The notes under the pieces are model-generated. The model saw nothing but the letters and a program-made list of their open reading frames with translations. It had not been told where the DNA came from and ran no database searches. From the NCBI GenBank assembly GCA_030526155.1, contig JAUNDI010000020.1, positions 1 to 41,401 on the forward strand: a stretch of 41,401 bases of DNA. The letters are read 5' to 3'. Position 1 is the first letter of the stretch. Each line of letters opens with the position of its first letter. The DNA is from Bacteroidia bacterium (GTDB taxonomy: Bacteria; Bacteroidota; Bacteroidia; Bacteroidales; Marinilabiliaceae). Positions 1 to 41,401 of the stretch are shown here, piece after piece. The translations under genes were made by a program, and so were the position numbers.

Positions 1-3000
1 ATATTACCACCTTGGATATCATTCAACTCTATCAAACCATCTTTCTTACCGCTATCGAGACGTATATTCTTTTCTTCAAGACGAATATTTGCAGGCTGTG
101 CAATGGTAAACTCTTTAGTAACATAGCAATCAGTAGAAGAGACAATAGCTCCCTCTTTCTCTACTGCATATACCTTCAAGATATAATCACCAGCATTATT
201 ACCGCCGTCACTAGTAAGTGTAAATGTATGGGTAGAGTATGATGATTTATCGGTAGCCGACTTATCTGCTACCTTCACATATTTCTGTTGTACAGGAGTA
301 GGATCTACTGGTGTACGATTACCATTCTCGTCTACATCATCAGGATTTTTCTTTGACAACTGATAATAATGGTACTTATTATTACCATATAGTACACTCG
401 CAGTAATTGTAGCCACACTTTGATTGCCAACTGTGGTAACTCCGCCTGTTGTGGTAGACTCTTTTGTGTTGTCTGGACACAAGAAATCAGTCTTACTAGA
501 TGACTCAATAACTACCTGTGGCTCAACAACAACATCCTGTTTATCTGGACAAGATATTACTACCTCGTCAACACGACTTACTGTAAAGTCTGTTGTATTG
601 ACCCATCTAGATACATAATGTATGTATAGTGTAGTATTCTCAACTACAGCATCATTAGCAAGTGTAAATGTATGACGATAACTATTACTATTATTTAGTT
701 CTTTCCAATCTGATAATAGGTGTGTAGTACCATCCAAAGTAGCGCCATCAGCAACTACAACTTGGAAGGTGCTCTCATGAGCTCTTGGGTTTTTCTCTGT
801 AGTTACGCTATTCCAACCCCTTGCGTCAGACTTAAGTCCTACGCGAAGTGTATTCTTACAAGGGTCATAAGCGATATCTGTAAGCTCCACTTTGTCAGGC
901 TCATAGATAGTAATATCTGTGGGAGGCGCTTTACATCCCTTTGCATCCTCTACTGTAAGGGTGTACTTTCCTGCCTTAAGATCTGTGAATCTATACTTCT
1001 CTGGATCGCCTTGTGTACCAATAGCTGTAGTACCGCCAAACTCTGTGAGTGTATATGTATAGTTGAGCAGACTCTGACCGGCAACATTACCGCCCGACAT
1101 ATCTGTCACCTCTATCTGTCCATCTTCCTTACCATTACATGTAATATCCTGAACTGCAACACGTTCGATAGTTACAGGTGCTGATGGAGTACCTATAGTA
1201 AATTCGTATGGGTATAGGCATGCGTCGTACCCCTTATATCTTAACCATAAGATATATGTTCCTGCGCGAAGACCCTTTACAGTAAATTTACTCTTACTTA
1301 GCTCCAAACCGCCATCGGTCTTATCTGTTGTTGCCACATCAGAGTATGTATAGTCTACCTCTAGAGGAGTCTTGCCACCTATTACATACTTACCACTTGC
1401 TGTCTGTAGCTTAGTCCAAGTATCGGCATCTTGGGTAATAGATGTAGTAGCAACATCAATAATGAAATCTACCTCACCATCAAATGCCTTATAACCAGCA
1501 TATAATGTAGTAGCTGCATCGTCTTTTGTGTCTGCTACTCTCTTCTCCTCTGCTCTGTTCTTAAGGTGAAGGATGTCAAACACCACCTCACCATCGCTAT
1601 CCAAATAACAGGTAACAGGTGTCTCTACCTTTGATACAGTTGGCTCATAAATAGGATTGATAACAAACTTAACCTCACTACCACATTTACCATTGCCCTT
1701 AGGTGTTACCTTTACAGTATATGTACCACTAGGTAGGCCAAGGACAGAAATCTGGTTATGAGCTCTTGTTATCTCATTACCATCTTTGTCTTTCCAGATA
1801 ATATCACACTCTGATGGAGGAGTTGCCGTTGTGAATGTCAACGATGCTCTACCAGTAACCTCACCTGTAGGTGTTGTAGCACCCTGCTTAGTATAGTCAC
1901 AAGTAAATGTCTCCTCTACATTTACGTAGAACTTAACATAATCTTCTGCTTCTACGTGCAATGTAGCTCCTTGATAGTAACACTGTGTAGATACATCCTG
2001 AATACGGAGCTTATAATACCCCTCTGGCAACTCAGTATATCTATACTCAGTCTTACCTACACCAGGACCATCTGTCATCATGCTAGCGTTAGTAGCCTCA
2101 GAGATCTTACTGAAATTTGTAGCGCTATAGTGCCATTGGTAGTTGTAGCTACTTCTAGTAGTCTCATAATCAGCTACCTCGACATTATCTTCACGAAGAG
2201 AAATTAGTGTTATAGCACCTGTCTTCTCTCCCTTACATGTCTTCACTACGTCAAAGTCATCTTTGAGCATAGTATAGTTAGGTTGCTTCTTAACGACAAC
2301 TTTTCTAACGTAGCCTACATTCTCATTAATCTTTTTGCCATCATCATCTATAGCCCTACGCTCAAAATCCTTACAGTCGATAGTTTGCTTTGTCGACTTA
2401 TCGGCAATAAGTTTCTGTAATTGAGTATCTCTGCCATAGATATCTACATTAGTTGTACCATATTTTACAACATACAACTCTGTAGCATTATAGTAGTATG
2501 TTACAGGTAAGCTTGCTACAATATTCCAACCATCATCAGGAGTATCTGTCTGTGTTATCTTATTTTTAGCATTGTCTTTTACCTGATACTCAATACTCTC
2601 TCTCTGTGTATCAGAACCATTTGCAAGTACCAAGTCGTACTTACTCTTAGAACCTTGCTCAATGGTAAATGTGAAGTATCCAAAGTTCTCCTGAGATAGT
2701 CCTCCCTGACGAGGGAATATCAATCTCTTAGTCAATACATCAAGATTACCTTGAGGATTGTTAGCCCAGTTGGTAAGTAGCTCACCCTTAGTAGCATCGG
2801 CTGTTGATAGATACTCCGGACAATACTTCTCATCAATTTTTGGAAGCATAGCATGGTTTGGTGCTACCAAGTACTGTCTGTGCACAGCTATAGGGCAACC
2901 ACCAAAACTTGCGTCGGCCTCAAAGATGTAGTTGATATTGTATACACCTGGGTCAAGATTCTCTGGATTGAAGTAAAAATCACCAAACGAGTCGTTGAAT

Positions 3001-6000
3001 CTTCCATCAGTTACAACATTTGTGACCTTCTCTCCCTTAGCATATTGTTTGCCATCAACCTCTTTGTCCTTCGTAAATATGAATTGCAAGCCGATGTTAT
3101 CTGTTACACCTGTAACAGTCTGACCTACAGGGTTCTCCTTAGTAATCTGATAGTAACCGTAGCCTGGTACAACTTGGTTACCATTATTTGTAACATTGTC
3201 TGGATACTTACCCAACAACTTTCTAGCACTATTGTAGACACCATTTACGAATGCTCTCTCTTCGTTTGCACCAGTCTTACCCTCTACTTCGAAGTTGGCA
3301 TTTACAATATTTATGATAGTTGTGGTCTTTTGTACCATGTAATTACACTCACTTCCGCCCGCGACAGTGAAATCAAATCGTACAGTAAGAGGCGCGACAG
3401 TAATCGTGGCCCTTCTCACGTAGTTTGTTATGTTAAGTAAACATACCCTACCTACTTCATCCTTCCATGGGTATAGTCGCTCTTCGTCATCATACGTACC
3501 GTCGCCATTGATATCGATATACTTACCATATCCATCAGTATCCTTATCACTATCGAGAGTAAGGTTGTTATTAGCGATACGTTTCCACGAGAGTACATCA
3601 TCGTAACCCTCTTGGTTCAAACTGAATCTACCATCTTGATAACCCTTTGCAGAGTTGTCTATTGCATGGAACTTAATGTACTGCTCATTGTTATACAAGA
3701 CATATCCACCAGTAGGGTCGGTCGACTTAGCACCATTGGTACAATAAGTTGATTTTAAGTCGAGTGTCAATCCTGTATTACCTGGTATCTCGATATATCT
3801 ACAGAATGGTTCGCCGCAACCTTCATAGTAATATACTCGATACATCATACCTGGCTCAAGGTCTATAGTATAGAGGGCAGCATCATTAATATAGTGCGAC
3901 TCTGCACCTGTACCATTGAAGTATCCAGGGATATTAGTCTTGTAGACTTGTTTTACAGGAACCAACTTTCTGTCACCAGGATTCTCTGGATCGGCTGGTG
4001 CCTTAACATTAGGATCTACTGCATGCTCAGGAACTGGCTCAATATAGTAGCTACCTGCTTGAGTACCAGCAATCTCTCTAGCATGGAACTGCAAAATATT
4101 TACTGGCACATATCTGTCATCAGTATTTAAGTCGGCTGCATTGTAACATACTGTCAAGGCTGGAGCTGCAGCCGACATCAAATTACCATCTGCACCAAAC
4201 CATGCAGGATTGCTCACCCAGCCATGGTCGTTTGCCAACTTATCAGCTTCGGTCTTTGTGACAGGGTACTCCTCATCGCCCTCTTTACGAGAATCATAAG
4301 TAGTACCATGGAAGATAGCGAATGGTACCTTACCCTTGGTAACAAATACTGGCCATATCTTTTCTGTGACACAACCACTTGCTTCAGTGAAAGTCCATGA
4401 GAATACATAGATACCAGCACCTGCCTCACCGCCATCAACAGAGAATTCGAATGATGTAGGTTGATTTGGATCATTAAAGTCAAATGTCACATCACCTATA
4501 CCATCACCATCATACTTAATAGTTGGCTTAGCAGTCTCTGAACCACTTGATATCTCAATTAGCTTATAGCTACGATTCTTAGAATCGTTGTCATACTTCT
4601 CAGTCTTATCACCGTATGTAGTATAGTAGATTATCTTATCATAATCCACATTATCCATATCAAGACCAGGGTTCTGCGCCTCATCTATTCTATATATCTT
4701 AATATGAGATGTACCCTTTACACCCTCGTAGTTATAGTCGTGCACATTACCGAACTCATCCTTTAGAGGAGCTTTTGAATAATCTACATTTGGATCATCA
4801 GCAGCTAAGTCGCGTGTAGGATAGTTAATAGTAATGTTAACCTTATTATTATTAATAATATCATCAACACAATATGAGCGTTTCATATTATGTTGTAGCT
4901 CTCTCTCGAATCTATATGTACGACTATATGATGCAGTACAGCCCTTGTTATTACCTCTACACTCACTACCGTTATCAACATTCATAGTGACTGTTTGGTT
5001 CTTACCTCTTGGCATATTTCCTGGGATAAGAACATAGTAATCGTGGCCCTCTTTATTACCTGCATCATCCTTCTTAATCTTCTTAACAAAGTTGTTTGTC
5101 AAGAATTCGTAGTAGTAATCATTAGCATCCCTATCTACCTTATCAAAGATAGACTTAGCGTCCTTTGCGAAGAAAAGACCATCATCCTTAGCTATCTGCT
5201 CAGTCAACAAACTAGATGATAGATACTTCTCAGCACCTGTCTTATTGACCTTATAATGATAGTAGCTCTCACGTACTGCATTTATCTTCTCAATAGCACT
5301 TTGGGTATTACCTGTTGTAACGACCTCAAGAGTCATCTCAACCTTTACGATAATACCTGCTATACCAACAGCATCTGTACTTATATTATATGTTGTTCCC
5401 CAAGGAGTACGGCCTGATACAGTTCCATCATTGGCTGTGCGTAGGAATACAACATCCTTATATACGCCATCTCTATTATGAGTAGCTGGTACTGTAATAG
5501 CCTGATTTCTATAATCAGGATAAGGCTTACTTGCAATCCACTCTACTTGGTCGGCCTTCTCCTGTGCGATAGAGCTAGTGTAGCGCAATTTTGGAGTATC
5601 ATCACTATTGTATTGATACTTATATACGTAAGGTACAAGCTTATACTCCTTATCATCGCCCTCGCAAATATAATCCTCAGAATAGCCGGCTTGGAAATCA
5701 TCTGGCAAGCCCTCAGCTACGAAGAATACCTCATTATCTATTGGTTGATAGAGATACGATGTGAATTTCTCTTGATATGTACACCCTGTAGCGCCTACAT
5801 GATACTCGTACGTCCACTCAATAGGTACACCATTACCATTACCTCTGTGTCTTGTAAGTGGACTGAAAGTATATGAATATGTCTCACCCACCTCACCAGT
5901 ATCAAAGTCGGGCCACATAACACCCTCTGCCAATAGCTTACCATAGCCACCATTCTCTACATCAGGTCTATTAGGTATACCTGTAATGGTTATTGGGTCA

Positions 6001-8402
6001 TTAGTACAATAACACTTCTGAGCATCAATACTTATGTAGTTCTCCCACTTCTTATTGACAGTCATCAAGCCAACAGTAGTGAATACGTCAGGACACATTA
6101 CCGCCTTGAAGCGTATTCTATATGTGGTACTATTGGCATTATTATGAGTCAACGTAGGGACAAAACCAGGCTTTACCAAAGCGATATACTCAGCATCGAT
6201 ACCATCTGGCTTAAAGATTCTTGGGTCAAACTGGTCGGTAGGTATAGGCTCATCTTTGCCATTTACCTTTCTAGTCTGAAGCTGCAACTTACCAGCAGCA
6301 TCGTAGTACGTCTTATATATAGGTAGAAGGTCGTTCTGATTTTTACCCTCTATATAATAGGTACCATCACCAGGATAGAAGTACTCGCGTAGATTAACAG
6401 GATCAGAATCCTCACAGATAGACCACTTAGGGTCGTTCTGATCTATCTTAAGCTTTGTAGTATTTGGACGGATGATCAATGTAAAATCTTGAGTCTCAGA
6501 AGTACAAGCCTGAGGGTTGGTCTTATCCTTAGCCACTACATAGTAATGGTATTCATAATTACCATCTGCATTAAGATTTCCTCTCTTATCTTCAGGAATA
6601 CGCGCCTCTAGATAATAGTCGGCTCCCACATTTACCGTCTCACCCTTAGCATTAGTAGCATACCAATAATACTCGAGTTTCTCATCAGGCACACCATTAC
6701 CATTGGCTGCAGCATTCAGTACTACCTGCTCACCCTCACATACTATCTTATCCAAGCCCTCGGCTGATGACTTAATAGTAACAATAGGCTTATCAGGACG
6801 TGGTGCAACCTCGAAAGATATACGTTTTGTCTGACAAGAGACCACTGTCTCGCTGGCAGCCTCGACCCATATCTCATATTTACCCGTCTTTACACCATAA
6901 TCAGAGGCTTTAAAACTATAGGCAAATTGATAATCTGTGTTTCTAGTAATTTTAGCACTATTGGTCTGACCAGGTATATTATAATACTCTGTCTTGTCAA
7001 CACCTGTACCTACAATGCGAACCTTAAAGCTGTGAGGTTGTCCTATATCCTTAAGGAAGGTAATGGATGAAGTAATCGCATTATCTAATTGGTCAATACA
7101 GTAGTAGTTACCCTCGAGAGACGATGTAATATCAGGGTCATACTGACGTTTATATACCTTTATCTCATCAGAAGGCGAATTAGCAGAACATCCATAGGCA
7201 TTCTTCGCATATACGCGATATGTACCCTCCTTGATATTCTGATATGTTACAACACCTGCACCACCTACCTCTGTGATATTGGTATTATTAGAACCAATGA
7301 GGGTATATGTAGATTTACCATCAGTAGGCACTACAACATCCACACCATTATCACCACAGTAGTAGAATGTACGATCCACAAGCTCTGGCTTCTTAGGCTT
7401 AGCAGGCACTAAGACTCCATCAGAAGGGTTAATCAATGTTCTACATGCATTACCCGCATCCTCTCTCTGGGCATAGACATAATACTTTATATTCTTACCC
7501 TCTTCAGAGGTCTTAAATCCAAAATCGACTGTACCACCATTACTCTTCTTCTGAGCTATAATACCGCCGACACCATTTTCATCAATTGCCTCTAGGAGGT
7601 ATAGTGTGTTAGGAGTGGTACCTGTTACTTGAATTCTATACTGACATTCATCGCCAGTAGCAGAGACTTCCAGTCTTGCGCCACCTTGATTATTTAAGCC
7701 TCCAGCAGCGATAGTCAATGAACCTGAGACGTCACCTGTAATTGAACAGCCTACTACCTGCGCCTTAACAGTATAGACGCCTGGGGCAGGGTCCCACCCA
7801 AGATTAAACGACACACTTCCTTGAGCATTATTAGATGTCTGAGTATACATATACTGACCATCTCTAAAAAGATGATATTGCACATTATGCTCAGCATTCT
7901 GAACCCAAAGCAACTTGTTTTGCAAGTTATTACCCTCCTTACAGAGCACTTGCGATCCAATAGTCGTAATACCACTAAGTCCACTTACAGTAAATACGGC
8001 AGACTGGTTTACAGTTCTCCAATTGTTACCATTTTCGTTGTTATTACACTCGACTACGTAACGACCCTTCTCATTTACAAAGAAGAGCATATCAGCATTA
8101 GAGGCAGAAGCTTGCACTTGATTTACCCTCTGGCCATTTGCCGACTGCGCAAAATTAACAATAGCGTTAGTTTCAAGATTTCTAACCCTATACCAATAGC
8201 CCTCGCGTGTACCATTGATGGTTATATGGGTAGCAACATCACCTGCGCAGCCAGAGGTATTGCCCGTCAGCGTCTGCGCCCAGCCATCAAAACCCATCAA
8301 AACCACCGCAGCAAATACCGCAATGACCCTGCAAAAACACTTCACAACTAAACTAGACTTCTCAAAAAGCCTTAAATTCTCAATATATAATCTCTTACTC
8401 AT
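1..8402 (-). CDS. Giant secreted Ig-like / SprB-repeat adhesin, 3' end outside window
   Basis: A single minus-strand frame stays open from the ATG at 8402 to the window edge, giving at least 2800 codons; the stop lies beyond position 1. The N-terminus has a basic stretch, a hydrophobic core near residues 26-38 and a likely signal peptidase site after WAQ (residue 43). Residues about 45-2050 are a chain of beta-rich domains, many opening with a Cys followed by acidic or Gly/Asn residues (for example YYCGDNG near 7355, IVCEGEQ near 6740, SICEDSD near 6415, YICEGDD near 5665, SYCVDDI near 4870), the look of Ig-like domains in large Bacteroidota surface proteins. Residues about 2053-2492 hold four SprB-like repeats. 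No enzyme motif was seen. By family knowledge such proteins are T9SS cargo and act as adhesins; the C-terminal sorting domain that would prove this is not in the window. The exact product is unknown. Confidence 0.88.
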   Translation of the reverse strand, partial: MSKRLYIENLRLFEKSSLVVKCFCRVIAVFAAVVLMGFDGWAQTLTGNTSGCAGDVATHITINGTREGYWYRVRNLETNAIVNFAQSANGQRVNQVQASASNADMLFFVNEKGRYVVECNNNENGNNWRTVNQSAVFTVSGLSGITTIGSQVLCKEGNNLQNKLLWVQNAEHNVQYHLFRDGQYMYTQTSNNAQGSVSFNLGWDPAPGVYTVKAQVVGCSITGDVSGSLTIAAGGLNNQGGARLEVSATGDECQYRIQVTGTTPNTLYLLEAIDENGVGGIIAQKKSNGGTVDFGFKTSEEGKNIKYYVYAQREDAGNACRTLINPSDGVLVPAKPKKPELVDRTFYYCGDNGVDVVVPTDGKSTYTLIGSNNTNITEVGGAGVVTYQNIKEGTYRVYAKNAYGCSANSPSDEIKVYKRQYDPDITSSLEGNYYCIDQLDNAITSSITFLKDIGQPHSFKVRIVGTGVDKTEYYNIPGQTNSAKITRNTDYQFAYSFKASDYGVKTGKYEIWVEAASETVVSCQTKRISFEVAPRPDKPIVTIKSSAEGLDKIVCEGEQVVLNAAANGNGVPDEKLEYYWYATNAKGETVNVGADYYLEARIPEDKRGNLNADGNYEYHYYVVAKDKTNPQACTSETQDFTLIIRPNTTKLKIDQNDPKWSICEDSDPVNLREYFYPGDGTYYIEGKNQNDLLPIYKTYYDAAGKLQLQTRKVNGKDEPIPTDQFDPRIFKPDGIDAEYIALVKPGFVPTLTHNNANSTTYRIRFKAVMCPDVFTTVGLMTVNKKWENYISIDAQKCYCTNDPITITGIPNRPDVENGGYGKLLAEGVMWPDFDTGEVGETYSYTFSPLTRHRGNGNGVPIEWTYEYHVGATGCTYQEKFTSYLYQPIDNEVFFVAEGLPDDFQAGYSEDYICEGDDKEYKLVPYVYKYQYNSDDTPKLRYTSSIAQEKADQVEWIASKPYPDYRNQAITVPATHNRDGVYKDVVFLRTANDGTVSGRTPWGTTYNISTDAVGIAGIIVKVEMTLEVVTTGNTQSAIEKINAVRESYYHYKVNKTGAEKYLSSSLLTEQIAKDDGLFFAKDAKSIFDKVDRDANDYYYEFLTNNFVKKIKKDDAGNKEGHDYYVLIPGNMPRGKNQTVTMNVDNGSECRGNNKGCTASYSRTYRFERELQHNMKRSYCVDDIINNNKVNITINYPTRDLAADDPNVDYSKAPLKDEFGNVHDYNYEGVKGTSHIKIYRIDEAQNPGLDMDNVDYDKIIYYTTYGDKTEKYDNDSKNRSYKLIEISSGSETAKPTIKYDGDGIGDVTFDFNDPNQPTSFEFSVDGGEAGAGIYVFSWTFTEASGCVTEKIWPVFVTKGKVPFAIFHGTTYDSRKEGDEEYPVTKTEADKLANDHGWVSNPAWFGADGNLMSAAAPALTVCYNAADLNTDDRYVPVNILQFHAREIAGTQAGSYYIEPVPEHAVDPNVKAPADPENPGDRKLVPVKQVYKTNIPGYFNGTGAESHYINDAALYTIDLEPGMMYRVYYYEGCGEPFCRYIEIPGNTGLTLDLKSTYCTNGAKSTDPTGGYVLYNNEQYIKFHAIDNSAKGYQDGRFSLNQEGYDDVLSWKRIANNNLTLDSDKDTDGYGKYIDINGDGTYDDEERLYPWKDEVGRVCLLNITNYVRRATITVAPLTVRFDFTVAGGSECNYMVQKTTTIINIVNANFEVEGKTGANEERAFVNGVYNSARKLLGKYPDNVTNNGNQVVPGYGYYQITKENPVGQTVTGVTDNIGLQFIFTKDKEVDGKQYAKGEKVTNVVTDGRFNDSFGDFYFNPENLDPGVYNINYIFEADASFGGCPIAVHRQYLVAPNHAMLPKIDEKYCPEYLSTADATKGELLTNWANNPQGNLDVLTKRLIFPRQGGLSQENFGYFTFTIEQGSKSKYDLVLANGSDTQRESIEYQVKDNAKNKITQTDTPDDGWNIVASLPVTYYYNATELYVVKYGTTNVDIYGRDTQLQKLIADKSTKQTIDCKDFERRAIDDDGKKINENVGYVRKVVVKKQPNYTMLKDDFDVVKTCKGEKTGAITLISLREDNVEVADYETTRSSYNYQWHYSATNFSKISEATNASMMTDGPGVGKTEYRYTELPEGYYKLRIQDVSTQCYYQGATLHVEAEDYVKFYVNVEETFTCDYTKQGATTPTGEVTGRASLTFTTATPPSECDIIWKDKDGNEITRAHNQISVLGLPSGTYTVKVTPKGNGKCGSEVKFVINPIYEPTVSKVETPVTCYLDSDGEVVFDILHLKNRAEEKRVADTKDDAATTLYAGYKAFDGEVDFIIDVATTSITQDADTWTKLQTASGKYVIGGKTPLEVDYTYSDVATTDKTDGGLELSKSKFTVKGLRAGTYILWLRYKGYDACLYPYEFTIGTPSAPVTIERVAVQDITCNGKEDGQIEVTDMSGGNVAGQSLLNYTYTLTEFGGTTAIGTQGDPEKYRFTDLKAGKYTLTVEDAKGCKAPPTDITIYEPDKVELTDIAYDPCKNTLRVGLKSDARGWNSVTTEKNPRAHESTFQVVVADGATLDGTTHLLSDWKELNNSNSYRHTFTLANDAVVENTTLYIHYVSRWVNTTDFTVSRVDEVVISCPDKQDVVVEPQVVIESSSKTDFLCPDNTKESTTTGGVTTVGNQSVATITASVLYGNNKYHYYQLSKKNPDDVDENGNRTPVDPTPVQQKYVKVADKSATDKSSYSTHTFTLTSDGGNNAGDYILKVYAVEKEGAIVSSTDCYVTKEFTIAQPANIRLEEKNIRLDSGKKDGLIELNDIQGGN
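906..2245 (-). repeat. Four tandem SprB-like protein repeats inside the giant adhesin
   Basis: Four consecutive segments share a pattern: an opening V/I-T-C or K-T-C, a stretch with G-x-I/V, a G/E-L-x-x-G-x-Y-x-L/V block, and a closing Cys. Approximate cysteine pairs are C2056-C2141, C2168-C2240, C2265-C2395 and C2422-C2490 of the protein. The last copy is closest to the classical SprB repeat (ITCNGKEDGQIEV ... LKAGKYTLTVEDAKGC). The copies have diverged strongly at DNA level, so this is an old domain array and not a recent tandem duplication. The paired cysteines could form one disulphide per repeat; that is inference. Confidence 0.6.
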
Positions 8403-8464
8403 AGAGGAAATAGTGTCTAAATCCCAAAAAAATGTATATCTTTGCACTACATAGTAGCGACAAA

Positions 8465-8481
8465 GTACAAAATGTTTGTAC
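8465..8481. promoter_or_regulatory. Perfect palindrome upstream of the giant adhesin
   Basis: GTACAAA-ATG-TTTGTAC is a perfect 7-bp inverted repeat with a 3-nt centre, lying 63-79 bp upstream of the adhesin start codon. Its position suits an operator, and the minus-strand TTTG/CTTTG elements close to it could be promoter parts. I could not find a clean TTTG-N20-TAnnTTTG promoter on the minus strand here, so the role is a guess. Confidence 0.35.
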
Positions 8482-8585
8482 GTTCGATTTTCTCTTTTGT
8501 TACATAGAAAACGGGAAATACATAGAAAAATCGGTTTTTCACCAATAAACCATACATCCAACATCTAACCTACAAAAACCACATC

Positions 8586-8602
8586 GTAGAGACAGGGCAC
8601 CC
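8586..8602. repeat. Single partial copy of the GTAGAGAC-GGGGC repeat
   Basis: GTAGAGACAGGGCACCC matches the outer half of the paired elements at 11113-11211 (GTAGAGAC followed by GGGGCAC). Only one half is present here and the palindromic partner is not obvious, so it may be a decayed copy of the same extragenic family. Confidence 0.4.
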
Positions 8603-8770
8603 CACCCAACAACCGCCGTATAATTGATAATTATTATTCATTAGTTATTAATTGCTCATTGTTATTTTTTATTGTCCATTATCCATTTTATTTAATCTGC
8701 CTCCAGCAAGACATCGTGCACCATATCTCAACCATCAACAATGCAAATCTACTACACCACAAAACCGCAC

Positions 8771-8800
8771 TGTCCCAAAATGTCCCGTTTTGTCCCATTT
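8771..8800. repeat. Three 10-bp tandem units starting TGTCCC
   Basis: Three contiguous units begin exactly every 10 bp (8771, 8781, 8791): TGTCCCAAAA, TGTCCCGTTT, TGTCCCATTT. The period is close to one helical turn, so the TGTCCC cores fall on the same DNA face. This may be a spaced protein-binding array or simple slippage; nothing else distinguishes the two. Confidence 0.5.
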
Positions 8801-8810
8801 CCCACCTCAT

Positions 8811-8840
8811 GTAGAGCCTTTTCACGAAAAGGCTCCGTAC
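8811..8840 (+). repeat. GAGCCTTTTC palindromic repeat, copy 1
   Basis: A 10-bp perfect inverted repeat, GAGCCTTTTC / GAAAAGGCTC, with a 2-nt AC centre. It is flanked on the left by GTA and on the right by CGTAC, which sets its orientation. Four copies occur in this window, all outside genes. Confidence 0.75.
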
Positions 8841-8892
8841 AAATTGCCCCAAAAAAATAACAGCCTATGACATCAGGTGTGTATCCTTGCGT

Positions 8893-8921
8893 TACGGAGC
8901 CTTTTCATGAAAAGGCTCTAC
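8893..8921 (-). repeat. GAGCCTTTTC palindromic repeat, copy 2 (inverted)
   Basis: The same palindrome with an AT centre, flanked TACG on the left and TAC on the right, so it sits in the opposite orientation to copy 1, only 52 bp further on. Copies 1 and 2 together could fold into a larger structure. Confidence 0.75.
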
Positions 8922-9063
8922 AAAACAAAATATCCGCACAAATCCGTAGAGTCCGTATGCAGAAAAAGAATCCGCAAAATCCCGACACACAACACCCTTC
9001 AATAATATACATCATATATATTTTACATACCAAAGATATAATCTATTTCATAGCGTCTGTATA

Positions 9064-9096
9064 GAGCGAGGTATGAGCGAGGTATAAGGAAGGTAT
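9064..9096. repeat. Three 11-bp tandem units GAGCGAGGTAT
   Basis: GAGCGAGGTAT occurs twice back to back (9064-9074, 9075-9085), followed by the variant AAGGAAGGTAT (9086-9096) and a truncated GAGGGA. It is a short purine-rich tandem array with no visible coding role. Confidence 0.5.
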
Positions 9097-9142
9097 GAGG
9101 GACAGAATCATCAAGATTATTATAAAACAGCACAGCTAACAG

Positions 9143-9171
9143 TACGGAGCCTTTTCATGAAAAGGCTCTAC
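9143..9171 (-). repeat. GAGCCTTTTC palindromic repeat, copy 3 (inverted)
   Basis: Identical to copy 2 at 8893-8921 including the TACG and CTAC flanks and the AT centre. Identity over the whole element, in otherwise unrelated surroundings, argues for a mobile or gene-converted extragenic element. Confidence 0.75.
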
Positions 9172-9193
9172 AAGGAAATACCTCCTCCCTCTC

Positions 9194-9214
9194 AAAGTGC
9201 AAATTTTGCACTTT
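9194..9214. promoter_or_regulatory. 21-bp perfect palindrome with nearby TGCACTTT direct repeats
   Basis: AAAGTGCAAA-T-TTTGCACTTT is a perfect inverted repeat with 10-bp arms. The half site TGCACTTT recurs as direct repeats at 9226-9233 and 9238-9245. A palindrome plus extra half sites about 400 bp upstream of xylulokinase looks like a transcription-factor site cluster, but the regulator is unknown and the distance is long. Confidence 0.4.
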
Positions 9215-9306
9215 CGAAGAAGAAATGCACTTTGAATTGCACTTTGGGACACGACATCACAATTACCTTAAGAGCCTCCAGTTGCATTGAGCGGATGAAC
9301 GTGAAG

Positions 9307-9388
9307 AAAATCTTTACCATTAGCATAAATGCGAATTCTTGTCTGAGTGAAGCGAGTTTGAAGTCGCATAGCTAATGGTAAAGATTTT
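9307..9388. repeat. 82-bp stem structure with 18-bp perfect arms
   Basis: Arms at 9307-9324 (AAAATCTTTACCATTAGC) and 9371-9388 are perfect reverse complements. Inside them ATGCGA at 9329-9334 pairs with TCGCAT at 9364-9369, extending the stem to about 24 bp with a small internal loop. The apical loop is about 29 nt. It could be a structured RNA, a terminator-like element or a small transposon-derived inverted repeat; no run of T follows directly. Confidence 0.55.
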
Positions 9389-9424
9389 TAGTTCAGAAGC
9401 GACAGCAACGCCTTCTTCTTTTTG

Positions 9425-9462
9425 CTTCGTTTTTCTTCTGTGGCGACAGAAGAAAAATGAAG
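9425..9462. repeat. 17-bp hairpin with GGCG loop
   Basis: The left arm 9425-9441 (CTTCGTTTTTCTTCTGT) pairs with 9446-9462 over 17 bp with a single G-T wobble; the loop is GGCG. It lies 37 bp before the end of the preceding stem structure's downstream flank and 139 bp upstream of the xylulokinase start. There is no U-tract typical of an intrinsic terminator on either strand. Confidence 0.5.
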
Positions 9463-9500
9463 ACCTAAGAAAGGTCTAAGAAAGAAAAATGAAGATATGA

Positions 9501-9531
9501 TTGTAAGGATAAAAAATAACCCCTAACTTTA
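9501..9531 (+). promoter_or_regulatory. Candidate promoter of xylulokinase
   Basis: TTG at 9501-9503, then 20 nt, then TAACTTTA at 9524-9531 fits the Bacteroidota -33/-7 pattern, except that the last base of the -7 box is A where G is usual. The expected transcription start is near 9537, leaving a leader of about 64 nt before the ATG at 9601. Confidence 0.4.
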
Positions 9532-9600
9532 CCACACCTATGCAGTAGACACACCCTGCATATATAGTTATCACAAGAAAACAAATAAGAACAAATAAAA

Positions 9601-11088
9601 ATGTATACATTAGGTGTTGACGTCGGAAGTTCTTCCGTAAAAGCTAGTTTGGTTAGCGTAGAAACAGGTAAGTGCATCGCTACAACCTTCTTCCCAAAGA
9701 GCGAAGCTAAAATCATTGCAAATCAACCAGGTTGGGCAGAGCAAGAGCCTGCTGAATGGTGGAAAAACCTCTGCCAGAGTGTAAACTTCATCATGAACGA
9801 GAGCGGCGTTAAGCCTGCCGACGTGAAGGCTATCGGTATTAGCTACCAGATGCACGGCCTCGTATGCGTAGATAAGGACCAAAACGTACTACGCCCTGCT
9901 ATTATCTGGTGCGACTCACGCGCTGTACCTTACGGCGAGAAGGCTTTCAACACACTCGGTAAGGATCTCTGCCTCGGTCACCTCCTCAACTCACCAGGTA
10001 ACTTTACAGCATCAAAGCTCGCTTGGGTTCGCGAGAATGAGCCTGAGCTATTCAATAAGATAGACAAGATAATGCTTCCTGGCGACTATATCGCTATGAA
10101 GATGACAGGCGAGGTATGCACTACTATATCTGGTCTCTCTGAGGGTATGATGTGGGACTTCAAGGAGAATAGCGTGGCTAAGTTCCTCCTCGACTACTAC
10201 CAGATACCAGAGAGCTTCATACCTACTATACTCCCTACATTCGCAGATCAGGGCCACCTCACAGCTGCAGCTGCAGCAGAGCTAGGTCTTGCTGAGGGTA
10301 CACCTGTAACATATCGTGGTGGCGACCAGCCAAACAACGCCCTCTCTCTAGGCGTACTCGAGCCAGGCGAGATAGCTGCTACAGCAGGTACATCAGGCGT
10401 TGTATATGGTGTAAATGGTACTGTAAACTACGACAACCAAAGCCGCGTAAATACATTCGCTCACGTTAACTACGCTAAGGATAACATCCGCCTCGGTCAC
10501 CTTCTCTGCGTAAACGGTACAGGTATCCTCAACTCATGGATTAAGCGTACTGTAGCTCCAGAGGGTATCTCTTATGCTGATATGAACGACCTTGCCGCTT
10601 CTGTAGCTATCGGTAGCGAGGGTCTCTCTATTCTCCCATTTGGTAATGGCGCAGAGCGTATGCTCGAGAATAAGGAGATAGGTTGCTCTGCACAGGGCAT
10701 CAACTTCAATATCCATACTAAGGCACATATGGTACGCGCCGCACAAGAGGGCATTGTATTCTCATTCAAGTATGGTATCGACATCATGAACGAGATGGGC
10801 ATGCAGGTAAATACAATCCATGCTGGTAACGCAAATATGTTCCTCTCACCTATCTTCCGCGATACATTGGCAGGCGTAACAGGTGCAACAATACAACTCC
10901 ACGATACAGACGGCTCCCTCGGTGCAGCTAAGGGCGCAGGTATCGGTGCAGGTATCTATAAGTCAGCAGCCGAGGCATTCAGCACCCTCGAGACAATGAA
11001 GACTATAGAGCCAGACGCAGCCAAGGCAGCTCAATACGCCGAGGCATACAACACCTGGAGAATGCGCCTAGAGAACGCGATACGATAA
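9601..11088 (+). CDS. xylB: Xylulokinase (FGGY carbohydrate kinase)
   Basis: This 495-residue protein phosphorylates D-xylulose to xylulose 5-phosphate in the cytoplasm, feeding the pentose phosphate pathway. The N-terminal FGGY lobe opens with the phosphate-binding DVGSSSVK (residues 7-14), and the MHGLV block with the following IIWCDSRA stretch (about residues 84-105) is the substrate-site signature of xylulokinases. The C-terminal lobe carries GGDQPNNALSLG and, near residue 440, DTDGSLGAAKGAG. The length is normal for the family. No xylose isomerase, transporter or regulator gene is adjacent, so it stands alone between a repeat-rich stretch and a REP-like pair. Other FGGY kinases, such as gluconate or ribulose kinases, are less likely. 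Confidence 0.9.
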   Translation: MYTLGVDVGSSSVKASLVSVETGKCIATTFFPKSEAKIIANQPGWAEQEPAEWWKNLCQSVNFIMNESGVKPADVKAIGISYQMHGLVCVDKDQNVLRPAIIWCDSRAVPYGEKAFNTLGKDLCLGHLLNSPGNFTASKLAWVRENEPELFNKIDKIMLPGDYIAMKMTGEVCTTISGLSEGMMWDFKENSVAKFLLDYYQIPESFIPTILPTFADQGHLTAAAAAELGLAEGTPVTYRGGDQPNNALSLGVLEPGEIAATAGTSGVVYGVNGTVNYDNQSRVNTFAHVNYAKDNIRLGHLLCVNGTGILNSWIKRTVAPEGISYADMNDLAASVAIGSEGLSILPFGNGAERMLENKEIGCSAQGINFNIHTKAHMVRAAQEGIVFSFKYGIDIMNEMGMQVNTIHAGNANMFLSPIFRDTLAGVTGATIQLHDTDGSLGAAKGAGIGAGIYKSAAEAFSTLETMKTIEPDAAKAAQYAEAYNTWRMRLENAIR

Positions 11089-11112
11089 AAAAACAAATCA
11101 ACAAACAAAACG

Positions 11113-11211
11113 TTGTAGAGACGGGGCACGCCCAGTCTCCATTCGTTAAGGGAAACCATTATAGGTCAAATTCCTTGCGGCATGGAGACGGGGTGTGCCC
11201 CGACTCTACAA
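11113..11211. repeat. REP-pair-like inverted repeat with 29-nt arms
   Basis: The 29-nt arms 11113-11141 and 11183-11211 are reverse complements with 3 mismatches. Each arm is itself palindromic (GAGAC ... GTCTC on the left, GGGG-TGTG-CCCC on the right), so two hairpins face each other across a 41-nt spacer. This is the layout of bacterial interspersed REP pairs. It begins 24 bp after the xylB stop, where it could stabilise or end the mRNA. Confidence 0.65.
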
Positions 11212-11405
11212 TTGTACATAACAAACAATAACAAATTCCAAAACAACAATATCATTCACACCCCCAATATACCCATACTCTTCTTAGGGTGCTCCTTGGG
11301 TGCACATAGAGTGCTCCCACGGTGTAGAGGGCATTTAGAAAATAATAATACAAAGACAGCCATACAAAAACTCCCCAATGCAACCCCCTCAAGAGCCGTC
11401 CAGCT

Positions 11406-11433
11406 GTAGAGCCTTTTCACGAAAAGGCTCCGC
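11406..11433 (+). repeat. GAGCCTTTTC palindromic repeat, copy 4
   Basis: Same element and orientation as copy 1 at 8811-8840, with the AC centre and left flank GTA; the right flank is CGC rather than CGTAC. It lies about 70 bp upstream of the tRNA gene. Confidence 0.7.
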
Positions 11434-11476
11434 AACAAAAAGGTACGCAAAACAACAAAAAACAACAAAAAAAACG

Positions 11477-11484
11477 TATATTTG
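11477..11484 (+). promoter_or_regulatory. -7 promoter box of tRNA-Pro
   Basis: TATATTTG is a perfect match to the Bacteroidota -7 consensus TAnnTTTG and would start transcription about 10 nt before the tRNA. No TTTG -33 box stands at the expected 20-nt spacing, where the sequence is A/C-rich. Confidence 0.55.
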
Positions 11485-11500
11485 CCCCGCAAATTACATT

Positions 11501-11575
11501 CGGGATGTAGCTCAGCCCGGTTAGAGTACACGTCTGGGGGGCGTGTGGTCGCAAGTTCGAATCTTGTCATCCCGA
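11501..11575 (+). tRNA. tRNA-Pro, anticodon GGG
   Basis: The 75-nt gene folds as a standard cloverleaf. The acceptor stem is CGGGATG / CATCCCG, the D-arm has GCTC with AGCCCGGTTA, the anticodon stem is CACGT / GCGTG, the anticodon loop is CTGGGGG with GGG at positions 34-36, and the T-arm is GCAAG-TTCGAAT-CTTGT. The discriminator is A and no CCA is encoded. It should read CCC and CCU codons. The next gene starts only 28 bp downstream with no terminator between. Confidence 0.95.
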
Positions 11576-11603
11576 CATTTGATTTGCAGCAAATTAGGCT
11601 AGC

Positions 11604-13340
11604 ATGCTATCATTGTCAAATATCATATCGTTGTTTGCCGTCGCTAAAGACGAGGATATCTCAACAGATGAGATGTTTAGACAATCATTTTTAAACGTAG
11701 TCAACTTTTTCCTACTGGTCTACTCGTTTATCGTTGGCGTACACGCGCTAATGTATGAGATAGGGGCTATAGCCATAATCAATTTCGCTGCTGCGGTATT
11801 TTTTCTCTCCTATTTCGTATTTGCCTATCTAATAAAGAATACTAGGGTATATAATGCGATAGATCGTATAGTAGTTTTCCTATACTTTGTAATCGTACTT
11901 ATATCATCTAGCGTCACACGTTTTTGCACAGTTACGCTTCTTATGTACCCATTCTTAGCCATCATACTTCATGGCAGAAAGATTGGCATGGTACTATCGG
12001 TAGCGCAGATAGTTGTAGCTGTGGTCTTGTACTTGATATTGCAAGCATTCTTTCCTTACTTGGGGTTAGACTATACTCTTTATGAGATATCCTCGCTTTT
12101 TGTGCTCCAAATAGTGGGTACGTTTGTATTCTTGGTTGCCATACGATGGTTATCAGAGATAATATACGACAAGATACGCGAGGTAATATTGCTATCAGAA
12201 GACATGAAGGTACAGAAGGAGCTTATAGAGCACCTAACCCAGATAATGAGAATATCGATACACGACGTAGAGAAGTGCTCCAAGCGAATGTCTGATACCA
12301 ACCTAACACAGATGCAGTCGCAATTGCTATCGACAATTAGAGTATCAGTTGGCAGTATGAACCAAAAGCTTGATTCGATACTTACAGCATCAGAGCATTG
12401 TATTAGGCCATTAGGAGAGGAAGATGTGGTATTTAACCTCCATACATTAGTATCTACTACCTTGATGCTCTACGGCACTAATGCCAATAAGATGCAACAG
12501 GGACACTCCGTAGTACTCTCCTCTGAGATGCCACAGCAAGTGATGGGTAATAGCATAGTGACAAAGCAGATATTGCTCTCTATCTTCGATGCCCTCGACC
12601 ATAAGATAGGGCTAAAAGACAAGACGCTAGTGGTAACGCTAAGCCTATGCGATACTAATGTTCAGACACTAGTGGTGAACTTCGCCATAACGATAAATAT
12701 GCAGATGGATATAGACCATAGAGATCTAAACTCTGTAGAGGCGAAGCTAATAAATGCCCTAGCATTAATAGATGCTAAGCGGCTAATAGACGCCACGAAT
12801 TCTAACTTCGCCATAGAGCACGTCTCTAACATGCTATCTATCCAATTTACACAACCATATAAGGATGTAGATGCGATAGTGCTCCCTGATGCCGACCTCC
12901 TAGAAGAGAAGCGCACCTATAACGAGATAATACAAGAGAATAGGATGGCGCTCTCGATACGAGATATGTCGATGCTAATAGTCTCTTTTGACGAGATTAC
13001 GGATAGACTACTTCTAGAGTCGTTCCTAGGGCGATTTGGCAAGGTAGAGGTAGCAGCCTCGGCACGCTCAGCACTAAATAGGTTTGAGAACTCAACAGTA
13101 GATGTGATAGTACTATCTATGTCGCAATACTACGAGATGTCACCAATGGATTTAGTGAGAAAAATAAGAGAGATAGAACAAGGTGTGGGAAGAAAGGTAA
13201 TAATCATTGCATTAGATTCGGAACAGGTGAGAGGCGAGACGAAGCTAGAGGCTATGCAAGCAGGTGTAGATATTTTTGCACATTATCCTAAAGATATCAC
13301 ACGCCTACACGAAATAATAAAAGATACAATTGATAATTAA
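11604..13340 (+). CDS. Degenerate hybrid histidine kinase-like membrane protein
   Basis: This 578-residue protein has six likely transmembrane helices (about residues 28-184), then a helical dimerisation-like segment with a histidine at 220 (SIHDVEK), an ATPase-like region (about 270-420) and a receiver-like C-terminus (about 452-578). The catalytic features are missing. The N-box equivalent KQILLSIFDAL lacks the metal-binding Asn, and no D-x-G-x-G box follows. In the receiver the phospho-acceptor Asp position is Ser505 (VIVLSMSQ), the conserved Lys position is Tyr561 (HYPKD), and the Thr position is Asp538. So it is probably a signalling scaffold or ligand-sensing pseudo-kinase. It starts 28 bp after tRNA-Pro and ends 41 bp before dpp7, so it may be co-transcribed with either. 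The function is unknown. Confidence 0.65.
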   Translation: MLSLSNIISLFAVAKDEDISTDEMFRQSFLNVVNFFLLVYSFIVGVHALMYEIGAIAIINFAAAVFFLSYFVFAYLIKNTRVYNAIDRIVVFLYFVIVLISSSVTRFCTVTLLMYPFLAIILHGRKIGMVLSVAQIVVAVVLYLILQAFFPYLGLDYTLYEISSLFVLQIVGTFVFLVAIRWLSEIIYDKIREVILLSEDMKVQKELIEHLTQIMRISIHDVEKCSKRMSDTNLTQMQSQLLSTIRVSVGSMNQKLDSILTASEHCIRPLGEEDVVFNLHTLVSTTLMLYGTNANKMQQGHSVVLSSEMPQQVMGNSIVTKQILLSIFDALDHKIGLKDKTLVVTLSLCDTNVQTLVVNFAITINMQMDIDHRDLNSVEAKLINALALIDAKRLIDATNSNFAIEHVSNMLSIQFTQPYKDVDAIVLPDADLLEEKRTYNEIIQENRMALSIRDMSMLIVSFDEITDRLLLESFLGRFGKVEVAASARSALNRFENSTVDVIVLSMSQYYEMSPMDLVRKIREIEQGVGRKVIIIALDSEQVRGETKLEAMQAGVDIFAHYPKDITRLHEIIKDTIDN

Positions 13341-13381
13341 ATACTACCATATACGTCATTTCTAAGACAATAAAAAAGCAA

Positions 13382-15526
13382 ATGAAAAAAATCTTAATTT
13401 CTATTTTCACACTGCTAATTGCAGTGTCTGCCCGCGCTGACGAGGGTATGTGGGTGTTATCTCTTTTGGCTAAGATGAATATTGGTCAAATGCAAGAGAT
13501 GGGATGCAAGCTATCGGCAGAGGATATCTACTCGGCTAATAGTACATCTCTTAAGGATGCTATTATCATCTTCGGTAATGGCTGTACAGGTGAGATAGTA
13601 TCAGACAAGGGTCTTATCTTTACAAACCACCACTGTGGTTATGGCAACATACAGCAGTTGTCGTCTGTAGAGCATAACTATTTGCGTGACGGCTTCTGGG
13701 CAAAGAGCCACGAGGAGGAGTTGCCAGTACCAGGACTACAGGTACGTTTCATGGTGGGCTTTGAGGATGTGACAGATGTAATTACCAAGGGATTGGATAA
13801 TGCATCAGCAGAGGAGCGTGCTTCAAAAGTATCTGAGCGCGCATCAAAGATGCAGTCGGACGCATTGGAGACATACTCTGCAGAAGAGAGAGAGTACACA
13901 GAGGTACGCGTAGAGTCGTTCCTCAGCGGCAACCAATACTTCAAGGTTACATACAACGTATATAACGACATTCGTTTTGTAGGTGCACCTCCAGTATCTA
14001 TTGGTAAGTTTGGTCATGATACAGACAATTGGATGTGGCCACGTCATACAGGCGACTTCTCGATATTCCGTGTATATATGAGCAAGGATGGCAAGCCTGC
14101 ATCATTCTCAACAGAGAATGTACCATTGAAGCCAAAGCACCATCTTCCTGTATCTTTGGCAGGCATTGAGATGGGCGACTACGCTATGACAATGGGCTTC
14201 CCAGGTTCTACAGACCGTTACCTCTCATCTTGGGGTATTGAGGAGACAATGAACATTGTAAACGCTTCACGTATCCTACCTCGCGAGACAAAGCAGAATG
14301 TATGGATGGCTGATATGCAGGCCGACGAGAAGATAAATATCCAATATGCATCAAAGTATGCTCGTAGCTCAAACTACTGGAAGAATGCTATTGGTATGAA
14401 CCGTGGTCTTAACCGTTTGCATATCCTTGACAAGAAACGTGCTATAGAGGCCGACTTTGCAAAGTATGCTGAGACGCACCCAGAGTATAAGAATGTTCTC
14501 TCATCGCTATCAGAGAACTATGCTAGCCGCGCTGCTAACATGAAGGCTCTCTACTACCTCAGAGAGTGTGTAGGAAGTGTTGAGCTCTTGTCAACAAATG
14601 CAGCCCCTATAAATGCATTGGTAAGAAGGATTGAGTCGGGCAAACCTGTAGATGACGACTTCAAGGCACAAATTATTGAGGCATACCGTAACATCTTCAA
14701 GGATTACAGCGCTAAGACAGATGAGAAGGCTTGTGCTGCTCTCCTCGATTTCTATGCTAAGAGTGTAGACGCAGAGTATCTACCTACATTCTACCAGACA
14801 ATAGCTAAGAAGTACAAGAACAACTATGTAGCATTTGCTGCTGCTCTCTTCAAGAATTCTATCTTGGCAGACTCAACAAAGCTCTTTAAGTTTATTGAGA
14901 AGCCAAACTTGAAGTTGATCAATAAGGATATGGCTTACCTCGCAGCTAAGGACCTACAGTCGAAGTACCAGATGCTACGTTCATCTATCAGCATACCATC
15001 ACTCAAGGTTGCTAATGCAGAGCGTATGTTCCTCAAGGGCTTGATGGAGATGAACCCAGATAAGAACTTCTACTCTGATGCCAACTTCACAATGCGTCTC
15101 TCATACGGTGTAGTAGGCGATTATGAGGCTGCTGATGCTGTACACTACAAGCACTACACAACACTCAAGGGTGTAATGGAGAAGGAGAAGCCAGGCGACT
15201 GGGAGTTTGACGTACCTGCTAAGTTGAAGGATCTTTACAATGCAAAAGATTACGGACGTTATGCAGATAAGGATGGTGAGATGCACGTATGCTTCACAAC
15301 AAATAACGATATCACAGGCGGTAACTCTGGTAGCCCTGTAATAAATGGCAAGGGCCAGCTCATAGGTCTCGCATTCGATGGCAACTGGGAGGCTATGAGT
15401 GGAGATATAGCATTTGAGACAGAGCTCCAGAAGTGTATCTGTGTAGATATAAGATATGTTCTTTTCATCATTGAGAAATATGGTGATGCGAAGAATATTA
15501 TTGACGAACTTACATTTGCTGAATAA
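13382..15526 (+). CDS. dpp7: S46-family dipeptidyl peptidase, DPP7-like
   Basis: A 714-residue serine exopeptidase that removes dipeptides from peptide N-termini in the periplasm or at the cell surface. A signal peptide is visible (MKKILISIFTLLIAVSARA). The chymotrypsin-like catalytic set is present: TNHHCGYG with His84, DNWMWPRHTGDFS with Asp225 as the likely acid, and GNSGSP with Ser649. The residue 18 positions after the serine, which is Arg in DPP11 and selects acidic P1 residues, is Gly667 here (LAFDGNW). That favours the hydrophobic/aliphatic preference of DPP7. The length matches the roughly 712 residues of the family. The stop is 8 nt before the sprA start codon, so the two genes are surely co-transcribed. 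Peptidases of this type feed amino-acid fermentation in Bacteroidales. Confidence 0.9.
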   Translation: MKKILISIFTLLIAVSARADEGMWVLSLLAKMNIGQMQEMGCKLSAEDIYSANSTSLKDAIIIFGNGCTGEIVSDKGLIFTNHHCGYGNIQQLSSVEHNYLRDGFWAKSHEEELPVPGLQVRFMVGFEDVTDVITKGLDNASAEERASKVSERASKMQSDALETYSAEEREYTEVRVESFLSGNQYFKVTYNVYNDIRFVGAPPVSIGKFGHDTDNWMWPRHTGDFSIFRVYMSKDGKPASFSTENVPLKPKHHLPVSLAGIEMGDYAMTMGFPGSTDRYLSSWGIEETMNIVNASRILPRETKQNVWMADMQADEKINIQYASKYARSSNYWKNAIGMNRGLNRLHILDKKRAIEADFAKYAETHPEYKNVLSSLSENYASRAANMKALYYLRECVGSVELLSTNAAPINALVRRIESGKPVDDDFKAQIIEAYRNIFKDYSAKTDEKACAALLDFYAKSVDAEYLPTFYQTIAKKYKNNYVAFAAALFKNSILADSTKLFKFIEKPNLKLINKDMAYLAAKDLQSKYQMLRSSISIPSLKVANAERMFLKGLMEMNPDKNFYSDANFTMRLSYGVVGDYEAADAVHYKHYTTLKGVMEKEKPGDWEFDVPAKLKDLYNAKDYGRYADKDGEMHVCFTTNNDITGGNSGSPVINGKGQLIGLAFDGNWEAMSGDIAFETELQKCICVDIRYVLFIIEKYGDAKNIIDELTFAE

Positions 15527-15534
15527 AAAGACGA

Positions 15535-18500
15535 GTGACAAGAATTAGTCATCGGATATATAAAATGGTCATGATGCCCCTCTTAGCCCTCATAGGCTTT
15601 GGGGGGCAGAGTGGCGTTTGGGCCCAAACGGATACGTTGTCATTACGATATCCTATTCCCGACATACCATCTCATGGTGATACATACACAGTATCGCCTA
15701 TTGACCTATCAGGACCAGATAATCTTGGATATTCTGCGGTATATGACGCCTTGTCGGGTACCGTTACCATTTATCGCAAGATAGGAGGCATGAATGTACG
15801 TCTCCCTTACACTATGACATTTGAAGAGTATCAGAACGAGAGGACACGTCGCTCTATGCTCGAATATTGGCTTCAGCGCTCACAGGACGAGTCGCGAGCA
15901 CAACATAACGCCTCGTCTGAAGAAAATGGCGAAGGCGAAACAGACAACAACTCAATACTCAACTCGAAATGGCGCATAAACTCCGACCTATTCGCTAGTA
16001 TATTTGGCTCTAACCAAATAACGATGAAGTTACAAGGTCAAGCTAAGGTATCTATGGGAGTTCAGGTTAACAAGATAGATAACCCAACGATGCAAGAGAG
16101 GATGCGCAAGACCACCTCATTTGACTTCAACCAATCTGTACAGATGAACCTAAACTCACAGATTGGAGAGCGAATGAAGTTGGGCATCAACTATAATACG
16201 GAAGCAACGTTTGACTTCGAGAACGAGGTTAAACTCGACTATACGGGTACAGAGGATGATATTATCCAAAATATTGAGGCAGGTAATATCACATGGTCTC
16301 TACCAGGAACACTTTTACAAGGCTCACAATCGCTATTCGGCTTTAAGATGGACATGAAGTTTGGACGTCTTAAGGTGTCTACTGTTTTCTCGCAAAAAAA
16401 GGGAGAGACAAAGTCGATGACGATACAAGGAGGAGCCACAAAGAAAGACTTTGATATAGACATTACAAATTATGAGCGTAATAGGCACTTCTTCCTTGCG
16501 CACTATTTCAAGGATATGTATGACGACGCCCTACGTGCATTGCCATATGTAAATTCGCCTATTGTAATCAACAAGATAGAGGTATGGGTAACCAATAGAA
16601 CAGGCAACTATAATAACACCCGAAATATTATAGCCTTTACAGATATTGGTGAGAATAGGAAGAGCGATATGCAGTCGCCCTCTCAATGGAGTACTTCCAA
16701 TATGCCTGTACCATCGAATGATGCCAATGACATATATGAGAAATTAACATCCACAATACTCCCCTCTCGTTCGATAAATGATTTTACGACAACCATGTCG
16801 TCTTATCCACAACTTAGGACGGCTCGTGATTATGAGAAGATGGAGAATGCTAGGATGTTGAATACAAATGAGTATACCCTTAATGAGAAATTGGGATATA
16901 TCTCATTGGCTCAACCATTGAACAATAATGAGGTATTGGCAGTAGCATTCCAGTATACATATAGAGGACAGACATACAAGGTAGGTGAGCTAACTACAGA
17001 TGGAGTAGATGCACCACAGTGCTTGGTATTGAAGATGCTTAGAGGTACAATGTTGACCCCTAAATTTATGGCTTGGGACTTGATGATGAAGAATATCTAT
17101 AGCCTAAGTTCGTACGATATCCAGCAGAAAGATTTTGACTTGAATATTGTCTATTGTTCTGATTCTACATCAAACTATGTAAACTATCTATCAGAGGGAG
17201 AGCGACCAATGTATGGAGGGCATAATGGTGAGACCTTCTTGCAGATAATGGGCTTTGATAGGTTAAACTCAACAAATGACGTAGCCCCAGATGGCAAGTA
17301 CGACTTTGTAGACGGCATAACCATAGATGCTAGTAAAGGTAGGATTATATTCCCCGTACGTGAGCCATTTGGCGATGCTATGGCGAAGAAGATAGGAGAC
17401 AATAGAATCGGTGAGAAGTATGCTTTTCGTGCTCTGTATGACTCTACACAGGTATTTGCTAAACAGCAGACTAGCAAGAATAAGTTTAGGTTGAGAGGTA
17501 CATACTCCTCCTCGTCATCTTCAGACATCTCGCTTAATGCATTTAATATAGCTAAGGGATCGGTAAGTGTAACGGCAGGCGGACAGATACTGACAGAGAA
17601 TGTAGACTACTCTGTCGACTACCAACTAGGCCGTGTAAGGATACTTAACCAGAGCTTGCTTAACTCTGGTCAGGCTATCAATGTACAGTATGAGAATGAG
17701 AGTGCTATAACGACCCAGACCCAGACTATGGTGGGAGCACATCTTGACTATGAGATATCTGACAATTGGAATATTGGGGCTACTGTAATACATATGAAAG
17801 AGCGCCCATTAACCAATAAAGTCTCATATGGCGATGAGAGTATCTCAAATACCATGCTTGGATTTAATACCGAGTTCAAGAGAGACTTGCCATTCATTAC
17901 CTCGGCATTAGATGCATTACCTATGTTATCTACGAAAGAGATGTCTACAATCACCGTTGAGGCGGAGATAGCCAAGTTGATAGCAGGGCATACTAAGACT
18001 ATCAATGCTGCATATATTGACGACTTTGAGGGCTATAGTATTACATATGATATAAAGAACTGGACAGCTTGGCATTTGGCATCTAAACCACAAGGGCAAC
18101 CAGACATACTACCAAATGCCGATTTGACCAATGATCTATCGCAAGGATTTGATAGGGCTAAGTTGGCTTGGTACACTATAGACCCATTGTTCTTACGCTC
18201 TATGACTACAACACCTAGACATATTAAGAACGACCCAGAGCAGCAGTCGTCTCATTATGTCCGTGAGGTCTATGAGGAGGAGCTATACCCAAATAAAGAG
18301 AGTGCATACGGCGAGTCTACCAATATACCAGTACTTAACTTGGCATATTATCCAGACGAGAGAGGGTCGTACAACTTTACTACAGACCTTGACAAAGATG
18401 GACATCTGAATGACCCAGAGACCAAATGGGCAGGTATCCAAAGAAAGTTGGAGACGACAGACTTTGAGTCGGCAAACATAGAGTATATCCAATTTTGGAT

Positions 18501-21500
18501 GTTAGACCCATTCATATATAAGAGAGATAAGACCAATGTGGGAGGTGACCTCTATTTTAATATTGGTAATATCTCAGAAGATGTATTGAAGGACTCTAGA
18601 AAATCTTTTGAGCACGGATTGCCTACCCCAGGAGAGCCTTGGGACGTAGACTCTACTATGTGGGGCTATGTACCAAGAAACAACTCATTGGTAAACGCCT
18701 TTAATACTGACCCTGCCTCTATGAGAGCGCAGGATGTGGGACTTAATGGTATGCCATCGTCAAAAGAGCGCGAGTTTTACAATTCGCCAAACTATCCATA
18801 TATGACCCTCATTAAAGGCATGCATGATAGAGGTGAGTTGACTGACGAAGCATATGAAGCGATATACAATGACCCTGCTGCTGACGACTACCACTACTAT
18901 AGAGGTGGAGACTATGATGAGCAGAAGGTATCTATTTTGGACAGATACAAGAGATTCAACAATACAGAAGGCAACTCATGCCCTTCGGAATATTCCCCTG
19001 AGGCATACTCTACAGCCGCTTGGTCGCGCCCAGATAATGAGGATATGAATAACGACTATACTCTTAGTGAGACAGAGAATTATTATCAGTATAGGGTATC
19101 AATACATCCAGACTCCATGGTAGTTGGTAAGAACCATATTGCCGATAAGATGGAGACAGTGGTAAAGCTACGTAATGGCAAGACCGAGCGTGTACATTGG
19201 TATCAGTTTAAGATTCCTATCTCTTCGCCACAGAAGGTGGTAGGAGACATTACAGATATGTCTTCGATGCAGTTTATCCGTATGTTCCTTACGGGCTTTG
19301 CGGACACCTGCATTATGCGTTTTGCTACACTAGACCTTGTAAAAAGCGATTGGCGAAAGTTTACAGACCACCTTTACGAGGAGTCGTCTAACCCAGTAGC
19401 ACATACTGAATTCATCACCTCTACAGTAAATATAGAGGAGAATGACCGACGTGTGCCTGTGAACTATGTATTACCTCCAGGTATAGATAGAACGGTTGAC
19501 CCTTCGAACCCACAGTTGAGACAACTAAATGAGCAGGCATACTCGCTAAAGGTAGTTAACCTTGGCAATGCAGATGCAAGAGCTGTGTATAAAGTACTCA
19601 ATATGGACCTACGTCAATATAGGAGGCTCAAGATGTTTGTTCATGCGGAGGCTGTGGAGGGATATCCGCTTGAGGATAACCAGGTATCTATGTTCATTAG
19701 GTTAGGATCTGATTATGTAGATAACTTCTATGAGTATGAGATACCACTAGCGTTGACGCCTCATGGTACATATCAGAGCAGCAATGAGACAGACCGATAT
19801 GTAGTATGGCCAGAGAGTAATGAGCTAGACATACCACTAGAACTATTTACCAAGTGCAAGCTATCTAGGAATGATGCTAGGAAGAGTAGTAATATTACCC
19901 TTCAAGATGTATATTCTATGGCAGACCCTAGCAAAGTGAACAACAGAGTACGCATTAAGGGAAATCCATCCCTAGGAAATGTTGTAACGATGATGATAGG
20001 CATAAGGGCACATGGAGCAGGACTTAAGTCGGCAGAGATATGGGTAAACGAGTTGCGCCTTACTGAATTTAACGAAGATGGAGGTTGGGCAGCAAGAGGA
20101 AGGACTACCATAAAGCTAGCCGATTTAGGCTCGGTATCGGCATCAGGGCAGTATGCCTCGGTAGGGTTTGGTTCTATAGACCAGAGTGTACAAGAGAGAT
20201 TGATGAATGAGAATGCCCAATTTGACGTCACGGCGAATATAGAGCTAGGCAAGCTACTTGGGCAGAAGTCGCGCATGTCAATCCCATTTTATGCTGGATA
20301 CTCTAAGAAGGTATCTACACCAGAGTATTCACCATACGATAGTGATGTGAAGTTAAAGACGGCACTAAATAATGCAGACACTAAGTCGGAGCGAGACAGC
20401 ATAAAGAATGTATCTCAGACTATAGAGACTACCCGTAGTATAAATGTGACGAATATGCGTTTGAAGCCAGCGACAGGAGCAGGGGCTAAGAAACCGACTA
20501 TGATATCGCCTACTAACCTATCCGCTACATATGCATATAGCGAGATAAAGAAGAGCGACCCAGAGACAGAGTACGATATAGCCAAAGACATTAATGCCCA
20601 ATTGGCATATAACTATACATCTTCGCCTAAGCCATTTGAACCATTTAAGAAGACGAGTATAGATGCAAAGAAATTTGGCATATTAAAAGAGTTGGCATTC
20701 TATCCACAGCCATCATTATTAGCATATAGATTAGTTGTAGATAGAGACTATCAAGAGATACAGAAACGCAATGTCAATAACCCTGCATACATTGTGCCTA
20801 TATCTTACTCGCAAAATTTCAATATGAATAGGTATTTTGACTTCAAGTATAATTTGACCAAAAACCTACGATTCTCATTGAATACTAGCATTAGTGCTAG
20901 AGTTGATGAGCCTAATGTGCCTGTGAATAAAGATAAGTTTAGAGAGGAGTATAAGCATTGGCGAGATTCGGTATGGACCAATGTGCTGAAGTTTGGTCGT
21001 GCAACTGACTATCAGCATACGGCAGATGTGAATTGGACTATTCCTATCAATAAGTTACCATACCTAGATTTTGCAACAGCTACGGCACAATATAAAGCTG
21101 TATATACATGGAAAGCAGAACCACTAGGAAGTCAGTACGACTGGGGAAATACTATCTCCAATAGACAGACAGAGCAGTTGACAGGTATGTTGAATCTGCA
21201 GACCATATATCAGAAGTCGAGCACATTGAAAGATTTGTATCAGCGATATAATTTCTCATCTAGCAATAGACAGACATCAAAACCATCTGGAGTTAGAACG
21301 GAGCGTTATGTCCAGAATAATGTTCAGATAGAGAAAGGCAAACCTACAACGATAAAACATAATCTGGGCACAACGGATGTCACCATTCGAGTTTTTGATG
21401 CAAATGGTAGAGCTGTGAAGGGTACACTAACACCAGTAGATGATAAGACAGCCAAATTCACAGCCAACGCCAATGTACCTAGTGCAAGAGTGGTAATAGT

Positions 21501-22947
21501 AGGTACCGTAGTAGATAAGCGTTCGCCGGCACAAGTGACGAAAGATGTAGCATTGCAAGTATTGACAATGATAAAGAGTATATCTGTAAGCTATACAGAG
21601 AACAACTCGACTACCTTGCATGGCTACTTACCAAATGTGCATTTTGCGGGATTGGACGACTATAATGGCAAGAGTGCTCCAGGCTTTGCCTTTATTGCTG
21701 GTGTACAAGATAGGAACTTTGCCCGTAAGGCGGTTGATAATGGGTGGATAACATCAGACACTACATTGAACGAGCCATATCTGATGACGCATAATGACAA
21801 CTTGCAGGTAAGAGCCTCTATGGAGCTATTCAAAGCCTTGAAGGTGGAACTCAATGCGCAACGTTCGCATGACAAACGTCTATCAGAATATTATGTCTTT
21901 AATGCGGCAGGATTTGACGGGGTATATAACACTATAGAAGGTGGAACATACTCTATGACTATTAATGCCTTTGGCACATCATTCAAGACGCCACAGAAGA
22001 AAGGCACATTGGATGGTGAGCTATATGATGAGTTCCTATTGTCAAGAAGACAAGTTGCGAATCGCTACTCTGAAGAGAGTAGGAGATTATCTGCTGTAGC
22101 TACACAAAATGGAGGAGTAGCCAACAGCGAGGAGCAATCGTCTGTAGACGGTTATGGCTTAACATCCCAGCAAGTACTTGTGCCAGCATTTGTTTCGGCC
22201 TATGCTGGAATAGATGCCAAAACGGTATGGCTAGACGTAGTACCTTCGGCCAAGTTTATGAGGCCGAATTGGAAAGTAACCTTTAGTGGCTTGAATAATA
22301 TTAAGTCGTTAAAAGATTATGTACGTAATTTGGAGATTTCGCACGCATATACGGCAAAGTTCTCCATTGGTCAATACCAAACAAATCTTGATTGGGACAA
22401 TACTGGAGAGACCGCGATACGCGATTTACAAGGGAACTATGTGCCTAAATATGCAGTGACAACTGTTACTATTGCGGAGCAACTAAACCCATTAATACAG
22501 TTGAGTGCGACCTTTGTGAATAATATGACGACCACATTCGGCATAAATAAGCAACGTACGTTGGCTCTCTCTCTTGCAAACAATCAGATTACGGAAACGT
22601 ACTCTAAAGATTGGAACCTCTCTTTAGGATATCGTTTTGATAATGTACCAATATTTGTGGGTAAAGACGAGGGGGCGAAGAAATTTAATAATAGTTTGAA
22701 TTTGACATTCACGCTATCACAAAGAGACTCGTATACTATACTTAGACGTATAGAGGAGATGAGTTCTGAGTTGGCATCAGGAACGAAGACGACTAATATT
22801 AAATTCTCTGCTGATTATGCATTTACACGTCGATTCAATATGGAGTTTTACTATGACCAAGCCATAGCTAAGCCATATGTGTCGACAAGTTACCCAACGA
22901 GCAATACAAATGTTGGTATTAGTTTCCAACTCTCATTGTCAGAATAA
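15535..22947 (+). CDS. sprA: T9SS outer-membrane translocon SprA/Sov
   Basis: At 2470 residues this matches the size of SprA (Flavobacterium) and Sov (Porphyromonas), the very large beta-barrel through which T9SS cargo crosses the outer membrane. Typical blocks are seen: an N-terminal SprA segment about residues 210-330 (KLGINYNTEATFDFENEV, then IEAGNITWSLPGTLLQGSQS), a later DYEISDNWNIGATVIHM region, DDFEGYSITYDIKNW, and alternating beta strands to the end (GISFQLSLSE). The start codon is GTG at 15535. The alternative ATG at 15565 would remove the basic residues in front of the hydrophobic core, so GTG is preferred; the signal peptide would be cleaved near VWAQ. The next gene, tsaE, begins 2 nt after the stop. 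No other T9SS core gene (porK-N, porV, porU) is in the window. Confidence 0.93.
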   Translation: MTRISHRIYKMVMMPLLALIGFGGQSGVWAQTDTLSLRYPIPDIPSHGDTYTVSPIDLSGPDNLGYSAVYDALSGTVTIYRKIGGMNVRLPYTMTFEEYQNERTRRSMLEYWLQRSQDESRAQHNASSEENGEGETDNNSILNSKWRINSDLFASIFGSNQITMKLQGQAKVSMGVQVNKIDNPTMQERMRKTTSFDFNQSVQMNLNSQIGERMKLGINYNTEATFDFENEVKLDYTGTEDDIIQNIEAGNITWSLPGTLLQGSQSLFGFKMDMKFGRLKVSTVFSQKKGETKSMTIQGGATKKDFDIDITNYERNRHFFLAHYFKDMYDDALRALPYVNSPIVINKIEVWVTNRTGNYNNTRNIIAFTDIGENRKSDMQSPSQWSTSNMPVPSNDANDIYEKLTSTILPSRSINDFTTTMSSYPQLRTARDYEKMENARMLNTNEYTLNEKLGYISLAQPLNNNEVLAVAFQYTYRGQTYKVGELTTDGVDAPQCLVLKMLRGTMLTPKFMAWDLMMKNIYSLSSYDIQQKDFDLNIVYCSDSTSNYVNYLSEGERPMYGGHNGETFLQIMGFDRLNSTNDVAPDGKYDFVDGITIDASKGRIIFPVREPFGDAMAKKIGDNRIGEKYAFRALYDSTQVFAKQQTSKNKFRLRGTYSSSSSSDISLNAFNIAKGSVSVTAGGQILTENVDYSVDYQLGRVRILNQSLLNSGQAINVQYENESAITTQTQTMVGAHLDYEISDNWNIGATVIHMKERPLTNKVSYGDESISNTMLGFNTEFKRDLPFITSALDALPMLSTKEMSTITVEAEIAKLIAGHTKTINAAYIDDFEGYSITYDIKNWTAWHLASKPQGQPDILPNADLTNDLSQGFDRAKLAWYTIDPLFLRSMTTTPRHIKNDPEQQSSHYVREVYEEELYPNKESAYGESTNIPVLNLAYYPDERGSYNFTTDLDKDGHLNDPETKWAGIQRKLETTDFESANIEYIQFWMLDPFIYKRDKTNVGGDLYFNIGNISEDVLKDSRKSFEHGLPTPGEPWDVDSTMWGYVPRNNSLVNAFNTDPASMRAQDVGLNGMPSSKEREFYNSPNYPYMTLIKGMHDRGELTDEAYEAIYNDPAADDYHYYRGGDYDEQKVSILDRYKRFNNTEGNSCPSEYSPEAYSTAAWSRPDNEDMNNDYTLSETENYYQYRVSIHPDSMVVGKNHIADKMETVVKLRNGKTERVHWYQFKIPISSPQKVVGDITDMSSMQFIRMFLTGFADTCIMRFATLDLVKSDWRKFTDHLYEESSNPVAHTEFITSTVNIEENDRRVPVNYVLPPGIDRTVDPSNPQLRQLNEQAYSLKVVNLGNADARAVYKVLNMDLRQYRRLKMFVHAEAVEGYPLEDNQVSMFIRLGSDYVDNFYEYEIPLALTPHGTYQSSNETDRYVVWPESNELDIPLELFTKCKLSRNDARKSSNITLQDVYSMADPSKVNNRVRIKGNPSLGNVVTMMIGIRAHGAGLKSAEIWVNELRLTEFNEDGGWAARGRTTIKLADLGSVSASGQYASVGFGSIDQSVQERLMNENAQFDVTANIELGKLLGQKSRMSIPFYAGYSKKVSTPEYSPYDSDVKLKTALNNADTKSERDSIKNVSQTIETTRSINVTNMRLKPATGAGAKKPTMISPTNLSATYAYSEIKKSDPETEYDIAKDINAQLAYNYTSSPKPFEPFKKTSIDAKKFGILKELAFYPQPSLLAYRLVVDRDYQEIQKRNVNNPAYIVPISYSQNFNMNRYFDFKYNLTKNLRFSLNTSISARVDEPNVPVNKDKFREEYKHWRDSVWTNVLKFGRATDYQHTADVNWTIPINKLPYLDFATATAQYKAVYTWKAEPLGSQYDWGNTISNRQTEQLTGMLNLQTIYQKSSTLKDLYQRYNFSSSNRQTSKPSGVRTERYVQNNVQIEKGKPTTIKHNLGTTDVTIRVFDANGRAVKGTLTPVDDKTAKFTANANVPSARVVIVGTVVDKRSPAQVTKDVALQVLTMIKSISVSYTENNSTTLHGYLPNVHFAGLDDYNGKSAPGFAFIAGVQDRNFARKAVDNGWITSDTTLNEPYLMTHNDNLQVRASMELFKALKVELNAQRSHDKRLSEYYVFNAAGFDGVYNTIEGGTYSMTINAFGTSFKTPQKKGTLDGELYDEFLLSRRQVANRYSEESRRLSAVATQNGGVANSEEQSSVDGYGLTSQQVLVPAFVSAYAGIDAKTVWLDVVPSAKFMRPNWKVTFSGLNNIKSLKDYVRNLEISHAYTAKFSIGQYQTNLDWDNTGETAIRDLQGNYVPKYAVTTVTIAEQLNPLIQLSATFVNNMTTTFGINKQRTLALSLANNQITETYSKDWNLSLGYRFDNVPIFVGKDEGAKKFNNSLNLTFTLSQRDSYTILRRIEEMSSELASGTKTTNIKFSADYAFTRRFNMEFYYDQAIAKPYVSTSYPTSNTNVGISFQLSLSE

Positions 22948-22949
22948 TT

Positions 22950-23381
22950 ATGAGTAAGATGATTTATACAGCTAATTCAATAGAAGAACTTGAAGGTGTA
23001 GCACATCAGATATTGTCTGATTTGGGCGATATAAGAGTCGTTGCCTTCAATGCCCCTATGGGTGCTGGAAAGACGACACTTATAGCAGCCCTATCAAAGG
23101 CATTAGGGACAAGCTCTATTGTAAACTCCCCTACATTCGCTATTGTGAATGATTATGATATGGGAGATAGCAGAGCAGCGATATATCATTTTGACCTATA
23201 CCGACTAAAGAGTATGGGAGAGTTGATGGACATAGGTTTTGATGATTATATCTCATCTGGCAACTACTGTTTTGTAGAGTGGCCCGAGCTAGCTATAGGC
23301 CTCTTGCCAGAAGAGTATGCTACTATTACCATATCGGTAGACCCAGATACATTATCGCGTACGATAGAGTTGACATATTAA
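22950..23381 (+). CDS. tsaE: tRNA threonylcarbamoyladenosine synthesis ATPase TsaE
   Basis: A 143-residue P-loop ATPase that works with TsaB and TsaD to transfer the threonylcarbamoyl group to A37 of ANN-decoding tRNAs. The Walker A motif is APMGAGKTT (residues 35-43), followed by the family blocks NSPTFAIVNDY, HFDLYRLKS and FVEWPE. The length is typical. It starts 2 nt after sprA and is followed by holB after 23 nt, so it is an operon member whose place beside sprA is a matter of linkage and not of shared function. Confidence 0.92.
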   Translation: MSKMIYTANSIEELEGVAHQILSDLGDIRVVAFNAPMGAGKTTLIAALSKALGTSSIVNSPTFAIVNDYDMGDSRAAIYHFDLYRLKSMGELMDIGFDDYISSGNYCFVEWPELAIGLLPEEYATITISVDPDTLSRTIELTY

Positions 23382-23404
23382 TAATAAAAAGCTAGGAGTA
23401 AAGT

Positions 23405-24544
23405 ATGCTGTTCTCTGAGATAATTGGGCAAAGTGCCACGAAAGCTAGATTGGTGCAGATGTATCATAATGGCAGGGTACCTCATGCTATGCTCTTTATA
23501 GGACAAGAGGGTAATGGGGCGTTACCATTAGCTATTGCGTACGCACAGTACATAAATTGTACAGACCCTAACAAGCACGATGGTGAGGCTTGTGGGAGAT
23601 GCCCCTCTTGTATAAAATATAACAAACTAACACATCCCGACCTTCATTTTATATTTCCTATAATAAAGAAGGATAGTAGTTCTTCCCCTGTATATTCTGA
23701 CACATATATAGAAGAGTGGAGAGCACTATTTGCGGAGGAGCACTATTTTTCGTTACCACAGTGGCTTGCTAAGATACGAGGAGACAAACAAGGTATAATA
23801 TCTAAAGATGATGCTGTAGCCATTCACCAGAAGCTAGGGCAAAAATCTATGGAGGCAGAGTATAAGGTATTGATAATGTGGTGCCCGGAATTGATGAATG
23901 AGACAGCCTCCAATAGGATATTAAAGATATTAGAGGAGCCCCCTGCTAAGACACTATTTATATTAGTATCAGAAAGTGAGGCGGACATATTGCCAACTAT
24001 ATTAAGTCGTACTCAGCGTTTTAATATTCCTCCGATAGATGATGAGGCGATGGTGAAATCAGTAATGCGGCTTCACCCTGCTTTCCCAGAAGATAAAGTA
24101 CGTCGTATGGTACATATCTCAATGGGAAATATGGTACGCCTCAACCAAATTATGCATCCAGATGAGAACTCTAAGGTGAATTTGGAGTTCTTCATGTCGC
24201 TTATGCGTATTGGGTATCAGCGTAATATTGTGACAATGACATCCTTTGCCGAGGAGGTCAAGAAGTTGTCTCGTGAGGCATTGAAAGCGAGATTAGGCTA
24301 TTCTATTCACATGATACGAGAGGCATTGGTATATAATTTACAGAATGAGCAACTGTCGAACCTTACCAAAGAAGAGGAGACATTTCTTACCAAGTTTGCT
24401 GTATTTATACATCATAATAATGCTTTCAAGATAATAGATATGCTCAACGAGGCATACCTACATGTAGAGAGGAATGGTAGTGCGGGTATGATTATTTTCG
24501 ATATATTGATGCAAATGGCATCATTGTTAAAGATTAAACCTTGA
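23405..24544 (+). CDS. holB: DNA polymerase III delta-prime subunit
   Basis: This 379-residue AAA+ protein is a clamp-loader subunit. The P-loop position reads GQEGNGAL and lacks the Lys-Thr/Ser needed for ATP hydrolysis, as expected for delta-prime and unlike the tau/gamma subunit. A four-cysteine zinc-binding cluster is present around residues 51-69 (the last part is CGRCPSC). Further on come NRILKILEEPP (about residues 173-185), the SRC-like element as ILSRTQRF, and a C-terminal helical collar domain. It is the conserved neighbour of the PSP1 gene in Bacteroidota. Confidence 0.88.
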   Translation: MLFSEIIGQSATKARLVQMYHNGRVPHAMLFIGQEGNGALPLAIAYAQYINCTDPNKHDGEACGRCPSCIKYNKLTHPDLHFIFPIIKKDSSSSPVYSDTYIEEWRALFAEEHYFSLPQWLAKIRGDKQGIISKDDAVAIHQKLGQKSMEAEYKVLIMWCPELMNETASNRILKILEEPPAKTLFILVSESEADILPTILSRTQRFNIPPIDDEAMVKSVMRLHPAFPEDKVRRMVHISMGNMVRLNQIMHPDENSKVNLEFFMSLMRIGYQRNIVTMTSFAEEVKKLSREALKARLGYSIHMIREALVYNLQNEQLSNLTKEEETFLTKFAVFIHHNNAFKIIDMLNEAYLHVERNGSAGMIIFDILMQMASLLKIKP

Positions 24545-24555
24545 GATTTTTTTAT

Positions 24556-24563
24556 TAGTTTTG
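24556..24563 (+). promoter_or_regulatory. Possible internal promoter before the PSP1 gene
   Basis: TAGTTTTG matches the -7 consensus TAnnTTTG, in the 49-bp gap between holB and the PSP1 gene. The nearest TTG upstream (24525-24527) is 28 nt away instead of 20, so the promoter is weakly supported. Confidence 0.25.
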
Positions 24564-24593
24564 TGAAATAAATGTCTACATATAATATTCATA

Positions 24594-26255
24594 ATGAGCG
24601 AAGATATACAAAATAATATACCTCAAGAGGAGAATAACACACCTATTGAGTCAGCACAAATACCTCAAGAGTTAGAGATTGTCCAGCGCTTAGTTGAGCA
24701 ATCTAAGCAAGAGCAGAGTCAGACTGCTGAGGAAACAGCCATTGACAACTACGATGCAGAGTCGGACGACGATGATGATTCGACAGACGACAATGATAAA
24801 GTAGAGGGCTTTAAGTCGGCATTCAAATCAGCAGACTCTGTAGACGATGATGAAGAAGAGACAGAGGCACGAGCTCCACAAGCAAAGAAATATGCCTTTG
24901 ATCAACCAGTATCTGAGATTCTTGCGGGTCTTCGTCCTGCTACTCCTAGCTGTTGTGGCACCTCATCAGTTAGAGGAGGCAAGCTACATGTGTATGATTG
25001 GCTAGAGGATTTACCAGAGCCTCCTGGGGCTTCAGATTTGGTAGAGGTACAATTTAAGAATACACGTAAGTCGTACTACCGCAATCAGTCGGGAGTTCAA
25101 CTACATAAAGGAGATATAGTAGCGGTAGAGTCGTCGCCAGGACATGATATAGGTGTAGTGACACTATCTGGTCGCTTAGTATATCTTCAGATGCACAAAT
25201 ATCATATTAACCCTGCTACCTATGAGTTTAAGCGAGTTTATCGTATAGCTCGCCCAACAGATATAGAGAAGTGGGAGGAGGCCAAGAGTCTTGAGCAAGC
25301 GACTATGCTTGAGAGTCGTCAGATAGCTGAGCGACTCAACCTTAATATGAAAATTGGCGATGTAGAGTATCAAGGAGATAGGACCAAAGCTATCTTCTAC
25401 TACATAGCAGACGAGCGTGTGGACTTCCGTGAGCTTATTAAGGTATTGGCAGATCGTTTCCACGTACGTATTGAGATGAAGCAGATAGGTGCACGACAAG
25501 AGGCTGGTCGCATTGGAGGTATTGGTCCTTGCGGTCGTGAGCTATGCTGCGCATCATGGATGACAAATTTTGTATCTGTTACTACACATTCGGCACGTGT
25601 ACAAGATTTGTCATTAAATCCGCTCAAGTTGGCGGGACAGTGCGGAAAGCTAAAGTGCTGCTTGAACTATGAGCTTGATGTATATCTTGATGCAATACAA
25701 TCATTCCCTCCAACAGATAAGCCATTAGAGACAGCAGAGGGTACATACTACTTCTTTAAGTATGATATCTTCAAGCACTTGATGTGGTATTCGCCTCAAA
25801 AAGATACACCAGTAAATATTGTTGCTGTTGATGCTGACCATGTTCGTGAGATTCAGGAGATGAATGCTAATGGACAAAAGCCAAAAGAGCTAGGAAGTTC
25901 TGAGCAGGTAGCAGTATCAGAGGATATGGGCTACTCGAATGTGGTAGAGCTAGACGACTTGACCCGTTTCGACAATAAGAATAATCGTCGTAATGGCAAT
26001 CGTAGTAGAGGCGGCAACAACAGAGGCGGCAATAATAGAGGTGGCAATTCGCATCGTGAGAATCGTGACCAGCAAGCTAATGGCGCTAATGCCCAGCAGA
26101 ACGGTCAGCGTCGCAATGATGCCCCACAAGGACAAGAGCGTCGCAATAACGACAGAAGAAACAATAATGGAGGTAATAACCGTCCATTCAATCGTAATAA
26201 CCGTCCAAATAACAATGGCGGCAATCGAGAAGGCAATAATAGACCTCAACAATGA
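24594..26255 (+). CDS. ricT: PSP1-domain, RicT/YaaT-like protein with acidic head and Asn/Arg/Gly tail
   Basis: Residues about 110-400 match the PSP1 / RicT (YaaT) family: VEVQFKNTRKSYYRN, a central LEQATMLESRQIAERLNLNMKI, then GRIGGIGPCGRELCCASW and GQCGKLKCCLNYE. In Bacillus the related RicT carries an Fe-S cluster and, with RicA and RicF, assists RNA processing; the conserved cysteines here (near 25530-25555 and 25640-25665) would suit a cluster. The Bacteroidota role is not established. The first 100 residues are strongly acidic (a DDDDD run near residue 60). The last 95 residues are low-complexity Asn/Arg/Gly with RGGNN-type repeats, which suggests RNA binding. The gene overlaps gldH by 4 nt (ATGA). 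Confidence 0.8.
   Translation: MSEDIQNNIPQEENNTPIESAQIPQELEIVQRLVEQSKQEQSQTAEETAIDNYDAESDDDDDSTDDNDKVEGFKSAFKSADSVDDDEEETEARAPQAKKYAFDQPVSEILAGLRPATPSCCGTSSVRGGKLHVYDWLEDLPEPPGASDLVEVQFKNTRKSYYRNQSGVQLHKGDIVAVESSPGHDIGVVTLSGRLVYLQMHKYHINPATYEFKRVYRIARPTDIEKWEEAKSLEQATMLESRQIAERLNLNMKIGDVEYQGDRTKAIFYYIADERVDFRELIKVLADRFHVRIEMKQIGARQEAGRIGGIGPCGRELCCASWMTNFVSVTTHSARVQDLSLNPLKLAGQCGKLKCCLNYELDVYLDAIQSFPPTDKPLETAEGTYYFFKYDIFKHLMWYSPQKDTPVNIVAVDADHVREIQEMNANGQKPKELGSSEQVAVSEDMGYSNVVELDDLTRFDNKNNRRNGNRSRGGNNRGGNNRGGNSHRENRDQQANGANAQQNGQRRNDAPQGQERRNNDRRNNNGGNNRPFNRNNRPNNNGGNREGNNRPQQ
25960..26252 (+). repeat. Low-complexity Asn/Arg/Gly coding tail
   Basis: The 3' end of the PSP1 gene codes repeated RGGNN, NRGG, RRN and NNRP units. 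At DNA level the repeat is imperfect (recurring GGCGGCAA and CGTAATAA pieces), so it is prone to length change. Such tails are typical of RNA-binding or phase-separating proteins. Confidence 0.6.
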
Positions 26256-26719
26256 GAAAATTAATCATCTTCATCATATCATTGGTAGCGTTTTCGGCAT
26301 GCCGTAATAGTGCTGATGTATATAACGAGTATATTGCTCTTCCGAATGTAGGGTGGGATAAAGACTCTTTGGCAGTCTTTCATCCTGAGATGGAGAATAC
26401 GGGAGAGAAGTATAATGTATGGCTTCAGCTTCGCAATCAGAGTGATTATACATATTCTAACCTTTGGTTGTTTGTGGATATCGTAGCACCTGATGGGAAG
26501 AGTGTTCGTGACACCATAGATTGTATGCTAGCGCGTCCAGATGGCGAATGGATAGGCGATGGTTGGGGGAGTTTGTATTCACTCCAGATACCATTGATGA
26601 AGAGTGTGTCATTTAATCAGGTTGGTACATATACCTATAAGTTTTGTCAGGCTATGCGAGAGCAAGACCTTGAGGGGATACACAGTATAGGCTTGCGAAT
26701 CGAGAAATCTAATAAATAA
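26252..26719 (+). CDS. gldH: Gliding-motility-type lipoprotein GldH
   Basis: A 155-residue lipoprotein with a signal peptide ending in a lipobox (AFSAC, Cys17), so it should be lipid-anchored. The rest matches the GldH pattern: NVGWDKDSLAVF, a beta-rich middle (YSNLWLFVDIVAPDGKSVRDTI), DGEWIGDGWGSLYSLQIPL and a final GIHSIGLRIEK. GldH is essential for gliding in Flavobacterium, but homologues persist in non-gliding Bacteroidales, where the role is unclear. It starts inside the stop of the PSP1 gene (ATGA) and is followed by trmB after 6 nt. Confidence 0.85.
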   Translation: MRKLIIFIISLVAFSACRNSADVYNEYIALPNVGWDKDSLAVFHPEMENTGEKYNVWLQLRNQSDYTYSNLWLFVDIVAPDGKSVRDTIDCMLARPDGEWIGDGWGSLYSLQIPLMKSVSFNQVGTYTYKFCQAMREQDLEGIHSIGLRIEKSNK

Positions 26720-26725
26720 TACTTC

Positions 26726-27490
26726 GTGAATAAGCTAGAGAAATTTGCTCAAATGGACACATATTCCAATGTGTTCCAAGCACCAGACTTCGTCAAACTT
26801 CAAGAGGCTCCATTTTACATGAGAGGAGAGTGGGGCAAGGAGTATTTTAAGAATGACAACCCTATAGTACTTGAGTTGGGTTGTGGTAAGGGAGAGTATA
26901 CTGTAGGACTTGCCAAATTGTATCCACACCTCAATTTTATAGGTATAGATATCAAGGGAGCTAGAATGCATACTGGAGCGACACAAGCACTAGAGATGGG
27001 GCTCGCTAATGCTGCTTTTTTGCGTACACATATAGAGTTTCTCGATAGAATATTTGCTCCTGATGAGGTATCAGAGGTATGGATTACCTTTCCTGACCCA
27101 CAGATGCATAAGCCTAGGAAGCGACTCATAGGTACATTTATGCTATCGAGGTATCGTGAGTTTCTCAAGGCGGGAGGTTTAGTACACTTGAAGACAGATA
27201 GTCAGTTCCTCTTTGAGTATACCACAGCAATGCTCAAGGAGAATAATATTGAGCCACAAGTTACGACATCAGACCTCTATGCCAAGACATCTCCAATTGA
27301 TGAGAATGATCCACTATTAACAATTCAGACATATTATGAGCAGAAGTGGATAGGTCATGGGTTGTCTATTAAATATTTCCGTTTCCAGTGCCCTGGTAAA
27401 GAGCATAAATTTGTGGAGCCAGATGTGGAGATAGAACTAGATAATTACCATTCGGTAGGAAGGGGAGTACAGATAGTACATCGCAACTAG
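26726..27490 (+). CDS. trmB: tRNA (guanine-N7-)-methyltransferase TrmB
   Basis: A 254-residue SAM-dependent methyltransferase that makes m7G46 in tRNA variable loops. Motif I is VLELGCGKGEYTVGLAK (about residues 48-64), followed by FIGIDIKGARMH and the TrmB hallmark WITFPDPQMHKPRKR (about residues 114-128). The start codon is GTG at 26726; it keeps the family's NKLEKFAQM start, while the first ATG (26753) would remove nine conserved residues. It is the last gene before a strong terminator. Confidence 0.93.
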   Translation: MNKLEKFAQMDTYSNVFQAPDFVKLQEAPFYMRGEWGKEYFKNDNPIVLELGCGKGEYTVGLAKLYPHLNFIGIDIKGARMHTGATQALEMGLANAAFLRTHIEFLDRIFAPDEVSEVWITFPDPQMHKPRKRLIGTFMLSRYREFLKAGGLVHLKTDSQFLFEYTTAMLKENNIEPQVTTSDLYAKTSPIDENDPLLTIQTYYEQKWIGHGLSIKYFRFQCPGKEHKFVEPDVEIELDNYHSVGRGVQIVHRN

Positions 27491-27529
27491 TCGAGTTACA
27501 TTATAGGATTATACAAATACTAAAAATAG

Positions 27530-27574
27530 AAGTCCAATTCTTCAGTTTGATGAGGAATTGGACTTTTGTTTTTT
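27530..27574 (+). terminator. Intrinsic terminator after trmB
   Basis: The 11-bp stem AAGTCCAATTC / GAATTGGACTT (27530-27540 and 27554-27564) with a 13-nt loop is followed by a T-rich run to 27574. It closes the long plus-strand unit that includes sprA and trmB. Confidence 0.85.
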
Positions 27575-27797
27575 ATGAGAGGAGAATGAGAAAATTGGGG
27601 GATACTTTCACAATATTTCACTAAATCTACAACTATAAGTAATTGATATTCACTAGAAATATACTACTAATGTATAATTGAGGTTAATAAATGTAAAAAA
27701 GGCGTTTAGAGCTATAACTAATAGCACTAATAGAGGTAATTTTGTAACACATTAGTATATCGGAAGATAAAATTTATACAGGAACTATATAAACACC
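27575..27797. other. A+T-rich leader region before pflB
   Basis: No gene is visible. The stretch is very A+T-rich, as expected of a regulatory region between a terminator and the strongly expressed pflB. Apart from the -7 box at 27737 no operator-like palindrome stood out. Confidence 0.5.
27737..27744 (+). promoter_or_regulatory. Candidate -7 box of the pflB promoter
   Basis: TAATTTTG fits TAnnTTTG and would start transcription about 45-50 nt before the pflB ATG. The sequence 20 nt upstream lacks TTTG, so the -33 half is poor; an activator could compensate. Confidence 0.4.
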
Positions 27798-30047
27798 ATG
27801 GCAGACAATGCAACAATCGCGTGGAGCGGTTTTAAAGGAGAAAGATGGCGTACAGAGATAAATGTACGTGACTTCATTCAGAAGAATTACACACAATACG
27901 ACGGCGACGAATCATTCCTCGCAGGTCCAACAGACGCAACCAATACACTTTGGGGTAAGCTAAAAGAGCTTCAAAAAGAGGAGCGTGCTAAGGGCGGTGT
28001 ACTTGATATGGAGACAGAGGTAGTATCGAGCCTCACTGCATACGGCGCAGGTTACCTTGACAAAGAGTTAGAGAAGATTGTAGGTCTTCAGACAGACAAG
28101 CCATTGAAGCGTGCATTCATGCCATATGGTGGCATAAAGATGGCAGAGCAGGCATGTACTACATACGGCTACACCCCATCTGAGAAGATTCACGAGATAT
28201 TCACAAAATATTGCAAGACACATAACGAGGGTGTATTCGATGCTTATACAGCAGAGATGAAGCTCGTACGTCATAACCATATTTTGACAGGTCTACCTGA
28301 CACATATGGTCGTGGTCGTATCGTAGGCGACTACCGTCGTGTAGCGCTTTACGGTATTGACTTCCTCATCAAGGAGAAGCAGAACGACCTCGCAAAGATG
28401 GGCGACCGTGGCATGATAGACGATGTGATTCGTCTACGTGAGGAGGTAGCAATGCAGATCAAGGCCCTCAAGGGCATGAAAGATATGGCAGCTATATACG
28501 GCTTTGATATCTCAAATCCAGCTACCAATGCTAGAGAGGCAGCACAGTGGCTCTACTTTGGCTATCTTGCAGCAGTTAAGACACAGAATGGTGCAGCAAT
28601 GTCTGTAGGTCGTGTATCTACATTCCTTGATATATATATTAACCGTGACCTTGAGGCAGGTACACTTACTGAGAGCGAGGCACAGGAGCTCATTGACCAC
28701 ATGGTAATGAAGTTCCGTATGGTTAAGTTTGCACGTATTCCTAGCTACAATGAGCTCTTTACAGGCGACCCTGTATGGGCTACACTAGAGGTTGCAGGTC
28801 TTGGAACAGACGGTCGTCATATGGTAACAAAGAACGACTACCGTTTCCTCCATACACTACAGAACATGGGTCCTAGCCCAGAGCCAAACCTCACAGTACT
28901 CTACAGCAGCCGTCTCCCTGAGACATTCAAGAAGTTTGCTGCTAAGATCTCTGTTGAGACAAGCTCAATACAGTATGAGAACGACGACGTGATGCGCGTT
29001 GTTTGGGGTGATGACTATAGCATCTGCTGCTGTGTATCAGCTACACAGACAGGTAAGGAGATGCAGTTCTTCGGTGCACGTGCTAACCTTGCTAAGTGTC
29101 TTACATACTCTATCAGTGGTGGTGTAGACTCGAAGACAAGAGAGCAATGCGGTCCTAAGATGCGTCCTATCACAGGCGAGATACTAACATACGAGGAGTT
29201 CATGCCTCGCTTTGAGATAATGATGGATTGGTTGGCAAGTGTATATGTTAAGACACTTAACCTCATCCACTACATGCACGACAAGTACTTCTACGAGGCA
29301 GCTGAGATGGCCTTGATAGATACAGACGTACGTAGAACATTCGCTACTGGTATTGCTGGTTTCAGCCACGTAGTAGATTCTATTTCGGCTATTAAGTACG
29401 CTACAGTACATGTGAACTATGATGAGACAGGCTTCCCTGTTGACTTCAACACAGTAGGTGAGTTCCCACGTTATGGTAACGACGATGATAGAGCAGACGA
29501 GATAGCAGTATGGCTCCTCAAGACCTTCCTTGAGAAGATTAAGAAATACCATACATATCGTAATAGCGAGCCTACTACATCGATCCTTACAATTACATCG
29601 AATGTAGTATACGGCAAGTACACAGCAGCTATGCCTGACGGTCGTCCTGCTGGCACACCACTTGCCCCTGGTGCTAACCCATCATACGGTGCAGAGAAGA
29701 ACGGTCTTTTGGCATCCCTCAACTCGGTTGCTAAGCTTCCATACGAGTATGCACTTGATGGTATCTCAAATACACAGACAATTAGTCCTAATGCCCTAGG
29801 TCATAATGACGAGGAGCGTGCTAATACACTTGTATCAGCAATGGACGGTTACTTCGATAGAGGTGCACACCACCTTAACGTAAACGTATTTGGTCTTGAC
29901 AAGCTACATGATGCTATGGAGCACCCAGAGAAAGAGGAGTATCAGAACTTCACAATTCGTGTATCTGGTTATGCTGTTAAGTTTATCGACCTTACACGTG
30001 AGCAGCAGCTCGACGTTATAGCTCGTAATGCACATGAGACACTCTAA
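27798..30047 (+). CDS. pflB: Pyruvate formate-lyase
   Basis: A 749-residue glycyl-radical enzyme that splits pyruvate with CoA into acetyl-CoA and formate under anaerobic conditions. The active-site cysteine pair is Cys411-Cys412 in ICCCVS; the extra Cys410 in front is a local oddity, as E. coli has [16 protein letters not shown] follows, with GGVD after it. The radical glycine is Gly724 in RVSGYAVKF near the C-terminus. Length and motifs point to true pyruvate formate-lyase and not to diol dehydratases or choline lyase. The activase gene follows after a terminator-like hairpin. Confidence 0.95.
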
Positions 30048-30084
30048 ATGTAAAGAATAGAGTAAGAATCCTTTTCAATAGAGA

Positions 30085-30120
30085 GAAGACGCACCACAAA
30101 TGCGTCTTTTCTTTTATTTT
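30085..30120 (+). terminator. Intrinsic terminator between pflB and pflA
   Basis: The stem AAGACGCA / TGCGTCTT (30086-30093, 30101-30108), with a CCACAAA loop, is followed by TTCTTTTATTTTT. Partial read-through here would lower pflA expression relative to pflB, which suits an activase needed in small amounts. Confidence 0.75.
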
Positions 30121-30145
30121 TACACTTGAAATAATATCATCTAAT

Positions 30146-30889
30146 ATGACAAAAGGGTACGTTCACTCCACAGAGAGCTTTGGTTCGGTTGATGGGCCAG
30201 GCATACGCTTCATTATCTTCATGCAAGGATGTGATATGCGGTGCAAGTATTGCCATAACCCAGATACATGGGCACACGGCAGTGCAGGCAAGAATGTTAC
30301 AGAGATGACTGTCGACGAGATACTCACAAAAGCAGAGAGATATCGAAGCTATTGGAGAGAGAAAGGCGGCATAACAGTAAGCGGAGGAGAACCTCTTTTG
30401 CAGATAGACTTTCTAATAGAGCTATTTGAGGAGGCCAAGAAGAGAGGTATAACGACATGCATTGATACCTGTGCACAGCCATTCAGCAGAGAGGGAGAAT
30501 TCTTCGCGAAGTTTGAGAGATTGATGGCAGTAACAGATACAGTGTTACTTGATATTAAGCATATAAGAACTGAGGAGCATAAAGAGCTTACAGGGCATAA
30601 GAATGAGAATATCATAGAGTGTGCTAAATACCTATCAGAGATTAGCAAACCAGTATGGATACGTCACGTATTGGTACCAAGCATTACCGACAAAGAGGAG
30701 GATTTAAGAGCGGTGAGAGCCTTTATTGAGACATTGCCAAATGTAGAGAAAGTTGAGATACTCCCCTACCACTCTATGGCCGAGTTTAAGTATGAACAAT
30801 TGGGTATAGAGTATAAGTTGAAAGGAGTATTACCTCCAAGTAAAGAGAGCGTAGAGATTGCCAAAAGAATTGTAGAGAGAGGAGAGTAA
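30146..30889 (+). CDS. pflA: Pyruvate formate-lyase-activating enzyme (radical SAM)
   Basis: A 247-residue radical SAM enzyme that installs the glycyl radical on PflB. HSTESFGSVDGPGIRF at the N-terminus and the cluster motif MQGCDMRCKYCHNPDTW (CxxxCxxC, about residues 29-45) are the PflA signature. GGITVSGGEPLLQ follows, then IDTCAQP, LLDIKH and RHVLVPSITD. The length equals that of E. coli PflA. It lies 98 bp downstream of pflB. Confidence 0.94.
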   Translation: MTKGYVHSTESFGSVDGPGIRFIIFMQGCDMRCKYCHNPDTWAHGSAGKNVTEMTVDEILTKAERYRSYWREKGGITVSGGEPLLQIDFLIELFEEAKKRGITTCIDTCAQPFSREGEFFAKFERLMAVTDTVLLDIKHIRTEEHKELTGHKNENIIECAKYLSEISKPVWIRHVLVPSITDKEEDLRAVRAFIETLPNVEKVEILPYHSMAEFKYEQLGIEYKLKGVLPPSKESVEIAKRIVERGE

Positions 30890-30925
30890 GGAATAGCTTA
30901 TATAATATGCAGATACACTAAGAAA

Positions 30926-30949
30926 GCACCCTTGTTGCTCGCAATTTTT
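30926..30949 (+). repeat. CCCTTGTT-CGCAA dispersed repeat, copy 1
   Basis: The 24-nt unit begins GCACCCTTGTT, then GCTCGCAATTTTT. Related copies lie at 30970, 34206, 41181 and 41280, all outside genes and in both orientations. Confidence 0.6.
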
Positions 30950-30969
30950 ATATTATGAGCACAGCGTTT

Positions 30970-30993
30970 GCACCCTTGTTCATCGCAATTTTT
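30970..30993 (+). repeat. CCCTTGTT-CGCAA dispersed repeat, copy 2
   Basis: The same unit 44 bp after copy 1, with CA in place of GC in the middle (GCACCCTTGTTCATCGCAA). It ends 7 nt before the yitT start codon, so it forms part of that gene's leader. Confidence 0.6.
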
Positions 30994-31000
30994 TCAAAAA

Positions 31001-31870
31001 ATGGATACGAAAAAGAGTAAAGCATTAAAAGAGATACGACGTATCTGTGTCATTACATTGGCGGCACTATTAATGGCCGCCAATATCCAGACATTTGTTC
31101 GCACTGGAGGATTATACCCTGGAGGTGCGACAGGTTTGACTATTTTGATACAGAGACTATCTGTGATGCTATTGGGAATTGAGCCACCATATACCATCAT
31201 AAACCTTATTTTGAACGCTATACCTATTTATATAGGACTTAGGTATATAGGTCGTAAGTTCACCTTGTACTCATTATTGATGATATTTTTGACAGGTATA
31301 TTTACCGACCTATTACCCCCATATGCTATAACATATGATACATTGCTCATAAGTATATTTGGCGGATTGATAAACGGCACTGCCATTTGTCTTTGCTTGT
31401 GGGTGAATGCGACATCGGGAGGTACCGATTTTATAGCGATATATTTATCAGAGAAGAAGAATGTGGACTCATGGAATATGGTATTAGGGTTGAATATCAT
31501 AATACTCTCTGCAGCCGGGCTCTTCTTTGGATGGGATAAGGCATTATACTCCATTATATTCCAGTTTGCATCTACCCAAGTGCTACATATGCTATATAAG
31601 AAATATCAGCAAGAGACACTATTTATAGTTACGACGAAGCCCACAGAGGTATATGATGTGATATGGCATGAGAGTAACCATGGTGCAACATTGATAGATG
31701 CCAAGGGAGCATATGGGAAACAAGAGAGGACAATTGTATACTCTGTAGTATCGAAGGAAGAGTATATGAAGATAGTAAGGAATGTGAAGAAGGTGGACCC
31801 TGAGGCGTTTATTAATACTATAAAGACGGAGAAATTGGCCGGTAACTTTTACGTGAGGCCGCATGAGTAG
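31001..31870 (+). CDS. YitT-family membrane protein (DUF2179)
   Basis: The 289-residue protein has about five to six transmembrane helices in residues 14-185, including the Gly-rich TGGLYPGGATGLTILIQ after the first helix and NATSGGTDFIAIYLSEKK in the middle. A soluble C-terminal domain follows (about 195-289), with ETLFIVTTKP and HGATLIDAKGAYGKQER typical of DUF2179. The substrate of this family is not known. I set the start at ATG 31001 (MDTKKSKALKE); a TTG at 30968 would extend the frame through the dispersed repeat and is unlikely. The gene ends at a convergent terminator. Confidence 0.85.
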   Translation: MDTKKSKALKEIRRICVITLAALLMAANIQTFVRTGGLYPGGATGLTILIQRLSVMLLGIEPPYTIINLILNAIPIYIGLRYIGRKFTLYSLLMIFLTGIFTDLLPPYAITYDTLLISIFGGLINGTAICLCLWVNATSGGTDFIAIYLSEKKNVDSWNMVLGLNIIILSAAGLFFGWDKALYSIIFQFASTQVLHMLYKKYQQETLFIVTTKPTEVYDVIWHESNHGATLIDAKGAYGKQERTIVYSVVSKEEYMKIVRNVKKVDPEAFINTIKTEKLAGNFYVRPHE

Positions 31871-31908
31871 AGATAAAAACTAGCAGATAATCGTAATATG
31901 GCTATTCA

Positions 31909-31940
31909 AGAGAGATTACACTATTGTAGTCTCTCTTTTT
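31909..31940 (+). terminator. Terminator after yitT, overlapping the pncC stop
   Basis: The stem AGAGAGATTACA / TGTAGTCTCTCT (31909-31920, 31925-31936), with one G-T wobble and a CTAT loop, is followed by TTTTT. The loop contains the stop codon of the convergent gene (31921-31923), so the element serves the plus strand mainly and sits at the 3' ends of both genes. Confidence 0.75.
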
Positions 31941-32487
31941 CTATTATAGTTGAAAGAGATTGAAATATCTGGTCGGCATACTCCTGCTTAATATCTCCTC
32001 GTGATTTTGAGTCGACACTTGTAGTATAGTGGTATGAGTAGGCAATATTACCTTTTAGGATACAATAATATACTTCACCCACTACGCTATCGGGATTATT
32101 AGGGTCTATGTTGCCCGTAGAGCCAGTGACGCCAATGGCGAATAGAGAATTGAAATGCGATTGAGCGGCGCGCGCCATTGCCTCGGCACATTCAGCAGAG
32201 TAGACTCCGTATTTTGCAATAATATCAGAAGGGACACCTGCGGCTATCTTAGCCTCGTTACTATAAGTAACGAAGCCACCCTTAAAGATAGCACTTACGC
32301 CCTCTATGTCTGTGAGCATGCTTTGTACTAGTCCGCCTGTGCAGCTCTCCATGACTGTAATAGTTATAGCATTGGCTATTAGGCTATTAATGGTATTATT
32401 ATAGTTTTGACACATATGTGGGTATATTTTGTGGTAAAGGTATTGATATTTTGAGTAATTGAGGATTAGGCATCTTAAAACTTTCAT
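31921..32487 (-). CDS. pncC: CinA C-terminal domain / PncC-type nicotinamide-nucleotide amidase
   Basis: The protein has the CinA-C domain only: VMESCTGGLVQSMLTDIEGVS, GGFVTYSNEAK, CAEAMARAAQ, AIGVTGSTG and VGEVYYCILKG. Family members deamidate nicotinamide mononucleotide to recycle NAD breakdown products. The ATG at 32487 overlaps the stop of the upstream gene (TGATG) and gives 188 residues. The ATG at 32415 gives 163 residues, the usual size of a stand-alone domain, and drops an unusual 24-residue head (MKVLRCLILNYSKYQ...). The overlap favours translation coupling from 32487, while the domain length favours 32415. The catalytic NTG-type N-terminal CinA domain is absent. Confidence 0.82.
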   Translation of the reverse strand: MKVLRCLILNYSKYQYLYHKIYPHMCQNYNNTINSLIANAITITVMESCTGGLVQSMLTDIEGVSAIFKGGFVTYSNEAKIAAGVPSDIIAKYGVYSAECAEAMARAAQSHFNSLFAIGVTGSTGNIDPNNPDSVVGEVYYCILKGNIAYSYHYTTSVDSKSRGDIKQEYADQIFQSLSTIIEKERLQ

Positions 32488-33389
32488 CAATCAAATATAG
32501 AGAAATCTATACCTAGGGAGATAGCGAAGCCGTGCAAAGAGGGGTTGATATTATGGTTATATTCAGCCTTAAGGTTGATGCTAGAAAGGGGGAGGTAGTT
32601 GATACCCACAGTCAGGCGGGTATAGTCTACTGCTCGGCAGGCGTCGTAGCGCGAGAAGAGGAAAAGTTGAGTTGAGGTATTGTTATCAGATACTCGATGT
32701 GAGAGCATGTCGTAGCCTAGCTCTATGCCGCCACAAAGTGCCTCCTCGAGGTCGGAGTATATTATATTACCGCGAGATACGAAGTGTGCATTTTTGTATT
32801 CGTAATCGAAGCCACAGAAGAATAGATTATCAGATGCCTCAGGATCATATGTACCGCCGTAGTATGCGCCAATACCCAAGCGAAGATTCTCTATTGAACT
32901 ATTATTGACAGAAGAGGCTATAGCTAGCTTATCTCCATTGATGAGGCCAAGAAGTTCGTATTGCCAAGCATCATTTTCGCCACATAGGGAGATACCCACT
33001 TGATTCCAATCGTATGGAAGTACCAACTCCTCACATTTAGGTAGGTAGGCAGTAAAGTGGTCCATAGGGTTATCGGCAGTATTAGAGAAGCCAAGAGGCA
33101 CAGTGATTTTACCCAATTTAAGGTTGAGCATATCAGAGAAAGAGCGCTGTACCCATAATTGGGTAATATCTAGAGACTCTATATACTCTATTTCGCCCTC
33201 GAAAGACCACTTGTCAGAGAGTGTGATATCTGCTGCCATTAAAACATGAGGCATATCTACAGTTGTAGTATCATTGATACGATTAAGGAATACCTCGCCA
33301 TAACCACTAAAAGAGATTGACTGAGAGAATATATTGATAGATGATATAAAAGCTATGACTACGGACAAAGGTATACGTTTCACTATCAT
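32487..33389 (-). CDS. Outer-membrane beta-barrel, porin-like protein
   Basis: This 300-residue protein begins with a signal peptide (cleavage near IFSQ, residue 23) followed by SISFSGYGEVF, an opening strand common in Bacteroidota porins. Alternating polar/hydrophobic strands run to the end (FAISLGIDFSIFD). KLGKITVPLGFSN and NPMDHFTAYLP recall the phosphate-selective porin (OprO/OprP) class, but at 300 residues it is shorter than that family's usual 400, so this is only a resemblance. It is translationally coupled to pncC. A plausible promoter lies just upstream. Confidence 0.65.
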   Translation of the reverse strand: MIVKRIPLSVVIAFISSINIFSQSISFSGYGEVFLNRINDTTTVDMPHVLMAADITLSDKWSFEGEIEYIESLDITQLWVQRSFSDMLNLKLGKITVPLGFSNTADNPMDHFTAYLPKCEELVLPYDWNQVGISLCGENDAWQYELLGLINGDKLAIASSVNNSSIENLRLGIGAYYGGTYDPEASDNLFFCGFDYEYKNAHFVSRGNIIYSDLEEALCGGIELGYDMLSHRVSDNNTSTQLFLFSRYDACRAVDYTRLTVGINYLPLSSINLKAEYNHNINPSLHGFAISLGIDFSIFD

Positions 33390-33418
33390 TTATGCTAAAT
33401 TAGATTTATTTACTGGTG

Positions 33419-33449
33419 CAAAGTTCGGCAGATAAGCCACGTCGTTCAA
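33419..33449 (-). promoter_or_regulatory. Candidate promoter of the porin-like gene
   Basis: On the minus strand TTG (33449-33447), 20 nt, then GAACTTTG (33426-33419) matches the -33/-7 layout with one mismatch in the -7 box. The start would fall about 20-25 nt before the ATG at 33389. Confidence 0.5.
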
Positions 33450-33542
33450 TACCTAAAAATGGGGATATATAGAGCAGAGAGATGTTCACACATGCAATAC
33501 TTTGTTAACATTAATAACGCAACTAGCTGAAATAAAAGGTTG

Positions 33543-33550
33543 TATATTTG
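33543..33550 (+). promoter_or_regulatory. -7 promoter box of the small secreted protein gene
   Basis: TATATTTG is a perfect TAnnTTTG box, giving a transcription start near 33557 and a leader of about 27 nt before the ATG at 33584. It lies inside what would be coding sequence if a TTG at 33548 were used, which rules that start out. A -33 TTTG is not seen. Confidence 0.55.
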
Positions 33551-33583
33551 CGGCGGGAAGCAAACAATAAACAACACAGAAAG

Positions 33584-34156
33584 ATGAACATTAGGCATTT
33601 TATCATCGGATTAGCGATGGTAATAATTGCGCAAGCCGTAGGCGCAGTTAACGTATCTTCGATAGCGGAGTATGAGAAATTAGCGGATGAGACAGAGGTA
33701 ACGTTTACGTGCAAACTGACCGTACTAGGACATAAAGGCAGGAAGCTATTTGTGACCGACGGCAAGCGAGGCGCTATGCTCTACGGAGTATTCAGTAAAA
33801 CCTACTCCTTTGGCGATGTATTCAGAGAGGGTCTATCTGCTACTAAAGCGACATTGGATATGGCTCCAGAGCTAATAAAAGTCAATGAAACGACACTCAA
33901 GGTAGTAGCTACAGGTACAGATGTTACACCAGAAAAGATGAATATTGAGGATATAGGGGTACATGACGTATATAAATATGTGAGTGTAACAGGATATTTC
34001 AATGGAGAGACAGGTACATTAAAATCGGGTAAGAACAAGCTACTATTGATGAATATCTTTGGAGCACAGATGCCAACTACCAATGGCCGCGAATCAATAA
34101 AAGGCGTATTGGTATATCATATGAAGAGAGAGGTAATGCAAGTATTTGTGTTATAA
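33584..34156 (+). CDS. Small secreted protein, possibly OB-fold
   Basis: I do not recognise a named family with certainty. The 190-residue product has a clear signal peptide (MNIRHFIIGLAMVIIAQAVGA). The mature part is beta-rich: VSSIAEYEKLADETEVTFTCKLTVL, then GRKLFVTDGKRGAMLYGV, a middle helix-poor segment, VYKYVSVTGYFNGETGTLKSG and a C-terminal VLVYHMKREVMQVFVL. The sequence TIAEYEKLxDxTEVTFxxKLxVL followed by a V-T/D-D-G-K-G-A strand resembles the OB-fold nucleic-acid/ligand-binding modules found at the ends of secreted Bacteroidota proteins. It is a stand-alone gene, divergent from the porin-like gene and convergent with aroA. Confidence 0.6.
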   Translation: MNIRHFIIGLAMVIIAQAVGAVNVSSIAEYEKLADETEVTFTCKLTVLGHKGRKLFVTDGKRGAMLYGVFSKTYSFGDVFREGLSATKATLDMAPELIKVNETTLKVVATGTDVTPEKMNIEDIGVHDVYKYVSVTGYFNGETGTLKSGKNKLLLMNIFGAQMPTTNGRESIKGVLVYHMKREVMQVFVL

Positions 34157-34174
34157 AAGAGATAGACAAAAAAT

Positions 34175-34209
34175 GGGACCAGATAGTAGGATACTACCTA
34201 TCTGGTCCC
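34175..34209. terminator. Strong hairpin between convergent genes
   Basis: The 12-bp perfect stem GGGACCAGATAG / CTATCTGGTCCC (34175-34186, 34198-34209) lies between the convergent small secreted gene and aroA. A-rich sequence precedes it (AAAAAAT) and T-rich sequence is poor after it, so it is a better terminator for the minus strand, where aroA ends. Confidence 0.7.
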
Positions 34210-34226
34210 TTGTTGCTCGCAAAAAA
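34206..34226 (+). repeat. CCCTTGTT-CGCAA dispersed repeat, copy 3
   Basis: TCCCTTGTTGCTCGCAAAAAA, directly abutting the terminator stem. It shares CCCTTGTTGCTCGCAA with copy 1 at 30926 but has As where that copy has Ts after the core. Confidence 0.5.
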
Positions 34227-34232
34227 GTAAAA

Positions 34233-35471
34233 TTACTCTTGCGGTATGACGTCAATTAAAGGAGCTATATCGTTCCAGAAATTAGGGTACGACTTTGATA
34301 CTACACTTGGCTCATCGATAAGCAAATCGTGACCTAGTACCATAGCCGCTGGAGCGAATGCCATTGCCATTCTATGGTCCTTATAAGTCTTTATAGGTTC
34401 GTATGTTGCTTCGCATCTCTCACCCTCATACCAAATCTCGTCCTTATCGTTTGTTTGGATAACATAACCTATCTTCTTTAGCTCTGCGACGAGAGCCGAG
34501 ATACGGTCGGTCTCCTTAATCTTCAAACTCTCGAGACCATTAAATCTGAATTTGATACCCAAGAGACAGCATAGGACTACATAAGTTTGAGCCATATCAG
34601 GTTGATTACGGAAATCATACTTGAAATACTCAGTCATGGCAGATTTTCTAGCTAGTGTAGCCACTCTATTATTCAAATCACCATTCAAACCAAAAGCCTC
34701 CAAGAAGCTAGCGGTACGAGAGTCGCCCTGCGTAGAATCCACATCCAAAGGATTCAATCTAAATTCAGTCTCAGGACAGAGCGCCGCCAATGCATACCAA
34801 TAGCTAACAGCAGTCCAATCGCCCTCGACATTTACAGGAATAGATACCAACTTACCCTCGGGTACTACAAGAGTATCCTCTGCGCACCAATGAGCATCAA
34901 CTCCGTACTTACGAAGGATAGCCATTGTCATATCGATATAAGGGCGCGAATTGATGGTACCTGTAAGCTTAATAGTAAAACCGCCAGGCACGACAGGAGC
35001 AATAAGCATGAAAGCTGTGATATACTGACTACTTATATCGCCAGGGAAAACCACATCACCACCCTTAAGAGTAGCACCCGTAATCCTCAAAGGAGGGAAC
35101 CCCTCTTCGCCCATATACTCTATCTGAGCACCCTGTGCGCGAAGAGCATTTACAAGAGTTCCTATTGGACGCTTACGCATACGCTCCGAACCTGTTATCT
35201 CGTGAACACCAGGTTGGAGAGTAAGATATGCCGTCAAGAAACGCATAGCTGTACCAGCTGCCCCGATATCAATATGCTTTAGGTCGCCCTTTAGAGCCTC
35301 TACCATAACCTTAGTATCATCAGAATCAGAAAGATTCTCTATCTGACAAGGCTTTTCACATAAGGCATTAAGTATCAAAAGGCGATTACTGATACTCTTT
35401 GATGCTGGCAATGCTACAGAGACTACCTTAGGGAGTTCTGCTTTGCGACGTAGTATATAGACCTGTGACAA
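34233..35471 (-). CDS. aroA: 3-phosphoshikimate 1-carboxyvinyltransferase (EPSP synthase)
   Basis: A 412-residue enzyme of the shikimate pathway that joins phosphoenolpyruvate to shikimate 3-phosphate. Seen are ALPASKSISNRLLIL (about residues 21-35), GAAGTAMRFLTAYL with the following LTGSERMRKRPIGTLV-type block, GDISSQYITAFMLIAP, and the C-terminal KETDRISALVAELKKIG and YKDHRMAMAFAP. The start codon is TTG at 35471: no in-frame ATG or GTG is available between it and the aroB stop, and the family motif begins about 20 residues in, as in other Bacteroidota. aroB lies 20 nt upstream. Confidence 0.93.
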   Translation of the reverse strand: MSQVYILRRKAELPKVVSVALPASKSISNRLLILNALCEKPCQIENLSDSDDTKVMVEALKGDLKHIDIGAAGTAMRFLTAYLTLQPGVHEITGSERMRKRPIGTLVNALRAQGAQIEYMGEEGFPPLRITGATLKGGDVVFPGDISSQYITAFMLIAPVVPGGFTIKLTGTINSRPYIDMTMAILRKYGVDAHWCAEDTLVVPEGKLVSIPVNVEGDWTAVSYWYALAALCPETEFRLNPLDVDSTQGDSRTASFLEAFGLNGDLNNRVATLARKSAMTEYFKYDFRNQPDMAQTYVVLCCLLGIKFRFNGLESLKIKETDRISALVAELKKIGYVIQTNDKDEIWYEGERCEATYEPIKTYKDHRMAMAFAPAAMVLGHDLLIDEPSVVSKSYPNFWNDIAPLIDVIPQE

Positions 35472-35491
35472 CTCTTTATGATTTTGGATGA

Positions 35492-36514
35492 TTAAAAATT
35501 AACGACATGGTCGACCTCAACCTGACCTATAGATGGAATAAGTGTAAAATTGATACCTCTACCATCATTCTTCTTGTCGTGCGTCATTAGCTCATGCAAC
35601 TCTGCCGAGTTAGCATCAGATGCATTAGGCTGACCATACAATTCGACTATTCTATCAGCTATCTGCTTTGCTAAGCCCTTATCGAGTGTCGACAACTCAG
35701 CACTTAGCTGCAACTCCTTGATCATACCCCATGCTACAGCATAGCCATGCAATACTGGTGCGTTATGACGAAGTGCGAATGTCTCGTATGCGTGGCCATA
35801 AGTATGTCCGAAGTTAAGAGCCTTACGAATACCCTTCTCCGTTGGATCAGCCTCTACGAAGAACTCCTTTATCTTAACAGATTCAGCTATTAAGCTACTG
35901 AGCTTATTGTAATCAGGATTACCGAAATCAAATGAGAGCAATGTATCAAGAGCCTCGGCATTGTGAATTAGCGCATGCTTTATCATCTCTGCGAAACCCG
36001 ACAAGAGGTTCTCCTTGTCTAGAGTCTTTAGGAACTCTCCGTGAAGCACTACTGCTTTTGCCATGGAGAAGACACCTACCTCATTCTTTAGGCTACCGAG
36101 ATTCATACCTGTTTTACCGCCTAAAGAGGCATCCACTTGAGCCAAAACAGTAGTAGGGATATTTATGAAATCAATTCCTCGCTTAAATGTCGAAGCACAG
36201 AAGCCGCCCAAATCACATATCATACCTCCACCGAGATTGATGAGAAGCGACTTACGTGTAGCGCCATGGGAACTAAGGAACTCCCATATTTGTACTGCTG
36301 TTTGAGGATTTTTATTGTCATCCCCATCCTCTACAACAAGGATATGATCTTGTGAGAGCCCTTCTATTGGACCTAAAACTGATTGGCAATATTGCTGACT
36401 ACGGGTATCCATCAAAAGATATACCCCTCCTTTATAAGGAGAGGCTAACTCATTGATATCAGCATTAATATTCTCTGATGCGTATACGTGACAACGCTCT
36501 GATACTGTTTTCAC
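35492..36514 (-). CDS. aroB: 3-dehydroquinate synthase
   Basis: A 340-residue NAD- and metal-dependent enzyme that converts DAHP to 3-dehydroquinate, the second shikimate step. The cofactor and substrate blocks are LLINLGGGMICDLGGF, FINIPTTVLAQVDASLGGKTG and GFAEMIKHALI, with the metal-binding NFGHTYGHAYE. The GTG start codon (36514) is the only candidate after the MORN-gene stop, and the gene is 23 nt downstream of it. Together with aroA it places two non-adjacent pathway steps in one operon. Confidence 0.93.
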   Translation of the reverse strand: MKTVSERCHVYASENINADINELASPYKGGVYLLMDTRSQQYCQSVLGPIEGLSQDHILVVEDGDDNKNPQTAVQIWEFLSSHGATRKSLLINLGGGMICDLGGFCASTFKRGIDFINIPTTVLAQVDASLGGKTGMNLGSLKNEVGVFSMAKAVVLHGEFLKTLDKENLLSGFAEMIKHALIHNAEALDTLLSFDFGNPDYNKLSSLIAESVKIKEFFVEADPTEKGIRKALNFGHTYGHAYETFALRHNAPVLHGYAVAWGMIKELQLSAELSTLDKGLAKQIADRIVELYGQPNASDANSAELHELMTHDKKNDGRGINFTLIPSIGQVEVDHVVNF

Positions 36515-36537
36515 TATATAATATGATGTGTGATGTG

Positions 36538-37299
36538 TTACTTCTTTACTCCGTCAGAATATGTATCTGTACGGATTAGCTTGCCTTTATTGTATATGTA
36601 ATGCGAACCATTGATGAGTTTTCCATTCTGGAAATATCCCTTCTTGTATACCGTTCCGTCTTTATTGAAAAGCGTATACTGACCTGTTCCCTTAAAGTAC
36701 TCAATAGATGGTGCGGCACTTGATGCTGAAGGGTCGACCTCTTGTACGCCTTGGAATTTACCATCTTCAGAATATGACCTCTCCATGCACTTCACCCCGT
36801 CTTCATCATAGATGGATAATGCGCCTTGGATTTTACCATTATTCCAATTACCCTCATACATTACCTTGCCATTTGGATGGTAATATATCTGTGGGCCCTC
36901 TCTTTTACCTTCGTTATTATAGGTAAACTCGACAGACCTTATTCCCTTTTCGTTATTTCTCGTGTATGTACCTTCCCAATGGTCTACATTCCAAAAGCCC
37001 TCTTCCATTATCTTACCATTCTTATGGTAGTAAATTGCTAAGCCTCTTGGAACACCTTGGTTGAATGTCACAAAACTCTCTATCGAGCCATCTTGTCGTG
37101 TAGTCTTCCACCTACCATGCTTCTTACCGCTTACAAAACAACCTTCGTTGACCTTTCCGCTTTTGGTCGTAATACGCCAATAACCAGACTTCTTACCATT
37201 TACAGTCTGGTTAATGGTATCCGCATTCTCTTGGCTCAAAGCAGCTACCGACGAGAGAATGGACAACAAAAAGATATATATAATTCTAGATATCTTCAA
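36538..37299 (-). CDS. Secreted MORN-repeat (YwqK-like) protein
   Basis: A 253-residue protein with a signal peptide (cleaved near LSQ, residue 22) and about six or seven MORN-type units. The clearest are YYHKNGKIMEEGFW, YYHPNGKVMYEGNW, IYDEDGVKCMERSY, LFNKDGTVYKKGYF and IYNKGKLIRTDTY. Such proteins are common in Bacteroidota, and some act as antitoxins of the YwqK type, but no toxin gene is beside it. It is the first gene of a MORN-aroB-aroA unit, and starts at TTG (37299), with an in-frame stop just upstream and no ATG available. Confidence 0.75.
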   Translation of the reverse strand: MKISRIIYIFLLSILSSVAALSQENADTINQTVNGKKSGYWRITTKSGKVNEGCFVSGKKHGRWKTTRQDGSIESFVTFNQGVPRGLAIYYHKNGKIMEEGFWNVDHWEGTYTRNNEKGIRSVEFTYNNEGKREGPQIYYHPNGKVMYEGNWNNGKIQGALSIYDEDGVKCMERSYSEDGKFQGVQEVDPSASSAAPSIEYFKGTGQYTLFNKDGTVYKKGYFQNGKLINGSHYIYNKGKLIRTDTYSDGVKK

Positions 37300-37330
37300 A
37301 TAACCAATTAATTATGTGTTGCTTCGGGGT

Positions 37331-37362
37331 CAAATATATAGTTTTTCGCCCGATTGACCAAA
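37331..37362 (-). promoter_or_regulatory. Near-perfect promoter of the MORN-aroB-aroA unit
   Basis: On the minus strand TTTG (37362-37359), 20 nt, then TATATTTG (37338-37331) is an exact match to the Bacteroidota sigma-ABfr consensus. Transcription should start near 37325, about 25 nt before the TTG start codon. Confidence 0.8.
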
Positions 37363-37382
37363 CAAATAGGAAAACTCAAGGA

Positions 37383-38105
37383 TTATTTATCTTGTTTTAG
37401 ACAATCCTTATACATCTTCACTGTCTGCTCCAATCCGTAATAGAGAGCGTCAGATATCAACCAATGACCTATAGACACCTCTTTTACGAATGGAATACAC
37501 TCAGAGAAATATGCTAGATTCTCCAAATTCAAGTCGTGCCCAGCATTCACTTGCAACCCCTTCTTACGGGCATACTCTGCAGCCTCGATAAATGGCCTAA
37601 TAGCCGCCTCTCTATCTGCCTTATAACCCGAAGCATATGGCTCAGTATATAGCTCTATACGATCTGCACCGGTCTTTGCGGCATACTCTACCATCTCTAC
37701 ATCTGCATCTACGAAGATGGATGTTCTAATGCCTGCCTCTGAGAATTTAGAGACGATATCTGTCAACATAGCTAGGTTCTCTTTGGTATTCCAACCAGCA
37801 TTAGACGTAATAGCGTCTGGCGCATCAGGAACAAGTGTTACCTGTGTAGGCTTTGACGAGAGAACCAACTCTATGAATTTCTCCGATGGATAACCCTCTA
37901 TGTTAAACTCAGTAGTAATTACTGGCTTGATAGCAAAAACATCAGCATAGCGTATATGTCTCTCATCTGGGCGTGGGTGTACTGTTATACCTTCGCCTCC
38001 AAACTCTTGAATGCGCTTCGCTGCTAATACTACATCAGGAGTATTTCCTCCTCGTGCATTTCTGATAGTCGCTATCTTATTGATATTTACACTTAACTTC
38101 GTCAT
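37383..38105 (-). CDS. pdxJ: Pyridoxine 5'-phosphate synthase
   Basis: A 240-residue TIM-barrel enzyme that condenses 1-deoxy-xylulose 5-phosphate with 3-amino-2-oxopropyl phosphate to make pyridoxine 5'-phosphate. LSVNINKIATIRNARGG begins the barrel, and EGITVHPRPDERHI, VTLVPDAPDAITSNAGW, RIELYTEPYA, VNAGHDLNLENL and VSIGHWLISDALYYGL follow. The length is normal. No pdxA is in the window. The downstream end is 83 bp from the next minus-strand gene with a promoter between, so it is transcribed separately. Confidence 0.95.
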   Translation of the reverse strand: MTKLSVNINKIATIRNARGGNTPDVVLAAKRIQEFGGEGITVHPRPDERHIRYADVFAIKPVITTEFNIEGYPSEKFIELVLSSKPTQVTLVPDAPDAITSNAGWNTKENLAMLTDIVSKFSEAGIRTSIFVDADVEMVEYAAKTGADRIELYTEPYASGYKADREAAIRPFIEAAEYARKKGLQVNAGHDLNLENLAYFSECIPFVKEVSIGHWLISDALYYGLEQTVKMYKDCLKQDK

Positions 38106-38162
38106 AATAAACCCTTCGTTGTCGTCTTATTAAATATAATAAACATATCTTAAGGTATAACG

Positions 38163-38194
38163 TTTGCATAGTCCCTAGGATTTGTCTACTTTTG
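38163..38194 (+). promoter_or_regulatory. Near-perfect promoter of the ACT-like / acyl ligase unit
   Basis: TTTG (38163-38166), 20 nt, then TACTTTTG (38187-38194) is an exact Bacteroidota -33/-7 match. Transcription should start near 38200, leaving a leader of about 30 nt before the ATG at 38230. Confidence 0.8.
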
Positions 38195-38229
38195 CGATGC
38201 AAATGTATTAAATAAAAACGGAACACGAA

Positions 38230-38592
38230 ATGTCTAAAAACGTCGTTACCGAAATAAAAGAGGATAGTAAACAACAGTTGAACCTACTACAGTGGGCAGA
38301 AGACGGGGCAATAATATTTGTAAAAACATCTCCTGAGGACAAGCTCATATCTCGTCTCTGTACTATCATCGAAAATGAAGGTTTGCACATTCTAAGTGTC
38401 GGCTCTCGTATGACCGACGATGGATATATCGAGGTATTCACCAAGATATCTACTCACAATTCCCTTTACGCTACCATGGCTCTCAAACGCCACGGATTCA
38501 ATGCTTGGACCGATAATCAAGAAGCCATGTTGCTAATAGAAGACAATATGTATCGTAACTACGAACAATTAATGTCGTACATTGCTAACTGA
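38230..38592 (+). CDS. Small ACT-like domain protein
   Basis: A 120-residue cytoplasmic protein without signal peptide. The pattern EDKLISRLCTIIENEGLHILSVGSRMTDDGYIEVFTKIS followed by LYATMALKRHGFNAWTD suggests two beta-alpha-beta units of ACT type. The ending EDNMYRNYEQLMSYIAN resembles the C-terminal part of the CBS-domain proteins that often sit near pdxJ in Bacteroidales. The CBS pair itself is absent, so this may be the remaining sensor half of such a protein. The gene precedes the acyl ligase by 21 nt and shares its promoter. The ligand is unknown; the call is by eye only. Confidence 0.5.
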   Translation: MSKNVVTEIKEDSKQQLNLLQWAEDGAIIFVKTSPEDKLISRLCTIIENEGLHILSVGSRMTDDGYIEVFTKISTHNSLYATMALKRHGFNAWTDNQEAMLLIEDNMYRNYEQLMSYIAN

Positions 38593-38613
38593 TAGCACTC
38601 CAAAAAAAGAGAT

Positions 38614-41097
38614 ATGTTATACCCTTCTGATAAAATAGCTCTAAGAGCAGAAAATGGGAATGTCACCTACAAGCAGCTCCTTTCTCGAGCAAAGACATTC
38701 TCAGCAACTATTGCTAATCAAGAAAAGGTTCTCATCCTTAGTGAGAATAGACCCGCATGGGCATACGCTGTATTCGGCATCTGGCAAGCTGGCGCTATTA
38801 CAGTCCCTGTCGACGCTACCTCTACAGCTACAGATATCGCATATATCATTGACGATTGTAAACCAGAGTCTATGTTCGTATCCGAGGGTCGCACATCCCT
38901 CGCTCAAGAGGCTCTCGCTATAGCTTCTCATAAGCCTACTATTATCAATATCGATAATATCGAGGCCGAGGCCATCAGCAAAGAGAACTCTACAACCGCA
39001 GAGGAGTTCAAGTACGACCAAGAGCGTGTAGCTTTGATTGTATACACCTCAGGTACTACTGGCTCTCCTAAGGGTGTGATGCTGACTTTCGATAATATGA
39101 TGGCTAATATCGGTGCCGTATCTGAGGAGGTTAAGATATTCCGCAAAGACCTCATTACTATGGCGCTCCTCCCTCTACACCATATCCTTCCTCTCTTAGG
39201 TACTTTGGTGGCTCCTTTGGTTACCGAGGGAAGCATAGCTTTCTGTCCTTCTATGGCTGCTGGCGACCTTATGAAGACTCTCAAGGACCATAAGGTTAAT
39301 ATGATAATCGGTGTACCTCGCCTCTATGCAACCCTCGTTAAGGGTATCATGGACAAGATTAATGCAAGCGCAGCGGGTCGTATCATGTACAAGTTATGCG
39401 AGAAACTACAATGCGCATGGCTCTCAAAGGCCATCTTCGGCGAAGTACACAAGAAGATGGGTGGCCACATAGAGTATCTCGTTAGTGGTGGCGCAGCTCT
39501 CGATGCCGAAATAGCGAAGACTCTTAAGACGTTAGGTTTTAACCTCCTCGAGGGCTATGGCATGACAGAGGCTTCTCCTATCATCGCTTTTACACGTCCT
39601 CATAAACTCGTCCCTGGTTCAGCTGGTCAGCCTATGCCTTCCGTACAGGTGGAGATTCGCGACGGCGAAATATGCGCAAAGGGTCGTAATATCATGAAGG
39701 GATACTACAACCGCCCAGAGGAGACAGCTCAAATACTTAAGGATGGCTGGCTATATACTGGCGACTTAGGCTACTTAGACGATAAGCAGCGTCTATTTAT
39801 TACTGGCCGTCGCAAGGAGATTATCGTCCTATCTAATGGTAAGAATGTAAATCCTCACGAGATAGAGTATAAGATAGAGAACTATGCAGCTATGGTCAAG
39901 GAGTGTGGCATAATGCCTAATGCCGACCTTCTCCACGCTATCATAGTACCTGCCGATGCTTTGGCTGCATCTTTGACTGATGATCAAATACGCGAGAAAA
40001 TCAAATGGGAGGTAATAGAGCCTTACAACAAGGATGTCGCACCTTATAAGAAGGTTATGAGCTTTAGCATCTATCGCGGCGACCTTCCTCGTACTAAACT
40101 AGAAAAACTCCAACGTTTCCGTCTCCCTCAAATACTCGAGGAGATAGAGAATGCTAATAATGCCAATAAGCCTGTAGAAAAAAAGGCTGATTCTGATGAG
40201 AGCCTATCTAAGGAGTATTGCATCATTCGCGACTATATCCAGGAGGAGAAGCATTGCAAGGTATCTCCCGAAAAGCATATAGAGATGGACCTAGCTTTCG
40301 ACTCGCTCGATAAGGTAGGTCTACAGGTATTCCTCCAGAATACATTCGGGCTAGAGGTATCAACCGAACAAATCGCCCAATTCGCTAGCGTCGGTACTAT
40401 GGCGGCATGGGTGGCTGAGTCTAAAACTCGCATCGAAGTGGAAAAGGTAGATTGGGCCCAAATCCTTAAGCAGCACGCTAAGGTTCGCCTCCCTCAAACA
40501 TGGGCTACAGGAAATCTCTTCGTTACTCTTACTAAGCCTCTCTTTAAGTTGTACTTCAAACTTTCTAGTAAGGGCGCTGATAATATCCCAGAGGACGGGC
40601 CTGTCATATACGCTCCTAATCACCAGAGTTTCCTAGACGGACTATTCGTCATGTCATTCCTCAAATGGCGTAGCATCAAGAATACCTATTTCTATGCTAA
40701 GCAAGAACATGTTCGTCGCCCTATTACTAAGTTCATAGCCAACCACCATAATGTCATCGTCCTTGATATGAACAATATCAAAGACTCTATACAAAAACTT
40801 GGTGAGGCTCTCAAAAAGAAGAAGAATATCATCATTTTCCCAGAGGGCACACGTACTATGGATGGTAAACTAGGTGAATTCAAGAAGACTTTCGCTATTC
40901 TATCTAAGGAGCTTGGCGTCCCAGTGGTTCCAGTAAGTATCAAGGGTGCTTTCGAGGCCATGCCTAAGGGTTCTATCTTCCCTCGCCCTCGTCCTGTTAA
41001 GGTGGAATTCCTAAAGCCTATATACCCAAACTCCCACTCTTACCAAGACCTCACAAACGAAGTCTGCAGGAAAATCAAAGAAAACCTATCAATATAA
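38614..41097 (+). CDS. Acyl-AMP ligase / acyl carrier protein / PlsC acyltransferase fusion
   Basis: An 827-residue three-part enzyme. Residues about 1-500 are an AMP-forming ligase with YTSGTTGSPKG (144-154), GYGMTEASP, GWLYTGDLGYLD and GRRKEIIVLSNGKNVNP. Residues about 525-605 look like an acyl carrier protein, with the phosphopantetheine-type serine Ser564 in AFDSLDKVGLQVFL. Residues about 640-827 are an LPLAT/PlsC acyltransferase, with NHQSFLD (669-675) and FPEGTRT (742-748). The simplest reading is that the ligase loads a fatty acid onto the built-in carrier and the acyltransferase moves it to a lysophospholipid, like E. coli Aas in one chain. The carrier in the middle is the distinguishing part. 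No clear transmembrane segment was seen. Confidence 0.85.
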   Translation: MLYPSDKIALRAENGNVTYKQLLSRAKTFSATIANQEKVLILSENRPAWAYAVFGIWQAGAITVPVDATSTATDIAYIIDDCKPESMFVSEGRTSLAQEALAIASHKPTIINIDNIEAEAISKENSTTAEEFKYDQERVALIVYTSGTTGSPKGVMLTFDNMMANIGAVSEEVKIFRKDLITMALLPLHHILPLLGTLVAPLVTEGSIAFCPSMAAGDLMKTLKDHKVNMIIGVPRLYATLVKGIMDKINASAAGRIMYKLCEKLQCAWLSKAIFGEVHKKMGGHIEYLVSGGAALDAEIAKTLKTLGFNLLEGYGMTEASPIIAFTRPHKLVPGSAGQPMPSVQVEIRDGEICAKGRNIMKGYYNRPEETAQILKDGWLYTGDLGYLDDKQRLFITGRRKEIIVLSNGKNVNPHEIEYKIENYAAMVKECGIMPNADLLHAIIVPADALAASLTDDQIREKIKWEVIEPYNKDVAPYKKVMSFSIYRGDLPRTKLEKLQRFRLPQILEEIENANNANKPVEKKADSDESLSKEYCIIRDYIQEEKHCKVSPEKHIEMDLAFDSLDKVGLQVFLQNTFGLEVSTEQIAQFASVGTMAAWVAESKTRIEVEKVDWAQILKQHAKVRLPQTWATGNLFVTLTKPLFKLYFKLSSKGADNIPEDGPVIYAPNHQSFLDGLFVMSFLKWRSIKNTYFYAKQEHVRRPITKFIANHHNVIVLDMNNIKDSIQKLGEALKKKKNIIIFPEGTRTMDGKLGEFKKTFAILSKELGVPVVPVSIKGAFEAMPKGSIFPRPRPVKVEFLKPIYPNSHSYQDLTNEVCRKIKENLSI

Positions 41098-41107
41098 CCC
41101 TAACACC

Positions 41108-41145
41108 AACACCCAAGTCAATGCCGACTTGGGTGTTCTTTTTTC
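41108..41145 (+). terminator. Intrinsic terminator after the acyl ligase fusion
   Basis: The 12-bp perfect stem AACACCCAAGTC / GACTTGGGTGTT (41108-41119, 41126-41137) with an AATGCC loop is followed by CTTTTTTCC. It is a strong intrinsic terminator 10 nt after the stop codon. Confidence 0.9.
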
Positions 41146-41174
41146 CTCCATATCTCACTTCCTCCATATCTCTC
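41143..41174. repeat. 16-bp tandem duplication
   Basis: TTCCTCCATATCTCAC (41143-41158) is followed at once by TTCCTCCATATCTCTC (41159-41174), differing in one base. It partly overlaps the tail of the terminator. Confidence 0.5.
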
Positions 41175-41180
41175 AATTAT

Positions 41181-41200
41181 AAATTTTGCGATGAACAAGG
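41181..41200 (-). repeat. CCCTTGTT-CGCAA dispersed repeat, copy 4 (inverted)
   Basis: Read on the minus strand this is CCTTGTTCATCGCAAAATTT, matching copy 2 at 30970 through the core CCTTGTTCATCGCAA. Confidence 0.55.
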
Positions 41201-41239
41201 CACCTCACCGTATGCTCCCACCTCTCAATCTAGTCCCAT

Positions 41240-41278
41240 CTAGAACATCTAAAACATCTAGAATAACTAGAACAACTA
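41240..41278. repeat. Four 9-bp tandem units CTAGAACAT
   Basis: The units CTAGAACAT, CTAAAACAT, CTAGAATAA and CTAGAACAA run in register from 41240, followed by CTA. Period 9 with drift suggests slippage in a non-coding stretch. Confidence 0.5.
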
Positions 41279-41279
41279 C

Positions 41280-41305
41280 AAATTTTGCGATGAACAAGGG
41301 TGCTC
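41280..41305 (-). repeat. CCCTTGTT-CGCAA dispersed repeat, copy 5 (inverted)
   Basis: On the minus strand the core GCACCCTTGTTCATCGCAA is identical to copy 2 over 19 bases. Copies 4 and 5 lie about 100 bp apart in the same direction. Confidence 0.6.
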
Positions 41306-41401
41306 CCCGTGTACTTCATAGATGCTCAAATAGCAAAAACTGCGATCAATAAAAATCAATACTGAATATCAGTAACATACACAGTTGTGTAACAAAACTG
41401 T

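What the first reader, a model, noticed from the sequence alone, without database searches (positions are those of the whole stretch)
1..8402. Giant multidomain surface protein of at least 2800 residues, unterminated in the window
One minus-strand frame runs 8.4 kb without a stop, with a signal peptide at its start, a long chain of Cys-marked Ig-like domains and SprB-like repeats. It lies 7 kb from sprA, the channel that exports such proteins. No domain resembled an enzyme, so it may be a new gliding- or adhesion-type filament protein of this genus. Each domain is divergent from the next, so the architecture is not a simple repeat array.
Basis: partly seen in the sequence, partly recalled or inferred. 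Interest (0 to 1): 0.72.

Follow-up and report, generated by a model that had tools for sequence, protein, structure and literature searches.

The report
Giant gliding-type adhesin with swapped tips
The window holds roughly the first fifth of a gene for a giant bacterial surface protein (about 11,000 to 16,000 amino acids in close relatives), most likely a long sticky filament pulled along the cell surface by a gliding motor in uncultured gut bacteria; its inner stem is conserved, while the much longer outer part looks swapped between species.

Summary
Real: a minus-strand frame runs from the contig edge to base 8402, 2,800 residues (longest in 200 shuffles 224). The window is a whole contig of a 91%-complete Bacteroidales assembly, so the gene is cut; the rest was not found there. 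In eight same-genus genomes the frame is unbroken at 11,430-16,328 residues: Ig-like tip, 63-78 SprB-like units, 19-21 units of a second repeat, PKD domains, type B type IX secretion (T9SS) signal. A PorP/SprF carrier gene follows in 12 of 12 relatives checked, with an invariant tail cysteine; two other carriers of this genome lack it, and GldK has the matching Arg-Gly-Cys-Phe. GldD, GldH, GldL-N, SprA and a GldJ just below cut-off are present. No PorE-like match lies beside it, unlike the genome's other large type B locus. Most likely a track-tethered gliding adhesin (inferred; no motility data). The last ~1,730 residues agree with chromosome markers; the distal ~9,700 do not, with a sharp step, suggesting block replacement. 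Giant T9SS proteins and SprB are known: new variant.

The parts
3..8402 (-). 5' part (2,800 codons) of the giant surface-protein gene, cut by the contig end; eight relatives continue to 11,430-16,328 residues
8274..8402 (-). signal-peptide-like N-terminus (residues 1-43, hydrophobic core then ...GWAQ|T); cleavage site by inspection only
1503..8273 (-). distal 'tip' region of divergent, partly Cys-marked, Ig-like beta domains (residues 44 to about 2300); borders by inspection
   Evidence: model of one domain
7689..7970 (-). the Ig-like domain modelled (94 residues, pLDDT 69, six strands)
1044..1157 (-). SprB-like repeat (PF13573 match, P0001 residues 2470-2507; 24.2 bits, below the cut-off of 28), near the start of the SprB array that continues beyond the contig in relatives
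15535..22947 (+). sprA, T9SS outer-membrane translocon (TIGR04189; matches F. johnsoniae SprA in the PDB)
26252..26719 (+). gldH lipoprotein (TIGR03511); not specific to gliders, the control Bacteroides ihuae has it too

Best explanation
The window encodes the N-terminal, outermost fifth or so of a single-polypeptide surface filament of about 1.2-1.8 MDa. Proposed working: Sec exports it (inferred from the signal-peptide-like start); the T9SS (SprA, GldK-N) moves it across the outer membrane, recognising the C-terminal type B domain; the PorP/SprF protein encoded directly downstream receives the C-terminus and holds it at the surface, so the N-terminal Ig-like part is the far tip. The carrier's tail cysteine (KPVPC[ST]EPIMGYSY) forms a disulfide with the Arg-Gly-Cys-Phe cysteine of GldK in a GldJ/K/N track, and the GldL/M motor drags the filament along the cell, so that cells glide when the tip binds a surface, as with SprB/SprF of Flavobacterium johnsoniae. 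Shown by sequence (C-terminal features in relatives only): architecture, gene order, carrier family, tail cysteine, machinery genes, conserved stem. Inferred: export, orientation, disulfide, movement, adhesion. In addition the distal ~9,700 residues look to have been replaced as a block between species while the stem stayed.
For: Type B CTD sequence at the end of all 9 relatives read to the 3' end (8 of them among the PF13585 matches, G017 not being in that search), and at the ends of 3' contigs of G008, G002 and G007. PorP/SprF directly downstream in 12 of 12, three of them on contigs that hold only the 3' part (TIGR03519 confirmed for 2 of 2 scanned). Tail cysteine in 12 of 12 carriers, absent from the tails of the 3 other carriers looked at (2 own, 1 G013). 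Own GldK has RGCF. A disulfide between the SprF tail (Cys-X-Cys) and the GldK RGCF cysteine is needed for gliding in F. johnsoniae (PMC12635249, passages and outline). There, moving type B substrates lack a PorE-like neighbour and the static one studied has it (PMC12618676, passages); here a PorE-like query matched 0 of 12 giant 3' flanks but both copies (2 of 2) of the other large type B locus. Own GldJ 443.8 bits (cut-off 458.2; GldK model 232.7); GldD 14 of 15 and GldM 14 of 15 genus genomes; gldK, L, M, N operon. Distal swap.
Against: No motility or expression data. The window's own C-terminus and carrier were not found in its assembly. The carrier tail has one cysteine, not the Cys-X-Cys that is invariant in close SprF homologs and of which both were needed for gliding in F. 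johnsoniae. GldJ is below the curated cut-off in 14 of 15 genomes in the six-frame search, and the GldJ match of G003 and GldM match of G005 each span one stop. SprC, SprD, GldA/F/G, GldB, GldI and PorG were not tested. The gene was not found in 2 of 15 genus genomes (G005, G014, 85% and 81% complete). The type A signal model PF18962 also scores above cut-off in G010 (40.5 bits), but at internal repeats and with no stretch passing alone. The PorE test used one query, and four of the 12 3' flanks reach only about 2.1-2.4 kb past the giant. Synonymous change is near saturation, and the tip tree's tests are weaker (p 0.007 and 0.032) with a long-branch warning.
Confidence: 0.66

Rival explanations
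1. A static surface adhesin: exported by the T9SS and held by the PorP/SprF carrier, but not pulled by the track; it works as a very long tether to fibre, mucus or other cells.
For: Type B substrates can be statically anchored (PMC12618676, passages); the carrier tail has a single cysteine rather than Cys-X-Cys.
Against: No PorE-like match beside it (0 of 12 3' flanks, one query, four flanks only about 2.1-2.4 kb long); tail cysteine in 12 of 12 while the 3 other carriers looked at lack it; GldD present and GldJ just below cut-off.
Confidence: 0.22
2. A predatory grappling hook like GhpA of Aureispira: a multimeric hooked filament that catches prey cells.
For: GhpA (5,898 residues, PDB 9flp) is the best PDB match of the C-terminal 4,800 residues of relative G010 (E 6e-64), through three stretches of 278-343 residues of the stem repeat (72.5, 92.1 and 52.1 bits), lying before the C-terminal domain as here. 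The hook protein is T9SS-secreted and its owner glides (PMC11205867, passages; GhpA named in PMC13319060, passages).
Against: The CTD itself matches weakly (11.9 bits); one more stretch, in the PKD-like part, gives 21.8 bits and the remaining ones 12.9 or less, so the kinship shown is mainly of a repeat type, which from memory is common in Bacteroidota surface proteins. The window's own part has no PDB match at E 0.1. TssC (PF17541) of a T6SS was found in 0 of 15 genus genomes, but the controls gave nothing either, so that shows little.
Confidence: 0.08
3. For the swapped tip: no replacement by recombination; the distal part simply diverges faster in some lineages (selection by phage, host or competitors).
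For: Distal pS is near saturation in the pairs computed (G010-G013, G010-G009, G001-G006, window-G008), so a recombinant and a fast-evolving block cannot be told apart by synonymous change.
Against: G010-G009 are 0.62-0.67 identical in the distal part, 0.66 in the stem repeats and 0.76 at the C-terminus, so the distal part is not loose in every lineage; yet the closer pair G010-G013 is 0.35-0.37 distal and 0.74-0.84 proximal, with a jump from 0.39 to 0.71 between adjacent 100-residue bins. Stem and two distal slices reject each other's grouping (AU p 1.3e-7; 4.6e-35 and 3.8e-8; groups named after seeing the identities).
Confidence: 0.2
4. Assembly artefact or frameshifted chimera.
For: The contig ends inside the repeats; the last residues of G008's frame, next to its contig end, look like edge noise.
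Against: Unbroken frames of 11,430-16,328 residues in 8 other assemblies with the same architecture.
Confidence: 0.01

Closest known systems
SprB / SprF of Flavobacterium johnsoniae (gliding adhesin of 6,497 residues, PMC9870892, passages, and its carrier)
   Same: SprB repeats, type B CTD, PorP/SprF carrier gene directly downstream, carrier with conserved tail cysteine, GldK RGCF, GldD/GldH/GldK-N/SprA and a GldJ-like protein in the genome
   Different: About 1.8-2.5 times longer; single tail cysteine in a KPVPC[ST]EPIMGYSY tail instead of Cys-X-Cys; a stem of 19-21 other repeats plus two PKD domains; sprC/sprD not searched for; uncultured Bacteroidales; distal part apparently replaced between species
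16,944-residue giant protein of Kordia antarctica (PMC7477175, passages)
   Same: Size class, signal peptide, gliding-associated C-terminal domain TIGR04131
   Different: More than 100 Calx-beta repeats instead of SprB and stem repeats; no specific function assigned there
GhpA grappling-hook protein of Aureispira sp. CCB-QB1 (PDB 9flp and others, 5,898 residues)
   Same: The stem repeat type near the C-terminus; T9SS secretion; size class
   Different: No strong match to the SprB part and none to the window part; heptamer and hook not testable here
Static type B locus Fjoh_3952/3951/3950 (PMC12618676, passages)
   Same: Type B CTD with PorP/SprF carrier
   Different: No PorE-like match at the giant; a PorE-like (PD40-OmpA) gene is present at the genome's other large type B locus, contig C43

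Membership tests
T9SS type B substrate | C-terminal type B domain (PF13585/TIGR04131) | tested here: met
   In relatives, above cut-off (G010 44.6 bits of 27; 8 full giants plus 3' ends of G002, G008, G007). Not readable in the window's own copy, which is cut.
T9SS type B substrate | N-terminal Sec signal peptide | tested here: inconclusive
   Hydrophobic stretch by hydropathy and inspection; no predictor run.
T9SS type B substrate | Adjacent PorP/SprF carrier gene | tested here: met
   12 of 12 relatives whose 3' flank was available; family model confirmed for 2 of 2 scanned. The window's own 3' flank is missing.
T9SS type B substrate | T9SS machinery in the same genome | tested here: met
   SprA, GldK, GldL, GldM, GldN above cut-offs in the window's genome.
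SprB-type gliding adhesin | SprB repeats (PF13573) | tested here: met
   385 and 309 bits in relative G010; 24.2 bits, below cut-off, in the window's part.
SprB-type gliding adhesin | Carrier C-tail Cys-X-Cys that bonds GldK | tested here: inconclusive
   One invariant tail cysteine in 12 of 12, but not the Cys-X-Cys pair; so it is not filed as an SprB ortholog.
SprB-type gliding adhesin | GldK RGCF cysteine | tested here: met
   Own GldK has NRGCFVA.
SprB-type gliding adhesin | GldD in the genome | tested here: met
   Above cut-off in the window's genome, 14 of 15 genus and 63 of 65 family genomes.
SprB-type gliding adhesin | GldJ track protein in the genome | tested here: inconclusive
   Best model of the own protein, 443.8 bits, under the 458.2 cut-off; 1 of 15 genomes over the cut-off in six frames; two non-gliders ring below the cut-off through shared domains.
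SprB-type gliding adhesin | sprC and sprD in the operon | not tested
   No model searched.
SprB-type gliding adhesin | Moves on the cell surface; needed for gliding | not testable with these tools
   -
GhpA grappling hook | Sequence kinship along the protein | tested here: inconclusive
   Mainly stem repeats; no PDB match for the window's part.
GhpA grappling hook | T6SS partner in ixotrophy | tested here: inconclusive
   0 of 15 with PF17541, but no control rang.

The most novel reading that the evidence does not exclude
A motor-driven, hundreds-of-nanometres-long gliding adhesin in uncultured gut Bacteroidales in which a stem of nearly fixed length (19-21 repeats, each position individually conserved across two genera) is kept with the chromosome, while the outer ~9,700 residues are exchanged between species as a block: an interchangeable-tip system that lets gliding cells change what they grip, or escape phage or rivals, without changing the motor coupling.
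Probability: 0.4. Interest if true: 0.75.

Novelty: new variant of a known kind. Interest (0 to 1): 0.56.

Why it matters
Gliding is studied mainly in Flavobacterium and its kin. A giant adhesin shared by most genomes of a gut Bacteroidales genus, with the track-tether cysteines, predicts surface motility in a group for which my searches turned up only a few papers, and gives a concrete test through the carrier-GldK disulfide. Contigs of the same lengths as those of G001, G006 and G013 are named MAGs from horse faeces, so the setting is a fibre-rich gut. A stem whose repeat number and order are nearly fixed while the outer part is exchanged would also be a clear case of a giant repeat protein that evolves by block replacement and not by gain and loss of repeats.

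Tried and rejected
Tried without result: finding the rest of the gene in the window's own assembly; family names for the window part in NCBIfam (none) and PDB relatives (none); a single-sequence model of four tip domains (pLDDT 45, not used further); dN/dS as a test of replacement against fast divergence (pS near saturation; dN below dS throughout); a T6SS test without a working control. Considered and rejected: chance frame; enzyme (no catalytic domain found); RTX or autotransporter type adhesin (C-terminus is a type B CTD); repeat array that grows and shrinks (unit order fixed). The 5' neighbour differs: dprA lies in 9 of 11 relatives' 5' flanks, not in the window or G008. I first thought this supported replacement and dropped it, because an inversion with a breakpoint upstream of the giant explains it as well.

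Limits: repeat models were built from the giants themselves, so counts are within-family. In one search two of nine species (G003, G011) were dropped because they have 20 and 21 units. AU tests were run on groups chosen after seeing the identities, without the mixture model, and warns of long branches (G013, G011). The PF13585 list was cut, so it does not show the largest protein of each family genome. G008's stem (contig C192) and tip (contig C140) are taken as one gene by inference only. Literature: a library of open papers; searches. One search (giant T9SS adhesin with recombination and repeat) gave 0 papers, (gliding motility, Bacteroidales, SprB, gut) 2. No paper was read whole.

Full report
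Observation. The window is the whole of contig C59 of a 2.6-Mb, 91%-complete assembly. One minus-strand frame is open from base 3 to 8564; comparison with the nearest relative, G008, puts the start at 8402. In 200 Markov-1 shuffles of the region the longest frame was 224 codons.

What the gene is. A search of 41 genomes found the protein in 13 of 15 genomes of the genus, own included, and 21 of 41 overall; outside the genus and genome G017 the hits lie only in the SprB-like part. I fetched the loci and read the frames. Eight relatives have the frame closed at both ends: 11,430 (G010), 11,947 (G004), 11,978 (G001), 12,021 (G009), 12,072 (G006), 12,539 (G003), 13,491 (G013) and 16,328 residues (G011), 1.24-1.77 MDa, pI 4.4-4.7. 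G017, of another genus, has 11,075 residues, open at its 5' end. G008, G002, G012 and G007 are cut by contig ends. The parts beyond the window's contig were not found elsewhere in its assembly.

Architecture from relatives: signal-peptide-like start; Ig-like tip; 63-78 SprB-like units; 19 units (7 of 9 species; 20 and 21 in the others) of a stem repeat with a C...G.W...G.N.F.W pattern; two PKD domains; CHU_C type B T9SS domain (PF13585 44.6 bits, cut-off 27). The unit counts come from self-built models. Pfam was run on 9,300 of G010's 11,439 residues; it also gives whole-protein scores above cut-off, with no stretch passing alone, for BiPBP_C, Y_Y_Y, GBD_IRG7_N and the type A signal PF18962, all at internal beta repeats. 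The stem repeat matches GhpA of Aureispira in the PDB.

Neighbours. A PorP/SprF gene follows the giant directly in 12 of 12 relatives with a readable 3' flank (TIGR03519 for the two scanned). Its C-tail carries an invariant KPVPC[ST]EPIMGYSY in 12 of 12; the carriers at contig C43 and in the gldK operon of the window's genome, and the C43-like carrier of G013, have no cysteine in the tail (the last cysteine of the gldK-operon carrier aligns before the final strand). The window's genome has GldK with NRGCF, GldL, GldM, GldN, SprA and GldH in the window, GldD and a GldJ (443.8 bits, cut-off 458.2). GldD is in 63 of 65 genomes of the family. Of the 14 control genomes, which include Bacteroides ihuae, 0 have GldD or GldM; GldJ rings below its cut-off in Caulobacter vibrioides and Methanosarcina acetivorans; GldH rings in B. 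ihuae, so it is not telling. In oral bacteria GldJ was reported in 3 genera and GldD in 4, against 8 for GldH (PMC11705866, passages).

Mechanism. In F. johnsoniae the SprF tail Cys-X-Cys bonds GldK at an Arg-Gly-Cys-Phe cysteine; without it adhesin movement is short and sporadic and gliding on agar is lost (PMC12635249, passages and outline). Type B substrates there divide into moving ones, not in operons with a PorE-like gene, and one static one with such a gene next to its carrier (PMC12618676, passages). At the giant a PorE-like query matched 0 of 12 3' flanks, which reach about 2.1-13.9 kb past the giant, four of them only about 2.1-2.4 kb; the second large type B locus has PorP/SprF and a PD40-OmpA protein in sequence in 2 of 2 genomes looked at. 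Both criteria place the giant with the moving class, with the reservation that its carrier tail has one cysteine. SprB filaments are given as about 200 nm (PMC12635249); scaling by length suggests about 350-500 nm here (inference). Type B substrates stay bound to their carrier at the surface (PMC10202324, PMC12635249, passages), so the N-terminus, the part in the window, should be the far tip (inference).

Evolution. Across 21 pairs of the 7 species with 19 stem units, the best match of a unit was the unit in the same position in 397 of 399 cases; same-position identity 0.56, other positions 0.32, within one protein 0.32 (G003 and G011, with 20 and 21 units, were dropped). So units are individually conserved and not homogenised. 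Identity along the protein: G010 and G013, close by flanking genes (ThiL 0.94, RuvA 0.92), are 0.35-0.37 in the distal part and 0.74-0.84 in stem and C-terminus, with a step from 0.39 to 0.71 at residue 9,700 of G010; G010 and the more distant G009 (0.81, 0.63) are 0.62-0.67 distal, 0.66 and 0.76 proximal. Markers GldJ, GldM and GldD give the order window+G008, then G013, G010, G009. The stem tree joins G010 with G013 and rejects G010+G009 (AU p 1.3e-7); its other forks are partly unresolved. Two distal slices join G010 with G009 and reject G010+G013 (p 4.6e-35 and 3.8e-8). The window's tip is 0.77 identical to G008, 0.30 to G013, 0.37 to G010, against 0.98/0.92, 0.94/0.90 and 0.89/0.84 for GldJ/GldM; the tip tree rejects window+G008+G013 (p 0.007) and, less clearly, the five-species clade (p 0.032), with a long-branch warning. 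As a check made after the idea, G008's 3' contig was fetched: its stem is 0.80 to G013 and 0.78 to G010, as block replacement predicts. Synonymous sites are near saturation and do not decide; the groups tested were chosen after seeing identities.

Known and new. Giant proteins with the gliding-type C-terminal domain are known (Kordia antarctica, 16,944 residues, PMC7477175, passages), SprB is the type case, and gliding-associated transcripts are reported for unclassified cockroach-gut Bacteroidales (PMC10266427, passages); a termite-gut Bacteroidales with complete T9SS was judged likely non-motile for lack of SprB and RemA (PMC12483993, passages). Not found in print by my searches (open papers only): the nearly fixed stem, the exchanged distal block, and the single-cysteine carrier tail; the last was not searched for on its own beyond. 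Taxonomy below Bacteroidales was not resolved; contig lengths tie G001, G006 and G013 to MAGs from horse faeces.

Noticed in passing
window 8814-8835, 8897-8918, 9147-9168, 11409-11430: Four copies of a 22-base palindrome GAGCCTTTTCA[TC]GAAAAGGCTC between genes, three of them upstream of the giant (0 in shuffles); exact copies in none of 123 other loci held, the one locus with it, L002, being the window itself. REP-like or terminator-like.
   Followed up: partly
G000 contig C43 (L076:181-17981): A second large type B CTD protein (3,406 + 1,398 codons, frame lost at a run of N) followed by PorP/SprF, a PD40-OmpA (PorE-like) protein and a 203-aa protein; frames of about 4,000-7,000 residues with a type B CTD, perhaps the same protein, in several relatives (only G013's was compared).
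   Followed up: partly
window 8403-9600 and relatives' 5' flanks: Upstream of the giant lies xylulokinase in the window, a 338-aa frame and then xylulokinase in G008, but dprA in the 5' flanks of 9 of 11 relatives, suggesting an inversion breakpoint upstream of the giant.
   Followed up: partly
window 13382-15526: S46-type dipeptidyl peptidase: 856 bits to the Dpp7 model, under its 1,200-bit cut-off.
   Followed up: no
window 11604-13340: 578-aa protein with a hydrophobic N-terminal half by inspection and a response-regulator match below cut-off, between xylulokinase and the peptidase.
   Followed up: no
family f1 (65 genomes): The genus has 3-5 type B CTD matches per genome against 4-20 in the rest of the family: few cargo genes kept, one very large.
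   Followed up: partly
G001 and G006 giants: The outer parts of these two are more alike (tip 0.84, SprB array 0.77) than their stem repeats (0.61), the reverse of most pairs: perhaps a recent exchange of the outer part.
   Followed up: no
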